A DNA stretch of 47,195 nt. Origin: a virus. The stretch lies in the IMG/VR virus record IMGVR_UViG_3300017755_004695, positions 1-47,195 of that record. One strand, 5' to 3'. Shown piece after piece: positions 1-47,195 of this stretch. The notes below the pieces were generated by a model. It was not told the DNA's origin. It did no database searches and saw nothing but the letters and a program-made list of their open reading frames with translations. The translations under genes were made by a program, and so were the position numbers. Every line of letters begins with the position of its first letter. Within the stretch, counting starts at the first letter, position 1.

Positions 1-200
1 TCAGGAATTCCTGAAAGCTTACCATCTAAACTCGTAATGCTTAATCCTTCTCTAGGATTTGGTTTACGAGGATTATACTGCTTCCATTCATCTTTAAAAT
101 ATTCTAATTCTTTTCTTGTTTTTCCAATATCAACATTAATATTGAGAGGAACGACATCACCTAAATTTGAAAGGTGTAACGCGATATTCGAGTCTATCAT
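1..200 (-). CDS. N-terminal part of a phage protein of unknown function (cut by window edge)
   Basis: An open frame runs from an ATG at 200 off the left edge, giving 66 residues without a stop. Its ATG overlaps the TGA of the upstream gene (ATGA), so it is translationally coupled. The visible part has the segment NPRKPNPREGLSITSLDGK followed by SGIP. From memory this resembles the start of proteins in marine T4-like phages that are sometimes treated as oxygenase-like, but the iron-binding region would lie outside the window, so no function is claimed. Confidence 0.7.
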   Translation of the reverse strand, partial: MIDSNIALHLSNLGDVVPLNINVDIGKTRKELEYFKDEWKQYNPRKPNPREGLSITSLDGKLSGIP

Positions 201-592
201 ATCATCAACTCCTTTATCCACGATTCATCTCTATTATTGTAGTAGTTAGTAAAATTGTTATGCATTTTTCTTATTTTAGTTTGAGCAAACCATGCGCCAA
301 GAAATGATGCCAGCATTTCCGGTGTCCATCTTATTCGATGTTTTTTATCACTAAGATAATTTAATCTCAGTACATCATCTAAAATAATATTTTCATTCTT
401 TGCAAATTTTTCTATGAAGCATCCTACAAAAACTATTTTAAAGTCACCTTCATGTTTCATTGCTTCTTCTTTTGTTAATACTATACAATCTATATTGTGT
501 GGATACACGTGTTTTAGATACTGTTCTTTTGCACGAGTACTCGAAACTATCACTAAGTTGCGTATATTAATCAGATGGAATGCCGAGTCCAC
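197..592 (-). CDS. Hypothetical protein, 131 codons
   Basis: Not recognised. The frame overlaps the upstream PP-loop gene by 26 bases and ends in ATGA overlap with the next gene, so it belongs to the same operon. The first possible start is a GTG at 592 with no clear ribosome binding site. The recognisable protein begins around LVIVSSTRAKEQYL, so the true start may be an alternative codon further in. It has a mixed alpha/beta composition, no signal peptide or membrane segment, and one aromatic/His-rich stretch near the C-terminus (MHNNFTNYYNN). Confidence 0.6.
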   Translation of the reverse strand: MDSAFHLINIRNLVIVSSTRAKEQYLKHVYPHNIDCIVLTKEEAMKHEGDFKIVFVGCFIEKFAKNENIILDDVLRLNYLSDKKHRIRWTPEMLASFLGAWFAQTKIRKMHNNFTNYYNNRDESWIKELMI

Positions 593-1559
593 TTTTCGGA
601 TACCTCCATGGAATGTCAGTTAAGTCGGGATACATCATACGATATAAATTTTTGTTTCCTTTTACATCACTTGGCATATTGACACACGTATGTATAAATG
701 CATTTTCTGCAAATGGATGTACCCATTTTAAAGAGTCTAATCCATAGTTAAAGAGTCTGTATGCTCCTTCATCTTGCAATCTACTAAACATAACTCTATT
801 TAATACGTCAGGATGTCTATCCCACTCAACAAACCTATTATAAAAATGCTCAACACATTCATCATAAATTGGATCATCACTGAGTTTTTTAACACTATTG
901 ATACGCCTGTAACTTCCGCAAACATTAACGTGCCAGTACGCTAAATCTTGTGGTTGATAACCCATCATGGCGGTGTACTGCAAACTTTGATTTATCTGCA
1001 TTTCACCAGTTCCAATTTCACCAGTAAATAATGTGTGATCTTCTAATCCAAGATCATTAAGTGCAATACATTTAGCGGTATATGGATTTTCAACCCAATA
1101 CTCAAACATGTGTGCAGGTATAGTATCGAGTTTGTAGTATTCTACTTCGATATCGAGAACATCTGCTATTTGCTGCACTACCGGCCGTTCACTAGTTATT
1201 GAAAGATCTGAGTATAAACTTATAGCTTTAAAAGGAATGTTTAATTTTTTAAATATGTGTGCTAATGCTGTGCTGTCTTTACCACCACTTAATGTTATAA
1301 CATTATTATCAGTGGCATATTTCTTTATTGTTTTTTCTATTATATTTCGTAAGTCTTGTACCTGAGCTTTATTGATTTGTTTATCAGGTAAGATAGGTCC
1401 GGCTTTGTGTCTTTTGCCTCCTTGCATTGGATGACGATTACTGACCGTCCATCCACCCAACATGGATCTTTCTTTATAAAAATTATCGTTTAAAGAATTA
1501 TTTTTACTCGTTGCTCCTTGAAAACTACATGAAAAAAAATCTACAGCATTTATATTCAT
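567..1559 (-). CDS. Asparagine synthase-like PP-loop ATP-dependent ligase (no glutaminase domain)
   Basis: The 330-residue protein has an intact PP-loop pyrophosphatase motif, LSGGKDSTAL (SGGKDS at residues 91-96). Its C-terminus (WVHPFAENAFIHTC, then WRYPKSGLGIP) resembles the end of the asparagine synthetase B synthase domain, where PF.D and a late RPK.G motif are typical. The N-terminal class II glutamine amidotransferase domain is missing: residues 1-60 have no catalytic Cys2. The protein probably adenylates a carboxylate and uses ammonia or another amine. It is the second PP-loop protein in this operon (the other is at 4347-5405) and overlaps the GNAT gene by four bases. The substrate is unknown; ExsB/QueC-type nucleoside chemistry is an alternative. 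Confidence 0.75.
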   Translation of the reverse strand: MNINAVDFFSCSFQGATSKNNSLNDNFYKERSMLGGWTVSNRHPMQGGKRHKAGPILPDKQINKAQVQDLRNIIEKTIKKYATDNNVITLSGGKDSTALAHIFKKLNIPFKAISLYSDLSITSERPVVQQIADVLDIEVEYYKLDTIPAHMFEYWVENPYTAKCIALNDLGLEDHTLFTGEIGTGEMQINQSLQYTAMMGYQPQDLAYWHVNVCGSYRRINSVKKLSDDPIYDECVEHFYNRFVEWDRHPDVLNRVMFSRLQDEGAYRLFNYGLDSLKWVHPFAENAFIHTCVNMPSDVKGNKNLYRMMYPDLTDIPWRYPKSGLGIPSD

Positions 1560-1999
1560 AATATCTTTCTTACATAACAGTTTGCTTCTGACGTTTCAGT
1601 TTCAAGCCAATCACTGGTCTTTACAAATCCACTTGCTTCATAAGCTGCAAGTGCAGTCTTACGAGGTAAACTCCATACGTATTTACATTGTTGTGAAAGA
1701 GCTTCATCAAATATTGCATCAAAGAGTTTGTAAGTAATACCCTGCCTACGACACTCAGGCTTAACCCACAATCCTCTAGACCTCATTTCATCATCACTTG
1801 ATTTGTGACATGAATTTACTGCAACTACTTCTTTATTACTCTCAAAGACAAAAAAAGATGGTTTATATTTTTCATAAATTTGACGATCGTGACCTCCAAG
1901 ATAAGTCATATCATTCATTGATCTTATTCTTTTTCTTAGAGGCCAGAGGTAAAAATACCAGTAGAGTTCTACTTCGTCAAAGTTACTTCGTCTTATCAT
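1556..1999 (-). CDS. GNAT-family N-acetyltransferase
   Basis: Residues around RSRGLWVKPECRRQGITYKL form the acetyl-CoA-binding motif A of GNAT enzymes (R/QxxG), followed by the usual helix and a C-terminal ALAAYEASGFVKT segment, where Y.k.GF is typical of the family. I start it at the ATG at 1999 (MIRRSNFDEVE), which lies inside the end of the tctC-like gene; a longer frame from 2041 would overlap that gene more. The protein is about 147 residues, normal for GNAT. The substrate is unknown. Position between the transporter and the PP-loop ligase suggests acylation of a small metabolite or of an amino group made by the neighbouring ligases (inference). Confidence 0.8.
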   Translation of the reverse strand: MIRRSNFDEVELYWYFYLWPLRKRIRSMNDMTYLGGHDRQIYEKYKPSFFVFESNKEVVAVNSCHKSSDDEMRSRGLWVKPECRRQGITYKLFDAIFDEALSQQCKYVWSLPRKTALAAYEASGFVKTSDWLETETSEANCYVRKIL

Positions 2000-3005
2000 G
2001 CACGTACTTAGCAGTTGACCATTGCATTTTTTCTTTTGCAAATGTAATTAAAGTCTTTAATCTTTCTGCTGTTACGTATCCGTATAATGAATCCATTATG
2101 ACTCTTGAATCTTCACCTATAAACATAGGATAGTCACCGAGTTTACTGATAAGATATTTCTGGCTTTCTTTGTCAGCCATCATTCGTTTGAATGCATCAA
2201 TAACTGCCAAGCTGTTAGAGCCGTGGTGCATAAAGATACCTTTTTGCAATCCATCTCTCCAAGCTGCAGCTAAGATATATGCTTCATATACTTCACCTTC
2301 AGGTTTTTTACCATAGGTTTTTTCGTATAAGTCAACAGCTGTAGGTGTATTAGGCCAGTTGTAGTCTTGAATAAATCCATTCTTCGGTGTAAACATACCG
2401 TGATTAAAAAGACGAACAGCTTTGCCTTCATCTACCATGCCGGCAGTATTCTTAATATGCCTGCTTGCAGGTTCACGTATATATTTAAAATCACCACGAA
2501 GCCATGCTGTCTTAGCTTCACCTGCACTCATCTTACGAATAAAGTTAATGTTATCCCATTCTTTCAGCATAGTCCATGCTAAAGTTTCAGGTACACAACC
2601 GGAACAATCGGCAAGATTTAACTTATCGTTCTTCCAATCAAAACCATTGGCTATGGTTGTAGTAATATTATAGGGTTGAATCATTATCGGCACCCAGTCT
2701 TTAAATGACCACTTCACATCATTAATCAACCATTGTGTAGCATTGCCACCATGAGCTAATAATATTGCTTTAGGATCATCTTTATATTTTTCCTTGAAGG
2801 TTTCTAATCCTAGGTTGCCTTTACCTCCTTTAATATTGACTACGTTTACACGTTCGTCGAGATACTTAGAAAGTTCTGCACTTACAACATCACCCCATAT
2901 AGCGGTGCCAGTGCCTTTAGGACTTGGAACAATAAGAGTATAATCGGCGATTGCACTCGATATAGTCATAAACATTCCAATAATAGTTAAAAGTAAGTTT
3001 TTCAT
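1983..3005 (-). CDS. tctC: TctC-like periplasmic binding protein of a tripartite tricarboxylate transporter
   Basis: A protein of about 340 residues with a clear signal peptide (MKNLLLTIIGMFMTISSAIA, then DYT) and a TctC/Bug-family start: a first beta strand, VPSPKGTGTAIWGDVV, and a second, VNVVNIKGGKGNLG, matching the family pattern of GGxxD/T and G..G. The start is the ATG at 3005, five bases after GAGG; a GTG six bases further upstream is less well placed. TctC proteins bind carboxylates in the periplasm and deliver them to TctA/TctB. The permease gene lies directly upstream, with 16 non-coding bases between the two frames. As a virus gene it would act in the infected host envelope. Confidence 0.85.
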   Translation of the reverse strand: MKNLLLTIIGMFMTISSAIADYTLIVPSPKGTGTAIWGDVVSAELSKYLDERVNVVNIKGGKGNLGLETFKEKYKDDPKAILLAHGGNATQWLINDVKWSFKDWVPIMIQPYNITTTIANGFDWKNDKLNLADCSGCVPETLAWTMLKEWDNINFIRKMSAGEAKTAWLRGDFKYIREPASRHIKNTAGMVDEGKAVRLFNHGMFTPKNGFIQDYNWPNTPTAVDLYEKTYGKKPEGEVYEAYILAAAWRDGLQKGIFMHHGSNSLAVIDAFKRMMADKESQKYLISKLGDYPMFIGEDSRVIMDSLYGYVTAERLKTLITFAKEKMQWSTAKYVHDKTK

Positions 3006-3021
3006 TTTCACCTCATTGTTC

Positions 3022-4350
3022 TTAAAAACTTATATTAATATTATATATTCCAATTGTTTGATAGCTTAATGCTTCAATCTTAGGGAATAGTATGAAAGCT
3101 AGTAGTATAGCAGGTCTATTTATAGAAAAAGTTTTAGCTATAATTCCTAGCGCTGAACATATAACAAGAGTTATAATGTCAAATTTAGTATTTGTTACTT
3201 GATAGCATGACCAACATATAAGAATCAATATAACAACTGCATAAATTCTTGGTGGTACTTTAAGAATCCATGTAATTGGTACACTCAATATTAAGCAAAG
3301 TAATCCTACAAGTAGTGTTCCTCCAATATATCCAATTGCTAAAGTATCGAAAAATTTATCATCATATTGAATATCAATCGATCCTAGTTCAAAGTGTAGC
3401 ATAAAGAACAGTGATAGTATCACAGCCGCAAATGGCGTACCCGGTATACCAAAAACCACAGTAGGCACAAAGCTCGCTGCATGTACTGCATTGTTCGCAC
3501 CTTCCGGTCCAACAACACCAGCAATTCGGCTATGAGGGTGCTCTCGTTTCGCTCGTCCATAGGATAACCAATCAGCGACTATTCCGTGCACACCAGGGAG
3601 AGCTCCTACAAAGGAACCTATCGCACCTCCAGTTAATGCTACCTTCTTATACTTATACCACGATTTCAAGCCTAATATTACATGTTTAAGATTAGCATTA
3701 AGATTCTCTACTTTAGGCTTATTAACAAACAGGTTTACCAACTCAGGTATAGCAAACAATCCACTTACAAAAATACTAATAGGTATTCCTGACGAAAAGT
3801 ATGTATATCCAAATGTTAACCTCTGAGCATTATTTTCATCAATACCAACATAACCAAACAAAAATCCTATTGCAACACCTAGCAATCCTAGTAACTTATT
3901 TTCTTTGATAAGAAAAACTACACACAGTAGTGCAAAAATATTAAGTAACAGCAATTCAAGCACGCCAAACACGAGAAGTAATTTAGCATAATACGGCATA
4001 AAGAAGAACACTAAAGATCCAAACAGTATACCACAAAGTGTGCTGCTTGTAAAGGCAGAACTTAATGCCAGTGTTGCTCTACCACTTCGCGCAATCGGAT
4101 AGCCGTCAACGACTGTTGCTGCTGAAGAAGATGAGCCGGGTATACCTAACAGTATTGAACTCCATGTATCGCCAGTTGTACATGCCGCAACAAGTGCAGT
4201 GTAGAATAATACACCGAGATATGGATCGTTGTAAAAGTACGGTAGGAATATAAAGCTCGTTAAGAGAGCTGTAGTTGGTCCTGCCGTTGGTATTATTCCA
4301 AACAACAGTCCATACGTTACACCGCAAAAAATAACAAATAATTCAATCAT
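3022..4350 (-). CDS. tctA: TctA-like permease of a tripartite tricarboxylate transporter
   Basis: 442 residues, strongly hydrophobic, with about ten or more membrane segments. TctA signatures are visible: an N-terminal glycine-rich loop (GIIPTAGPTTALL), the mid-protein GALPGVHGIVADWLSYGRAK, then VGPEGANNAVHAASFVPTVVFGIPGTPFAA, which matches the conserved P.GxG...EaannA...PllaLGiPGsp pattern. Typical TctA is about 500 residues, so this is somewhat short. Its ATG overlaps the stop of the upstream PP-loop gene (ATGA). No small TctB-type four-helix gene is seen nearby, so the virus would need the host's TctB, use an A+C-only system, or serve a different solute. Confidence 0.88.
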   Translation of the reverse strand: MIELFVIFCGVTYGLLFGIIPTAGPTTALLTSFIFLPYFYNDPYLGVLFYTALVAACTTGDTWSSILLGIPGSSSSAATVVDGYPIARSGRATLALSSAFTSSTLCGILFGSLVFFFMPYYAKLLLVFGVLELLLLNIFALLCVVFLIKENKLLGLLGVAIGFLFGYVGIDENNAQRLTFGYTYFSSGIPISIFVSGLFAIPELVNLFVNKPKVENLNANLKHVILGLKSWYKYKKVALTGGAIGSFVGALPGVHGIVADWLSYGRAKREHPHSRIAGVVGPEGANNAVHAASFVPTVVFGIPGTPFAAVILSLFFMLHFELGSIDIQYDDKFFDTLAIGYIGGTLLVGLLCLILSVPITWILKVPPRIYAVVILILICWSCYQVTNTKFDIITLVICSALGIIAKTFSINRPAILLAFILFPKIEALSYQTIGIYNINISF

Positions 4351-5405
4351 GAAAGTGGTCGTGTCATAACCGAGTCCCAGCTAGGCGGGTCTTCTTTTGA
4401 CTCTACTCCTAATAATTTATCAACATTCATAGATGCTCCAAAATGCCAAAGATTAGTAAATGCTCTTGAGAAATCAACCACTGATGGCTGAACTCCATAC
4501 TTCCTTCTTAAATATCTTCTCTGCATATTTGCAGCTGTCGCAGCTTTAGGTTTAAAATGATCTAAGTTCCATTCTTCCCATTTATATAATGAGTTAGGAC
4601 CTATGAAAGGATGAGTGCTTTTTCTGAATGTACACTCCGGCCAATCATCAAGAAATATGTCTTTAGTGTAGATTCCACCTTCTTTAAAAAATATTGTTCT
4701 TTTATCTTGTAAGATAGACTTAGCAGTTCTATAATCATTAAACCAAAAAGTTAAACAACTATGTCTTTTCGAAATATGACAGGCATATCTACCTTGTACT
4801 TCTCTTAAATCTACATAATGCATTCTTGTACGAGGATGTGGTTTACTAACACGAGCTAAGTTTCTTGCATGAGCTACACCTTCGCATAATGCACGTCTTC
4901 CACCAAGTAAATATCTATCTGTGGGAATATATTCAAATGCATGTAAGTAGGTGCTTATTACAGTTGTAGGTGTTAAGTAATCAGACAATAAAGTTAACAT
5001 ACTTTTTTTGTCTTTTTTCCAATCCCATTCTATAATGTTAAGTTTTACACCAGTCTCTTTTGATATTTGCTCTAATATATCCGTTTCAAAATTATCTTTC
5101 ATCCAAAATTTTATGTAGTACATTTCTACATCCAATTTCTTCTTAGCTAAATATCTTACCAATATTTCAGAATCTATTCCACTTATTAAAACTGCAAACT
5201 TATTGAAACCACATGTTGCTATTATCTTGTCTAAATACGCTTCGGATTCTTCTCTTATATTTCCTACGTCTGTAGGTAAATCTCGTGTTTTGACTGTTAC
5301 ACTATATATTGCACCATCTGTTTCTAAAAAATGTTTTAAAGGTTTAACGCCTAAAGGTTTATCGTTGACATACCAGTCAAACCATTCTGTTTTTAAATCA
5401 TACAT
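4347..5405 (-). CDS. PP-loop-like protein with a degenerate ATP motif
   Basis: 352 residues. Residues 71-80 (AVLISGIDSE) align with the SGGxDS PP-loop but the second glycine is Ile, so ATP pyrophosphatase activity is uncertain. Around it is the usual Rossmann-like layout: YYIKFWMKDNFETDILEQI then KLNIIEWDW resembles the post-loop strand and helix of asparagine synthase-like proteins. The middle has LLGGRRALCEGVAHARNL. The gene overlaps the upstream oxygenase-like gene by 13 bases and ends in ATGA overlap with tctA. I infer a paralogue or partner of the PP-loop protein at 567-1559. Substrate unknown. Confidence 0.65.
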   Translation of the reverse strand: MYDLKTEWFDWYVNDKPLGVKPLKHFLETDGAIYSVTVKTRDLPTDVGNIREESEAYLDKIIATCGFNKFAVLISGIDSEILVRYLAKKKLDVEMYYIKFWMKDNFETDILEQISKETGVKLNIIEWDWKKDKKSMLTLLSDYLTPTTVISTYLHAFEYIPTDRYLLGGRRALCEGVAHARNLARVSKPHPRTRMHYVDLREVQGRYACHISKRHSCLTFWFNDYRTAKSILQDKRTIFFKEGGIYTKDIFLDDWPECTFRKSTHPFIGPNSLYKWEEWNLDHFKPKAATAANMQRRYLRRKYGVQPSVVDFSRAFTNLWHFGASMNVDKLLGVESKEDPPSWDSVMTRPLS

Positions 5406-5938
5406 TCATTTATTTTTTCAGCTGATATTTGAGCGCCAGTAATTTCAAGTCGTATTCTTTTTTCTGAACCTTCATTGCCGCCACGATGTTCAAATATAGA
5501 ACTTCCAAATAATCGATACACATCATTAGCCTTCCAGTCCTCTATCATTAATCCATTATATTCAAAGTACTGGCCTGAAGTTTTATCGGATAATGGAATC
5601 CAATATTTTACAAAAACCTTATAACAATCTTTTGTATCAACATTTAATTTATGTACTTTTTGAATGTACTGATATATGTCAGTATGCATTGGAGTTGAAG
5701 AGCCAGCAGGAACCATTGTAAGATTTGCTTGATACAGTTTTAAATTTAAATCTTCTTCACAATAATGCTTAATATTTCTTGCAAAGTTATCGTCAAGATC
5801 GTGCATCTTTATAGTTTTATGGCCATTGTCTGTATGTGTCTTGAAACGCGTACGATTAAAAGTAGGGACATTATCCCAATCTATTTTTTCTGTGTAATGT
5901 TGTGTCTGAAAAGGTAAAACACCAATTTTTTCAAACAT
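5393..5938 (-). CDS. Fe(II)/2-oxoglutarate-dependent oxygenase-like protein
   Basis: About 181 residues. The sequence has a candidate metal triad: HTD in STPMHTDIYQY, and a distal His followed by a possible 2-oxoglutarate-binding Arg in FEHRGGNEGSEKRIRLEITG. WIPLSDKTSGQYFEYNG lies between them, as in double-stranded beta-helix hydroxylases. The ATG at 5938 is preferred over a TTG at 5956; neither has a strong ribosome binding site. A late-promoter-like TATAAATT sits just upstream (about 5959-5966). It is the first gene of the left accessory operon. The substrate is unknown; a cupin without 2OG dependence remains possible. Confidence 0.65.
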   Translation of the reverse strand: MFEKIGVLPFQTQHYTEKIDWDNVPTFNRTRFKTHTDNGHKTIKMHDLDDNFARNIKHYCEEDLNLKLYQANLTMVPAGSSTPMHTDIYQYIQKVHKLNVDTKDCYKVFVKYWIPLSDKTSGQYFEYNGLMIEDWKANDVYRLFGSSIFEHRGGNEGSEKRIRLEITGAQISAEKINECMI

Positions 5939-5964
5939 TTTGGTGTATGTGATCAATTTATATT

Positions 5965-6123
5965 CTAAGATACTTGTATAGCAACATAGATTAACATACC
6001 AAAAATACCAATATTAATTAACATGTTAATGTAGTGTGGATTCGGTGTCATTATCTCTCTCCTTTTTGATGCAGGTGGTGTGTATGATATTCCACCCGTA
6101 TAGTCAATTATTCTTCCCCACAT
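5965..6123 (-). CDS. Small single-span membrane protein, 52 residues
   Basis: ATG at 6123 shares one base with the stop of the gene upstream (TAATG), with AGGAGG placed just before it inside that gene. Stop TAG at 5965-5967. It begins MWGRIIDYTGGISYTPPASK, followed by a basic RRE and a C-terminal hydrophobic helix (INMLINIGIFGMLIYVAIQV). Not recognised. The strong ribosome binding site and coupling argue that it is real. It sits at the end of a three-gene set of small proteins downstream of the tmRNA. Confidence 0.75.
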   Translation of the reverse strand: MWGRIIDYTGGISYTPPASKRREIMTPNPHYINMLINIGIFGMLIYVAIQVS

Positions 6124-6338
6124 TAGTTACCTCCTAACCATGTGTTGACTTCGAAAACTTCAATCATCATGAAGCTAAACAGCAGAAGCAAAATACTCCA
6201 CAGTATCAGCTTACCGCTAAAGTTTGTTGCAGCCATCTTGATTGCAATAAGTTCATTACCTAAAAATCGTAGTGCTAATTCAAACTCGTTGTGCTCGTCT
6301 TTGACAACGATACCGTTTCTTTTTTCTGCTTCTGCCAT
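6123..6338 (-). CDS. Small membrane protein, 71 residues
   Basis: A charged N-terminal half (MAEAEKRNGIVVKDEHNEFE) is followed by an amphipathic stretch and one strong transmembrane segment (LILWSILLLLFSFMMIEVF). It resembles short conserved proteins in T4-like marine phages, but I know no function. It lies nine bases after the 77-residue gene and is coupled to the 52-residue gene that follows. Confidence 0.75.
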   Translation of the reverse strand: MAEAEKRNGIVVKDEHNEFELALRFLGNELIAIKMAATNFSGKLILWSILLLLFSFMMIEVFEVNTWLGGN

Positions 6339-6347
6339 GGATTTATC

Positions 6348-6581
6348 CTATTGTTTTTCGCTTACATATTGATAAAGCTCGTTTGCTTTTGCGATGATCT
6401 CATCCGGTTTATACATAGCGGGTGCGTGTTGCTGTATCGCCTTTTGAATATCTTCACGTTTTTCTTGTGCTTGATCGATCATTCGATACATGATATCCTG
6501 CTGTAAGCAGTAAGTTGAGTCGGCCATTTCTTTGGCCATTCTTAAAGTTTCGAGTCTGATCTCGTATGCGTTTTTAGACAT
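6348..6581 (-). CDS. Conserved small phage protein, 77 residues
   Basis: Preceded by a strong ribosome binding site (CAGGAGGACAAT then ATG). Begins MSKNAYEIRLETLRMAKEMA; predicted almost wholly helical, rich in Gln, Lys and Glu, no membrane segment. Proteins starting MSKNAYE with this helical make-up are, to my recollection, common in T4-like cyanophages, function unknown. It directly follows the coding piece of the tmRNA, so both may come from one transcript. Confidence 0.75.
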   Translation of the reverse strand: MSKNAYEIRLETLRMAKEMADSTYCLQQDIMYRMIDQAQEKREDIQKAIQQHAPAMYKPDEIIAKANELYQYVSEKQ

Positions 6582-6646
6582 ATTGTCCTCCTGTGTGTGT
6601 TAGTGGAGAGATTCTGTTTCCACGCTCTCTCCGAAGCGCATAGGAA

Positions 6647-6709
6647 TTACGCTGCTTGAGCGAACTCCTGAGGTGCAAAATTATCATTTGCATTTAGAGT
6701 TTTGTTCGC
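6647..6709 (-). other. tmRNA tag-peptide reading frame
   Basis: Within the tmRNA coding piece, a frame from GCG at 6709 to TAA at 6647-6649 encodes a 20-residue tag: ANKTLNANDN then FAPQEFAQAA. The ANDNFA core and the EFA.AA end match the alphaproteobacterial tag pattern (AANDNFAEEFAVAA in Caulobacter), though the last four residues are AQAA rather than ALAA or AVAA. The resume codon is inferred; GTT and AAT just upstream are in the same frame. Confidence 0.85.
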
Positions 6710-6778
6710 ATTAACCGAGCTTACATCCGGATAACTCCACATCGCTATTTCGTCCCTGTCGATCCTATTTCAGCCCCA

Positions 6779-6916
6779 TCAGAAAAACTTGGTAAACAAT
6801 TCATTAAAAAAAATATATGCACCATAACCATATACACATACAATGACTGTTTTTAATACCTTGTTCATTTGGTCATCAGCCATATATACCCAGTGGTGAT
6901 ATTTATTTTTACTCAT
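6779..6916 (-). CDS. 45-residue membrane protein encoded inside the tmRNA intervening segment
   Basis: ATG at 6916 has AAAGG six bases upstream and lies 21 bases after the CCA end of the tmRNA acceptor piece. The stop TGA (6779-6781) lies two bases before the GGGG start of the coding piece. The protein starts MSKNKYHHWVYMADDQMNKV and ends with a hydrophobic helix (TVIVCVYGYGAYIFF). The frame fills the segment that RNA processing would discard. Not recognised; a ribosome binding site and a membrane helix favour a real gene. Confidence 0.65.
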   Translation of the reverse strand: MSKNKYHHWVYMADDQMNKVLKTVIVCVYGYGAYIFFNELFTKFF

Positions 6917-7008
6917 AATGTACCTTTCAAGTTTTTATGGTGGAGCTGTCGGGTACCGCCCCCGAGTCCAGCAAACCTTTCGCTTTGTTTCATCGTTATA
7001 TAGTATAT

Positions 7009-7037
7009 ATTATACCACATTTTTTATCATTTGTAAA
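7009..7037 (-). promoter_or_regulatory. Sigma70-type promoter of the tmRNA
   Basis: On the minus strand, TTTACA (7037-7032), a 17-base spacer ending TGG, then TATAAT (7014-7009). This is the same pattern as eleven other promoters in the window. Transcription would start near 7002, just before the acceptor piece. Confidence 0.85.
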
Positions 7038-7046
7038 GGCTTTTTT

Positions 7047-7054
7047 TATAAATA
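7047..7054 (+). promoter_or_regulatory. T4-type late promoter for the plus-strand block
   Basis: A perfect TATAAATA, 24 bases before the ATG at 7079, with AGAAGAGG as ribosome binding site. This matches the T4 late promoter recognised by gp55/gp33-modified polymerase. It lies back to back with the minus-strand tmRNA promoter (7009-7037). Confidence 0.8.
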
Positions 7055-7078
7055 GTTACAGAAGAAGAGGAACTATAC

Positions 7079-7561
7079 ATGATAGAAGTAGCAGCGGCAT
7101 TAAGTGTAGCAACCACTGCATTTAACGCAATCAAAAAAGGTTTTGAAGTCGGTCGTGATATCGAGTCTATGTCTGGCGACTTGAGTCGGTGGATGGGGTC
7201 AGTATCAGATATCGATAAGGCAGGAGAGTATGCAAAGAAACCTCCATTATTTAAAAAATTATTTGCAGCAGGTTCAGTTGAAGAAGAAGCGATGGCGTCA
7301 TTTATGGCTAAGAAGAAAGCCGAAGACATGCGTTATCAACTGAAACAACTTATATCACTAACTCGAGGACCAGCGGCATGGGAAGAACTTTTAGCTACTG
7401 AAGGTGCCATACGTAAGAAGCGTCAAAAAATGGTATATGAGCAAAAAGAAAGACAAAGAAAAGTAATAGAAATTGCTGGAATTGTTTTTTTGGTAGTATT
7501 TGTTGGAGGTTTTGTCGCATGGGTAACTGGATCATTGTTAAAGGCCCAAGGTATCATTTAA
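7079..7561 (+). CDS. Conserved T4-like marine phage protein with C-terminal membrane anchor
   Basis: 160 residues. The N-terminal part (VATTAFNAIKKGFEVGRDIES then MSGDLSRWMGSVSDI) and the middle (KKPPLFKKLFAAGSVEEEAM) resemble a family I remember from T4-like cyanophages, with no assigned function. A long charged helix (residues about 75-135) leads into one transmembrane segment (IAGIVFLVVFVGGFVAWVTG). It is first in the plus-strand unit under the late promoter at 7047, so expression late in infection and a virion or lysis-related role are plausible. Confidence 0.75.
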   Translation: MIEVAAALSVATTAFNAIKKGFEVGRDIESMSGDLSRWMGSVSDIDKAGEYAKKPPLFKKLFAAGSVEEEAMASFMAKKKAEDMRYQLKQLISLTRGPAAWEELLATEGAIRKKRQKMVYEQKERQRKVIEIAGIVFLVVFVGGFVAWVTGSLLKAQGII

Positions 7562-7933
7562 TTGAAAACTTGGTTAACCACATTCACAATCATATTTCTT
7601 ATCTTCGCGTTAACGATAGTAGCACACGCAGATGGTAAGACATATGAGCCAAAAGATCCAAAGTACGGTACAAAGAAAAACTACACAAATCAACAGAAAA
7701 TAAATAGAGGTACCAATGCCTCAAAGAAAGTATATACTACTTGTAGACTAGCCAAGAGAATTAAATCACGTGTTACAGGTAGACAGGCCTGCATTTATAA
7801 AGGTGGCAACAAGACATTTACATTAATGTATGAAGATAATTGCCCTTCTCAATATAAGTGCGTATACAACCCGTGGGGTAAAGAACCAAGTATCGACGAT
7901 GTAGTTGATAGTTTAAATTCAATTAAGAAGTAG
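7562..7933 (+). CDS. Small secreted, cysteine-containing basic protein
   Basis: 123 codons starting with TTG at 7562, immediately after the previous stop. A signal peptide (WLTTFTIIFLIFALTIVAHA, then DGK) precedes a basic mature region with four cysteines (TTCRLAKR, GRQACIY, DNCPSQYKCVYNPWG), likely two disulphides in the periplasm. Resembles secreted hypothetical proteins next to the same neighbour in T4-like marine phages; no function known. Confidence 0.72.
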   Translation: MKTWLTTFTIIFLIFALTIVAHADGKTYEPKDPKYGTKKNYTNQQKINRGTNASKKVYTTCRLAKRIKSRVTGRQACIYKGGNKTFTLMYEDNCPSQYKCVYNPWGKEPSIDDVVDSLNSIKK

Positions 7934-7941
7934 AGGTAAGC

Positions 7942-8073
7942 ATGGAAGGAAGTCCAGAAAGATGGTGTAATAAATGTAATTGTAGATGTCATTGCTATTC
8001 GCCAGAATGTCCAAACTGCGCTAATGATGTATGCACAGACTGTGATTGTAAAGAAGATGAAGTTCAAACATGA
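7942..8073 (+). CDS. Cysteine-rich mini-protein, metallothionein- or zinc-knuckle-like
   Basis: A 43-residue frame from ATG 7942 (preceded by AGAGGTAAGC) to TGA 8071-8073. Ten of the first 36 residues are cysteine, at 9, 12, 14, 16, 18, 23, 26, 31, 34 and 36: CxxCxCxCxC, then CPNC, then CTDCDC. This density is typical of metallothioneins or multi-zinc knuckles. The frame overlaps the next gene's start at 8057. It lies in a late operon between secreted or basic proteins. No homologue recognised. Confidence 0.7.
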   Translation: MEGSPERWCNKCNCRCHCYSPECPNCANDVCTDCDCKEDEVQT

Positions 8074-8374
8074 AGACATGTTGATGGATATGACAATATC
8101 ATCTAAAACAAAATTGTATAAAGATGATATATTACTTTTTATTGGTGATGGTTATAAGGCTATTACTATGATGATAAACAGTTCAAAAGACCAACAACCA
8201 GTAAAAGATAAGTTTCATAAACAATTAACTATGAGAGAGAAACCTAAGTTTTCTAAAGGTGATGATCTCGAAGCACTACGAAAAGAAGCACTTGAAAGCT
8301 TTGGTAAACCAAAAGAAGAGAAACCAAACAAAAAGTCAAAGAAAACAAATCAGTGGGAAAGACTTACTAAATGA
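8057..8374 (+). CDS. Hypothetical protein, 105 residues, basic C-terminal tail
   Basis: The ATG at 8057 (MKFKHEDMLMDMT) is favoured over the one at 8024, which has no ribosome binding site. A compact N-terminal part (KLYKDDILLFIGDGYKAITMMI) is followed by a low-complexity charged tail with LEALRKEALESFGKPKEEK. Similar short proteins occur in T4-like marine phages. No motif identified. It overlaps the cysteine-rich gene by 17 bases and the next gene by four. Confidence 0.65.
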   Translation: MKFKHEDMLMDMTISSKTKLYKDDILLFIGDGYKAITMMINSSKDQQPVKDKFHKQLTMREKPKFSKGDDLEALRKEALESFGKPKEEKPNKKSKKTNQWERLTK

Positions 8375-8589
8375 TGCATGCATTTTTATTAATGGTATAC
8401 TTAGGTTCAAGAGTAGTGAGTCAAGACATGTATTTTCAAGACATTGATCGGTGTAAATACTTTGCCGAAAGACTAAACAATCAACCACCCGTACCAAATC
8501 CCGTTGCACAAGAAGATGCGCCTAGGATAATAACATACACTGCTGTATGCGTACCTAAGCGCATCGGTAAAAACACTAAAGTGTATTAG
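8371..8589 (+). CDS. Small hypothetical protein, 72 residues, hydrophobic N-terminus
   Basis: ATGATG start overlaps the preceding TGA. The first 18 residues (MMHAFLLMVYLGSRVVSQ) look like a short signal peptide. The mature part has two cysteines (DIDRCKYFAERLNNQP and YTAVCVPKR), which could pair in the periplasm. It is the last plus-strand gene; its stop overlaps head-on with the stop of the minus-strand mini-gene at 8586-8687. Confidence 0.65.
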   Translation: MMHAFLLMVYLGSRVVSQDMYFQDIDRCKYFAERLNNQPPVPNPVAQEDAPRIITYTAVCVPKRIGKNTKVY

Positions 8590-8687
8590 GCTGCTCTCAG
8601 TGGCATGCGATAGTTTAGAATTCTATGAACTCTAGCGCGATCACGTGCCTGACAAAACCTCTTCCAAGAAAATGGTCTGTAAGTCAT
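8586..8687 (-). CDS. 33-residue arginine-rich mini-protein
   Basis: ATG at 8687 has a strong GGGAGGG eight bases upstream; stop TAA at 8586-8588. It starts MTYRPFSWKRFCQARDRARV, and nine of 33 residues are Arg. Predicted to be a short basic helix, possibly nucleic-acid binding. The strong ribosome binding site is the main evidence. It converges tail to tail with the plus-strand block. Confidence 0.65.
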   Translation of the reverse strand: MTYRPFSWKRFCQARDRARVHRILNYRMPLRAA

Positions 8688-8772
8688 TAGTCACCCTCCC
8701 TAATTAATGGTTAGGTGCGTTCCTTCAGCGACTGCCTACTTCCGCCCTTTCGGGTGAACGTTTAATGTATTA

Positions 8773-9000
8773 CTATTTATATAACTCGATTATTTTAAGT
8801 GGATGCTTTTCACCGTTTTTTATTTCGAACTCGAGCTTGCCTTCTTGACATACCCATCTTGGTCCGCCGGGTCCTTGCTTTCTTTTGATGTATCTCTTCA
8901 CTTTCAAACATTGCATCATCGAGTCACGAGGTGTAAACTCTGTAGGTTTAACATCTCCACTCATAAACATTAACAAAATAAATCCTGTGAATATTTCCAT
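8773..9000 (-). CDS. Small hypothetical protein with N-terminal hydrophobic segment, 75 residues
   Basis: Begins MEIFTGFILLMFMSGDVKPT, a short signal- or anchor-like segment, then a basic region with two cysteines (MMQCLKVKRYIKRKQGPGG, RWVCQEGKLEFEI). Its ATG is coupled to the stop of the 135-residue gene upstream. Not recognised; similar secreted two-cysteine proteins occur repeatedly in this window. Confidence 0.65.
   Translation of the reverse strand: MEIFTGFILLMFMSGDVKPTEFTPRDSMMQCLKVKRYIKRKQGPGGPRWVCQEGKLEFEIKNGEKHPLKIIELYK
8774..8781 (-). promoter_or_regulatory. Putative late promoter TATAAATA upstream of the 33-residue gene
   Basis: A perfect TATAAATA reading leftward, 86 bases before the ATG at 8687. 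It coincides with the last codons of the upstream gene (Tyr-Lys-stop), so it could also be chance. Confidence 0.4.
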
Positions 9001-9407
9001 TAGTGTTTTCCGTTTATTACTTTATCTTTCAGCTTTTCTATCTGGTCCTCGAGTTTTTCAATTCTTGACTTATAAAAGTCGAGTGTAAGCTTTTGTTGTT
9101 GATCGAATGGAGCTTTACCTGTTTCAATATTCTTTGCAAGTTTTTCTAATTGGCCAGCAAGATGTTCAATTAACATGAATTGTTCTGCATCTGCAGGTAA
9201 GCTACCCATCTCGCCACGAGGCCACTTAATTCTAAACTCGGTATTCTTTTCAAGGTCTGTGTTAATTATAATAAGGTCAGTTTCTACCTTGTTTAATCTT
9301 TCAATAATACCGAAGTATGCCCATACACCTACAGCTACTGCCATTATGATGGAAAGCAGATTTCTTATCGGCATTTCAACGCCAGTGTTTTCAGATATCT
9401 TTGGCAT
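9000..9407 (-). CDS. Membrane-anchored coiled-coil protein, 135 residues
   Basis: A short N-terminal segment (MPKISENTGVEMPIRN) precedes one transmembrane helix (LLSIIMAVAVGVWAYFGI). Then comes a predominantly helical part with heptads (ERLNKVETDLIIINTDLEK and KSRIEKLEDQIEKLKDKV) around a WPRGEMGSLPADAEQF linker. Proteins with this layout are common in T4-like cyanophages and may be virion- or baseplate-associated, but no function is established to my knowledge. AAGGAG precedes the ATG and a late promoter lies at 9426. Confidence 0.72.
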   Translation of the reverse strand: MPKISENTGVEMPIRNLLSIIMAVAVGVWAYFGIIERLNKVETDLIIINTDLEKNTEFRIKWPRGEMGSLPADAEQFMLIEHLAGQLEKLAKNIETGKAPFDQQQKLTLDFYKSRIEKLEDQIEKLKDKVINGKH

Positions 9408-9425
9408 AAGTACTCCTTACAGTAT

Positions 9426-9433
9426 TATTTATA
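9426..9433 (-). promoter_or_regulatory. T4-type late promoter
   Basis: Perfect TATAAATA reading leftward, followed by ATACT, the ribosome binding site AAGGAG and the ATG at 9407. Intergenic and at the expected distance. Confidence 0.75.
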
Positions 9434-9435
9434 TG

Positions 9436-9494
9436 CTGTCAAAATATTGACAGTTACTATAATTTGACACACTGTACTGTCAGGTTTTTGACAG
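9436..9494. repeat. Cluster of inverted repeats with CTGTCA/TGACAG arms
   Basis: Two inverted repeats share the same arms. At 9436-9453, CTGTCAA and TTGACAG flank AATA, a perfect 7+7. At 9477-9494, CTGTCA and TGACAG flank six bases. A further TGACA lies between them at 9465-9469. The second overlaps the end of the upstream gene. Either tandem RNA hairpins ending that transcript, or operator half-sites upstream of the late promoter. Confidence 0.6.
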
Positions 9495-9821
9495 ATCAGT
9501 ATTGTACTTATACTCAATATCACCACACTTATCAAATTCATTCATATCATGGACATATAGTTGTATAATTCCATAATGTAATACTTTAAGTAAATCTTTA
9601 CGAGCATCACTACTCGTACCTTTTTTACCGTATCTTTGAGCATACTTCATAATATTACCGATACAGAAACCTGTACCGTGGCCGCCATCAATAATAAATT
9701 CTGTTGCTTGGAAATGCTGCCTAGAATAATGACCAGTATAAGTTGAATCAATTACTCTTAGTAACTCTTCAACATATTCTTTTTCATTAAATTTATATTC
9801 ACCTTTCGGTTCTTTACTCAT
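9480..9821 (-). CDS. DUF3310-like phage protein
   Basis: 113 residues from the ATG at 9821, which has AGGAGGTGAGC in front; a frame extension to 9845 lacks this. The core (HYSRQHFQATEFIIDGGHG, FCIGNIMKYAQRYGKKG, then DLLKVLHYGIIQLY) matches the DUF3310 pattern HY...e.ID.i...g...GN.iKYi.R.g.K.g..DL.Ka..YL. Such proteins are frequent in phages and poorly characterised. It overlaps the preceding gene's end by eight bases. Confidence 0.75.
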   Translation of the reverse strand: MSKEPKGEYKFNEKEYVEELLRVIDSTYTGHYSRQHFQATEFIIDGGHGTGFCIGNIMKYAQRYGKKGTSSDARKDLLKVLHYGIIQLYVHDMNEFDKCGDIEYKYNTDLSKT

Positions 9822-10176
9822 GCTCACCTCCTGGGTCATTATCATCTAATTTAACTCTTTTACCATTTATCCACATATATTGTCTTGCTCTTGGAAAACT
9901 ATGGTAACCATTACTTTTTATAAACCATTGCGGCTTATTTCTTGCAGTTTCAAAAGTAGCTACTGTTATCGCAATAGCTGCTAATAGAAATATATGAGCA
10001 ATAGTAGTGGCACCAAAAATCCACATGCTACCAAAGTAACTACTAAATACAATGCACCACATCCACGCTAAGACCTGAAGTACCATGTGCCTTGTATTCG
10101 TATGCGGTATTTTTTTAAGCGGATTAATATCCGCATTCATTACGCCGTTCCAACTATCGTAAATAAACTGTCTCAT
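9814..10176 (-). CDS. Two-span membrane protein, 120 residues
   Basis: Starts MRQFIYDSWNGVMNADINPL, followed by two closely spaced hydrophobic segments (VLQVLAWMWCIVFSSYFGSM and ATTIAHIFLLAAIAITVATF), then a hydrophilic tail (YHSFPRARQYMWINGKRV). Unrecognised in function; similar to conserved membrane proteins of T4-like marine phages. ATGA-coupled to the preceding gene. Confidence 0.7.
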   Translation of the reverse strand: MRQFIYDSWNGVMNADINPLKKIPHTNTRHMVLQVLAWMWCIVFSSYFGSMWIFGATTIAHIFLLAAIAITVATFETARNKPQWFIKSNGYHSFPRARQYMWINGKRVKLDDNDPGGEHE

Positions 10177-10376
10177 TTTAAATCTTTCTGTAGTTTTTCT
10201 AATAGCTCCTTATGTTCTCTTACAACACGTAAACAATTAGGCATATCAGTTCTATAATTAATCCAAATTTTTCTTAATACTTTAGGATCACTTGAATCAT
10301 TTAAACAATCTGCAGAGCTCAAATTATCTGAAACTACTTTTTCTAATTCATTTAATTTTTCAATATCATAGAACAT
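10173..10376 (-). CDS. Small hypothetical protein, 67 residues
   Basis: Helical, acidic/basic, with two cysteines (SSADCLNDSSD and DMPNCLRVVREHKELL) and no signal or membrane segment. Sits directly after the 70-residue gene (stop at 10377) and is ATGA-coupled to the next. No function recognised. Confidence 0.6.
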   Translation of the reverse strand: MFYDIEKLNELEKVVSDNLSSADCLNDSSDPKVLRKIWINYRTDMPNCLRVVREHKELLEKLQKDLK

Positions 10377-10589
10377 TTATTTAATACTACCTATCATTAC
10401 TAGTATACAAATATAGAAGAATGCAAATATAAAAACTGGTGTTGCATTTGAAATCTTTTTTGTAGTTTTTGGTTCTTCTCTTAAGTAATAGAAACCCATA
10501 TAGTCTCTATCCCAAGCATCTCTTCTTGTATCTTGTTTAGTTTGATCAACCTTAATAGATAATGGATCTACTTTATAATCTTCTTTCAT
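10377..10589 (-). CDS. Small C-terminally anchored membrane protein, 70 residues
   Basis: The ATG at 10589, four bases after AGGTGGG, is preferred to a GTG nine bases upstream. Hydrophilic N-terminal 45 residues (VDPLSIKVDQTKQDTRRDAW), then one C-terminal transmembrane helix (ATPVFIFAFFYICILVMIGS). Adjacent to the cell wall hydrolase gene with a four-base overlap, so it could be a lysis accessory; this is inference only. Confidence 0.65.
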   Translation of the reverse strand: MKEDYKVDPLSIKVDQTKQDTRRDAWDRDYMGFYYLREEPKTTKKISNATPVFIFAFFYICILVMIGSIK

Positions 10590-11134
10590 TTTTCCCACCT
10601 GTAAAATATGTGATCACCTACGATAAGAGTCTTTGTCTTAGTTTTTCTCCATGCTGGATATACATAGTTTGCATGATAGTGTGTTGCTCCATAAGTTATA
10701 TCTTCATTATATTGACCAAAGAATATTATCCTAGCTATTTCGACAGCAATCCTGTATACTTCTCTATCATATGATGGTATCTCATCGCCTTTACCATCAC
10801 AGTACCAACTAAACTGACATCTATTCTTAACCGGAAATAATATTGTTTTGTCTTTCCAAGATGGCCTTGTTGGACCTTGCATTATTACTTCACAGTATGT
10901 GTCAGGATAACGTTTATCACTAACACGATTATCAACCACAAATGCCACTGCAAACATTCCTCTTACAGGTTGATTACGTGCTTCCCAATATATATTATCT
11001 GCTAGACAACTAATTTGTTCAAATGCAGTACCTTTTATTGATAAGTTTGCTTTAGCTGGTGTACAGTATGTTAATATAAGCATACCAAATACACCAAACA
11101 ACAAACCTTTTAAGTAATTGGTGTTATTAAGCAT
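10586..11134 (-). CDS. SleB-like cell wall hydrolase
   Basis: 182 residues from the ATG at 11134, which lies in the last codons of the upstream gene; the frame extends further but would overlap that gene by over 100 bases. A signal peptide or anchor (GLLFGVFGMLILTYCTPAKA) precedes the Hydrolase_2/SleB domain: CLADNIYWEARNQPVRGMFA (catalytic Glu in YWEAR), VAFVVDNRVSDKRYPDTYCE, CQFSWYCDGK, and DITYGATHYHANYVYPAW (GAthYH). The family cleaves peptidoglycan, and homologues are common in marine T4-like phages, likely for lysis or entry. Confidence 0.88.
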   Translation of the reverse strand: MLNNTNYLKGLLFGVFGMLILTYCTPAKANLSIKGTAFEQISCLADNIYWEARNQPVRGMFAVAFVVDNRVSDKRYPDTYCEVIMQGPTRPSWKDKTILFPVKNRCQFSWYCDGKGDEIPSYDREVYRIAVEIARIIFFGQYNEDITYGATHYHANYVYPAWRKTKTKTLIVGDHIFYRWEK

Positions 11135-11315
11135 GCCAGAAGTTCTCAACTTCTTCAGCAATTGCAAATTGATCGAGCCAGTTGTACTCAACTTTTCTAA
11201 GCTTTTCAACTTTTTGTTGAGCTTCCCATACTGTGTCACTATCTTTTACAAGATTAGCTGCCTTACCGTAAAACTCTTCTTGTAAATCCATCATTAAACT
11301 TTTAACTTTTGCCAT
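11127..11315 (-). CDS. Small helical protein, 62 residues
   Basis: MAKVKSLMMDLQEEFYGKAA followed by a charged helical run and WLDQFAIAEEVENFWHA. Predicted fully helical, acidic, no cysteines. First gene behind the promoter at 11346, so probably expressed early. A GGGAG-type ribosome binding site precedes it. Similar small proteins occur in T4-like marine phages; function unknown. Confidence 0.65.
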   Translation of the reverse strand: MAKVKSLMMDLQEEFYGKAANLVKDSDTVWEAQQKVEKLRKVEYNWLDQFAIAEEVENFWHA

Positions 11316-11345
11316 AATTTAAACTCCCTTTTTAATTATAGTTAT

Positions 11346-11374
11346 ATTATACACTAGTTTTTCCTAAATGTAAA
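11346..11374 (-). promoter_or_regulatory. Sigma70-type early promoter
   Basis: Minus strand TTTACA (11374-11369), 17 bases, TATAAT (11351-11346), preceded by a T-rich CATTTTTTCC tract as in the other cassettes. Drives the 62-residue gene and the SleB hydrolase. Confidence 0.8.
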
Positions 11375-11419
11375 GGAAAAAATGAATTAATTAATTTCAT
11401 AACCAAGATTTTCTGCAAC

Positions 11420-11653
11420 TCATGAATTACCTAAGTCATAAGCAATCGCTACAATAGCACCTTCTCTAGGTAAAGTGTCCATGTATTGAATTAGCTTCTT
11501 AGCACCAGAATAATTCTTATCCTTAATCATATTAAGGATAGCTTTGAAATCTTTGGCATCCTGCTTGTACATATCAACCATATCTTCGCTGATAGCCCAA
11601 GGTGCTTTAGAATCTTCGATTGTAGCTTTTATAAGATTATTTAAATGTTTCAT
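11420..11653 (-). CDS. Small acidic protein, 77 residues
   Basis: Starts MKHLNNLIKATIEDSKAPWA; helical, with DAKDFKAILNMIKDKNYSGA resembling a two-helix fold, no cysteine-rich or membrane part. It stands alone between two early promoters, with GGAG before the ATG. Possibly an early host-interaction protein, judged from promoter context only. Confidence 0.65.
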   Translation of the reverse strand: MKHLNNLIKATIEDSKAPWAISEDMVDMYKQDAKDFKAILNMIKDKNYSGAKKLIQYMDTLPREGAIVAIAYDLGNS

Positions 11654-11687
11654 TTTAGTTTCTCCGCTTTTTTAATTTTATAGTACT

Positions 11688-11716
11688 ATTATACCACAAA
11701 AAAAACCGTTTGTAAA
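11688..11716 (-). promoter_or_regulatory. Sigma70-type early promoter
   Basis: Minus strand TTTACA (11716-11711), 17 bases ending TGG, TATAAT (11693-11688). Part of a terminator-promoter cassette repeated at 35196-35254 and 35690-35750. Confidence 0.82.
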
Positions 11717-11746
11717 GGAAAAAATGCACTTAAATGAAAAAAAGTG
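11717..11746 (-). terminator. Hairpin plus T-tract ending the glycosylation operon
   Basis: Directly after the stop of the 205-residue gene, minus-strand arms CACTT and AAGTG form a short stem followed by CATTTTTTCC. The hairpin is weak (5 bp) but the same element recurs at two other cassettes, always just before a promoter. Confidence 0.5.
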
Positions 11747-11748
11747 AA

Positions 11749-12366
11749 TTAAGCCATTTTGGCTTTGGATTCATACGTTTTTACTGAAACGTTATCAGGT
11801 ACTGGGAATTTAACTGCATCATGAATATGGTGCATTATGAAGTTAGTGTTAGGAAACTCTTTAAACATATGCTGCCAAACCGGTCTCCAGTTATTTGCAA
11901 GTCTATTAGTATTTACATTGCCTCTATCTGAATTCAGATAGAAATCAGAACAACTTCTAAGATTAAAATCAAATATAGAGTCAAATCCATACATGTGGAT
12001 TTCATCTGCTTTAACTTTATTTGCTGCGTAGTGTGCCGCCATGTGACCACAATTAAAGTCTGTATAGTTTGCCACATACTTTGGAAGTACAGTATAAAAT
12101 TCTTTTACTTGGTGTGAATGCTTTACATAAAAAGTAGACTGTTGATCCATCCAAATTTTTGGTCTCATTCCTAATATCCAATCGCCAGGGATAGTAAGCG
12201 AGCCTTCATGTAGTGCACGCATCATTTTAAAATCAACCATAATAGTGCCATAAACACCTTCAACTGGCCACGGTGGAATGTTACAGGTTAACTTCATTCC
12301 AACTCTTTTTTCTTTATGAAATAAACTTGCTTGATCGCCGTTACCAATAATATGTACTACTTTCAT
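11749..12366 (-). CDS. Conserved protein of the phage glycosylation cluster, 205 residues
   Basis: Begins MKVVHIIGNGDQASLFHKEK, with a Rossmann-like first strand and glycine loop. Later landmarks are GVYGTIMVDFKMMRALHEGS, YTDFNCGHMAAHYAANKVKA, DEIHMYGFDSIFDFNLRS and NWRPVWQHMF. I recall very similar proteins in T4-like cyanophages. The GHMA..YA...GaDEIHMYGFDS pattern resembles DUF115/sialyltransferase-like sugar enzymes, but the activity is not established. It is the last gene of the leftward sugar operon, ATGA-coupled to the glycosyltransferase upstream. Confidence 0.65.
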   Translation of the reverse strand: MKVVHIIGNGDQASLFHKEKRVGMKLTCNIPPWPVEGVYGTIMVDFKMMRALHEGSLTIPGDWILGMRPKIWMDQQSTFYVKHSHQVKEFYTVLPKYVANYTDFNCGHMAAHYAANKVKADEIHMYGFDSIFDFNLRSCSDFYLNSDRGNVNTNRLANNWRPVWQHMFKEFPNTNFIMHHIHDAVKFPVPDNVSVKTYESKAKMA

Positions 12367-13019
12367 ACTAACATACCTCTTATTATTTCTTTACCTTTTT
12401 GACCTGTCCAATGCATGATTCTTATTTTACCGGAATAACCATCTTTCAATTGTAATCTCATAACATTATATTCATTAGGCAAATCTTGAATGTAACTAAT
12501 CTTAGTAATTGGAGATAATATACTATCAAGTATTTCTTGATCTCCCCAGAATTCTTCTGGAGCCTTATCATGAGATTTTCTAACTGCGCCAGCCCATTGT
12601 GATAATATTATAGGTTTATCTATAAAACCTACTACACCAGAATTATGCCATTTATGACCGCGTCTTTTAGTCCAAGGTTTATCTTCAGCCATTGATAACT
12701 TTTTTGGTTCAAGTGTATCAAATATGCCATCAATATTGTCTTTGACTTCACAATCTAAATCTATCCATACTGTTTTTTTAGAAGGACATTTTAACATAGT
12801 TAAAGGTTTTTTAAACCAACCTCGTTCTTCAATTCCTGTTAAGTCCATGACTGCATGAACATTTGCATGTACAATGTTAAGACCTAAATCGGTCAATCCA
12901 AAATCAGAAAATATTAGTGGCTTGTCACAATGTTTTTTAAAATTCTTAAAAAACCAAGGGAGCATCCATTCATGTCCTGCGTCACATCCAGTTACAAATG
13001 CTTCATCATATGATTTCAT
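12363..13019 (-). CDS. Glycosyltransferase (GT-A fold, GT8-like)
   Basis: 218 residues starting at the ATG at 13019, eight bases after a GGTGAG. The first strand is EAFVTGCDAGHEWMLPWFF. The metal-binding motif is DLDCE in CPSKKTVWIDLDCEVKDN, followed by KWHNSGVVGFIDKP, the NsGv..f motif of GT8-like enzymes, and FWGDQEILDSIL (gDQ). These are the donor-site landmarks of retaining GT-A glycosyltransferases. Donor and acceptor unknown. The gene overlaps its neighbours at both ends. Confidence 0.75.
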   Translation of the reverse strand: MKSYDEAFVTGCDAGHEWMLPWFFKNFKKHCDKPLIFSDFGLTDLGLNIVHANVHAVMDLTGIEERGWFKKPLTMLKCPSKKTVWIDLDCEVKDNIDGIFDTLEPKKLSMAEDKPWTKRRGHKWHNSGVVGFIDKPIILSQWAGAVRKSHDKAPEEFWGDQEILDSILSPITKISYIQDLPNEYNVMRLQLKDGYSGKIRIMHWTGQKGKEIIRGMLV

Positions 13020-13647
13020 ACGTCTCACCATAATTATGTTTAGCGTAACAACCTGCTTTTTGTTGTATTGTAGTAAAACTATCTCTTGCTTCTACCGGCC
13101 AAGGATAGTATTCTCCTAAAGTAAATTTACTTGAATGTATATATATGTCTGTTGGACCTGCACTGAATGCACATTCATCTATCAATTGTTGTGCACCTTT
13201 TGGTGTTAATCTATATCCGTGAGCTCCAGGGAAATATGGTTTCGAAACTAAAGATCCATAACCTATATACGATGGTGTGTTAAACTTACCGTATGATGGC
13301 TTACCTAAGTTTAAAATATCAAACATCATCATTTGTGGTATATCACCAACTAGCACCGCGTCATGCTCAAATATTACTATCGGCTCTTTAGATCTTACAC
13401 ATTTTTTCCAAAGACTATGATGACTTAAAAATCCTGCAATACAATTTTCTGGTCTACTATATTTTTCATGAAATAATGCTTCTGGATAATTAAGCTTTTT
13501 CAATTCTTCATATACATCACAATTTTGTGGACTATAAGCTTTATGTTTTTTAATCGCGTAACCAAACACTTTACCGCTTTTTACACACCTGTCAGCAACC
13601 TGTACTGATCTTTCGTTTTCCATTATTGTTATTACATGCATCTTCAT
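13006..13647 (-). CDS. GT25-like glycosyltransferase (copy 1)
   Basis: 213 residues. CIAGFLSHHSLWKKCVRSKE then PIVIFEHDAVLVGDIP is the core of GT25 (LPS/collagen glucosyltransferase) enzymes: aC..SH..lw..... and a DxD-like EHDA. Late in the protein, PGAHGYRLTPKGAQQLIDEC matches the family's aY.ls..gA..l. It is a diverged tandem paralogue of the next gene (13644-14342), which has GFLSH/CFLSH and EHD at the same places. Function: transfer of a sugar to LPS, protein or another acceptor. Confidence 0.78.
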   Translation of the reverse strand: MKMHVITIMENERSVQVADRCVKSGKVFGYAIKKHKAYSPQNCDVYEELKKLNYPEALFHEKYSRPENCIAGFLSHHSLWKKCVRSKEPIVIFEHDAVLVGDIPQMMMFDILNLGKPSYGKFNTPSYIGYGSLVSKPYFPGAHGYRLTPKGAQQLIDECAFSAGPTDIYIHSSKFTLGEYYPWPVEARDSFTTIQQKAGCYAKHNYGETYEII

Positions 13648-14342
13648 AGTGTTGTCGTTGACCTCAATCCTTGTATTCTCGTATAGAAGTTACGTGTTAC
13701 ACCAAGTTTTGGTACAAGTTGATAACACATTAGTGCGTCGTTTGGCCACATACCGTATTCCTGAGCAAGATCAATCATCTTACGTGCACCTTCTGGTTTC
13801 ATGACATAAGCTGAGTTACCTGCCAAACCTTGTGGTATATTAAACTCGTCTATCCTAGGAACTGGTTGAAAGAAATCAGTTCTTTCCAATATCATATCGT
13901 GATACATTTTTGATTTGCGTGTCGCCATTGACGGATCATTTATACCGATAATATCAAGTTCTGCTCTTGCAAACGTGCTGTCTGCTGGTAATTTTTTTAT
14001 AAACCTAGAGTCATGTTCTAATATTAGTATTGTTTCATCAATCTTTTTACAGTGTTGCCAAAGATACCAGTGACTTAAAAAACAAGAGATACGTTTTCTA
14101 GGATCTGCGGTAGTGTATGCAGACTTTATCATTCCACTTTTTAAGTCTGTTTCTTTACCTTCCCATGGATAATTCCACACTAAGCCATTGCCACCAGTGT
14201 AACCTTCTACCTTATCAAGCGGTATCGCTTCATGCATTTCTAATCCATCGTCATGACCATACTTATCGTAACTCTCTTTAAGTTCAGCGTATCCAGCCAT
14301 CGATGTTTTATTATCTGGTACAACTATTGCAAATGCTTTCAT
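13644..14342 (-). CDS. GT25-like glycosyltransferase (copy 2)
   Basis: 232 residues with RISCFLSHWYLWQHCKKIDE, then TILILEHDSRFIKKLP, and LAGNSAYVMKPEGARKMIDL, the same layout as its downstream neighbour. Tandem duplication with divergence suggests the two act on successive residues or different acceptors. ATGA overlaps on both sides place it firmly in the operon. Confidence 0.78.
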   Translation of the reverse strand: MKAFAIVVPDNKTSMAGYAELKESYDKYGHDDGLEMHEAIPLDKVEGYTGGNGLVWNYPWEGKETDLKSGMIKSAYTTADPRKRISCFLSHWYLWQHCKKIDETILILEHDSRFIKKLPADSTFARAELDIIGINDPSMATRKSKMYHDMILERTDFFQPVPRIDEFNIPQGLAGNSAYVMKPEGARKMIDLAQEYGMWPNDALMCYQLVPKLGVTRNFYTRIQGLRSTTTL

Positions 14343-14770
14343 TTTACTATCCTTACGTTATCACCATCTTCGATGTAATATTTTCCAATACAATACCTGT
14401 TTAAATTCTTTTGACGTGTGATTGCAAAGTTGTTAACGTTGTCTATTATGATGTCAAACCTAGGATTATTCCAGATATTTTCCATAATGTCTCTTATACT
14501 TTTTTCACTGCTTGTATCGCACCTAGACCAAAATATTCTTTTCTCTTTTAGATAATCATATTTATTAGGTTGACTTCTATCAAATTCATCTATGCAATAT
14601 ATGTTTGATCTTTCTAAAAATCTATGCCACACTGGTATGCTACTCTCGATTCCAACTTGTAATAGATTTATTGGTTTATGGCGATATTCAAATAATTCTT
14701 TTTCGTAGAATAAAGAGTGCTGTTCTCTATTTGATTTATATCTTTTAAATAAAATATCAAGCACGTGCAA
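14339..14770 (-). CDS. Class I SAM methyltransferase-like protein, short form
   Basis: About 143 codons; the start is TTG at 14770 or GTG at 14764, as no ATG is available. KPINLLQVGIESSIPVWHRF followed by SNIYCIDEF is a motif I region (vG...g.s..w...ip..iygiD) of the family of small methyltransferases found in glycan and antibiotic clusters. Next come a DTSSEKSIRDIM segment and FDIIIDNVNN (motif IV-like DlIIDDg). Normal members run well over 180 residues, so the C-terminal half of the domain is short. Possibly a sugar O-methyltransferase or a degenerate remnant. Confidence 0.55.
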   Translation of the reverse strand: MHVLDILFKRYKSNREQHSLFYEKELFEYRHKPINLLQVGIESSIPVWHRFLERSNIYCIDEFDRSQPNKYDYLKEKRIFWSRCDTSSEKSIRDIMENIWNNPRFDIIIDNVNNFAITRQKNLNRYCIGKYYIEDGDNVRIVK

Positions 14771-15488
14771 ATCTATCTAAAGCTGCACCACCATATACAC
14801 TGTGATGATTATCATCTTTACTTAACACTTGATACCAACCATATTCTGCCGGCCAAAGTTTCTTTTCTTCATGTAGTTTATGAACGTTTTCTGTATCAAA
14901 TATTTTTCTTGGATGTATAATTAAATTATCATTTAGCCACCATGCCCAATCTCTGCTCCAAGTTTGATCTGTTTCTTCCGTAATGTAAACATGTTCAATG
15001 TCTTTAAATTTATTTAAATGAATCCATCTACCACCACGTATGGCAAATCCAATAGCAATATTATCATTATAAGATTGATTTAAATAATGAGTAAAATCTG
15101 CTCTCTCACCAATAATAGTATCCCATCGAGTTCTTACAATCATGTCATACTCTTCAGGTAAGTCAGCAACTTGATAAGCGTGAGCTATAATTTGTTTTGT
15201 AGCGTTGAGAAGTTTACCTTGGCTGGATTGACCAGTTCCATTTACAAAATCTTTTTTGTAAGCATGATATTTTGGATGAGGATTATCGGTTACACAATCT
15301 TTCCACGGATTGTAATGCATTTGTGGCTCAGGATAATATTTGCATTTATAGTTTCTTGACCTATCATCTTCATAAGCTTCCCATGTTGAATAAAAAATAT
15401 CCGCATCTGGAAATGCTTTTTTTACTGAATCAATATTTCTCTTATGCTTGTCTCTAATAAGACCTGATACGCAAATAGCAATTTTCAT
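14757..15488 (-). CDS. Putative glycosyltransferase, 243 residues
   Basis: Starts at ATG 15488, sharing a base with the upstream stop (TAATG). MKIAICVSGLIRDKHKRNID is the first strand; YDMIVRTRWDTIIGERADF contains the RxRxD motif used as the metal-binding site in a group of bacterial and phage glycosyltransferase-like proteins; a C-terminal WPAEYGWYQVL follows. Resembles proteins in capsule clusters and in marine phages. Acceptor unknown. Immediately downstream of the nucleotidyltransferase. Confidence 0.65.
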   Translation of the reverse strand: MKIAICVSGLIRDKHKRNIDSVKKAFPDADIFYSTWEAYEDDRSRNYKCKYYPEPQMHYNPWKDCVTDNPHPKYHAYKKDFVNGTGQSSQGKLLNATKQIIAHAYQVADLPEEYDMIVRTRWDTIIGERADFTHYLNQSYNDNIAIGFAIRGGRWIHLNKFKDIEHVYITEETDQTWSRDWAWWLNDNLIIHPRKIFDTENVHKLHEEKKLWPAEYGWYQVLSKDDNHHSVYGGAALDRFARA

Positions 15489-16219
15489 TATAAACTCTCT
15501 ATTTGTTCCCACCAAACACTATTTTTAAATTCGTTTAATTCTTCTGGTGTTCCCATTCCTATCATTTCATCTATACGATGTACTCCAACATTTTCTTCTA
15601 AGTAATTATATGTAGGTGCTAAATAAAATTCATTATTTGTTCTATCATTTGCAGCCATTTGTTTTTCATGTGCTTTAATCCAATCACACTCATCGCTAAA
15701 ATAATAAACGCCAACTGTTGCAAGATCGCTTATGATTTCTTTTTCTTTAAGTTGTAATAAACTATCATATTTATCGACCTCACAATAACTGTGTTTTGGT
15801 TCGTTATGATTTGGTGTAAACACTGGTATTAGGCCACCCGGATATAAATTACTGTCTATTTTTTCATAAAACTCTTTAGGATCCCATCGCATCAACTGAT
15901 CACAATTTGCAACTATCATAGGTTCACCACCTAATACATTTGTAGCTAGCCTAACAGTGCATGCTGCACCTTCGGTTGTACCCGGTATGATTATAATACG
16001 AGCATCAGAATAATGTTCTAGAATACGTTTATCAATTTCATATTCATCAACATGGTCTTGTCTAACTATGCACGTCAATTCTGCATTATTGCACCATAAG
16101 TTTTCAATAACTCGTGCAAACATAGGTTTGCCTTTAATATCAATTAAAGGTTTCGGTAAATCATAACCAGCATCAAAAAATCTTTGACCGTTTCCAGCCA
16201 TAGGTAGTATCAATTTCAT
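15488..16219 (-). CDS. Sugar-phosphate nucleotidyltransferase
   Basis: 243 residues. The opening MKLILPMAGNGQRFFDAGYD then LPKPLIDIKGKPMFARVIEN is the LxxAGxGxR...PKp...gkP signature of RmlA/GlmU-type nucleotidyltransferases. EPMIVANCDQLMRWDP supplies the metal-binding Asp (NcDq for the usual gDn/nsDq). It activates a sugar-1-phosphate, or related phosphoester, with an NTP. It is coupled by ATGA overlap to the RuBisCO-like gene directly upstream, so the two proteins are made in tandem and may act in sequence. Confidence 0.85.
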   Translation of the reverse strand: MKLILPMAGNGQRFFDAGYDLPKPLIDIKGKPMFARVIENLWCNNAELTCIVRQDHVDEYEIDKRILEHYSDARIIIIPGTTEGAACTVRLATNVLGGEPMIVANCDQLMRWDPKEFYEKIDSNLYPGGLIPVFTPNHNEPKHSYCEVDKYDSLLQLKEKEIISDLATVGVYYFSDECDWIKAHEKQMAANDRTNNEFYLAPTYNYLEENVGVHRIDEMIGMGTPEELNEFKNSVWWEQIESL

Positions 16220-17295
16220 TAATCTAAACTTTCTCTCATCTCTTTCACTTTTTTAATTAGTTTATCACCAGTATGTAGCCAACCACCAACTGATGCCATA
16301 AAATCATTGCCAATGCGTTCTTTAATTTCTCTAGCAAGAACTGGATTCATACCACAACTTAATGAAGGTATCACATCATATTTTTTACATATATCAATCG
16401 CTTCTAGTGTTTCTTCTTCACTTTCGCCTTCTGGATAGTAACCACCTAACATACCAACATGCATACTATCAACACCAGCCATACAACCGAGTTTAACTAA
16501 AACTGGCCAAGCTAAAGAATATTTGTTACTTGGATCTGTAAGTATTCTAATTCCAGATCTTTGGTAATGCGTGGCGATATCAAATCCTCTTGCAGTTGTA
16601 TATGCACCTAGGCCTGACCAAAAGTTAATATGACAACCGCCGACAATATTGTCTGTACAAGTATGATAATGAATCTTCTTTATATTACCTAATAATTCCA
16701 TAGGATCTGCATTTATACAATATGCAAAGAAACCTTTCCAACCTGAAATATTTTTTAAATGTTCGACTGCCTCAACTCTTTTTTCTAGAGGTAAGTATAA
16801 ATTTTGTGCCATGATTTCATCTTCTTTAATAAAATCTGCACCACCATAAACCATTTCTTTAACTATGAACATGTATTGTTCCATATTTAAACCTGATTTA
16901 GGTTTTATTATTGCACCGAATAAAGGTCTGTGTTGTGCGTCTAATCTGTTTTTCCAACCTGACATACCTAAAACCGGTTTTACATTATCAACATCAATAT
17001 CAATATCTAATACTCTGCATCTATCAACACCTAAGATATCAGTGTGACCACCCATAATAATACACATAAGTTGATTTACGTTTGGCCAAATAAATGCGTT
17101 TCTATTGAATTCAATTTTTACTATATTTCCTTCAACACTAATTACCTGTGCAGCATATTCTTGTATATTATCTGCAGTTTCTATTTCTGATCTAATGTTA
17201 GGATTGCCAATACTTTGTCCGATAGCAATTTCATGTGCTATCTTTGGAATATCAGGACCATCGACCTCGTATGTTACTATGTATCTTTTGTTCAT
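16219..17295 (-). CDS. RuBisCO-like protein (form IV-type RLP)
   Basis: 358 residues with the RuBisCO large-chain layout. The N-terminal alpha/beta domain (about 1-105) includes YIVTYEV and FIWPNVNQLMCIIMGG; the TIM barrel follows. FGAIIKPKSGL (K131, K133) aligns with the loop carrying spinach K175/K177. GGADFIKEDE (K157, D159, E160) matches the carbamylated Lys201 and metal ligands Asp203/Glu204. H279 in MHVGMLGG fits His327. Carboxylase residues are missing: Asn123 (GGHT here), the Glu60/Thr65 loop (GQSIGNPN), His294 (Q245) and loop-6 Lys334 (Tyr). It is therefore an enolase/isomerase-type RLP. It is shorter than typical forms, and sits between a methyltransferase and a nucleotidyltransferase with four-base overlaps. 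Confidence 0.88.
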   Translation of the reverse strand: MNKRYIVTYEVDGPDIPKIAHEIAIGQSIGNPNIRSEIETADNIQEYAAQVISVEGNIVKIEFNRNAFIWPNVNQLMCIIMGGHTDILGVDRCRVLDIDIDVDNVKPVLGMSGWKNRLDAQHRPLFGAIIKPKSGLNMEQYMFIVKEMVYGGADFIKEDEIMAQNLYLPLEKRVEAVEHLKNISGWKGFFAYCINADPMELLGNIKKIHYHTCTDNIVGGCHINFWSGLGAYTTARGFDIATHYQRSGIRILTDPSNKYSLAWPVLVKLGCMAGVDSMHVGMLGGYYPEGESEEETLEAIDICKKYDVIPSLSCGMNPVLAREIKERIGNDFMASVGGWLHTGDKLIKKVKEMRESLD

Positions 17296-17912
17296 ATTCT
17301 TATCTCGTATTGTGTTTCGCCGTGTCTAAGCATTTTAGTTAACTTATGTTTATTTATAAATTCGTCTACAGCTTTTGTTACACCTGGCTTAAACCATTTT
17401 GCATTTGGCCAACCATAGTCATCTCCTAAAATCAATCCACCCGGTTTCACAACATTCAATGAATTTTCTAAATCTTTTAAACACCCTTCATATGAATGAT
17501 CACCATCAATATAAATCCAATCAAGCATCTCATTATTGCCATGTCCTTTTGCTGCCATAAATTGTTCGAACCACTCGTCCGATGTCATTCTACATAATTC
17601 AACTTCAGGATCAATTTTAAATCTTTCCTTTACTTCCTCATAAACTCTATCATAATATTTTAAAAATCCTGTTGGAGCAATTTCACCAGTTACTTTAGCA
17701 TATTTAGCAAGATATTCTTGAAAAGACATTTCGCTATTTTCTTTATATGGTTCTACGGAATACGAATCAACCATATACAATTTTTTTAAACCTTTTTTTA
17801 AAAATTGTGTTGAAGTGTTGCCGAACCAAACACCTATTTCTGCACCTGTTGTATCAGGTTTTATTACATGCATTATGTGTCTTGAGTCTTTATTTGTATG
17901 AGTTGCCATCAT
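17292..17912 (-). CDS. Class I SAM-dependent methyltransferase (Methyltransf_24-like)
   Basis: 206 residues. TGAEIGVWFGNTSTQFL is motif I (E.GVwfG.ss), KLYMVDSYSVEPY motif II, MLDWIYIDGDHSYEGCLKDL the hallmark DgdHsYe..l.Dl, and LNVVKPGGLILGDDYGW the post-IV GG.i..DDy. This family methylates small molecules or sugars, often O-methylation in glycan clusters. Coupled by ATGA to the RuBisCO-like gene downstream. Confidence 0.85.
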   Translation of the reverse strand: MMATHTNKDSRHIMHVIKPDTTGAEIGVWFGNTSTQFLKKGLKKLYMVDSYSVEPYKENSEMSFQEYLAKYAKVTGEIAPTGFLKYYDRVYEEVKERFKIDPEVELCRMTSDEWFEQFMAAKGHGNNEMLDWIYIDGDHSYEGCLKDLENSLNVVKPGGLILGDDYGWPNAKWFKPGVTKAVDEFINKHKLTKMLRHGETQYEIRI

Positions 17913-17917
17913 GATAG

Positions 17918-18688
17918 TTATACCTTAAAATATTTACTTCCATTATTAATTGCTCTTACTAAATGATGAGACTTGTATGAGCCATCTGTATCATATATAT
18001 GTATGTCTTTATAATCCTTATATAACTGTGCAATATGCATCATACCAGAATCACTACCAATGTGGCACGTTGCCAAAGACATGGCCAAACCAATGTGAGG
18101 TATTGAATCTTTAAGTTGGCCTTCACCTTCACCACCAACTTTTAAAACTACACCTTGATACTTATCTTCTATTTGTCGTATCATCTGTTTTGATAATCTT
18201 CTTCTTGGATCTGTAGAATCCCATTGAGCTGTAATAAACACATCTGGAAACCAAGCGTTCTCAACAACTGGTTTTAGTTTTGGTAACTTCTTTAAATACT
18301 GAGACATCTCGATTCCAACTTTAGTTTCATTTGGATGCATATGTGCAGTATCTTCATAATGATATATTTTTGCATCAAATCCTTTTGATTTAAGATACTT
18401 TATCCATTCAACTTCTGTTAGATTTTCAACTGGATGTGTTTCAATATAAAGTGAATCAGATGGAAATAAACTCATAAGTTCAGCCCATGACTTTTTCTTT
18501 TTATTAGAAATTTTACCACCAGCCACACTCCACTTATCATCAGTCAAATGTATTGTTACTGGTGTATTGTGAGCTTTTCCGTATTGATATGCAAGCAACA
18601 AACTATGAGATCTGTCACCTAACCCTGGTGTAGTGTATGGCCTATCGCCACTTCTTACACTCTTTGATCTTAACGCTATGTGTTTCAA
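17918..18688 (-). CDS. GT9-like glycosyltransferase (GT-B fold)
   Basis: 256 residues. The start (RPYTTPGLGDRSHSLLLAYQ) has the GlGD...l...y glycine loop of GT-B enzymes. FPDVFITAQWDSTDPRRRLS corresponds to the donor-domain strand, and LAMSLATCHIGSDSGMMHIA is the characteristic GT9 motif (c.igsDSG.mHiA) of ADP-heptose:LPS heptosyltransferases. Shorter than typical GT9 (about 340), as in other marine phage versions. The donor is unknown. Confidence 0.75.
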   Translation of the reverse strand: MKHIALRSKSVRSGDRPYTTPGLGDRSHSLLLAYQYGKAHNTPVTIHLTDDKWSVAGGKISNKKKKSWAELMSLFPSDSLYIETHPVENLTEVEWIKYLKSKGFDAKIYHYEDTAHMHPNETKVGIEMSQYLKKLPKLKPVVENAWFPDVFITAQWDSTDPRRRLSKQMIRQIEDKYQGVVLKVGGEGEGQLKDSIPHIGLAMSLATCHIGSDSGMMHIAQLYKDYKDIHIYDTDGSYKSHHLVRAINNGSKYFKV

Positions 18689-19026
18689 TGGCTTTTCTTT
18701 TCGGTTATTTCGCTGCCAAAATATATATCAATACGTTTTTTAGTTTCATGTCTTAAATCATTTATTTGAGTAATAAGAAATGCAGTATTAGATTCTTCTT
18801 TACTAAATCTTTCTACATCTTTTCTTTTAATATCTTCTAAATACCACAACTGTTGATTAATTGCTAACATAATACCTAAATAAAAATCAAACCCTGGATG
18901 AGTTAAATCAAGACTTTTGTATTGTTTTAATTCTGTTGCAACGTCAAGACCTTCGTCTTGTTTTATTACTAATATAGAATACCTATCTATGTATTCACCC
19001 ATACTTATATCAATTTGAATTTTCAT
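18685..19026 (-). CDS. DUF6165-like protein
   Basis: 113 residues, all helical. MKIQIDISMGEYIDRYSILV then IKQDEG resembles the N-terminus of DUF6165 proteins (GE.iDk.tIl.iK), which accompany LPS and capsule glycosyltransferases; the remainder is a charged coiled coil. No enzymatic motif. Overlaps both neighbours by four bases, which suggests co-translation with the two glycosyltransferases. Confidence 0.6.
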   Translation of the reverse strand: MKIQIDISMGEYIDRYSILVIKQDEGLDVATELKQYKSLDLTHPGFDFYLGIMLAINQQLWYLEDIKRKDVERFSKEESNTAFLITQINDLRHETKKRIDIYFGSEITEKKSH

Positions 19027-19820
19027 TGTACAATCTCCATCAACTCTTGAACATTTTCACCATTATTCGGTAATTTATCTTTAAGAAAGAAATGTACGAA
19101 ATATGCTTCTTTTATTTTATCATTTGGTATTGCTGTATAAAGTGCATTCCATTTCCAGTTAAGATAAGTCTGTACCATATTTTCTTTCTTAACCCAATAA
19201 TTTAATAGTGTCTGATCAGTGCTCCATTTCCATGCACCTTGGCCATCAACAAAGTCTTTAAACTCAGGTCTTTGTATAAACTCTTTTCCACTTTGTCCAT
19301 TTAAGTATTTAGTGATTTTTTTATCCATGAGCATTAAACCCATATTATAAAATAATGCTCCATTTTCATGTGTCCACTCCCAATTGACATCTTTGAGATT
19401 GGAATACTGCATTCGAGTATATCCTACTAATTTTTGTTTGTACCACGGGAGGATTGGCGCCATTCTTTCCACAACTCCGGCAAACTCAGTGGTTCCACCG
19501 AAATTATCCAATTCCAAGAAGATGTTTGGTGTTTCAGGGCGCACCCAGATATCAGCATCAATAATGCAAATCTGGTCATACCTATCAAAATAATCGAGTG
19601 CATTTTCTTTTTCATAAATTGGTAAGAATCCTCCATATTTTTCATATGACTCTTTACTACGATTTGTTGCAAATACGTCAGGTTTAATCATCATTTTGGG
19701 GATTGTTTGTACTATATAATCTACAGAAATTCTATCAGCATAAGCTTTAACCGAAGCTGTACAGTGATCATACAACTTCGATTTTTTACCAGTGTAAACT
19801 TGATATATCAATCTCTTCAT
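19023..19820 (-). CDS. GT-A glycosyltransferase, first gene of the sugar cluster
   Basis: 265 residues. RLIYQVYTGKKSKLYDHCTA is the first strand. ALDYFDRYDQICIIDADIWV carries the DxD metal motif (DAD), and ENGALFYNMGLMLMDKKITK the N.G.m.. acceptor-loop motif. GAWKWSTDQTLLNYWV is like the DQ.lLN of GT8-type enzymes. It opens the leftward run of eleven overlapping genes to 11749. Confidence 0.75.
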   Translation of the reverse strand: MKRLIYQVYTGKKSKLYDHCTASVKAYADRISVDYIVQTIPKMMIKPDVFATNRSKESYEKYGGFLPIYEKENALDYFDRYDQICIIDADIWVRPETPNIFLELDNFGGTTEFAGVVERMAPILPWYKQKLVGYTRMQYSNLKDVNWEWTHENGALFYNMGLMLMDKKITKYLNGQSGKEFIQRPEFKDFVDGQGAWKWSTDQTLLNYWVKKENMVQTYLNWKWNALYTAIPNDKIKEAYFVHFFLKDKLPNNGENVQELMEIVQ

Positions 19821-19837
19821 ACGAAATCCTTTGTTTA

Positions 19838-20164
19838 TTATTTCTTTGCTAAAGCTTCCTTGCCATAGAATGCAGCAACAATAGCAGCAACTGATACAAA
19901 GTATACAGCAGCCATGTCTCCTAATATTTTTGCAGCATTATCGAGACTGAATAATGTTGCAGCAATAACAAATGCAGGATATAATAACATACCGCTTAAG
20001 GCAAACCATGCCATATTTCTCTGAGCATCTTGTTTTTTATCTTCATTCTCTAACTGTATCAATTTTTGTTCCATTTCAAATTCTTCATCAGTAACAATTC
20101 CGTCACCGTCTTTATCAAAACTCGCGTACTTGCTTCCTGCCTCTAGTTGTTTTTGTGCAGCCAT
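19838..20164 (-). CDS. EF-hand membrane protein
   Basis: 108 residues from the ATG at 20164, which has AAAGGAG seven bases before it; an ATG at 20170 is too close to that site. Residues 15-30 (SFDKDGDGIVTDEEFE) form one canonical calcium-binding EF-hand loop (DKDGDGIVTDEE). A charged helix follows, then two transmembrane segments (WFALSGMLLYPAFVIAATLF and AVYFVSVAAIVAAFYG). A single EF-hand fused to a two-span membrane module suggests a calcium-sensing or virion/membrane protein. I recall similar proteins in T4-like marine phages. Function unknown. Confidence 0.75.
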   Translation of the reverse strand: MAAQKQLEAGSKYASFDKDGDGIVTDEEFEMEQKLIQLENEDKKQDAQRNMAWFALSGMLLYPAFVIAATLFSLDNAAKILGDMAAVYFVSVAAIVAAFYGKEALAKK

Positions 20165-20387
20165 CTGCATACTCCTTTATTTTCTTCGCTAATTCTTCAG
20201 CTTCTTTAAATCCATTACGAAGAGAATTTGACCTGTGGCCATCTTTCAAAAACCAATTTATATTATTTATATCAGAACCTTCGGGCATATTATAACCTTT
20301 AGTAACCTCCTCAAAGTCTGATCTTAGTTTTATTACTTGTGTCAGCGATAAGTCAGTGGCCGAACATTTTGCGAGTTCTATATTCAT
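20115..20387 (-). CDS. Hypothetical protein, 90 residues
   Basis: Starts MNIELAKCSATDLSLTQVIK; helical, no motif. It overlaps the exonuclease gene at its 5' end (about 35 bases) and the EF-hand gene at its 3' end (50 bases), unusually deep overlaps. The C-terminal tail (DGCTKTTRGRKQVREF) is dual-coding and low in conservation-like features. Moderately convincing. Confidence 0.55.
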   Translation of the reverse strand: MNIELAKCSATDLSLTQVIKLRSDFEEVTKGYNMPEGSDINNINWFLKDGHRSNSLRNGFKEAEELAKKIKEYADGCTKTTRGRKQVREF

Positions 20388-21045
20388 CAATTGTTTCCTT
20401 TAATAATTTAGTATAGTTATCCCTGTGTTCTACAAAAACTAAGGGCTTTTCATGATCGACATCCATAATGACTACAACATTAGGTATCACCATTCCTGTT
20501 CGCTCTTCCCACATGATTGCATACGCAGCACCTTGTGCAAAGTAGTTGCTTATCTTTTCTTTCTTTTTTATATATCTTGAAGTTTTAAAATCGATTATAG
20601 ACGGTACACCGTTATATTCTGCAACACAATCACATCTACCGGCCACACCTAAGTAATCACTATATAAAGCAACCTCGAGGCCGAATATCGTTCCAATACC
20701 GTTATCAAGTACAGGTTTGAGATTTTTAAGGCTTTGTTGGATGTGTGGTAAAAAGTCTGATGTGTCTTCATTATTTAAATACTTTTCTACAATGCTGTGC
20801 ACCTTCGTACCTCGCCTAGATGCTTTGCCGCTTACTATATCTGCTTGTTCTTCACCTACACGGTTTCTCCAAGCACGTATAAAATCTTCCGTAAGTATAC
20901 TTAAAACTGTAGTGACACTAGGATAAGACTTGCCATTAGGAGTACTATAAGTTCTCCCAGTATCGGTAGTTTCAGCAGTAAGATCTTTATATCCGATATC
21001 AACTTTGTCATGGCTAAATGTTTTGTTTTGGTTTGTCGTCTTCAT
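20353..21045 (-). CDS. PD-(D/E)XK exonuclease (MGME1/RecB-like)
   Basis: 230 residues. The nuclease core is visible: SRRGTKVHSIVEKYLNNED (G...H..iE), FGLEVALYSDYLGVAGRCDC with the motif II Asp of GrcD, and VPSIIDFKTSR, the (D/E)xK motif (DFKT). FAQGAAYAIMWEERTG is the trailing Q..aYa helix. This order is that of RecB-type and mitochondrial MGME1-like nucleases, which cyanophages also carry. Likely role: processing DNA ends during replication and recombination. The start (ATG 21045) overlaps the previous gene by 32 bases. Confidence 0.82.
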   Translation of the reverse strand: MKTTNQNKTFSHDKVDIGYKDLTAETTDTGRTYSTPNGKSYPSVTTVLSILTEDFIRAWRNRVGEEQADIVSGKASRRGTKVHSIVEKYLNNEDTSDFLPHIQQSLKNLKPVLDNGIGTIFGLEVALYSDYLGVAGRCDCVAEYNGVPSIIDFKTSRYIKKKEKISNYFAQGAAYAIMWEERTGMVIPNVVVIMDVDHEKPLVFVEHRDNYTKLLKETIDEYRTRKMFGH

Positions 21046-21280
21046 AATTATAATTAAAAATCTCTTTCACTTTGTCTGTTGGTAAACAGTATATTGCATC
21101 AGGTTGATATTTAAAATTGTATGATGCACTCGCTGTTGTATATATTCTTTGATGCATTACAGAAACATATTGGTTGCATTCTAACACGCTATCGAAAAAA
21201 GGCTGTTTAAAAATAAAAAGAGGTCTATCTGCAGCCATTTTATTTGCCATAACAAAAGATACTATAATAAAGAATTTCAT
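21014..21280 (-). CDS. Small secreted protein, 88 residues
   Basis: AAGGAT precedes the ATG. MKFFIIVSFVMANKMAADRP resembles a signal peptide. The mature part has two cysteines (VLECNQYVSVMHQRIYTT and DAIYCLPTDKVKEIF), matching the two-cysteine periplasmic pattern common in marine T4-like phages. Function unknown. Confidence 0.62.
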   Translation of the reverse strand: MKFFIIVSFVMANKMAADRPLFIFKQPFFDSVLECNQYVSVMHQRIYTTASASYNFKYQPDAIYCLPTDKVKEIFNYNYEDDKPKQNI

Positions 21281-21289
21281 ATCCTTCCC

Positions 21290-21520
21290 CTAAGTTTTAA
21301 TTGTATTACCTCTTCCAGAATTTTCTTTAATTCTTGAAAGGTTGTCTTTCCACCCTTGATCTGTCTTTGATAGTAAGCTACCTCTACTTGATACTATCTT
21401 TGGAAAAGTTAAAACTTTTATGCAATTATGCTTTTTAAGATAGTCTTGCAACTCATCAGCTTTTATAAAAATTTCATATTCATCACCTTCTTCTAAAGGC
21501 TTTACTGTATACTTAGGCAA
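21290..21520 (-). CDS. Small FmdB-like/phage conserved protein, TTG start
   Basis: I choose the TTG at 21520, inside the stop region of the upstream gene with AAAGGA seven bases before it. This gives a 76-residue protein beginning (M)PKYTVKPLEEGDEYEIFIK, like the MPxYxxK... start of a small conserved phage family; a longer ATG frame from 21619 would overlap the upstream gene by 107 bases. The end (KTDQGWKDNLSRIKENSGRG then NTIKT) is the conserved tail of that family. The zinc-ribbon cysteines of FmdB are absent (one Cys only). Function unknown. Confidence 0.72.
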   Translation of the reverse strand: MPKYTVKPLEEGDEYEIFIKADELQDYLKKHNCIKVLTFPKIVSSRGSLLSKTDQGWKDNLSRIKENSGRGNTIKT

Positions 21521-22073
21521 CTTGGTATCCTTTCCACCAGTCAGGAGCTGGTCTTCCCCAATCCCACTTAGCAAAGGGTTTTGCTTTGTGATAGTAGTTT
21601 CTATATGCTTGAACTGCATCGCCTGGAACCATGCAATCTGGAAAATGACTCATGGCTTGTGCGAATTCGGTAAGACCTATATCTGGTATATTTATAGGCG
21701 GAGCAGCCAGTATTGGACCAAGTTTCTTAAAAGTTACGTGATCTTTATTTCTACGATATTTAAATTCTCTGGCCATTTCAACAAAGTGTGCATAGTGCCA
21801 GTTGTAGTTTGTTAGACTTGCTGCTGTCCATGTGGTACATGGATGATACTTATGTACTGCAAGATAATACAAATCATCACGTATATCGCCAAAAGAATAA
21901 TACGTTTGCATAGTCTTACCTGACTTTGACCTACGTTTTTCTGGCGTGCCATCAAGCATACGATGTACTGTACTTAGCATTTGTGCAGATTCCACAATCA
22001 TTTTAGGAACATGCTTGTCACAAAGCATTTGTGCAGCTATATGCGGATCCTTGTCCAAAATAAAAATATTCAT
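21513..22073 (-). CDS. Conserved phage protein (MNIFxLDxDP family), 186 residues
   Basis: ATG at 22073 with GAAAGGTG upstream. MNIFILDKDPHIAAQMLCDK then HVPKMIVESAQMLSTVHRML is a recognisable conserved block in phage and bacterial proteins. CTTWTAASLTNYNWHYAHFV follows, with H, W and C residues that look functional. I do not know an established activity. First gene behind the promoter at 22097. Confidence 0.72.
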   Translation of the reverse strand: MNIFILDKDPHIAAQMLCDKHVPKMIVESAQMLSTVHRMLDGTPEKRRSKSGKTMQTYYSFGDIRDDLYYLAVHKYHPCTTWTAASLTNYNWHYAHFVEMAREFKYRRNKDHVTFKKLGPILAAPPINIPDIGLTEFAQAMSHFPDCMVPGDAVQAYRNYYHKAKPFAKWDWGRPAPDWWKGYQVA

Positions 22074-22096
22074 GTTTTTCACCTTTCAAATAATAT

Positions 22097-22125
22097 ATTA
22101 TACCATAATTCATTCAGTTTGTAAA
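22097..22125 (-). promoter_or_regulatory. Sigma70-type early promoter
   Basis: Minus strand TTTACA (22125-22120), 17 bases ending TGG, TATAAT (22102-22097). Intergenic, upstream of the 186-residue gene. Confidence 0.82.
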
Positions 22126-22136
22126 TAGTTATTTTT

Positions 22137-22289
22137 TTAAATGATTTGAAATTTATCCTCCAGTACTTTTAATAACTTGACTTTTTTTCTTATGAAATCT
22201 CTTTTCTTGTCGATCTTTTCCATACGATTAATTCTACCTCTCTTTTTAAATTTTAGTCCGTAGTTTTTTTCAAGTTGTTGTAGTACCAT
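22137..22289 (-). CDS. 50-residue basic protein
   Basis: ATG at 22289 with GAAAGGTAAAGAG upstream; stop TAA at 22137-22139. Starts MVLQQLEKNYGLKFKKRGRI and continues as one lysine/arginine-rich helix (IDKKRDFIRKKVKLLKVLED). Fills what would otherwise be an empty 180-base gap. Possibly nucleic-acid binding. Not recognised. Confidence 0.65.
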   Translation of the reverse strand: MVLQQLEKNYGLKFKKRGRINRMEKIDKKRDFIRKKVKLLKVLEDKFQII

Positions 22290-22316
22290 CTCTTTACCTT
22301 TCGTAAGGTTGTAGAG

Positions 22317-22733
22317 TTAGTCCTGTAGTAGTTTTGGAAAGGCCTCCTCTACAACTGGTCTGGAAATTCCTGGAATTTTCTTTTTGTTTATCATGTTAAT
22401 AACTAGCTTAGCATCTTCTGGATGCACACCTTCGAGTATTCCGATAAAAATATTTTCTCTCTTGAACTTTGGCTCTTTATCACCTGGTCCACCTCTCACA
22501 AAGTATTTAAACTTTCCATTTTGTTGAGTTAAGTTACTGGCGTGAGTATGAGCTGCGGCTGCAGTATATGGTGGTTCGCCTTCAGGTAGATTCCAAGCTA
22601 TGCTGGTGTCCATTGATCCTCTTATAATATCTTTTAAAGCCCATGTCTCGTTTTCTTTTAAGATACGAACTTTATCACTTTTATTTCTTTGCTTAGCCAT
22701 TTCTTCTAAAACTTCAAATACATATTGTTTCAT
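22317..22733 (-). CDS. DUF6433-like conserved T4-type phage protein
   Basis: 138 residues. MKQYVFEVLEEMAKQRNKSD, NETWALKDIIRGSMDTSIAW and FVRGGPGDKEPKFKRENIFI then GILEGVHPEDAKLVINMINK are the landmarks I remember for DUF6433, found next to RNase H or other replication genes in T4-like cyanophages. No catalytic motif evident. ATGA-coupled to RNase H upstream, so a replication-associated role is likely. Confidence 0.75.
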   Translation of the reverse strand: MKQYVFEVLEEMAKQRNKSDKVRILKENETWALKDIIRGSMDTSIAWNLPEGEPPYTAAAAHTHASNLTQQNGKFKYFVRGGPGDKEPKFKRENIFIGILEGVHPEDAKLVINMINKKKIPGISRPVVEEAFPKLLQD

Positions 22734-23614
22734 TAAATAAACTCCTGTACACTTTTAATCAATTCATTACAACGCTTTGCTACTAAATAAGGAAAGACTT
22801 TGCCTTTCTTACCATGTAACGAAGCTGGATCTTGATCCATAAAGTTATTTATAATTTGTTTTCTTAGATCTTCTGGCGTTTCAGTAAGATCAATTAGTTT
22901 TTTATTTCTGCAATAGTTACGATACCAAGATGCCGCATAAAGCAATTCACCTTCTTCAAGATCTTGTATTATATCATCTACTTTCTTTTTAGTCATAGGT
23001 GTTTGCCTAAAGCCTTCAACAAATACATTGTCGTCTGATAAGATGTTTGGTACACCATCACCTTTGTCACCGCGTATGATGTGTGTTTGTAGATAGTATC
23101 TTGGATTTTGTTCTATCAATTCTTTTTTAAGAAGTGGTGAAAACTGTTTTACATTTTTAAATCTTTGTAATTGTAAGAAATCTCTGTAAGAAGAAACAAT
23201 CATAACTTTTTCCAATGGAATACCAATCATATTAACGGATGTATGATCTGAATTCATAGCAACCAATGTGCCTATAACATCATCGGCTTCACAACCATCA
23301 ATACGAACAACTCTGTATGGAAAGTTTTCTGCAATTTCTTCACGTACATCATTAAGTATTCTGAAAGCTTCATTCCAATCAAAAGTAGATTCGTCCCTGC
23401 CTTTTTTTCTATTAGCTTTGTATTGAGGATAAGCTTTTCTACGCCAGTTATTTGACGCATCAACAGCAAGGACCAATTCGCCATACTCATCTTTGTATCT
23501 TGTACGATACATTCTAAGGGAGTTGAGAATCATATGACGAATTAGTCGTTCATCAAACGTTTTATTAATTATAATACTCGCTAAAGCGATACCGCTGTAA
23601 TCAACAATAATCAT
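22733..23614 (-). CDS. rnh: T4-type RNase H (5'-3' flap exonuclease)
   Basis: 293 residues, close to T4 RNase H (305). MIIVDYSGIALASII has the first Asp. LVLAVDASNNWRRKAYPQYK then ANRKK matches the D...nWRr..yp.YKanR block. GCEADDVIGTLV is the second metal site, VMIVSSYRDFLQL the sDkD-like third (SSYRDF), and HIIRGDKGDGVPNI the helix-hairpin D..DGiPni motif. It removes RNA primers and flaps on the lagging strand. Expected to work with the polymerase gp43 encoded at 39106. Confidence 0.92.
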   Translation of the reverse strand: MIIVDYSGIALASIIINKTFDERLIRHMILNSLRMYRTRYKDEYGELVLAVDASNNWRRKAYPQYKANRKKGRDESTFDWNEAFRILNDVREEIAENFPYRVVRIDGCEADDVIGTLVAMNSDHTSVNMIGIPLEKVMIVSSYRDFLQLQRFKNVKQFSPLLKKELIEQNPRYYLQTHIIRGDKGDGVPNILSDDNVFVEGFRQTPMTKKKVDDIIQDLEEGELLYAASWYRNYCRNKKLIDLTETPEDLRKQIINNFMDQDPASLHGKKGKVFPYLVAKRCNELIKSVQEFI

Positions 23615-23868
23615 AATGTATACCTCCTATAAATGTAGACATCCCATAGTGTAGCATTCTTTATACCTCCTATAGGATCACCAAAGTAAGTAAAACCATT
23701 AGTTGGCTTTCTACCTTTCTTTTCTACTCTAAATTTTATCTTAGATGAATTACATGCTCTTGTGATAGATTTTACCATCTCATATTCTTGCATGTCTTGT
23801 GGATTTTTTGGATCAAATCTTCCAACCCATGAAGATGATCTATTATGTTGACCTATATGTATACCCAT
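23611..23868 (-). CDS. Small hypothetical protein, 85 residues
   Basis: MGIHIGQHNRSSSWVGRFDP then a basic strand-rich region (KIKFRVEKKGRKPTNGFTYF). Coupled to RNase H by ATGA, preceded by GGGAG and the promoter at 23899. Not recognised. Confidence 0.62.
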   Translation of the reverse strand: MGIHIGQHNRSSSWVGRFDPKNPQDMQEYEMVKSITRACNSSKIKFRVEKKGRKPTNGFTYFGDPIGGIKNATLWDVYIYRRYTL

Positions 23869-23898
23869 TTATAACTCCCTGTAAATTAATATAGTATT

Positions 23899-23927
23899 AT
23901 TATACCACAGTTTTAAAGGGATGTACA
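23899..23927 (-). promoter_or_regulatory. Sigma70-type promoter embedded in the end of the radical SAM gene
   Basis: Minus strand TGTACA (23927-23922), 17 bases ending TGG, TATAAT (23904-23899). The stop codon TAA of the upstream gene is inside the TATAAT. Would drive the 85-residue gene and RNase H. Confidence 0.72.
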
Positions 23928-25045
23928 CCGTTATTTTCACTTTTTTCAAATATTTTCCTCCAATCTAATTTTCTATGAGCATATAGCTTGTCCATGTAAT
24001 CTGTAAATAGCTCATACCAATCTTCGCTGAACTTAGGCTTATTCAGCTCAGCAATCACCTGCCCATGTTGAGGATATTTCTTTCTATACTTTTCTTTCAA
24101 GTGTTCTGGCAGGTTTCTTATTGACAAAGCTTTTGGCTTATTCACCACATTATAGAAAGTAACATTTGCACCTAAGTTCTCGTAGTACTCTTGTATTTCA
24201 TCAAGATCTTCTATGTTTAATATGCCTACAGTAACGTTTAAGCATTGCTTAAAGTTGTCTACGATCAATCTTAAGTTTTCTTCAAACTGTTTATAGTCAA
24301 TAGGATAACGAATGTATTCTAGTTTTTCTCCGAAATGATCGCAACTAACTCCAAAGTGCACATCCTTAAATTGATCTTTCAAATCTAAAACATGATGATT
24401 CTTGTATGAAAGCTGTGTTATGTTTGAATCGTAACTTAATTCAATATGTTTCTTATCATCTTCTGGTATAGCATCAATCCACTCCCAATGACGAGGTAGT
24501 TGTAAAGGCTCACCTCCTGTCATGTGAATTTCTTTGACTAAGTGAATGTGCTTGTTGATATCTGCTATAGTATCATTCCAAATATTACGTTTCATTGATT
24601 TGGCATTAGACGTAAACTTAATCTTATTAGGATCAGAAAACACAATGTCAAAATCATCACCCCATATCTCTCTCAACTCTTTACGTCTTGTTGATGAGTT
24701 AAGAGGATGACACATGTAACATGCTAAGTTACAGCTGCTGCCATTTATTCTTAGTTTAAGCCTAACATCCCTTACGTTATCATAAACACCAAATCGTTTT
24801 ATAGCTTTTAGTCTATAAGAATCGCCATACTTTTCCAGTTCATAACATTTGTTACAGTCTTTTAATTTCTCACCTTGCATAAGCTTATCGCGAATTTCTT
24901 CCATCTCATCTGAAAAGAAATATTCAAATGGTGGAACTTCTTCAGAAATTGAAAACGTATCTCCTGCTTGGCAACATAGCCTATATTGACCTGCGTTGTT
25001 CACGTATATTTCAGTGAACGGTAATGGACAATATGATTTATTCAC
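23900..25045 (-). CDS. Twitch-type radical SAM protein
   Basis: 381 residues. The radical SAM cluster motif CNLACYMC (CxxxCxxC) lies near residue 105 and is followed by IHMTGGEPLQLPRHWEWIDA with the GGEP motif that contacts SAM. Before it, CPLPFTEIYVNNAGQYRLCC and CNKCYELEKYG supply extra cysteines, possibly an auxiliary Fe-S site. The layout matches radical SAM proteins I recall in T4-like marine phages, substrate unknown. Two Fe-S assembly genes elsewhere in the window (41893-42512) could help mature it (inference). Confidence 0.85.
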   Translation of the reverse strand: MNKSYCPLPFTEIYVNNAGQYRLCCQAGDTFSISEEVPPFEYFFSDEMEEIRDKLMQGEKLKDCNKCYELEKYGDSYRLKAIKRFGVYDNVRDVRLKLRINGSSCNLACYMCHPLNSSTRRKELREIWGDDFDIVFSDPNKIKFTSNAKSMKRNIWNDTIADINKHIHLVKEIHMTGGEPLQLPRHWEWIDAIPEDDKKHIELSYDSNITQLSYKNHHVLDLKDQFKDVHFGVSCDHFGEKLEYIRYPIDYKQFEENLRLIVDNFKQCLNVTVGILNIEDLDEIQEYYENLGANVTFYNVVNKPKALSIRNLPEHLKEKYRKKYPQHGQVIAELNKPKFSEDWYELFTDYMDKLYAHRKLDWRKIFEKSENNGVHPFKTVV

Positions 25046-25394
25046 TTTTTATTTTTTTATATAAAATATGTAATATAAAAAACCAACAACCATTTATTAT
25101 TGGTTCAACAAGAGCTACAGCACCTGCTTCCCATATGCTGGCGCCTGTCATAAAATATACAACATTCATGGCAATAATGATATGACCTAGAGTATAGATT
25201 ACAGCAAGAACTAAGCTATCCATTTTTAACATTTGTCTTATAAATGGTTCTCTTGTTTTTTGTTTCATGGCTTTCCACTTAGGATCTTGTCTTAGTTTCC
25301 ATAACATCCAGTCATAGTATCTTTCTGGTTCAGGATCAGGTAGTTCTATGTGTTGGCCAGTCCCCGTCATATCTTGAGTATACTTATTCGACAT
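25038..25394 (-). CDS. DUF2061-like membrane protein, 118 residues
   Basis: A hydrophilic N-terminal 60 residues (ERYYDWMLWKLRQDPKWKAM) precedes two membrane helices (LVLAVIYTLGHIIIAMNVVY and GAVALVEPIINGCWFFILHI). The spacing and the TG...A....veP.i....y.lH pattern resemble DUF2061, a small inner-membrane family. Overlaps ThyX by 11 bases and the radical SAM gene by eight. Confidence 0.6.
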   Translation of the reverse strand: MSNKYTQDMTGTGQHIELPDPEPERYYDWMLWKLRQDPKWKAMKQKTREPFIRQMLKMDSLVLAVIYTLGHIIIAMNVVYFMTGASIWEAGAVALVEPIINGCWFFILHILYKKIKSE

Positions 25395-26067
25395 TTACAA
25401 ACTCCTCAGCCATTGGAAATATTTTAGATATAGCTTCAGCACATGCAACAGCAACTTCACTACATTCTTTTTGTGTGCCATTTGCCGAACGTAATTCAAT
25501 GAAATGAATCCAACTTCTGATAGTTCCATTCATATATAATCTAGAAGTTGTTAATCCTTCAGGTAACACTGCTCTTGCTACCTCTTTTGCGATTCCTTTT
25601 TTAATTGCCGCAGCATAAACTTGTTTGCACATCCAGATAACTCGCTTTTGTTCTCTTTCCCAATCGAGTTGGAAAGTTTTGTCATCAACTTCGATACTAC
25701 TTTGTCTATTCTCTGTATCTTGCATTCTCGCTTCTCGTGTGACAAATTGTAACTCCTTTACTGGATTTGCATATCTTTGACTAAACTCTTGAAAACTAAA
25801 ACTACGATGTCTTAATATTTGTCTGGCAATGTCGCGTGTGGTATTGATCTCAATACATGCACTTACCATTTCAAATGGTGACCAGTGCTTGTGTTTAGCA
25901 AGATATTTTAATAATTTTTCTGATGTTTTACTATTATTTTGATTTGATGGATTAGAAACTCTTGCACAAAAAGCCACCAAGTCTTGACAATCTCTTGGCA
26001 TAGCTTTTCTGCTATCGTATGTAGTAAACTCAGATGGTTTACTATAAGAAATTAATTTTGCTATCAA
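25384..26067 (-). CDS. thyX: Flavin-dependent thymidylate synthase ThyX
   Basis: 227 residues. The ThyX signature RHRSFSFQEFSQRYA is complete (family RHRxxSxxExSQRYx). KHKHWSPFEMVSACIEINTT is the upstream H.S..Eh...f block, and AVLPEGLTTSRLYMNGTIRS then WIHFIELRSANGTQ the C-terminal lP....t......n.Rsl.hfl.lR. It makes dTMP from dUMP using FAD, NADPH and methylene-tetrahydrofolate. It replaces T4's ThyA-type td and works alongside dCMP deaminase (32882) feeding dUMP. Confidence 0.95.
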   Translation of the reverse strand: MIAKLISYSKPSEFTTYDSRKAMPRDCQDLVAFCARVSNPSNQNNSKTSEKLLKYLAKHKHWSPFEMVSACIEINTTRDIARQILRHRSFSFQEFSQRYANPVKELQFVTREARMQDTENRQSSIEVDDKTFQLDWEREQKRVIWMCKQVYAAAIKKGIAKEVARAVLPEGLTTSRLYMNGTIRSWIHFIELRSANGTQKECSEVAVACAEAISKIFPMAEEFVNVE

Positions 26068-26417
26068 CTTTTTTCTCCTAATAAGTTCCAGTCATCTCCA
26101 TATGCAAGTATACAAATACTATTATATGAAGGATGATATTCAGCTATTGTATATGTCTTAGTTTTTAAATTAACAAATATCTGTATAGGAATCATTGCAG
26201 GTATATCAGATAAGCCTTCATCATCTCTTACTTTTGTAGCTGATATTCCTGTAGCTATTGATACTTCTCCATTATCTTTAATTGTTTTTAGAGCTATATC
26301 TTTTTGCTCACACATAATTGGTTTATCATTCCAAGAACCTGCAAATGCACTTTTACCTGTAATGAACCCGCCCCAAAAAGCTAGGCACCATAATATTATA
26401 ATGTAATGTTTTATCAT
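26064..26417 (-). CDS. Secreted hypothetical protein, 117 residues
   Basis: Signal peptide (HYIIILWCLAFWGGFITGKS, then AFA) followed by a mature domain with two cysteines (KPIMCEQKDIALKTI and SICILAYGDDWNLL), predicted beta-rich. Similar periplasmic proteins are present in T4-like marine phages between helicase and thyX. Function unknown. Confidence 0.68.
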   Translation of the reverse strand: MIKHYIIILWCLAFWGGFITGKSAFAGSWNDKPIMCEQKDIALKTIKDNGEVSIATGISATKVRDDEGLSDIPAMIPIQIFVNLKTKTYTIAEYHPSYNSICILAYGDDWNLLGEKS

Positions 26418-27781
26418 AGTTTAAAATCCTTAAATCTTTTTCCAGTTTCTGTTTTATCAAACACTGGTGTATCATCTACAAGCGTTTGTTGATTGTCTTC
26501 TACATCATACAATCTCATCTTACTACGATCGACACCAACCACAAATCTTTTATGTAGTGTTGGATCGTTGTAACGATTCTTTAATTGTTTTACCATGAAC
26601 TGACCTTGCTGTTCAAGTTCTTCAGTAGATATTAATGCAAACATTAAATCTGCCGTTGCGGGTAATCCAAAAGACTCACTTGTATCTTCAAGCCCAACAT
26701 CCGAGTTACTAAAACCTGAACGAGTCGTTTGCGTTGCAGAGAAGATCGGTACTTCGAACTCGACCGCAAGGCCACGTAATTCTTCAGCAATTGCTTTAAT
26801 GTAAGAGTATGAATTGATTGCACCGCCCATTCCTTTCATTCTAGAACTTGCACATATATTTAAATAATCAATAAAGATTAAGTCTGGTTCAAATTGTCTT
26901 TTTAATTTAAGTTCATTAAGTAAAGCTCTGAAATGACCTGAATGTGCTGAACCGGTTGGATATTCTTTAATAATTAATTTACCAGTTGTTTTACGAGAAA
27001 TATCTTTTACTTTTGTAGTAAACATATCTTTTGACATTTTATCAAGTTGATCGATAGGTACATTAAGTAAGTTAGCATCTATTCTTTCGGCAATTCTTTC
27101 TTCAGCCATTTCCATTGTAATGTATAAAACATTGAAACCTTGTACTAAAGCCGAGGAAGCAACATGACACATAAATAAAGACTTACCGACACCGGTACCA
27201 GCGAGAGCAATATTAAGAGTCTTACGTGGGACACCACCTTTTGTGATAGTGTTGAAGTATTCCAAATCGAATGGAAGCCTATCTTCTTCTGTGTGATAAA
27301 ATTCAAATCTTTCCTCCGCATTTTCTACATAATCGTGACCGACTTTTAAATCAAAGCCAACACCTAATGCTTTAGTTAGTAAATCAGGTAAAGCACCTTT
27401 AGTTAATTGTTCGTGCTTTCCATCGATGATTGATATTGATTCCATAATTGCAAGATATATTGCACGGTCTTGACACCATTTTTCAGTAGTATCAATTAAC
27501 CACTTATCATCTACCTTTTCACCAGTAAACAGCTGTGGTACAATATCCATAGCCAAATTATATTGTTCATCATTTAATTTATCGGCATTATCGAGTTCTA
27601 TTTTAAAAGCTTCAGCATTTGGTAGCTTATTATATTTTGCTACAAATTTACCTGCTTCTCTAAATAGTATTCGATATATACCTTCAAAGTAATCTGGTTT
27701 GATGAAAGGCAACACTTTACGCATATAGTTTTCATCAGTTAGCAGATTACGTAATATAGTTTGTTCTAAATTAGTAGGCAT
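26414..27781 (-). CDS. 41: Replicative DNA helicase, T4 gp41/DnaB type
   Basis: 455 residues. Walker A at about residues 193-201 (ALAGTGVGKSLFMCHV), Walker B in DLIFIDYLNICASS, and an ITMEMAEERIAERIDANLLN block (E.s...i..R), then VEFEVPIFSATQTTRSGFSN, the sensor Q of DnaB-family helicases. The N-terminal 150 residues are the helical domain. Forms the hexameric 5'-3' helicase with a primase. Directly downstream of uvsX and two small genes, an order familiar in T4-like cyanophages. Confidence 0.93.
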   Translation of the reverse strand: MPTNLEQTILRNLLTDENYMRKVLPFIKPDYFEGIYRILFREAGKFVAKYNKLPNAEAFKIELDNADKLNDEQYNLAMDIVPQLFTGEKVDDKWLIDTTEKWCQDRAIYLAIMESISIIDGKHEQLTKGALPDLLTKALGVGFDLKVGHDYVENAEERFEFYHTEEDRLPFDLEYFNTITKGGVPRKTLNIALAGTGVGKSLFMCHVASSALVQGFNVLYITMEMAEERIAERIDANLLNVPIDQLDKMSKDMFTTKVKDISRKTTGKLIIKEYPTGSAHSGHFRALLNELKLKRQFEPDLIFIDYLNICASSRMKGMGGAINSYSYIKAIAEELRGLAVEFEVPIFSATQTTRSGFSNSDVGLEDTSESFGLPATADLMFALISTEELEQQGQFMVKQLKNRYNDPTLHKRFVVGVDRSKMRLYDVEDNQQTLVDDTPVFDKTETGKRFKDFKL

Positions 27782-27953
27782 AGGCAGCTTTTCTTAATCC
27801 TTCGTCAACTTCTTTTTGTACCTCTTCAACTCTACTTTCTAAGTAGCTTATTGCAGTATGAATGTGACCTGTATCTTCAGGTCTTAATTTACCTTTTGCT
27901 ATTGAGATCTCATCCATCAATAGTATTAGTCTTTGACTCGATGTCATTTTCAT
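27771..27953 (-). CDS. Small helical protein between uvsX and helicase
   Basis: 60 residues from the first ATG (27953); ATGs at 27947 and 27917 are also possible. LRPEDTGHIHTAISYLESRV then a charged helix. Fully helical, acidic. Overlaps neighbours at both ends. Position suggests a replication/recombination accessory, but I do not recognise it as UvsY. Confidence 0.55.
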   Translation of the reverse strand: MKMTSSQRLILLMDEISIAKGKLRPEDTGHIHTAISYLESRVEEVQKEVDEGLRKAAYAY

Positions 27954-28245
27954 CTTTTACCTCTCTAGTTATAACGTCGCCATCACGAATACCTTGAGCC
28001 ATAATTTGTTCAAGCATTATTCCAGCAAACTCTTGTAATTTTAAATTAGAAACTTTAAGTTCTGTATCTGGTGTATATACAATATCGAAATTAAATGTCA
28101 TATCATTTTTTTTACCATTGAATTTTACTACACCGTATCTTAACACAGTTTCTGTAAACGTACCTGATAAAATTCTGACATTCCAAGCTTGGTCATCACC
28201 TCTATCAGGTATTATTTCATAATGTTTATTTTCTGATAGGACCAT
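27910..28245 (-). CDS. Conserved protein downstream of uvsX, 111 residues
   Basis: Starts MVLSENKHYEIIPDRGDDQA. A beta-rich N-terminal half (WNVRILSGTFTETVLRYGVV, MTFNFDIVY) is followed by a helix (LQEFAGIMLEQIMAQGIR). A protein of this type sits between uvsX and gene 41 in T4-like cyanophages, function unknown to me. ATG overlaps uvsX's stop by one base. Confidence 0.7.
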   Translation of the reverse strand: MVLSENKHYEIIPDRGDDQAWNVRILSGTFTETVLRYGVVKFNGKKNDMTFNFDIVYTPDTELKVSNLKLQEFAGIMLEQIMAQGIRDGDVITREVKDENDIESKTNTIDG

Positions 28246-29288
28246 TAATGTTGATCCATCTTTTCTAAACTTACAATATTATTTAGTATAGAATACTTAT
28301 TAGTTAAGTATTGTTTGAAGTCTGTTTCTTCAATTATTGGTTTCCAGAACTCTTTATTTAGCGTGTCTTTTTCTCGAACTTTTGGGTCCACCAGTTCTCC
28401 AGTTGATTTATCAACTCTGCAGTACCAACCAGGGCTTGGCTTACTAACATAATTACCAGACATAGCAACATCAAGCAGGCCAGACCAATGCTCAACACCA
28501 CCGTCCCAACTAACAGTAATAGGAATTTTAGACTTTTCTTTAACATATCTTGATTTCTCCACATTGATTACAAAGTGATAGCCTTTTATTTCTGTACCTT
28601 GTTTGTCTTGTTGACGACCAAGAATCCAAATATTATCTGCACTGTAGTAAATACCAGTACCACCAGAAACTACAGCTTTTGGAAATAAGCCAATCTCTTG
28701 ATAAGTATGGTTAACTGCAATCAAAGGTATATCTTTCATATTTAGATAAGGTGTTGTCATTCTGAATAAACCTTTTAGTGCTTTTGCTCTAGACATATCT
28801 GCCACTGATTTTTCATTTATTGCATCATCTAATTCTTTTTTAGAAGCAAGGTTACCAACCGAATCAATCACTATAATAACCTTATCATCTCTTTCCAAAC
28901 CTTCAAGTTGTGATATGATATCAAACTTAAGTTCTTCAACATTTGTAATAGGAGTATGTAATACTCTACTAGTATCAATATTATAATTTTCAAAATAAGC
29001 TTGAGGTGAACCAAATTCTGAATCATAAAATAATAATACAGCATCTTCATATTTTTTTAAATAAGCACTTGCCATTATTAATGCAAATGATGTTTTAAAA
29101 TGTTTAGATGGACCTGCAAGTACAGTAAGTCCTGGTGCTAAACCACCGTCCATTGAGCCGGACAAAGCTACGTTTATCATTGGTACATCAGTTGGTACCA
29201 TGTCTTTTTCATTAAAAAATTTAGAATCGGCAAGAATAGAAGTAAAATTACTTTTACTATTCTTTTTTAGTTTATTCATTATTGACAT
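28245..29288 (-). CDS. uvsX: UvsX RecA-like recombinase
   Basis: 347 residues. Walker A is GPSKHFKTSFAL, as in T4 UvsX (GPSKxFK). Walker B is DKVIIVIDSVGNLASKKEL, and MSRAKALKGLFRMTTPYLNM then IAVNHTYQEIGL is the loop/sensor region. The C-terminal part has VSGGTGIYYSADNIWILGRQ. Catalyses strand exchange in recombination-dependent replication. Start at 29288 has AGGAG seven bases upstream. Expressed from the promoter at 29315. Confidence 0.94.
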   Translation of the reverse strand: MSIMNKLKKNSKSNFTSILADSKFFNEKDMVPTDVPMINVALSGSMDGGLAPGLTVLAGPSKHFKTSFALIMASAYLKKYEDAVLLFYDSEFGSPQAYFENYNIDTSRVLHTPITNVEELKFDIISQLEGLERDDKVIIVIDSVGNLASKKELDDAINEKSVADMSRAKALKGLFRMTTPYLNMKDIPLIAVNHTYQEIGLFPKAVVSGGTGIYYSADNIWILGRQQDKQGTEIKGYHFVINVEKSRYVKEKSKIPITVSWDGGVEHWSGLLDVAMSGNYVSKPSPGWYCRVDKSTGELVDPKVREKDTLNKEFWKPIIEETDFKQYLTNKYSILNNIVSLEKMDQH

Positions 29289-29314
29289 TCATTTCTCCTA
29301 CAAATAATATAATT

Positions 29315-29343
29315 ATTATACCATAAATTCGTCTAATTGTAAA
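29315..29343 (-). promoter_or_regulatory. uvsX promoter embedded in the end of the C5-methyltransferase gene
   Basis: Minus strand TTTACA (29343-29338), 17 bases ending TGG, TATAAT (29320-29315). The bases from -35 to -10 encode the last residues of the upstream protein (LQLDEFMV), and its stop TAA lies within TATAAT. Confidence 0.8.
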
Positions 29344-30512
29344 GGTTTATTTTCACTAATTATCGATTGATTTTTATTATCTTGAATCATAAAATCTTGA
29401 TTCCATAATTGATTATCTAATCTGCCATCACAGAATCTTAAAACATTTTCTGCCATGTCTGTTGCAGTAGTAACTGGTACATTTTGACAGATATGATTTA
29501 AATTTTTTACACCACCTTGTAAAATAAAGTCTTGTGGTAATCCCATTATGTTTAAACATTCTCTTATAGTGAGATGTCTATCAATATCAGGATGTGTAAG
29601 TTTAGTAGGTGCACTGCCTACAAATGCACCTATGTAATTCTTTGGTATATATACACCTCTTCTCATTATATTACCACCAGATGCTAGTTTTTCATGCATT
29701 ACTTTACACCGCACTGCTTGTTTTTCAAAACCATTAGATGACATCCATTTTGATACTTCATTATATGTCACACGTTTATCTTCAATGTAATGAAGAACAT
29801 CATAACTCTTTTTGATTTTATTTTGAAATTCATTATGAGTTATGCCACCTTCAAGTTCTTCAAGTACATATTTGTAATACGGATCATCAGACGGTGTTGC
29901 TGAGTTTGTAAGTACATTCATTGGATCATCTGAATTATTATGAGTTGACCTAATAGTATCTTCAATCTTTTGATGTTTTCTTTTTACATAACTTAGTTGT
30001 GGTACTTTGTCGCCTTTCCAAAAGAAATAGAAAGATCTATCTCTTACTTGTCCGAGTCCATGAAGGAGAGACTTTGTTTTATATAACGAGAAAGTGTAGC
30101 CATGCTCTCTTCCAATTTGACGGAGACCTTCAACAATAGGCTCTCCCATCTTTGAAGCAAGTCTTGGTGCGTTTTCGCCCCAGAATACTTTAGGTTTGAG
30201 TGTACCCAAGACATAATTAGCAGAGGTAGACATCCAATCGTTAGCAGCAGCATCAGAAGATGCTGAAGTATTGAGACTAGACAAGCCAGCACAAGGACAT
30301 ACGGTATTAACAACATCGACAGAAGGTAAGTCGTATGACCTGTTATTTCCCAAAAGATAGTAGGGAACTTGTCCTTTATAATATTCCACCAAGTGTGTAT
30401 CGTTTGCTTTGAAATCTTCATAACTTAATATGTACTCCGGTTTCTTTTTGAAAACATTTTGCATTGCAATTGTTTCGCCACCTATAAGTGGTACTATGCT
30501 TGCATAATTCAT
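29316..30512 (-). CDS. DNA (cytosine-5) methyltransferase
   Basis: 398 residues. Catalytic Cys is in VVNTVCPCAGLSSLN (PC motif IV); KPKVFWGENAPRLA is motif VI (EN); YKTKSLLHGLGQVRDRSFYF is motif VIII (QxRxR). After a roughly 150-residue target-recognition region, HPDIDRHLTIRECLNIMGLP then QDF is motif IX (Rx.t.rE...lqg.P.df), with a motif X-like NVPVTTATDMA. Motif I is shortened (SIVPLIGG at the very N-terminus). The tail QLDEFMV resembles the clamp-binding tail TLEDFFV of gp43 and the neighbouring glucosyltransferase. It heads the DNA-modification island. Confidence 0.85.
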   Translation of the reverse strand: MNYASIVPLIGGETIAMQNVFKKKPEYILSYEDFKANDTHLVEYYKGQVPYYLLGNNRSYDLPSVDVVNTVCPCAGLSSLNTSASSDAAANDWMSTSANYVLGTLKPKVFWGENAPRLASKMGEPIVEGLRQIGREHGYTFSLYKTKSLLHGLGQVRDRSFYFFWKGDKVPQLSYVKRKHQKIEDTIRSTHNNSDDPMNVLTNSATPSDDPYYKYVLEELEGGITHNEFQNKIKKSYDVLHYIEDKRVTYNEVSKWMSSNGFEKQAVRCKVMHEKLASGGNIMRRGVYIPKNYIGAFVGSAPTKLTHPDIDRHLTIRECLNIMGLPQDFILQGGVKNLNHICQNVPVTTATDMAENVLRFCDGRLDNQLWNQDFMIQDNKNQSIISENKPLQLDEFMV

Positions 30513-31261
30513 TAGAGTGCAATCGTTTTCTTTACGAGATAATCTTCAACTTCTACTTTTGGTTCCCAACCTAAAGCTCTCATTTCTGAAATATCTGCAG
30601 TATTATCTTGTGCCTCACAAGGATCACCATCTCTTATTTCGATACCTTCCCATCCTGCAAGTATTCCAAGATCCATAACTACGTTTCCTACACCCGTACC
30701 AATATCATATGCCGGTTTTAATAATCTAATATCTTTACTTAAGAGTAAAACTATTGCTTCAACTACATCACTAACGTGTACAAAGTCTCTTACGTGTCTT
30801 GTAAGATAACCAATTGAACCATCAATAAGTTTACCAATAAGCATGGATTCTCTAGCTCCATCACCATAAACAGTAGTAAATCTTAAAGCTACTTGATTTT
30901 GCATAGCTGTTTCTTCATTTACTTTTTTACTTGTCCCATAAGGTGATAACCACCAGTTATGTATGCAAGAAGATGATGCATATAATAATGGTATGTTATT
31001 GTAACCACATATCTTTTGTATACGTGTAGTATTATTTACATTATTAGTCCAATACTTTTGTGGTTCTTTAAGACTTTGTCTTACATCAGCGTATGCAGCT
31101 AAATGCACAACGTGTGTTACATCGTTAGGACTAAAGTCTTCTATATCTTTTGATGGTTCATGTCTTAAATCCCATTCAACTACGTCATGGCCATCAGCTT
31201 CAAGCTTAGTTTTTAAGTGGCCGCCTATAAAACCACTTGATCCTGTAATTGCTACTTTCAT
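30512..31261 (-). CDS. NAD(P)-dependent sugar epimerase/dehydratase (extended SDR)
   Basis: 249 residues. MKVAITGSSGFIGGHLKTKL is the GxxGxxG nucleotide-binding motif. VTHVVHLAAYADVRQSLKEP is the HLAA strand, and LLYASSSCIHNWWLSPYGTS then K carries Ser and YxxxK (YGTSK). VALRFTTVYGDGAR is R..nvYGp. Shorter than typical UDP-sugar epimerases (about 310). ATGA-coupled to the glucosyltransferase upstream, so it likely makes or modifies the nucleotide sugar that enzyme uses; this link is inference. Confidence 0.85.
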   Translation of the reverse strand: MKVAITGSSGFIGGHLKTKLEADGHDVVEWDLRHEPSKDIEDFSPNDVTHVVHLAAYADVRQSLKEPQKYWTNNVNNTTRIQKICGYNNIPLLYASSSCIHNWWLSPYGTSKKVNEETAMQNQVALRFTTVYGDGARESMLIGKLIDGSIGYLTRHVRDFVHVSDVVEAIVLLLSKDIRLLKPAYDIGTGVGNVVMDLGILAGWEGIEIRDGDPCEAQDNTADISEMRALGWEPKVEVEDYLVKKTIAL

Positions 31262-31283
31262 ACGAAAAAATCCTCCAATGTTG
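31258..31283. repeat. 26-bp direct repeat shared with the 3' end of the polymerase gene (copy 1)
   Basis: Identical to 39106-39131 over 26 bases. It covers the last codons of agt (LEDFFV region), its stop, and the ATG overlap with the next gene. Same reading frame and same ATGA-type junction in both places. Confidence 0.9.
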
Positions 31284-32529
31284 TTTCATTCTTTTCATTA
31301 TAATTTAGTGTATTATTTATGATGTCGTTATATACCGTCTCAGCATCACAATGTTCTTTCCAAAATTCATACATCATGTTTCTCCATGCATTTCTCATTA
31401 CATTGTCATTTGCAAGAGCAATCATTTGTGAACAAACAGCTTGTGCATTTGATGCATCAACAGCTAAAGTACCTGTATCTTTACATTGACTTATTGGCTT
31501 ACCTTGCTTTTTATGTATTACATTATCACAAAAGTGTTTATGGAATAGAGGTATTACACCTGCTGCAAATGAATCGGTGTGGCAGTACTCTACATTATCA
31601 CCATATATATTTTCTTTAAAATACATAAGGTCAGAACCAAATCCACCTAAACTCATTCTTTCCATCATTTCACTATGTGTATATGCACCATATAAATACG
31701 CACCTTGATTTGTTGTTTCAGCACCGTACTCTGGATGTTTACCAGTGTTATCAATACCTTTTTCAGGTCTAAAATAATTCACCACTTGTCTTCTATCAGT
31801 CATTTCTTTTGGATTCTTATAAAGAACAGCAGGATAATTTATCGAAGCTTCCAATCCTTCAAGTATTGTAATGAAATGATTTTTACGAAGCTGATCATTA
31901 TGGAAATCAATCATTACATCCGGTCCTTTCCACATAGCGGTACGACCAACCCATCTTACTAAGTAAGGGTTCTGATGTTCAATAGGTTTCCAATACTCTT
32001 TATTGAAGTTAAAACCTACTTGCATATTAGTTAGCGGTGTTTTGATATTATTCTTTTTAACCCATTTACCAAAAGGATTGTCAATATAGTGACACATTAG
32101 TACATCGACTTTAGAACATATTTCAGCTAAGCCGGCATTCCTATTTATAGAATGTATTTTATGGTCTACTTGAACTAAAGACTTACGTACTTTAATTTCA
32201 TCCATCATTTTTATAAAGTTACTTATACAATCTTCTGGATGTGATTTAGATGGTACGCTCCAAACAATACACATGTCGAGTTGATTGATTCTTTCAATAA
32301 CCTTTGAACATGTTAATAAGTCTGGAAATTTCTTTGATGGCTTACTAACCTCATCCCAATCTGTACCTCTAAAGTAGTTTACTTTAAAGTCCATAGAGTT
32401 CATTCTTTGCCATAGTTTATCAATAGTAGCAAATACTTCTACGCCAGGGAAAAGCTTTTGAAACTCAACTACATTCTTAGTTAAGCCTACGCCTTCAACA
32501 CCTCTACCTAATAAGACACCTACTTTCAT
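31258..32529 (-). CDS. agt: T4 alpha-glucosyltransferase homologue (DNA hydroxymethylcytosine glycosyltransferase)
   Basis: 423 residues (T4 AGT: 400). Several blocks match T4 AGT as I remember it: the start MKVGVLLGRGVEGVGLTK (T4 MRICIFMARGLEGCGVTK), YLVRWVGRTAMWKGPDVMID (T4 RWIGRTTTWKGFYQMFD), ITILEGLEAS (T4 TVMEGLERS) and HSEMMERMSLGGFGSDL (T4 NSEMLERMSKSGFGYQL). AGT transfers glucose from UDP-glucose to 5-hydroxymethylcytosine in DNA. The same window encodes dCMP hydroxymethylase (33312). The C-terminal TLEDFFV is identical to that of the gp43 polymerase, a probable clamp-binding tail; T4 AGT is reported to bind the gp45 clamp. Sugar identity is not shown by the sequence. Confidence 0.88.
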   Translation of the reverse strand: MKVGVLLGRGVEGVGLTKNVVEFQKLFPGVEVFATIDKLWQRMNSMDFKVNYFRGTDWDEVSKPSKKFPDLLTCSKVIERINQLDMCIVWSVPSKSHPEDCISNFIKMMDEIKVRKSLVQVDHKIHSINRNAGLAEICSKVDVLMCHYIDNPFGKWVKKNNIKTPLTNMQVGFNFNKEYWKPIEHQNPYLVRWVGRTAMWKGPDVMIDFHNDQLRKNHFITILEGLEASINYPAVLYKNPKEMTDRRQVVNYFRPEKGIDNTGKHPEYGAETTNQGAYLYGAYTHSEMMERMSLGGFGSDLMYFKENIYGDNVEYCHTDSFAAGVIPLFHKHFCDNVIHKKQGKPISQCKDTGTLAVDASNAQAVCSQMIALANDNVMRNAWRNMMYEFWKEHCDAETVYNDIINNTLNYNEKNETTLEDFFV

Positions 32530-32903
32530 TTTAAATACTCCTTCAATTGGTTTACAACCATAGGTTCATATGATTTATTATTAAACTTTCTATTACGTGG
32601 CGAAGGGTGTGGAGCAGCAAAGTGTTTTATACCCCTTTTAGTGAAATAATGTGACACAAAACCACCTAATGTTATTATTTTATTATAATTTTCTGTTATT
32701 TTTTGAACATATGTTCCATCGATATCGGCTATTTTCAGAGATTCCTTGTGGTGTGCATAGATGTTACTGAAGCTGTATAGATCTACCTCACATGCATCGA
32801 GCCAACGATTAAGTCTATTTAATGTTGGTGAACCATTCTTACGTTTATTTATGGGTGTCTTACCCGGACTATGTCCAATGACTAATACTTTATCCAATCC
32901 CAT
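32526..32903 (-). CDS. Uracil-DNA glycosylase superfamily-like protein
   Basis: 125 residues, short for UDG (about 200). DKVLVIGHSPGKTPINKRKN is a motif I analogue (GqdPy becomes GHSPG), SFSNIYAHHKESLK lies mid-domain, and NKIITLGGFVSHYFTKRGIK then HFAAPHPSPRNRKFNN is the G......h....H.PSp.n motif 3/5 region of the superfamily. The catalytic Asp/His of canonical UDG is not obvious in motif I, so it may recognise bases without excising, or act on modified bases. Overlaps dCMP deaminase by 22 bases, inside the DNA-modification island. Confidence 0.72.
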   Translation of the reverse strand: MGLDKVLVIGHSPGKTPINKRKNGSPTLNRLNRWLDACEVDLYSFSNIYAHHKESLKIADIDGTYVQKITENYNKIITLGGFVSHYFTKRGIKHFAAPHPSPRNRKFNNKSYEPMVVNQLKEYLK

Positions 32904-33319
32904 ACTACACCTGCTTCTTTAAACATTGATATTGAACTTGATATTGAATCCTGCCAGTTTTCTGGTATCTCTTGTTCTGGAGTTACAACTCTGGTTATAC
33001 CGGCTTGAATTAAACCTTTTGCGCAATCATGACATATTGGTAAACCTATTACATAGATTGTAGAACCTTTTAATGATACACCATTTTCCGCTGCATTATA
33101 AATTGCATTCATTTCTGCATGTACTATACGTTTATATTTTATTGCTCTATTCAAATAATATAATTCATGATCATCAACACCTCTAGGAAAACCGTTATAA
33201 CCTTGAGCTATAACAGTTCTATTTCTTACGGCAACTGAGCCGACTTGTGTTGAAGGATCTTTAGACCATGACGCTACAAGTTTAGCCATTTCTAAAAATC
33301 TTATATCCCATTTATTTGA
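32882..33319 (-). CDS. cd: dCMP deaminase
   Basis: About 145 residues from a TTG at 33319 ((M)SNKWDIRFLEMAKLVASWSK), the usual start of the family (..kWd.rFl.lA..va.WSKDPSt.VG). A longer ATG frame from 33346 adds an unlikely leader overlapping gp42. Zinc site: HAEMNAIYNAAENG (HAE) and GLPICHDCAKGLIQAG (PxCxxC). DPSTQVGSVAVRNR is conserved. Converts dCMP to dUMP for ThyX. T4 cd also interacts with hmdCTP control. Situated between gp42 and the UDG-like gene. Confidence 0.9.
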   Translation of the reverse strand, partial: SNKWDIRFLEMAKLVASWSKDPSTQVGSVAVRNRTVIAQGYNGFPRGVDDHELYYLNRAIKYKRIVHAEMNAIYNAAENGVSLKGSTIYVIGLPICHDCAKGLIQAGITRVVTPEQEIPENWQDSISSSISMFKEAGVVWDWIKY

Positions 33320-34004
33320 CAAGATGAAAATGCCTTTCGTAAACATGCAAGTTTTGTACTTGCCAGATTATGTCACCAACTTTTAATTCTGGTGTACCAT
33401 CTTCTTTACAGTCATTATAGTCTTTTATCATTTGTTCTAAAACATAAAGCTGCCAAGCATAATCATTCTTGTATCCGAACACAACATCGTTTGAGCGCAT
33501 TTGTACCACGGACTGTAAGTAATTATCGCGTATGTAATAAGTAACGGCGTTAGTACATATAAAATCATTTTTACTATCTTCATTATATTCCATCCATATA
33601 CTAGGTCTTGTGTAAATCATTGAAGCTCTACGGCCATCTGGATTTGTTAGTAATTCATCAAGCACTTGACCATACTGATGATGATACTTATCAGAATAAA
33701 TTAAATGACCATAGTTAGAATTGATTTGACCAAAATCATTTGATGATGCTAGCCAAGCTTCAGGTACATTTCGATTATAATTTTCTTTAATCCAATTGAC
33801 ATTTGTTGATTGGCTTTCATACCATGCTTTTTCTATTTCTATATATGATTTGTTTGGTGTACCAAATATTGCTGGTTGATCAGCAAAGAAACTGGCACCG
33901 ATAAGTTCAATAGTTTTTTGACCTGACCTATCCATAACAAAATCTTCTTTGTCCAAAGCATTAATAAAGTAATGTTTTATATCGCTTGTATTTTCTTGTA
34001 TCAT
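33312..34004 (-). CDS. 42: dCMP hydroxymethylase (T4 gp42 homologue)
   Basis: 230 residues (T4 gp42: 246). KTIELIGASFFADQPAIFGT and GQINSNYGHLIYSDKY align with T4 gp42 (KTIEIIGASFVADEPFIFGA, GEINSNYGWAIWSED). The catalytic Cys is C150 in NDFICTNAVTYYIRD. MRSNDVVFGYKNDYAWQLYV has D181 where thymidylate synthases have Asn; this Asp selects dCMP over dUMP in gp42. HVYERHFHLV ends the fold. It makes 5-hydroxymethyl-dCMP, the precursor of the modified base used by the AGT homologue at 31258. The stop region overlaps the dCMP deaminase start. Confidence 0.93.
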   Translation of the reverse strand: MIQENTSDIKHYFINALDKEDFVMDRSGQKTIELIGASFFADQPAIFGTPNKSYIEIEKAWYESQSTNVNWIKENYNRNVPEAWLASSNDFGQINSNYGHLIYSDKYHHQYGQVLDELLTNPDGRRASMIYTRPSIWMEYNEDSKNDFICTNAVTYYIRDNYLQSVVQMRSNDVVFGYKNDYAWQLYVLEQMIKDYNDCKEDGTPELKVGDIIWQVQNLHVYERHFHLVK

Positions 34005-34378
34005 TTTACTGCCCTTCCTCCAACACCAGAGAAACCACCATTTGTACTGGCTGTTGGTTTATTAAACATATCTCTACCAGATTGTTGGCCGTCCATTTTA
34101 CCACGCATATATGATACTGCAAATGATGCATAGTTAATCATATCTTTGTAAGTATCTTCGAGTGATTCGAAGTTTGGATCATTACCTGATTCAATTAATG
34201 ATGTAGCACGCATAAGCTTACCGATAATGATGTCATGGATTGTATCCACACCTCTACGGTAATGCATTGATTGTGTTACGTTAGATGTATCGCTTTGATA
34301 ATCTTTGGATTTTCTGAGTTGTAAGTCCATACATTCTTGTAAGACTGCAACTGATTCTTTTCTATCTATTTTCGGCAT
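34001..34378 (-). CDS. Nucleotide modification associated domain 1 (Nmad1/DUF1599)-like protein
   Basis: 125 residues. LQLRKSKDYQSDTSNVTQSM and RRGVDTIHDIIIGKLMRATS then LEDTYKDMINYASFAVSYMR follow the pattern KN.DYg...n........i..K..R.......es..D...DliNY.. of Nmad1, a family named for its genomic association with hypermodified phage bases. A glycine-rich tail follows (ASTNGGFSGVGGRAVK). Coupled to gp42 by ATGA. Biochemical role unknown. Confidence 0.7.
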   Translation of the reverse strand: MPKIDRKESVAVLQECMDLQLRKSKDYQSDTSNVTQSMHYRRGVDTIHDIIIGKLMRATSLIESGNDPNFESLEDTYKDMINYASFAVSYMRGKMDGQQSGRDMFNKPTASTNGGFSGVGGRAVK

Positions 34379-34587
34379 AATTCTACCTCATCTCCATATA
34401 CAAAATGTTTGTTATCTAGATCTATTATACAATAGTTTTTCATATTTGTAAACATTTTTTTTACATCAATTCCACACTTAGAGTAATGTCTTGGCTCAGG
34501 CATTAACTCTATCTTCTTAATCTTATTTAGACCGTATTTAGTTTCTACGGTATCACCTACATAAAATATATTATCAAACTTAACCAT
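34366..34587 (-). CDS. Small hypothetical protein, 73 residues
   Basis: MVKFDNIFYVGDTVETKYGL suggests a small beta-barrel (KOW/SH3-like) with FVYGDEVEL near the end. Two or three cysteines, no clear metal pattern. A full sigma70-type promoter (34424-34452) is embedded in its coding region. Coupled to the 72-residue gene upstream. Confidence 0.6.
   Translation of the reverse strand: MVKFDNIFYVGDTVETKYGLNKIKKIELMPEPRHYSKCGIDVKKMFTNMKNYCIIDLDNKHFVYGDEVELCRK
34424..34452 (-). promoter_or_regulatory. Sigma70-type promoter inside a coding region, upstream of the Nmad1-gp42-cd genes
   Basis: Minus strand TTTACA (34452-34447), 17 bases, TATAAT (34429-34424), all within the 73-residue gene. Its transcript would start about 40 bases before the Nmad1-like gene and cover gp42, dCMP deaminase and the modification island. 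Confidence 0.75.
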
Positions 34588-34805
34588 TATAAACTTTCCT
34601 CCATTTCAACTCTATAACCTTTACCTTCAAGCTTTTTTACTTGAGCGACAGCATCTTCTTTTTTAATATGGCCAGAAGCGCATACCATCATTTCATCAAA
34701 CCATTTATATCTTTTTCCATCTGACTTAATGTTACTATCAAGAACTTCCATTCCGGTAGTCATATCAATTATAATATCACTTTTAAAAGCATCAACATAA
34801 TACAT
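34587..34805 (-). CDS. Small hypothetical protein, 72 residues
   Basis: MYYVDAFKSDIIIDMTTGME, then FDEMMVCASGHIKKEDAVAQ and VKKLEGKGYRVEMEESL. Mixed alpha/beta, one cysteine. Coupled to both neighbours (overlaps by one base). Function unknown. Confidence 0.6.
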   Translation of the reverse strand: MYYVDAFKSDIIIDMTTGMEVLDSNIKSDGKRYKWFDEMMVCASGHIKKEDAVAQVKKLEGKGYRVEMEESL

Positions 34806-35161
34806 TACTTAACTCCTTGTTCTTTAGCCGCAGCCTGTATGATTGGTGTCATAACTTCTTCGACCATGTTTTCCCAATGTGTCCATGTATCTTTATTAGA
34901 ATAATGTACATTACTTTGAGTTGGTGCAAAACCAAATATATTATTGAATTGACCTCTTCTGTTACAAAGGCCATTATTGAAAAGATCATAAGCTGCATTT
35001 TGAGCTCTTCTGAACTTATCTAAATATTTATTTTTTGATTGTGAAAATTCACACTTACCTTGAAGAGGTACTAAACCGTGTAACTCGTCCGCTAACCTTT
35101 TGAAACCTGAGTTGATACCCCAGCTGTTAGTAAATAATTCAAATTGATAACCTTTATACAT
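34805..35161 (-). CDS. Hypothetical protein, 118 residues
   Basis: MYKGYQFELFTNSWGINSGF then DELHGLVPLQGKCEFSQSKN, ending in helices (WENMVEEVMTPIIQAAAKEQ). Resembles a conserved small protein of T4-like cyanophages; no function. First gene behind the promoter at 35196, with GCGGAG as ribosome binding site. Confidence 0.65.
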   Translation of the reverse strand: MYKGYQFELFTNSWGINSGFKRLADELHGLVPLQGKCEFSQSKNKYLDKFRRAQNAAYDLFNNGLCNRRGQFNNIFGFAPTQSNVHYSNKDTWTHWENMVEEVMTPIIQAAAKEQGVK

Positions 35162-35195
35162 ATTTTATTCTCCGCTTTTTTAATTTTATAGATAT

Positions 35196-35224
35196 ATTAT
35201 ACCATACTTTTTATGGTTTGTAAA
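35196..35224 (-). promoter_or_regulatory. Sigma70-type early promoter (cassette copy 2)
   Basis: Minus strand TTTACA (35224-35219), 17 bases ending TGG, TATAAT (35201-35196). Confidence 0.82.
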
Positions 35225-35254
35225 GGAAAAAATGCACTTAAATGAAAAAAAGTG
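35225..35254 (-). terminator. Hairpin plus T-tract of cassette copy 2
   Basis: Arms CACTT (35254-35250) and AAGTG (35239-35235) followed by CATTTTTTCC; near-identical to 11717-11746. Lies between the SWIM-like gene's stop and the promoter. Confidence 0.5.
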
Positions 35255-35263
35255 ATTAACATA

Positions 35264-35455
35264 TTAATCATTTGGCACAATCTTTTCTTCTACTTCTTTG
35301 ATGTGTTTACATTTTCTGAATGCAATACAGTCACAATCAAATCCACTATCACGCATAGTGACGGTATATTGATCACCTTTAGATCCAGTCACCGGCCATT
35401 TAATGCCGACGAATGGATGTTTGTAAGTATTTATGATTTCAGATTCATGAGCCAT
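35264..35455 (-). CDS. SWIM-type zinc finger mini-protein
   Basis: 63 residues. GFDCDCIAFRKCKHIKEVEE fits the SWIM zinc finger CxCx(n)CxH (here DCDC, then CKH), preceded by a small beta sheet (GSKGDQYTVTMRDSG). SWIM domains bind DNA or protein and normally form part of larger proteins; a stand-alone version is unusual. It lies between two early promoters, suggesting an early regulatory or host-interaction role. Confidence 0.7.
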   Translation of the reverse strand: MAHESEIINTYKHPFVGIKWPVTGSKGDQYTVTMRDSGFDCDCIAFRKCKHIKEVEEKIVPND

Positions 35456-35457
35456 TA

Positions 35458-35655
35458 TTATGCACCATACTTTATAAAACCGTGATTACGTAATTGCAAG
35501 GCAACCCATTCTTTTTGGAGAATACCTAATCTTTGCTGTCCAAAATCATTAGGCCATTTACCATTTCGTGGAAAAGCTTTAGGTTGTTTGTTTGGAGAAC
35601 GATTAGCGTTAGACCTAGATGGTGCGTTTTGAGTAGTGTTGAATTTAGTAGACAT
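35458..35655 (-). CDS. Small basic protein, 65 residues
   Basis: A disordered N-terminal half rich in Asn, Ser, Pro (TQNAPSRSNANRSPNKQPKA) and a folded C-terminal helix (FGQQRLGILQKEWVALQLRN then HGFIKYGA). GGGAG precedes the ATG. First gene behind the promoter at 35690. Not recognised. Confidence 0.6.
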   Translation of the reverse strand: MSTKFNTTQNAPSRSNANRSPNKQPKAFPRNGKWPNDFGQQRLGILQKEWVALQLRNHGFIKYGA

Positions 35656-35689
35656 AATATAAAAACTCCCTTTTTAATTTTATAGTACT

Positions 35690-35718
35690 ATTATACCATA
35701 GAAATTAGAGAATGTAAA
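35690..35718 (-). promoter_or_regulatory. Sigma70-type early promoter (cassette copy 3)
   Basis: Minus strand TTTACA (35718-35713), 17 bases, TATAAT (35695-35690). Confidence 0.82.
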
Positions 35719-35750
35719 GGAAAAAATGCACTTAAATGAAAAAAAGTGCA
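35719..35750 (-). terminator. Hairpin plus T-tract of cassette copy 3
   Basis: The strongest copy of the repeated hairpin: TGCACTT (35750-35744) pairs with AAGTGCA (35733-35727), seven base pairs, followed by TTTTTTCC. Ends the ParB-like gene's transcript just before the next promoter. Confidence 0.6.
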
Positions 35751-35765
35751 TTTTATTTTTTAAGC

Positions 35766-36683
35766 TTATAATTCAGCGTTTACTTTTAAATGATCTAAAA
35801 CTATAATATTTTGAGAACAATTAAAAGCTTTTGCAAAATTCTTCATAACTTTTTTATGTTTAGCTTCCCAATAATCATTCCATTCTGTCATGGCTGGATG
35901 ATCTGGATGATGAACTATTACACAAATTTCAGTATATGGATTATCATCGTCAATGGCATCCGATAATTTAAATATCATTTTATCATAACTAAAATTACCA
36001 GATGACATTGAAACTACTAAAGCTCCTGGCTTTTTCTTTTTTTCAACTTCTTTTTGAAGATCACCATTTTCTTTCCAGTTTCTAAAAACAAAATTTCTAG
36101 AAAGAGAACCAAGATAATCTTGTTGTTGTTTAATTTTTTCACCTTTACTCATCAAAGACTTTACTTCTCTTTTAGTATATCCAAAAGTAGCTAAGATAAA
36201 AGGTAAATCTTCAATAGGTTGTTTATCGGCAAAATATTTAAACATGAAATTTTTAGCATCATTCTTATTTAAAACAAGTTGTCTTTTTACTGGATGAGCA
36301 TTGTAAGCTAATCCCAGTTGGTTTATAACCATAGGATTTGCATAATACTCCCAAACATCTTTAGTTACATATACTACGTCTAAGCTTTTACCATACTTAG
36401 ATTCGATACATGCTTGTCTTCTATGATTTCCTTCTACAATCAAGTGTTCTTCCGGACCATAAAAATCCTTAAAAACTATTATAGGATCTAGTTTAACACC
36501 AGAGTCTATTAGTTCTACTAAATGATCTATATGTTCTTGAATTGTAGAGTGAAGTCTAGTTTGCACATGTTTCCACACTTTAATAGTCTCAATACCAACT
36601 GGTACTGAATCGATATGTGCAATGTGTTCTTGAAAGCTTTTTAGGAATTTACGCGGGTCGCGTACTATTTCTGATAGTGTCAT
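35766..36683 (-). CDS. ParB-like (sulfiredoxin-fold) protein
   Basis: 305 residues. LDPIIVFKDFYGPEEHLIVE then GNHRRQACIESKYG is the core of the ParB/Srx domain (p..v.......l.vi.GnHR..A). A helical middle part (NFMFKYFADKQPIEDLPFIL) and a C-terminal alpha/beta part (GALVVSMSSGNFSYDKM, EICVIVHHPDHPAMTEWNDY) follow. ParB-like folds in phages can be nucleases, NTP switches or DNA-binding adaptors; which applies here is unknown. Own promoter at 36748 and GGAG before the ATG. Confidence 0.75.
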   Translation of the reverse strand: MTLSEIVRDPRKFLKSFQEHIAHIDSVPVGIETIKVWKHVQTRLHSTIQEHIDHLVELIDSGVKLDPIIVFKDFYGPEEHLIVEGNHRRQACIESKYGKSLDVVYVTKDVWEYYANPMVINQLGLAYNAHPVKRQLVLNKNDAKNFMFKYFADKQPIEDLPFILATFGYTKREVKSLMSKGEKIKQQQDYLGSLSRNFVFRNWKENGDLQKEVEKKKKPGALVVSMSSGNFSYDKMIFKLSDAIDDDNPYTEICVIVHHPDHPAMTEWNDYWEAKHKKVMKNFAKAFNCSQNIIVLDHLKVNAEL

Positions 36684-36747
36684 ATGTATCTCCTTGATAA
36701 TGACTAAGCCGCGGAAGGATTTCCGCCTGGCTTTATTTTATATATTT

Positions 36748-36776
36748 ATTATACACTAAAAAAGTAGAAAAGTAAA
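36748..36776 (-). promoter_or_regulatory. Sigma70-type promoter of the ParB-like gene
   Basis: Minus strand TTTACT (36776-36771), 17 bases ending GTG, TATAAT (36753-36748). Overlaps the inverted repeat 36753-36799. A GCGGAA/TTCCGC hairpin (36711-36726) would lie in the leader. Confidence 0.75.
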
Positions 36777-36799
36777 GGATTAAATTTTCTACTTAGTGT
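36753..36799. repeat. Long AT-rich inverted repeat between tRNA and ParB-like gene
   Basis: Arms ACACTAA plus GTAGAAAA (36753-36759, 36764-36771) pair with TTTTCTAC plus TTAGTGT (36785-36799): 15 base pairs with a four-base bulge. It could act as a terminator or processing hairpin for the tRNA transcript, and overlaps the promoter core of the next gene. Confidence 0.65.
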
Positions 36800-36806
36800 A
36801 AATTAT

Positions 36807-36891
36807 TGGCTGTTGGGGCAGGAGTCGAACCTGCACGCATTTCAGCACACGAGAAACAATCGTGCGTGTCTACCAATTCCACCACCCAACA
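36807..36891 (-). tRNA. tRNA with GUU (Asn) anticodon on a leucine-like class II body
   Basis: 85 bases with encoded CCA (36809-36807). Acceptor TGTTGGG/CCCAACA is seven perfect pairs. The D-arm region GTGGAATTGGTAGACAC is the usual tRNA-Leu sequence. The anticodon stem CACGA/TCGTG holds loop TTGTTTC, giving anticodon GTT with U at position 37, where purines are normal. A 13-base variable arm (TGCTGAAATGCGT) is the long class II type, as in tRNA-Leu. T-arm GCAGG TTCGACT CCTGC is canonical. Discriminator is G, as in tRNA-Asn and tRNA-Ser, not the A required by LeuRS. It lies six bases downstream of the synthetase-like gene. Confidence 0.88.
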
Positions 36892-36897
36892 ATAAAC

Positions 36898-37713
36898 CTA
36901 TATGGTCTCTAAAGCCGGGATCATTCTTGTTATTCCAATTCCTCCACCAACTCTTGGAAAGAAATCAAACTTTAAGAATTCTTCTAACTCTGCTTCTACT
37001 CTTTCTTTACCGAATAAATCAAATAAAAGATTAGCATAAGCACCTTCAGTTATTGTATGAAATGTATCACGCATTTGATCCACATCAGTTGATCTTTCTG
37101 CTGATCCTATTGTTTCCATACCTCCAAGAATAACATCAATCTTTTTAGAATGTATTCCATCTTCATATCGACTCATATTCCAAAATGGACTCGTAAACTC
37201 TGGAAAGTCAGTAATCATTGTTGTTGTGTAATCATCAAACATCTTACCTTCATGCTCTGCAGTAAGTTCTCCATCAACACCATACTCTTTTTGCCATTCA
37301 GAATATTTCTTTTCTATTGGCTTTTTAAATCCTAAGTATTCAACGAGTTCATATTCCATTCTTGCAAGATCATATATGTTACCCGGCATTTCAAATTCAA
37401 ACATCGGAAAGATTATATCGTGTCTTCCGGGTATTGCATTTGGTTCTTGCCTATACGAAGTGGAGACACAAAAAAACCCCTTAGAATCAGGGGCGGATAA
37501 TAATTCGTGTTCTAACCACATTTGACCTGTTTGTGGCAGTGGCCATACTTGGCCTGCATAATTGTAAGTTGCAACATTGAATGGATCTTCGCATGCTGCA
37601 AGGATAGATAATCTATTTTGAGTGTGTACTTCTAAAAAACCTTTATCTAAAAAAAATGACCTTAAAAGGCCAACTGTGTCTGTGAATTTTTGGGGTGATA
37701 TGAGTTGTGTCAT
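36898..37713 (-). CDS. Class IIb aminoacyl-tRNA synthetase core (Asp/Asn type) without anticodon-binding domain
   Basis: 271 residues from the ATG at 37713 (AAGGA upstream). Motif 1 region: LLRSFFLDKGFLEVHTQNRL. Motif 2: FFCVSTSYRQEPNAIPGRHD then FPMFEFEM (R88, E90, R97 H98, E106/E108), the fR.E......RH..eF...e.E pattern of AspRS/AsnRS. KIDVILGGMETIGSAERSTD matches the Asx-RS D..L.G.Ei..g..R..d strand. Motif 3: VGGGIGITRM (R263). The N-terminal OB-fold that reads the anticodon is absent, as in AspRS/AsnRS paralogues that make free asparagine or modify proteins. The GUU tRNA lies directly downstream, so tRNA charging must be considered. Confidence 0.85.
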   Translation of the reverse strand: MTQLISPQKFTDTVGLLRSFFLDKGFLEVHTQNRLSILAACEDPFNVATYNYAGQVWPLPQTGQMWLEHELLSAPDSKGFFCVSTSYRQEPNAIPGRHDIIFPMFEFEMPGNIYDLARMEYELVEYLGFKKPIEKKYSEWQKEYGVDGELTAEHEGKMFDDYTTTMITDFPEFTSPFWNMSRYEDGIHSKKIDVILGGMETIGSAERSTDVDQMRDTFHTITEGAYANLLFDLFGKERVEAELEEFLKFDFFPRVGGGIGITRMIPALETI

Positions 37714-37747
37714 GATAATTCCTTCATCTGTTTTTACACGCAATTGT

Positions 37748-37776
37748 AATATATATACGAGTTATACGTGTTTCAA
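37748..37776 (-). promoter_or_regulatory. Possible sigma70-type promoter of the synthetase-tRNA unit
   Basis: Minus strand TTGAAA (37776-37771), 17 bases, TATATT (37753-37748), 35 bases before the ATG. It lacks the TGG/GTG before -10 and the T-tract of the other early promoters, so it is less certain. Confidence 0.45.
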
Positions 37777-37785
37777 GTAATTTAT

Positions 37786-38712
37786 TTAAATATTTTTATA
37801 TACGTATTCTAAAGCACGATCAGCTTCTTTTTCTAATGGACGGGACTTATACCAATTACCAGTTTCCACATCAAGTTCTCTACATAGGTTAGTAATTTCT
37901 TGTGCGGTAATTGGATATTTGTTTTTAACTGCATTACCAGCTGTGGCAACCATGATCTGATACATTTTATGATACCAACCAGCGCTACTTATCATTCGAT
38001 ATTCTTTTTCCAATTGTTTTGGAAAGAAAGGACAATCCCTATATGATGACCAATTTACATTTGTATTATCAAGTTTAGACTTACGATGTTGTATAATTTC
38101 TTTTTGCATATCTTCAGGTAATCTATCAAAGAAACTATTAGTTGCTTTTTCTCGATACGGGTACTTATTCATAACCATATCTGGATCGATATAATCGCCA
38201 CTGTTACTAAAGATAAAATTAAAAGCATTATCATATTTTGCTGGTATATAATACATGCGAGATAGATCCTTGGTTTGTTTATCTCCGAGGTCGCCGAGTT
38301 CCGTTTGGAGAGCAAACCAAAAGTGTCGAATCTTTTCAGCCGGAACGTTTTTTGTAAGAGGGAAGACAAGACGAAACTTTGGAAAAGATTGTGTAGAGCT
38401 AGCAGTAGAGTAACAAACGAACTTATAATTACCAAACCGTGCACGTAAATTTCCATATAAATCTCCTTCAAATTTAAAATCATCAACATCAACTGCACAC
38501 CAGCTTGACCACATTGTAACATTATCGTTCTTACGTGTGGTGTCAGGCTTGTAGCAAGCTGGTGACATTAGGGGAGCTTCTTTCTTTGATTTTATTCTAC
38601 GTTCAGACAAACCATATAAAGCTTTTTCAAAACTATCAAAGTCTTTAAATGTAAGCTTTTGGCCAGTCTTATTATCAAATATACTATTGAAAAGAGTCAG
38701 TGATATTTCCAT
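37786..38712 (-). CDS. Primase-like (AEP superfamily) phage protein
   Basis: 308 residues. MWSSWCAVDVDDFKFEGDLY contains a DxD (DVDD) like the AEP catalytic site. KFVCYSTASSTQSFPKFRLV then FPLT follows the s.SS......r..lPL pattern, and KDLSRMYYIPAKYDNAFNFI the D.sR..y.P motif of AEP/Prim-pol proteins. A helical C-terminal part is like PriCT domains. A similar protein is in T4-like cyanophages. It could be the priming partner of the gp41-type helicase; T4's own primase gp61 is a different, zinc-finger TOPRIM type. Confidence 0.65.
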   Translation of the reverse strand: MEISLTLFNSIFDNKTGQKLTFKDFDSFEKALYGLSERRIKSKKEAPLMSPACYKPDTTRKNDNVTMWSSWCAVDVDDFKFEGDLYGNLRARFGNYKFVCYSTASSTQSFPKFRLVFPLTKNVPAEKIRHFWFALQTELGDLGDKQTKDLSRMYYIPAKYDNAFNFIFSNSGDYIDPDMVMNKYPYREKATNSFFDRLPEDMQKEIIQHRKSKLDNTNVNWSSYRDCPFFPKQLEKEYRMISSAGWYHKMYQIMVATAGNAVKNKYPITAQEITNLCRELDVETGNWYKSRPLEKEADRALEYVYKNI

Positions 38713-39109
38713 GATTACCTTCGTGATCTGGACCTTCCCAACCTTCTGGCTTTACCAAGTCTGGTAATCCAAGTGGATTAGGTCGGCCTTCTTTAATTCC
38801 AACTTCTTTTGACATGTTGGCTCTATATACTGCATCCCATGCTTTATTGGCATCAACACCGAATACTTCGAGCGTACCGATTGCAAAAACACATAAGTCT
38901 ATAATACCATCAACCATTTCTTCTGCATCTTTTTTCTCAAAGGCATTCTTTGTTTCATCAAGTTCTTCTTGCATCATACCAATTCTAAATTGCATGAACT
39001 TATTAATTTTTCTCCAGTCTACATCAGACTGCATCTCAGCTTGCATCCATTTGTTGACTCCATATTTTTTATGCATATCTTGCATATCTTTAAACCAGTT
39101 TGTACTCAT
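38684..39109 (-). CDS. mazG: MazG-like nucleotide pyrophosphohydrolase
   Basis: 141 residues. MMQEELDETKNAFEKKDAEE then MVDGIIDLCVFAIGTLEVFG shows the EE..E.....e....e.vDgi.Dl metal-binding pattern of the all-alpha NTP-PPase family. ANMSKEVGIKEGRPNPLGLP matches the downstream n.sK...... segment of phage versions. MazG homologues are common in marine T4-like phages and are thought to alter nucleotide or ppGpp pools. Overlaps both neighbours, directly downstream of the polymerase. Confidence 0.85.
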   Translation of the reverse strand: MSTNWFKDMQDMHKKYGVNKWMQAEMQSDVDWRKINKFMQFRIGMMQEELDETKNAFEKKDAEEMVDGIIDLCVFAIGTLEVFGVDANKAWDAVYRANMSKEVGIKEGRPNPLGLPDLVKPEGWEGPDHEGNHGNITDSFQ

Positions 39110-39131
39110 ACGAAAAAATCCTCCAATGTTG
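39106..39131. repeat. 26-bp direct repeat shared with the 3' end of agt (copy 2)
   Basis: Identical to 31258-31283. Encodes the polymerase's C-terminal LEDFFV, its stop and the overlap with the next ATG. Confidence 0.9.
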
Positions 39132-41628
39132 CTTGTTCTTCGGCGGTCCAGCCGATTGGGTTGAGTATTAAATTTAGTGGTTCGATAAATGTTTTTTCGA
39201 ACTGTAAATCATAGTTAATATAGTTATGTAATTTTAATTCTTTTGGCAATACATCTTTAAATGATACTACATTTTGCTTTATAGAGTTTGGCATCTTTAA
39301 ATAAACGAATTTAATTCTATCACCATTTGTTATAAGTTCATATTTATTATTTAGTTTATTTTGTTTAAGATAATAATTATGTAAGAGAGATCCTCTAACA
39401 TGTATTGGACAACTCTTTTTGAATATTGTTTTTCTATCATGCCAATCCGTAATGTTTGTAACTCTACGTGGAAAAGCTACTTCTTCTGGTTGTAATGTTT
39501 TAAACTCTGCTTTAAAGTTAGCAATAAACTTTTGTGTTTCGGCTTCAGTACCAGATATTATAAGTTTAAATGCTTCTTTAAATTTATTACGAACTATTTC
39601 AGGTGTTGATGACTTAATTGCTTCAATACCCATAATCTTAAGTTTTGGTTCTGAATATTGAACACCTTCATTATTATGTACATTAAGAATATATCTTTTC
39701 TTTGCAGTCCAAATACCAACATCTGATATTGCTTCTCTTGCCATGACCATTCTATTTTTATATGCATTATGCATGAGGTAAAACTCGTGATAAGCCTTTT
39801 CTATAGCAGGTTCAAAATGTTTCTTACAAATTTCATCTAAGAATAAAACTGGATTCTTTGGTGCAAATTTCTCTACGAGTGGACCAAAGTTAACGTATAA
39901 AGAATCCGTATCAATTGCTATAACATAATCTTTATCTGTCTTAAGTAAATTGTTTAATTCTCTATTCATAGTTTGTTCAGCCCACTTAATTGCTTTTTGG
40001 CCTGTAAGAGTAACACCTTCAGCAAGTGCTGGTCTGAAATATAAAAAGTGTTTGTTAGCAAGTGCACCATATAAACTATTAAGCAAGATTTTAATAGCTA
40101 CTTGACGATTTTCAAGAGTGTTTATCTCTTTATCAAGTTCAACTGTATAACCTTTTTGCATTTGAGTTTTAGCTGCTAACATCATCTTCTTTACTGATAC
40201 ACGTTCATCATAATATTCTTCAATAATCTGTGGAAGTACACCTTGAAAGTCTTTACGATAATATGTTTCATTAGCAGCTCTAACGTATTTATCGGGATCA
40301 TCAATATGGTTTACTATAGTTTCTGGTGACATGTTGTTTTGAACAATAATGTTAGGATATAGAGAATTCAAATCAAATGATACTACCCATTGATATTTTT
40401 TAGGGATTGGATCTTTTACATAACCGCCGGCGATATGATGTTTTTTACCTTGTTCACGAAAAGCTGGTGATGGATTCTTTTTAGATGTGTCAGTTGCACC
40501 AATGATTTGATAATCATCAAAGTCTTGAGTAAGAGGAGTTATAATATTGTGTTGACTTAATTTTTTACAAATAATAGATTCCCATATTGCTGTAACACCG
40601 AATGTGTCTTGATAATTAACACCACCCTTATAAGCTACAGTAATAGCTAAAGTAATCAATCCAAGTTTTTCTTCAAGTCTATCAACTAATTGAACATCTT
40701 TCATATTATAATCGATGTACTTTTGATAATCATCTTTATAAAGATTTTTAAGCGAACCTGATTCTTCATATGAAAGTTTCTTTTCGCCAAGTACAACATA
40801 AGCAATATGATTCAATGCATATGATTCTTGCGGACCGTATGTATAACCAAACTTTTGAAATAATTCCATGTAATCAAGTGTTTGTATTCCAGGAATCTCA
40901 TAAACCATATTTTCTTTACCACGACTTGGTACCATTCTTGGAGGTGGTATTTGTAATCCATAAGGAGAAAACTTTGATAGCCATTCAATACCTAAGACTT
41001 TAGAAACACGATTAATAATATACGGTATATCAAAAAATCTTGTATTCCAACCTGTTATAATATCAGGCGTGATATCCGGATGAGACCAGAATTCTATAAA
41101 CTTAGTGAGAAGTTCTTCTTCACTGTTACACCGAGTGTATTTAACATCTTTTATAAGAGAAGCTTCAGTATCAAAATCTCCATAGCCCCACACATGATAT
41201 GTTGAATATTTACTTGACTTATACGATATTGATAATATAGTATGAGCAGCTTGGTCTGGATATGGAAAACCATCATCATAATCTGTTTCAATATCAAACG
41301 TACCAACGTTAATCATATTACGATTAAATTGAATATCTTGTGGAAACTTATCCATTGTGTATTGTGTAGTAAATCTTTTGTTACCGTATATACTTCTACC
41401 TGATACTTCAATATTGTCTTTAAACCATTGGCCGGCTTCATACATGCTATTAAATTCTATAGGTCCAACATAATTTCCATCTAAACTTTTAAATTTAGTT
41501 TTAGTATTTGATGTGACGTAGAACTTTGGTTTGTAATGTTCTTTTTTAATAACTCTATCGCCGTTATCAGAATAACCACGATACAAAATATTATTTTTGT
41601 ATCGTAATACGTTGGTGTAAAATGACAT
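39106..41628 (-). CDS. 43: Family B DNA polymerase (T4 gp43)
   Basis: 840 residues (T4 gp43: 898). Exonuclease motifs: VGTFDIETDYDDGFPY (Exo I) and PDIITGWNTRFFDIPYIINR (Exo II). Polymerase motifs: WVVSFDLNSLYPNIIVQ (A), KILLNSLYGALANKH (B) and DYVIAIDTDSLYVNF (C, DTDS). The C-terminal TLEDFFV corresponds to the T4 gp43 tail that docks on the gp45 sliding clamp. Replicative polymerase of the phage. Downstream of a 60-residue gene and the promoter at 41836. Confidence 0.97.
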   Translation of the reverse strand: MSFYTNVLRYKNNILYRGYSDNGDRVIKKEHYKPKFYVTSNTKTKFKSLDGNYVGPIEFNSMYEAGQWFKDNIEVSGRSIYGNKRFTTQYTMDKFPQDIQFNRNMINVGTFDIETDYDDGFPYPDQAAHTILSISYKSSKYSTYHVWGYGDFDTEASLIKDVKYTRCNSEEELLTKFIEFWSHPDITPDIITGWNTRFFDIPYIINRVSKVLGIEWLSKFSPYGLQIPPPRMVPSRGKENMVYEIPGIQTLDYMELFQKFGYTYGPQESYALNHIAYVVLGEKKLSYEESGSLKNLYKDDYQKYIDYNMKDVQLVDRLEEKLGLITLAITVAYKGGVNYQDTFGVTAIWESIICKKLSQHNIITPLTQDFDDYQIIGATDTSKKNPSPAFREQGKKHHIAGGYVKDPIPKKYQWVVSFDLNSLYPNIIVQNNMSPETIVNHIDDPDKYVRAANETYYRKDFQGVLPQIIEEYYDERVSVKKMMLAAKTQMQKGYTVELDKEINTLENRQVAIKILLNSLYGALANKHFLYFRPALAEGVTLTGQKAIKWAEQTMNRELNNLLKTDKDYVIAIDTDSLYVNFGPLVEKFAPKNPVLFLDEICKKHFEPAIEKAYHEFYLMHNAYKNRMVMAREAISDVGIWTAKKRYILNVHNNEGVQYSEPKLKIMGIEAIKSSTPEIVRNKFKEAFKLIISGTEAETQKFIANFKAEFKTLQPEEVAFPRRVTNITDWHDRKTIFKKSCPIHVRGSLLHNYYLKQNKLNNKYELITNGDRIKFVYLKMPNSIKQNVVSFKDVLPKELKLHNYINYDLQFEKTFIEPLNLILNPIGWTAEEQATLEDFFV

Positions 41629-41811
41629 TTAGTTTTGGTCCGGTTTAGGTTGGTTCCATGGCCATTGATTTGTAGTCCAGGCCTTGATGAGATTAGGTAC
41701 GTTTATATTGAATTGTGATAATTCGTTTTGGTTTTGTTGTAAATATAAAATTTTATGTGGTATTGTTGGTTGTGATTGAAAATTAATATAGTGTTGTTGT
41801 AATTTAGTCAT
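41629..41811 (-). CDS. Small Gln/Asn-rich protein, 60 residues
   Basis: ATG at 41811 with GGAGAGCTT upstream. MTKLQQHYINFQSQPTIPHK then LQQNQNELSQFNINVPNLIK; rich in Gln and Asn, with a Trp/Pro tail (WTTNQWPWNQPKPDQN). Directly before gp43 with its stop adjoining the polymerase ATG. No function recognised; could be a translational leader or a polymerase partner. Confidence 0.6.
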   Translation of the reverse strand: MTKLQQHYINFQSQPTIPHKILYLQQNQNELSQFNINVPNLIKAWTTNQWPWNQPKPDQN

Positions 41812-41835
41812 AAGCTCTCCTTCAATTATAGATCT

Positions 41836-41864
41836 ATTATACACTAGTTTTCAGCAAATGTAAA
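41836..41864 (-). promoter_or_regulatory. Sigma70-type promoter of the polymerase unit
   Basis: Minus strand TTTACA (41864-41859), 17 bases ending GTG, TATAAT (41841-41836), with the T-tract CATTTTTTCC upstream. Confidence 0.82.
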
Positions 41865-41892
41865 GGAAAAAATGATATTTTTTGAAATAAAA

Positions 41893-42198
41893 TTATACGG
41901 CGAAAGATTCGCCACAACCACAGGATGCAACTGCATTTGGATTTATAACTTTTAAATATGAGCCGCCTAGTTCAGTAACATAATCTATTGTACAACCTGC
42001 TACAAACATTTCGGCCATTGGATCGAGAACTAAACAATCTTCGTATGGTTGACTCCATTTTACATTAGGCCAGTTTTTCTTATAATCCCAGACATACTGA
42101 AATCCAGAGCAGCCTCCTCCATTAACACCAAGAGTAATGTAATCATCCTTTTTAATATCAGTTAGATATTTTTTTGCGTTTTCAGTTAGCTTAATCAT
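41893..42198 (-). CDS. A-type iron-sulfur carrier (IscA/ErpA/HesB-like)
   Basis: 101 residues, starting at the ATG that overlaps the upstream stop (ATGA). ITLGVNGGGCSGFQYVWDY carries the first conserved Cys (GGCSGf.Y), and VINPNAVASCGCGESFAV the C-terminal CGCG.SF. All three cluster-ligand cysteines of the A-type carriers are present. Delivers Fe-S clusters to apo-proteins. Co-transcribed with the SufT-like protein; the window's own candidate client is the radical SAM protein at 23900. Confidence 0.92.
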   Translation of the reverse strand: MIKLTENAKKYLTDIKKDDYITLGVNGGGCSGFQYVWDYKKNWPNVKWSQPYEDCLVLDPMAEMFVAGCTIDYVTELGGSYLKVINPNAVASCGCGESFAV

Positions 42199-42512
42199 GT
42201 CCAACCCATAGCCATTTTAGTTTCTTCCGGAACCATGTCCATACTGAATGGTGGTTGAAAAGTACAATTGGCTATACTTTCTTTTATTCCTTCTACCATT
42301 CCAGCTTGTTGAATATTTTGATTTATTTCATCTGCCATTGGACAGAAAGCACTTGTAAGTGTATGTGTAATTTTAACCACTGTATTATTTTCTAATATTT
42401 CTATATCATAAATTAAACCCAAATGTATGACAGAAATACTTGGCATCTCAGGATCGTATACCTGTTCTAAGTTCTTTACAACTTGAGCCATTATTTTATT
42501 TTTATCATTCAT
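42195..42512 (-). CDS. MIP18/SufT-like (DUF59) Fe-S assembly protein
   Basis: 105 residues. LEQVYDPEMPSISVIHLGLI then YDIEI is the DUF59 signature (l..V.DPE...svvdlGLiy.i.i). ITHTLTSAFCPMADEINQNI carries the conserved Cys (tl...CP....). Such proteins act in Fe-S cluster maturation (SufT, Cia2/MIP18) or phenylacetate oxygenase assembly (PaaD). The pairing with an A-type carrier points to Fe-S maturation. Confidence 0.88.
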   Translation of the reverse strand: MNDKNKIMAQVVKNLEQVYDPEMPSISVIHLGLIYDIEILENNTVVKITHTLTSAFCPMADEINQNIQQAGMVEGIKESIANCTFQPPFSMDMVPEETKMAMGWT

Positions 42513-43035
42513 ATGATACCGCGTTATAAAATGGAATATTTCTTTCTTTTATTTTTGTAGATCCACCAAGCTTAGGTAAATCTATAACACATAAGACTGC
42601 TACAACTTTAGCTGATACACTTTCAACAATATCAATAGTTGCTTTCATTGTTCCGCCAGTGGCACAAAGATCATCTACAATAATTACGCGATCTTTATTA
42701 CTAATACTGTCTTTTTGTATCTGTAACGTAGATGTACCATATTCTAAATCATATGTTTTAGATATTACTGGTCCGGGAAGCTTACCTTCTTTTCTTGCTA
42801 AAACTAAAGGTATAGACGAATTATGAGCTAAGGGCGCTGCAAATATAAAACCTCTTGCATCTATTCCTATAATTTTATCAGTATAGCTTTCACTAGTATA
42901 CTTTATTAATTTTTTAAATATAAAATCATTTGTGAGTTTAAACCCATCACCATTACATAAACCTGCGGTGTCTTTAAAACTTACACCTTTAACAGGCCAA
43001 TCTTCAAAACTTCTAATGTAATCTTTTATTTTCAT
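42505..43035 (-). CDS. apt: Adenine phosphoribosyltransferase
   Basis: 176 residues, normal for APRT. IRSFEDWPVKGVSFKDTAGL is the typical start (ir...d.P..Gi.FkD....), IIGIDARGFIFAAPLA is GidaRGF.fa..lA, LVLARKEGKLPGPVISKTYD is RK.GKLPg, and DRVIIVDDLCATGGTMKATI the PRPP motif (vDDllATGGT). Converts adenine plus PRPP to AMP. Directly downstream of a purine-type binding protein (43889) and an oxygenase (43032), forming a likely purine-scavenging unit. Confidence 0.93.
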   Translation of the reverse strand: MKIKDYIRSFEDWPVKGVSFKDTAGLCNGDGFKLTNDFIFKKLIKYTSESYTDKIIGIDARGFIFAAPLAHNSSIPLVLARKEGKLPGPVISKTYDLEYGTSTLQIQKDSISNKDRVIIVDDLCATGGTMKATIDIVESVSAKVVAVLCVIDLPKLGGSTKIKERNIPFYNAVSYE

Positions 43036-43892
43036 TTATAAGTTTGCTCTAATCTAAATTCCAAATATTCATCACTGAAAACTGGACGATACTTTGTTGG
43101 TGTGTCATGTATATTAACTACGGCTGTTCTCGGTTTAGGATCAACAAAATGTGGCATACTATATCTTGGTAAATGTATGTGTGAATTTACAACTCTATGT
43201 TTTGTACTTACAAAATAATCATTAGTCCATCTTTGTAATAGATCACCGATGTTAACAACGACTCCATCTTTTGCATAAGGAACTGGATGCCATTGGCCTT
43301 CTAAGTCTTGTACTTCCAACCCTGGTACATCATTAATCTGCCATAATAGTGTAATGGTACCGTAGTCAGAATGTTCACCTATTCTCAATTGTTTTGGTTC
43401 AATGTCACCTTCATATGCTGGATAGTGTATAAACCTTGTAGTACTATAGTTTTCTTTATGTGCATCAACAAGAACAGTACGGCTTTTCATTATATTATCA
43501 AATTTTTCTAATATATTAAGTGTAAGTCTATCTGCTATATCAATACTTTCTAAAGCGGATGGTTTAAAATCTTTTATTTCTGTTGGCCAGTTTGTAGTTC
43601 TTTTATCGTTATAATTAAAACTCTCTTTCATATCTTTTGGTGCGGTAGGATCCACGTTTTCTTTTAACCACATAGTGTAACCTATATTAGATTCAATACC
43701 TTCATATGCGTATTGCATCTTTTTTTCGAGAGATAAAGTAAAAAATTCTTTCATTTTCTCCGACCAAGCTTCCATTGAATCCTGCTCATGAGATGTTAGG
43801 CAATCAGTAAATACAGCGAAGCCTACAGTCGTGTAGGCTTCTTTAATTTTATCGAGGACGTTAGGCCCTTTAAAATCAATTACTGGTATCAT
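43032..43892 (-). CDS. 2-oxoglutarate/Fe(II) oxygenase, isopenicillin N synthase family
   Basis: 286 residues. The DIOX_N part is FKGPNVLDKIKEAYTTVGFA then VFTD. Core: HSDYGTITLLWQINDVPGLE gives the HxD pair, VPYAKDGVVVNIGDLLQRWT the v.iGD.l..wtN motif, and KHRVVNSHIHLPRYSMPHFV the distal His plus RxS 2OG-binding motif (R.S replaced by RYS). All cofactor residues are present. Substrate unknown. Between a purine-type binding protein and APRT, both coupled by four-base overlaps, so a purine or nucleoside substrate is a reasonable guess. Confidence 0.9.
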   Translation of the reverse strand: MIPVIDFKGPNVLDKIKEAYTTVGFAVFTDCLTSHEQDSMEAWSEKMKEFFTLSLEKKMQYAYEGIESNIGYTMWLKENVDPTAPKDMKESFNYNDKRTTNWPTEIKDFKPSALESIDIADRLTLNILEKFDNIMKSRTVLVDAHKENYSTTRFIHYPAYEGDIEPKQLRIGEHSDYGTITLLWQINDVPGLEVQDLEGQWHPVPYAKDGVVVNIGDLLQRWTNDYFVSTKHRVVNSHIHLPRYSMPHFVDPKPRTAVVNIHDTPTKYRPVFSDEYLEFRLEQTYK

Positions 43893-44956
43893 TTTGGCAC
43901 CGTAGCGTCTATGCCTTCGACATAGTACATCATGCTATTTAAATGAGCATCACTAGCAATCTCTCCATCTTTTAATTGAAGTTTACCAGTGTTGTCTTTA
44001 ATAGGTCCAGTGAAAGCAAAGTACTTACCATCTGTAATACCTTCTTTAATTTTCTGTGCAAATGCTTCAACATCTACAGGCATATTAGTAAATGGCGCCA
44101 TTTGTACGACATCATCTTTCATATGACCAAAGTAATCTCCAGTTTTCCAATTACCATCTATAACTGCTTGTACCTTTTCAATATAATAAGGAGACCAGTT
44201 ATCGATAGTAGCAGTAAGCTGTGCTTTTGGTGCAAATCTTATTTGATCAGAAGCCTGACCAAAACCTGTTACACCATTTTTCTGTGCAGTTTGTAGAGGT
44301 GCAGGTGAATCAGTATGTTGAGCTACCATGTCACATCCTTCTGCAATCATAACCGCTGCAGCATCAGCTTCCTTAGGTGGATTGTACCAAGAGTTTACCC
44401 ATACAATATCGATGTCAACTTTTGGATTCATTTTCTTTGCGCCTAAGTAGAAAGTATTAATTTCTCTAATTACTTCAGGAATTGGAAATGCACCTACATA
44501 ACAAATCTTATTTGTTTTAGTCATCATTCCAGCGATAATTCCTTGAACGTGTCTTGCTTGATATAATCTTAAACCATAGCTAGCCATGTTTTCAGATTGC
44601 TTGTAACCAGTTGCATGTTCAAATTTTACATTTGGAAATTCTTTAGCAACTTTTAACATAGGTTCCATATAACCAAAAGATGTAGCGAATATAATATCAG
44701 CTCCGTCTTTTGCCATAGCCCTTATTGCTCTTTCGGCATCAGGTCCATACTTTACACTTTCCATGTATATAGTTTCTACTTTATCACCAAAATGTTTTTC
44801 AACATCAAGTCGACCAATATCATGTCTGTAAGTCCAACCGTGGTCGCCGATAGGTCCTACGTATATAAATCCAACTTTCACCTTGTCAGCGTACGCTGAC
44901 AAACAAAAAAACAAAGACAGTGTTGCCACTGCCATTGCGTGCAGTATCGATTTCAT
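43889..44956 (-). CDS. BMP/PnrA-family solute-binding protein (ABC transporter)
   Basis: 355 residues with a signal peptide (HAMAVATLSLFFCLSAYA, then DKVK). KVGFIYVGPIGDHGWTYRHD is the BMP family start (kvgfv..g.igD.gwn...h.G). DIIFATSFGYMEPMLKVAKE, FPNVKFEHATGYKQSENMAS and KICYVGAFPIPEVIREINTF are the successive family strands. BMP proteins bind nucleosides or purines. Genes for the permease and ATPase are not seen, so it would plug into host transporters. Next to APRT, supporting purine uptake. Confidence 0.9.
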   Translation of the reverse strand: MKSILHAMAVATLSLFFCLSAYADKVKVGFIYVGPIGDHGWTYRHDIGRLDVEKHFGDKVETIYMESVKYGPDAERAIRAMAKDGADIIFATSFGYMEPMLKVAKEFPNVKFEHATGYKQSENMASYGLRLYQARHVQGIIAGMMTKTNKICYVGAFPIPEVIREINTFYLGAKKMNPKVDIDIVWVNSWYNPPKEADAAAVMIAEGCDMVAQHTDSPAPLQTAQKNGVTGFGQASDQIRFAPKAQLTATIDNWSPYYIEKVQAVIDGNWKTGDYFGHMKDDVVQMAPFTNMPVDVEAFAQKIKEGITDGKYFAFTGPIKDNTGKLQLKDGEIASDAHLNSMMYYVEGIDATVPK

Positions 44957-44965
44957 TTTTTCTCC

Positions 44966-45571
44966 TTATCTTACTCTTGAAACAGAGCCATTTGGTTTTG
45001 CCAAGAATGCTTCAAATGAAACATCCGGGTAGTCTTTTTGTAATGATAAAAAAACTTTAAGATTAGACTTAGCATCATCAAAAAGTCTTATTCTTTTATA
45101 TATATTTTGATTTAAGTATTTTTTAAATATTACTCTTTTATTTTCTGCTGCTGGTCCACTACCTAAGTTACCAGCACGTTCAACATAGATTTTATCTATG
45201 TCGATCCCTTGTTTTCTAAATGTATCTAGAAATGTTTTCTTGTTATCAAAGTTAGGCCTTGCAGTTACGATAATAACTTTTGATCCTGCTCTTGTAGCAT
45301 TCTTCAATATTGCCTTAACTTTGTTAATCATTCGTGCGATTGGCGTTGACGTCCGCTTAAATACTTCGGCGTTTTTGAATTCGCCGAAGTCATATTCTTC
45401 TCCAGCTTTTTTCTTATAAGTATTAAATTCTTGGTTATCAAGTTTCTTAATAACTTTACCATTTTTAACCACCTTTACTTTTGCTTTGGTTATAAACATA
45501 GTCTCATCAATATCAAAGATCGTTAAACCTTTTCCTTGAGCTTCTAATAAAAATGTTTTAAAATTTTCCAT
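44966..45571 (-). CDS. HAD-family phosphatase, phage type
   Basis: 201 residues. LTIFDIDETMF is HAD motif I (DxDxT), KVIIVTARPNFDNKKTFLDT motif II (T.RP), and KRIRLFDDAKSNLKVFL the late DD. The N-terminal MENFKTFLLEAQ resembles the short helical leader of many T4-like phage proteins. Substrate may be a nucleotide, sugar phosphate or a 3'/5' phosphate of nucleic acid. The ATG lies only nine bases after the -10 box, so the message would be essentially leaderless. Confidence 0.85.
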   Translation of the reverse strand: MENFKTFLLEAQGKGLTIFDIDETMFITKAKVKVVKNGKVIKKLDNQEFNTYKKKAGEEYDFGEFKNAEVFKRTSTPIARMINKVKAILKNATRAGSKVIIVTARPNFDNKKTFLDTFRKQGIDIDKIYVERAGNLGSGPAAENKRVIFKKYLNQNIYKRIRLFDDAKSNLKVFLSLQKDYPDVSFEAFLAKPNGSVSRVR

Positions 45572-45580
45572 TGTAGTTAT

Positions 45581-45609
45581 ATTATACCATAGTTTTTAGT
45601 AAAAGTAAA
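45581..45609 (-). promoter_or_regulatory. Sigma70-type promoter of the HAD/BMP/APRT unit
   Basis: Minus strand TTTACT (45609-45604), 17 bases ending TGG, TATAAT (45586-45581). Confidence 0.8.
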
Positions 45610-45612
45610 GGA

Positions 45613-45855
45613 TTATTTTAAATAAATTTTCTGAATATGATCTTCAAATGCTTCTACTTTCTCCAGCCTGTTTGGCCAAAGAATATATTCTTTTTCTGGA
45701 TTTTTCTTTAAGTTAGTTAATAGCGGTGTGATTGCATTATAAAGCTTATCAAGTTTTTCTTGAGCGCCTTCTGCTGATACTTTAGTTTTTTGTACTGCTT
45801 CTAACTCATCTTCAGTTACAGCAGTAAAACCAAAATCGAAATCTAAATCTGACAT
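45613..45855 (-). CDS. Conserved small phage protein, 80 residues
   Basis: Starts MSDLDFDFGFTAVTEDELEA, then a helical part and KNPEKEYILWPNRLEKVEAF. The DFDFGFTAV start and the YI.WPNR motif are familiar from a conserved T4-like cyanophage protein of unknown function. One-base overlap with the lysozyme gene. Confidence 0.72.
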   Translation of the reverse strand: MSDLDFDFGFTAVTEDELEAVQKTKVSAEGAQEKLDKLYNAITPLLTNLKKNPEKEYILWPNRLEKVEAFEDHIQKIYLK

Positions 45856-46298
45856 TATGCTAATGCTCTCATTCTTTTAACAAGTCTACCTGCTCTATTT
45901 GGTACTTGTCTATACCATGCAGAGTCTATCATTTCATCTGCGGCTTTATTCCAATCTTTTGAATCCACTCCAGCCTTCATACCCTTAAACTTGGATAGAC
46001 GCGGTCTTCCCATATTAAACATCATGTTAGCAATGATTAGTTTGCATTCTTCTGGCAAGACATTAAAGTCATTGTACAATCGCTCGCAATCTGAGAGCAC
46101 GATTTGTACGTCTTTGTCAAAGGCTTCGATAACTCTATCTTCTGATACAGGAGTTCCAATTTCTTGTCCATGTTCTGGATCAGAATCAATAACCAAATGA
46201 CCAATGCCAAAGGTAGGGTAACCAAGGTGATCTTTATATATTTCATATTTAACTCCTTCATCCACTTCAAGTTCTTTTCTTAACTGTTCTATATTCAT
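45855..46298 (-). CDS. T4-type lysozyme (GH24 muramidase)
   Basis: 147 residues (T4 gpe: 164). VDEGVKYEIYKDHLGYPTFG then IGH has the catalytic Glu-Asp-Thr triad spaced as in T4 lysozyme (E11, D20, T26). LIIANMMFNMGRPRLSKFKG and SAWYRQVPNRAGRLVKRMRA correspond to T4 NMVFQMG...F and SRWYNQTPNRAKRV. Cleaves peptidoglycan. No signal peptide, so export would need a holin, or it acts as a baseplate enzyme. Late promoter at 46321. Confidence 0.92.
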   Translation of the reverse strand: MNIEQLRKELEVDEGVKYEIYKDHLGYPTFGIGHLVIDSDPEHGQEIGTPVSEDRVIEAFDKDVQIVLSDCERLYNDFNVLPEECKLIIANMMFNMGRPRLSKFKGMKAGVDSKDWNKAADEMIDSAWYRQVPNRAGRLVKRMRALA

Positions 46299-46320
46299 AT
46301 TATACCTCCTTATAATTAAC

Positions 46321-46328
46321 TATTTATA
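46321..46328 (-). promoter_or_regulatory. T4-type late promoter of the lysozyme gene
   Basis: Perfect TATAAATA on the minus strand, followed by GTTAATTAT, the ribosome binding site AAGGAGG and the ATG at 46298. Confidence 0.8.
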
Positions 46329-46331
46329 ATA

Positions 46332-46360
46332 AAAAAGGCGGGAAGAACCCGCCTAATTTT
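46332..46360 (-). terminator. Intrinsic terminator
   Basis: GGCGGG and CCCGCC form a six-pair GC stem with a five-base loop, followed on the minus strand by TTTTTTATT. The other side also has a T run (AATTTTTG), so it could work in both directions. It ends the Hsp20 unit just before the late promoter. Confidence 0.85.
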
Positions 46361-46368
46361 TGATTTGA

Positions 46369-46410
46369 TTATGATAAAAAATCGTTTTCTTCTTCAGTGT
46401 ATGGCCACAT
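46369..46410 (-). CDS. Possible 13-residue mini-gene
   Basis: ATG TGG CCA TAC ... TCA TAA encodes MWPYTEEENDFLS. It begins two bases after the stop of the upstream gene. Its acidic WPYT.EE..FL pattern resembles tiny leader-like ORFs I recall in T4-like phages. Coding status is uncertain because of its length. Confidence 0.35.
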   Translation of the reverse strand: MWPYTEEENDFLS

Positions 46411-46411
46411 A

Positions 46412-46642
46412 TTAGTACTTACCATAATATTCATTAATAGTGCGATCATTCAACTGACGGAGTATTTGATCATGCTCCTTCTGATGATTAAAGCCAAGAC
46501 TTATAAGATCCTGAGCAACACGTCTATTGGCTGCCATTTGTCTATTGTATTGAATATTTGATAGAGTGCGTTTGCCCCAGGCTGCAATTGCGTCGCATAC
46601 CCGGCATGTGGCTGTACTTACAGCCTGAGTTAGAGTTGTCAT
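46412..46642 (-). CDS. Small basic helical protein, 76 residues
   Basis: VSTATCRVCDAIAAWGKRTL has a CxxC; the rest is helical and basic (NIQYNRQMAANRRVAQDLIS) with a NEYYGKY tail. The upstream CxxC and an amphipathic helix suggest a small metal- or membrane-associated protein, not recognised. 16 bases downstream of hsp20, same transcript. Confidence 0.62.
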   Translation of the reverse strand: MTTLTQAVSTATCRVCDAIAAWGKRTLSNIQYNRQMAANRRVAQDLISLGFNHQKEHDQILRQLNDRTINEYYGKY

Positions 46643-46658
46643 TTATTTTTCCTCGTTA

Positions 46659-47069
46659 TTAATTAATTTTAATTTTACGAGGTCGCTTCTCTTCTGGTAG
46701 AACTACTTTAAGATTAACAGTAAGGATTCCATCCTGAATGTCGGCACCGTCTACTTCTGTATATTCAGACAGTCTAAATGACCTATTAAACTTTCGAGCA
46801 CTGATACCTTTATGGACGTAAGCGTCTTGTTCTCTACGCTTTGGTCTATCACCAATAATCGTTAACACATGATCTTTTATTTCAATATCGATATGATCTT
46901 TCTTGAAACCGGCTACTGCCATCTCAATCTCATATGTCATACTATCATGCTTAACTACATTGTATGGTGGATAAGTATCTTTCGCGTGGCTATGAATATT
47001 TTCTAGCTGGTCGAAAATGTGATCGAAACCCAAAAAAGCGTTTCTTGGATAAATAAAGTTCTTAGTCAT
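46659..47069 (-). CDS. hsp20: Small heat-shock protein Hsp20
   Basis: 136 residues. The alpha-crystallin domain is complete: YPPYNVVKHDSMTYEIEMAV then AGFKKDHIDIEIKDHVLTII (P.yn......y.iemavaGf.k.di.i...d..l.I.g), and SARKFNRSFRLSEYTEVDGA then DIQDGILTVNL (f.r.f.L.......a...dGiL.v.l), with a C-terminal KIKI (IxI-like) motif. Holdase chaperone; hsp20 is a core gene of T4-like cyanophages and related marine myoviruses. A strong GGAGG precedes the ATG. Confidence 0.95.
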   Translation of the reverse strand: MTKNFIYPRNAFLGFDHIFDQLENIHSHAKDTYPPYNVVKHDSMTYEIEMAVAGFKKDHIDIEIKDHVLTIIGDRPKRREQDAYVHKGISARKFNRSFRLSEYTEVDGADIQDGILTVNLKVVLPEEKRPRKIKIN

Positions 47070-47100
47070 AATTGCCTCCTATTGACTAGCAAGGTTAAAC

Positions 47101-47122
47101 GAGTCCCGGTTATCGGCGACTC
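47101..47122. promoter_or_regulatory. Leader hairpin upstream of hsp20
   Basis: GAGTC/GACTC arms with inner CCG/CGG pairs and a one-base bulge, 32 bases before the ATG. Flanked upstream by a very AT-rich tract (47123-47155) that may hold the promoter; no clear -35/-10 pair or TATAAATA is seen there. Confidence 0.4.
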
Positions 47123-47195
47123 TATAATATATATAATATATTTTTTTTTAATTTAAACCAGTAGGTCCAAATTTTTTTTTATAAGCTATTTCAAA

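Follow-up and report, generated by a model that had tools for sequence, protein, structure and literature searches.

A TctB-less, TTT-like TctA/TctC gene pair in T4-like phages, a candidate carboxylate importer that in one branch accompanies synthetase-like and oxygenase-like genes

The 47,195-nucleotide viral sequence analyzed here (IMG/VR record IMGVR_UViG_3300017755_004695; hereafter, the window) begins with a tight block of minus-strand genes running from position 5938 down to 197, in which neighboring genes overlap briefly or leave short gaps and which is presumably co-transcribed (Table 1). A TctA-family permease and a TctC-type binding protein are encoded there among two PP-loop proteins (PPL1 and PPL2), an acetyltransferase, an oxygenase-like protein (OXY), and a conserved protein, U592. 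All genes named in the initial annotation were found, on the minus strand and within a phage operon. Chance is excluded for TctA, TctC, and PPL1, since dN values of 0.10–0.34 stand against near-saturated dS. The TctA and TctC genes are adjacent and under strong purifying selection (dN/dS of ~0.06–0.19 for TctA where dS was computable).

Table 1. Features of the cassette and its flank in the window
Feature	Position	Strand	Remarks
OXY, oxygenase-like	5393..5938	-	First gene of the block; ATG at 5938; alternative TTG start at 5956
PPL2, second PP-loop-like protein, 352 aa	4347..5405	-	Conserved SGxDSE
TctA-family permease, 442 aa	3022..4350	-	PF01970 match; two GIPG repeats
TctC-type periplasmic binding protein, 342 aa	1983..3011	-	Profile, predicted fold, signal peptide
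GNAT acetyltransferase	1556..1999	-	PF00583 (1.2e-10); ATG at 1999; alternative TTG start at 2041
PPL1, asparagine/beta-lactam-synthetase-type PP-loop protein	567..1559	-	Motif and predicted fold
U592, conserved, 131 aa, no assigned function	197..592	-	Alignments
Asp/Arg-hydroxylase-like 2OG oxygenase, N-terminal fragment	3..221	-	Truncated by the window end
Permuted alpha-type tmRNA adjoining the cassette	6602..7041	-	Rfam RF01849, 120.5 bits; RF04321, 115.6 bits

The same cassette recurs in eight other independently assembled contigs, seven from IMG/VR and one virus contig in the MAG MED657, so that the gene order that the initial annotation had proposed to search for does exist in further viral contigs. 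Each of the eight has TctA next to TctC, and TctC identity among cassettes is 73–78%. The initial annotation had also feared a misassembly around positions 5900–6100, and the location of the cassette at a contig end would suit bacterial DNA wrongly joined to a phage contig. Such an artifact is excluded for practical purposes, because the assemblies of two other contigs (L002 and L003) repeat the same phage junction genes and the permuted tmRNA (86–88 bits) beside the cassette. Moreover, the closest copy binned with a bacterial genome lies on a contig that IMG/VR records as viral and that has tail-fiber-like genes, and none of the bacteria sampled carries a copy of viral grade.

The window TctA matches PF01970 over the entire model (1–423 of 423; E = 3.3e-83, 280 bits against a cut-off of 28.9) and keeps GIPG, the duplicated Gly/Pro repeat motif, at two sites, as a functional transporter should. 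This argues against the view that TctA and TctC, instead of importing, serve as a sensor, a receptor decoy, or a means of superinfection exclusion, which we regard as improbable even though signaling has been proposed for bacterial TctC homologs (PMC5812351) and the window lacks TctB. The binding protein is labeled TctC-like because the PF03401 cut-off is not reached: that model was unmatched at E ≤ 0.1, and there was no other Pfam or NCBIfam match. A profile of its family retrieved solely TctC-family chains from the PDB, weakly (best E 0.0096). With the predicted model (pLDDT 52), Foldseek ranked TctC proteins first (1.9e-6) and VIA-align gave a Z of 10.5, the best 11 rows all belonging to the TctC/Bug family; as modeled, the protein has the TctC fold and is related to that family. 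Among the bacterial TctC proteins nearest to it, one lies above the Pfam cut-off and one below. By eye, its N-terminus reads as a signal peptide with a basic start and a hydrophobic core, ending at AIA followed by D.

The combination of TctA and TctC without TctB was likewise borne out, as PF07331 had zero matches across the window even at E ≤ 10; the window cassette also holds no small open reading frame with two or more hydrophobic segments that might stand in for it. The nearest bacterial relatives are TctA–TctB fusions, whereas the viral TctA stops short of the TctB part. A host TctB or an unrecognized small membrane protein may supply this role, and for this reason the pair is classed as TTT-like and not as a canonical TTT system; with TctB missing, the pair might be inactive alone. 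Compared with the bacterial TctCBA tripartite tricarboxylate transporters, the viral pair is thus alike in its complete TctA domain, predicted TctC fold, gene adjacency, and signal peptide, and differs in that no TctB gene was found, both subunits fall in viral-only clades, and TctC stays below the Pfam threshold.

Among the genomes sampled, both clades are restricted to viruses. Viral TctA forms a single clade (770 bits for viral sequences versus at most 348 for every bacterium sampled) on a branch of 1.8–2.0 changes per site outside the Tcu-associated bacterial clade, and viral TctC forms a clade of its own (531 versus 119 bits). Both subunits are nearest to the same bacterial type, alphaproteobacterial systems in which TctC adjoins a TctA–TctB fusion. 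Many of these sit in tricarballylate/aconitate-type operons, with recurrent neighbors encoding PrpF/4-oxalomesaconate tautomerase, the tricarballylate dehydrogenase TcuA, TcuB, and isocitrate/isopropylmalate-dehydrogenase-type proteins; TcuA, TcuB, and PrpF genes were not seen adjoining the viral pair. These operons hint at a tricarboxylate ligand, with di- or tricarboxylates resembling citrate, aconitate, or tricarballylate as the likeliest candidates. The ligand may also differ from those of the bacterial systems, given that TctA lies outside the Tcu-associated clade and that viral TctC has conserved residues of its own, the bacterial motifs GSTQ, YGSQGAT, and DYQTS being replaced by GGN, RE, and RDG.

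A recent capture from SAR11 or another sampled bacterium is not supported, as the viral TctA and TctC are distant clades of their own. Scans of species genomes with cassette-clade patterns returned a single match for TctA, the virus contig in MED657, and none for the TctC profile in 84,980 genomes, so host capture was rejected for the cassette clade. The larger viral clade described below lacks the TctA patterns, which leaves these scans uninformative on its bacterial relatives. In the order of MED657, the candidate host order, TctA above the cut-off occurred in none of the 31 genomes besides MED657. The tmRNA could not be used to name the host, the window tag ANDNFAPQEFAQAA being different from the ANDNEMALAA found in that order. 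Apart from the virus contig, a search for a bacterial home of PPL1 in 398 Proteobacteria turned up only generic PP-loop matches and no close relative.

A transporter core on a lytic phage genome had been considered rare, which was not borne out: a profile scan placed TctA relatives on at least 154 IMG/VR contigs, a minimum given the patterns searched and the restriction to 80 loci. Of the best 80 loci, which were those examined, 72 belong to a second TctA clade (43–47% identity) and have T4-like virion genes next to TctA; genes for head proteins, terminase, lysozyme, PhoH, and ssDNA-binding protein occur in these loci. TctC was detected in 70 of the 72 and is the next open reading frame in 57; among the proteins encoded after TctC in this clade are a 76-aa DUF6552 protein and a 117-aa membrane protein. 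PPL1, PPL2, and U592 do not occur in this larger clade, from which it follows that the transporter is generally independent of the ligases. The carriers are many T4-like phages that appear to be marine, none of them cultured yet; relatives in isolates were limited to matches of ~24–31%, in bacterial- or fecal-looking records.

Within the cassette clade, by contrast, the suspected association between transporter and ligases is strict, and PPL1, PPL2, and U592 accompany TctA/TctC on every cassette contig long enough to tell. In the IMG/VR scan, U592 was confined to cassette contigs and PPL2 to these and one contig ending within TctA. Two PP-loop ligase-like proteins had been proposed, of which PPL1 is upheld by its predicted fold, while the assignment of PPL2 comes from its motif. 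The SGGKDST PP-loop of PPL1 is invariant in seven sequences, and the six closest sequences share WRYPKSGLGIP. VIA-align of the PPL1 model (pLDDT 58.6) gave synthetases in all of the best 11 rows (Z 14.3–12.8), led by beta-lactam synthetase (14.3), carbapenam synthetase (13.7), and asparagine synthetase (13.4). Since its 18 bits against Pfam Asn_synthase fall below the 21-bit cut-off, PPL1 is termed synthetase-like; a relative in contig L022 exceeds the Pfam NAD_synthase cut-off. PPL1 shares with beta-lactam and asparagine synthetases the predicted fold and the SGGKDS PP-loop and differs from them in having no glutaminase domain. PPL2 has sub-threshold family matches only (QueC in Pfam) and relatives at 42–49% in L002–L004 and 41% in L025, with SG-DS invariant.

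OXY, a putative Fe/2OG oxygenase from its HTD...H motif, was not found in the other cassettes and had no Pfam (one sub-threshold DUF only), PHROG, NCBIfam, or phage match. The oxygenase fragment at the window end (HMM 3.1e-26) has full-length relatives that keep HxD...H and a relative at 41% in Pelagibacter phage Mosig. GNAT is found in most cassettes and is missing in L004, and Rieske-like, TauD-like, nitronate-monooxygenase-like, and radical SAM genes vary among them.

Our preferred reading, held with fair though not high confidence, is that TctA and TctC form a phage-borne, virus-specific, two-component carboxylate importer. TctC would be secreted to the periplasm, bind a small organic acid, and pass it to TctA, which would move it across the inner membrane driven by an ion gradient and with no TctB of its own, boosting the supply of the bound acid while infection runs; the inward direction and the independence from TctB are both presumed. 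In the cassette clade, the probable role of PPL1, PPL2, GNAT, and the 2OG oxygenases is to make or alter a product that contains an amide, and the imported acid is a plausible substrate of the amide-forming enzymes. The early suggestion of ligation to an amine fits the asparagine/beta-lactam-synthetase type of PPL1.

A fuller biosynthetic pathway, in which the acid is adenylated by PPL1, joined to an amine, and then acetylated and hydroxylated to give a small molecule or modified cell component, is a tentative proposal. The strict co-occurrence of TctA, TctC, PPL1, U592, and PPL2, the predicted amide-bond-forming synthetase fold of PPL1, and the presence of GNAT and HxD...H oxygenases favor it, whereas the variable enzyme sets and the ligase-free larger clade count against it, the latter also against any fixed pathway. 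A siderophore or beta-lactam-type product, weighed from the enzyme classes, was dropped for want of support. About equally doubtful is that transporter and enzymes are unrelated cargo of a hypervariable accessory region by tail-fiber genes, with enzymes that modify the surface or capsule. Tail-fiber-like genes do lie close to the cassette in L004, L005, and L024 and in Pelagibacter phage Mosig, whose enzyme mix resembles that of the cassette, and enzyme content varies; yet PPL1 and U592, the latter invariably downstream of PPL1, remain downstream of TctC where other genes differ between contigs. More speculative still is an extension of the importer reading, namely that T4-like phages evolved their own TctB-free importer lineage for a ligand unlike those of known bacterial TTT systems, one branch of which became coupled to an amide-forming pathway.

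The known transport genes of ocean phages serve mostly phosphorus and nitrogen acquisition. Marine phages carry nutrient-transport genes such as PstS, AmtB, and FocA (PMC6359870, PMC8115048), which resemble the viral pair as phage-borne uptake functions and differ in that they serve P or N, whereas the pair comprises a permease and a binding protein for a predicted organic acid and has no close bacterial source among those found. Passing mentions exist of tctA on viral contigs, as a "protein domain hit only" (Roux 2014, PMC4164917), and of a T4-like oxygen-minimum-zone scaffold with tricarboxylate transport genes (PMC8115048); these genes are probably of the same kind as the viral TctA described here, and the passages concerned do not describe pairing with TctC, loss of TctB, a clade structure, or a cassette. 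The viral pair bears on the role of TctB in TTT systems and on whether TctA and TctC can work alone. Phages with the cassette may make infected cells import and use a carbon acid of the virus's choosing, and a virus-only organic-acid importer, if confirmed, would switch the carbon diet of infected cells and affect the turnover of dissolved organic carbon.

The gene block described in the initial annotation is confirmed in position; it lies on the minus strand and extends further, up to the window end. Its permease, TctA, covers the full Pfam model, and a profile test recognised no TctB in the window. The periplasmic binding protein, TctC, has no Pfam or NCBIfam match because its sequence is too divergent, yet a profile built from six viral copies matched only TctC-family chains in the PDB, two methods ranked TctC/Bug proteins highest for a low-confidence structure model, and its N-terminus reads as an apparent signal peptide. 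In the synthetase-type PP-loop protein (PPL1), the SGGKDST loop is invariant and the C-terminal WRYPKSGLGIP resembles the catalytic-lysine region of asparagine synthetases; the best alignments of its low-confidence model were to beta-lactam, carbapenam and asparagine synthetases. The GNAT protein is clear, while the second PP-loop-like protein (PPL2) and the oxygenase-like product of the first gene are putative, motif-based assignments. The cassette coding sequences are under strong constraint.

Judged from its sequence, the window is a fragment of a T4-like phage: the DNA polymerase best matches members of the Kyanoviridae and related phages (45–50%), and UvsX, a DnaB-type helicase and thymidylate synthase are also encoded. 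The related phages suggest a marine setting. An assembly break beside the cassette, raised in the initial annotation, is ruled out as an explanation, since the same phage genes and permuted tmRNA lie on the 6000–9900 side in two other IMG/VR loci (L002 and L003). Cassette-clade TctA and TctC occur on seven further IMG/VR contigs and on an eighth inside the genome bin Rickettsiales MED657. This eighth contig, of 46,940 bases, has tail-fibre-like genes and a radical-SAM gene array; a contig of identical length and gene content is entered as a virus in IMG/VR. At least two contigs of MED657, a species-representative MAG, look viral, and the bin, at 2.0 Mb, exceeds the 0.9–1.6 Mb of its order and contains three tmRNAs. 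On the phage contig NZHE01000012.1, about 12 tandem radical-SAM/SPASM-like genes (locus L024, 6906, to locus L025, 14077) lie between tail-fibre-like genes and the cassette genes.

The recurrent order is PPL2, TctA, TctC, an Asp/Arg-hydroxylase-like oxygenase, GNAT, PPL1 and the conserved protein U592, with other oxygenases or radical-SAM genes inserted; in the window, the hydroxylase-like copy follows U592. Separate profile scans with PPL1, U592 and PPL2 recovered cassette contigs, and those showing no TctA end before or within it. One extra PPL1 match, on a 6.3-kb contig, was a generic PP-loop of 79 residues. PPL1 of MED657 locus L022 is longer, and its extra N-terminal part may correspond to a degenerate glutaminase-like domain.

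When IMG/VR was scanned with a profile of six TctA sequences, relatives turned up on 154 contigs, a count biased by the search pattern. The best 80 of these 154 comprised 8 cassette contigs and 72 with 43–47% identity to the window TctA. Within this larger clade, TctC was detected in 70 of the 72 loci; in 57 its ORF directly follows that of TctA, usually with an overlap of 8 bases. PPL1, PPL2 and U592 were absent from all 72 within the stretches examined. A methyltransferase-like gene lies upstream of TctA in 31/67 loci. Downstream there is often an oxygenase-like gene or, in many loci directly after TctC, a small membrane protein (DUF6552, 76 aa, or a 117-aa family) that might stand in for TctB. 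Neighbouring families include head, terminase, tail-lysozyme, PhoH, spanin and ssDNA-binding proteins. Isolate phages in the phage collection had no close relatives of viral TctA or TctC. Several bacterial-looking records filed there as phages, such as the 691-kb Salmonella contig AGRM01000002.1, carry TctA of ordinary bacterial type.

In trees, all viral TctA sequences fall into a single clade, which splits into two subclades and is set off by a branch of about 1.8 changes per site; it adjoins bacterial TctA, with TctA-TctB fusions as nearest bacterial members. Profile searches found no viral-grade TctA in 398 Proteobacteria (viral 770 versus bacterial at most 348 bits) and no viral-grade TctC in 385 genomes from the class to which MED657 belongs (531 versus at most 119 bits), an absence that refers to samples of a few hundred genomes and to two scans restricted to cassette-clade patterns. 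The nearest bacterial TctA and TctC genes are mutually adjacent. Most of 12 bacterial neighbourhoods of this pair contain PrpF/4-oxalomesaconate tautomerase, the tricarballylate dehydrogenase TcuA, TcuB, isopropylmalate/isocitrate-dehydrogenase-type genes or a TctD-like regulator, the gene names coming from NCBIfam/Pfam on representatives and otherwise from clustering. A comparable set lies beside an aconitase-like gene in a streamlined genome of 1.24 Mb. These neighbourhoods point to tricarboxylates as the probable ancestral ligands. As the invariants GGN, RE and RDG-QK replace the bacterial motifs in viral TctC, its present-day ligand may differ.

Elsewhere in the window, the glucosyltransferase-like, methyltransferase-like and thymidylate-synthase-family genes together make modified and glucosylated phage DNA possible. 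Permuted tmRNA has already been mentioned in a marine phage paper (PMC9004378), and glutamine riboswitches are a topic of such papers. The riboswitch of the window is followed by a short ORF (MTYRPFSWKRF..., about 33 codons) to which no function has been assigned.

Coordinates of further features in the window
Feature	Position	Strand	Details
Permuted alpha-type tmRNA	6602-7041	-	tag ANDNFAPQEFAQAA; also adjoins the cassette in L002 and L003
Glutamine riboswitch	8714-8762	-	RF01739, 54.6 bits
Thymidylate-synthase-family gene	25384-26067	-	
DNA-methyltransferase-like gene	29316-30512	-	
Alpha-glucosyltransferase-like gene	31258-32529	-	

A SUP05 single-cell study reports tctA on a viral contig as a domain hit (PMC4164917), an observation repeated in a review (PMC6359870), and another paper describes a T4-like scaffold from an oxygen minimum zone that carries genes 'in tricarboxylate transport' (PMC8115048). 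Neither the pairing of viral TctA with TctC, nor the lack of TctB, the viral clade or the cassette is described in the literature searched, which excluded subscription papers, preprints and supplements.

The window phage encodes a complete TctA together with a binding protein of secreted type; both are under constraint, and no TctB can be recognised in the window. Together they would import a small carboxylate, powered by an ion gradient as expected from TTT energetics (PMC5812351), and the importer would either work independently of TctB or borrow that of the host. In the cassette clade, a putative amide-forming synthetase would use the imported acid or other substrates, with acetylation and hydroxylation; this is the weakest step of the mechanism, since the transporter occurs without the ligases in the larger clade.

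Follow-up and report, generated by a model that had tools for sequence, protein, structure and literature searches.

What a RuBisCO-like protein (RLP) might do for a virus, when its gene overlaps those of a nucleotidyltransferase (NTase) and a methyltransferase, is the question raised by the DNA analyzed here, the IMG/VR record IMGVR_UViG_3300017755_004695 (47,195 nt; hereafter the 47-kb window). We examined the identity of the protein and its active site, the distribution of its relatives and the genes that accompany them, and weighed the pathways that these features may indicate.

Source contig and host

The window encodes a gp43/T4-type DNA polymerase, a UvsX-like recombinase and a DnaB-like helicase, which supports the original prediction of a T4-like phage; the polymerase is ~50% identical to that of phage C48C1 and ~45% identical to those of T4-like cyanophages. 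A permuted tmRNA of the alphaproteobacterial type (6556–7041, minus strand; Rfam alpha_tmRNA, 120 bits; tag ANDNFAPQEFAQAA) suggests an alphaproteobacterial host. Because blastn searches with this tmRNA for a host species returned only short matches to the conserved core, we name the host no more closely than as probably an alphaproteobacterium.

Several other elements were recognized on the minus strand of the window. These include a glutamine riboswitch aptamer (8714–8762; RF01739, 54.6 bits, gathering score 35), a TctA family tricarboxylate transporter protein (3022–4350; PF01970, 280 bits), whose neighboring open reading frames gave no match to TctB or TctC, a tRNA-Asn lying directly by a short class II aminoacyl-tRNA synthetase-like protein of the D/K/N family (281 aa; 36807–37743), and a Bmp/PnrA-like ABC substrate-binding protein (43889–44956; PF02608, 180 bits), the start of which has a resembling counterpart in the related contig L074.

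The RLP is a member of the RuBisCO superfamily

The RLP gene (16219–17295, minus strand) encodes 358 aa and overlaps the NTase gene (15488–16219, minus strand; 243 aa) by 1 nt and the gene for a class I methyltransferase (17292–17912, minus strand) by 4 nt, with all three open reading frames and the overlaps on both sides as originally described. Profile, PDB and fold comparisons, together with the tree described below, agree on its proposed place in the RuBisCO superfamily. The protein matched PF00016 with 76 bits (E = 3.5e-21; cutoff 30.1), and among proteins in the PDB, its sequence matched several RLPs and, at E = 1e-20, a form III RuBisCO. An AlphaFold2 model computed with the family alignment as input was of high confidence (pLDDT 90, pTM 0.89), and its best PDB matches in Foldseek were form III RuBisCOs (e.g., 2d69 and 3a12; TM 0.85, 387 columns), in a list that also held form II enzymes and one RLP. 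With the PF00016 catalytic barrel and the N-terminal domain fold, the window protein is a true RuBisCO-superfamily member, and it belongs to the form IV RLPs in the broad sense, in which the superfamily fold is combined with replaced carboxylation residues.

The RLP frames of the related phage contigs L054, L055 and L057 carry ~20 extra upstream residues that are Pro-rich and include an in-frame ATG, and the true start codon may therefore differ among phages. At L077:849-1977, the RLP gene is split into two overlapping frames, reflecting either an assembly error or a broken gene.

The active site retains the metal and P2 phosphate residues

Residue equivalences were derived from a MAFFT alignment of the clade (33 aligned members) with forms I, II and III, MtnW and OiaX. 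The KPK loop, the carbamylation-site Lys with its Asp and Glu ligands and the His327 equivalent, all claimed for this protein at the outset, were present in the alignment. In the window, the segment from the K131-P-K133 loop to K157, D159 and E160 is encoded at 16816–16905 (minus strand), and that from Q245-R246 (the H294 and R295 positions) to H279 (H327) at 16459–16563 (minus strand). K131, K133, K157, D159 and E160 (K175, K177, K201, D203 and E204 in RuBisCO) were invariant in 33/33 aligned members, and the carbamylated-Lys/metal site is predicted to be retained. H279, S313 and G315 (H327, S379 and G381) were kept in every clade member with the region present, and G338 (G403) in nearly all of them, while the R295 position is occupied by Arg in phages (R246) and by Lys in cellular members; R246, S313, G315 and G338 extend the set of retained residues beyond those listed previously.

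The residues that mark bona fide RuBisCOs of forms I–III through their roles in carboxylation and RuBP binding had been reported as absent, and the alignment bears this out: the window has G26 in place of E60, N31 of T65, G83 of N123, Q245 of H294 and Y286 of K334. Further replacements affect H298 (I249; Asp in cells), G380 (C314), W66 (Asn, Tyr or Asp) and G404 (Trp in phages, Ala or Ser in cells). Gly at the N123 position is invariant across the clade, as are Q245, Y286 and C314, and the invariance of the latter three argues for an active site that is specialized rather than decayed.

In RuBisCO, the residues kept here serve enolization of the substrate and hold its C5-end (P2) phosphate, while most of those lost here serve CO2 and the C1-end (P1) phosphate. 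The P1 residues T65, W66, K334 and G404 are lost in the aligned clade and the P2 residues retained, a pattern from which the clade would be expected to bind just one phosphate, at the P2 end, through R246, H279 and S313. This is approximately the mirror image of the form IV RLP MtnW, the DK-MTP-1-P enolase. Both share the metal site and the K175-type base, lack the CO2 residues and have Gly at the E60 position; however, MtnW keeps W66, G403 and G404 and has lost R295 (Pro) and H327 (Leu), whereas the clade RLPs keep R295 and H327 and have lost W66 and G404. The MtnW substrate is a 1-phosphate, in agreement with the MtnW residue pattern. Identity with MtnW itself was rejected, with scores of 43 bits for TIGR03332 (cutoff 513.6) and 54 bits for NF007095 (cutoff 409) and a position outside the methionine-salvage clade.

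The clade spans phages, bacteria and archaea

Searches of IMG/VR identified 36 related contigs with RLPs 60–92% identical to the window protein. Adding the window itself and L031 brings the number of viral contigs with the gene to 38; L031 was binned to a Bacteroidota MAG, but we count it as phage because of its phage-type genes (e.g., one whose sequence reads as a PhoH-like ATPase). No clade RLP was matched in 50,697 GenBank phage records, and there are hence no relatives among the cultured phages in that set. Among sequenced genomes, cellular relatives with 32–39% identity, most of them full length, were found in SAR11 and other marine bacteria, Azospirillum, Elusimicrobia, Verrucomicrobia, DPANN archaea and three Legionella species. 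Four of these (L038, L043, L047 and L050) are taken as cellular because the RLP lies on long chromosomal contigs, and three others (L033, L046 and L051), on MAG contigs of 3–4 kb, might be misbinned. The family profile separates full-length members (~490 bits or more) from other RuBisCO homologues (247 bits or less). Clade RLPs are rare, occurring in 2/297 SAR11-order genomes and, in the class samples, only in the genome that had seeded the search (1/369 and 1/385).

In a maximum-likelihood tree, all members formed one clade (bootstrap/SH-aLRT 100/100, stem 0.72) apart from forms I, II and III and from MtnW-like, OiaX-like and other RLPs. Within it, the proteins from phages constitute a single subclade (100/100, branch 1.19) that is nested among cellular members, which points to uptake from cells and a long evolution in phages thereafter; the phage lineage probably gained the module from bacteria. 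The RLP is under purifying selection, with NG86 dN/dS values, rough because dS exceeds 1, of 0.05–0.07 relative to most near phage relatives, 0.15 relative to L059 and ~0.24 relative to the two most divergent ones. Low dN/dS and the presence of the gene on 38 viral contigs exclude a chance occurrence.

The RLP is paired with a nucleotidyltransferase

The NTase is of the sugar type, matching PF00483 (NTP_transferase) with 43.5 bits (cutoff 21.2), phrog_3980 at E = 1.5e-48 and PDB entry 4evw at E = 6e-14. The RmlA, GlmU, GalU, MurU and HddC equivalogs all scored far under their NCBIfam cutoffs, and the family is too broad to fix the sugar or the nucleotide.

The coupling of RLP and NTase, first proposed from this single locus, was found in related phages and far beyond them. 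Downstream of the RLP, the NTase was present in 33/33 phage contigs with enough flanking sequence; in 31 of these it lies within ~0.3 kb, either adjacent or with just a cupin-like gene between, and in the other two (L074 and L075) it is 1.4 kb away. Every cellular locus with enough flank likewise has the NTase beside the RLP, within ~0.4 kb in SAR11, a Crocinitomicaceae MAG, Azospirillum, Elusimicrobia, Legionella, Verrucomicrobia and one archaeon; none was detected on the 3–4-kb contigs L046 and L051, the latter of which ends within the RLP. Cells from several phyla have members of the clade, so the pairing is no invention of viruses.

NTase groupings largely follow those of the RLPs, uniting Azospirillum with Legionella, Verrucomicrobia with the archaeon and one SAR11 type, and L033 with L035. 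The exception is formed by the NTases of L032, L034 and L038, which group with NTases from cyanophages without an RLP; the paired NTases are therefore not one exclusive lineage, and the presence of this NTase does not imply that of an RLP. Thus, the NTase can do without the RLP, whereas the RLP seems to need the NTase. In the Synechococcus phages L190, L191 and L192, the same NTase family occurs without an RLP, as part of longer genes whose annotations are HAD hydrolase, thymidylyltransferase or phosphatase, and glycosyltransferase genes are nearby in L190 and L192. In four SAR11 loci (L036, L037, L039 and L041), the RLP cassette lies between ThyX-like and Mrp-like ATPase genes (names from sequence), as if inserted at a hotspot, and includes a second, divergent NTase without the usual GxGxR motif.

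Neighboring genes

The remaining genes of the phage cassette are also on the minus strand. The methyltransferase (17292–17912) is of the Methyltransf_24/TylF-like type (PF13578, 58 bits), lies upstream of the RLP and is found near it in a subset of phages. The NTase is followed by a conserved protein of unknown family (14757–15515), a candidate transferase with homologues at the same position in 17 phage loci, no Pfam match and, at its N terminus, a weak profile similarity to a SAR11 neighbor. Two glycosyltransferases of family 25 (GT25) lie further downstream (13644–14342 and 13006–13647; PF01755, 44 bits each). Three unannotated genes are conserved in the phage cassette, namely 14339–14770 (gene cluster 5, common to phage loci), 17918–18688 (gene cluster 23, 8 loci) and, upstream of the RLP, 19023–19820 (gene cluster 4, 16 loci).

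A cupin of ~107 aa accompanies the RLP in three phages (L031, L076 and L077) as well as in L033, L035, Azospirillum and Elusimicrobia; comparison with the PDB gave only chance-level matches. Several RLP loci lie in surface-polysaccharide clusters, with L038, L035 and L045 situated amid genes for GDP-mannose dehydratase/epimerase, WecA-type transferase, aminotransferase or flippase. A WavE-like transferase considered as common to phages, SAR11 and archaea was dropped because the profile comparison was weak.

A proposed pathway and its alternatives

Together, these data lead us to propose, with a probability of roughly 0.6, that the RLP is a metal-dependent enolase or isomerase that converts a sugar-like substrate with one phosphate into a product that is then activated with a nucleotide and placed on a glycan. 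A phosphorylated sugar-like metabolite would be held by the predicted P2-type phosphate residues R246, H279 and S313, and the RLP would move a proton by means of the carbamylated-Lys/Mg site and a Lys175-type base, resulting in enolization, isomerization or epimerization. The adjacent NTase would then couple a nucleotide to this product, either at once or after a further conversion, and the activated group would be moved by a transferase of the same cassette onto a glycan, with a surface polysaccharide as the likeliest acceptor. We infer the class of substrate, the type of reaction, the order of steps and the acceptor, and the keto/aldose rearrangement of a sugar just before nucleotidyl transfer, as originally suggested, would be one version of this pathway.

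In favor of this pathway, the metal and base residues are invariant while N123, H294 and K334 have given way to equally invariant Gly, Gln and Tyr, and P2 residues are kept and P1 residues lost, in mirror image to MtnW. Further support comes from the constant NTase neighbor in phages and in cells of several phyla, the largely parallel groupings of the two proteins, the same cupin in phages, Azospirillum and Elusimicrobia, LicD in the three Legionella species, the polysaccharide genes (GDP-mannose dehydratase, WecA-type, flippase-type and aminotransferase) near some cellular RLPs and the GT25 genes of the phage cassette. Counting against it are the breadth of the NTase family, the non-exclusive NTase lineage, the 1.4-kb gap in L074 and L075 and the alignment-based assignment of the phosphate site, as well as the GDPD-like and LicD genes, which could point to a phosphodiester-linked alcohol.

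In that case, the main alternative but one that we regard as unlikely, a CDP-activated polyol or other alcohol, rather than a sugar, would be formed, with LicD-type transfer of a phospho-group to the glycan and the RLP building or isomerizing a keto precursor. A LicD gene (147 bits) is divergent from the RLP in all three Legionella species, most other cellular loci encode either a full-length GDPD (L045 and L049) or a half-length GDPD-like protein of ~150 aa with HRG/ExD/HD motifs (most SAR11 loci, L033, L035, Azospirillum and Elusimicrobia), and the NTase weakly resembles IspD and CTP:inositol-phosphate cytidylyltransferase. However, profile searches of the phage loci found neither LicD nor GDPD, and the naming of the half-length protein is weak, relying on motifs and weak profile matches: its PDB match is at E = 0.004 and, although its fold was predicted confidently, Foldseek matches to GDPD were not significant (~E 0.3).

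Decarboxylation or transcarboxylation of a phosphorylated keto-acid sugar, as by an OiaX-like enzyme, is a distinctly improbable activity for the RLP. OiaX was among its NCBIfam matches, and OiaX and related RLPs, which are found beside four-carbon acid sugar kinases, share the metal site, R295, mostly H327 and a setting in sugar-phosphate metabolism. Yet identity with OiaX was rejected (NF042437, 75 bits versus a cutoff of 700), the OiaX-like proteins form a separate tree clade, are catabolic and keep K334 and T65, both lost here, and no four-carbon acid sugar kinase was recognized beside the loci examined. Unlike OiaX, the clade RLP sits with an NTase, in several cases in biosynthetic clusters.

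That the activated sugar is destined for phage DNA rather than a surface glycan seems very improbable. The window does hold a C5 cytosine DNA methylase, an epimerase-family gene and a gene of the DNA alpha-glucosyltransferase family (PF11440, 118 bits) in a row (29316–32529, minus strand), a possible DNA sugar-modification cassette; these genes are 12 kb from the RLP, however, and it is GT25 genes that adjoin the RLP cassette, with some cellular homologues amid surface-polysaccharide genes. Finally, a genuine RuBisCO raising host carbon fixation can be dismissed almost entirely: although archaeal form III enzymes are the nearest fold and PDB sequence matches and share the fold, KPK loop, carbamate/metal triad and R295/H327/S379/G381, the clade has lost N123, H294, K334, E60 and T65 with other residues fixed there, is set apart from forms I–III at 100/100, scores 101 against a rubisco_III cutoff of 497 and has another gene context, including polysaccharide genes in cells. 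An auxiliary role in carbon fixation was rejected because of the same active-site residues and the tree.

Discussion

A review by Tabita from 2007 reportedly names an environment-only clade of form IV. Roles reported for RLPs include methionine/MTA salvage and apiose catabolism (PMC6302742). Landfill viromes and those of the Great Salt Lake have yielded rbcL-like genes of viruses (PMC12607003, PMC8506154); compared by description, these likewise belong to the RuBisCO superfamily and lie on viral contigs, but are reported as carbon-fixation or RbcL-like genes, with no nucleotidyltransferase module described in the available portions of those papers. The 2007 GOS survey placed 65 marine RuBisCO homologues in groups outside the known forms (PMC1821046), in the available text without assignment to viruses or gene neighbors, and these homologues may include clade RLPs. 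In the open-access papers searched, we found no link between any RLP and a nucleotidyltransferase. We consider the clade to represent a new lineage of RLPs, associated with a new gene module, and its members are very probably not carboxylases.

More tentatively, and at somewhat short of even odds, the proposed enolase or isomerase may belong to an unrecognized biosynthetic pathway common to marine phages, SAR11, Legionella and DPANN archaea. The RLP would there supply the precursor from which a new nucleotide-activated group for glycan decoration is formed, with the RLP and NTase as core, the cupin, GDPD-like and LicD proteins as accessories, and a P2 phosphate site combined with a new Gln/Tyr/Cys active site. 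To our knowledge, this would be the first biosynthetic role, as opposed to salvage or catabolism, of a RuBisCO fold outside CO2 fixation, and one borne by phages. Culturable Legionella type strains with RLP, NTase and LicD offer concrete targets. A further caution is that rbcL genes called automatically on contigs of marine viruses may stand for glycan chemistry rather than carbon fixation. That phages, bacteria and archaea all have the clade together with its nucleotidyltransferase suggests a recruitment of the RuBisCO fold also for making activated glycan building blocks.
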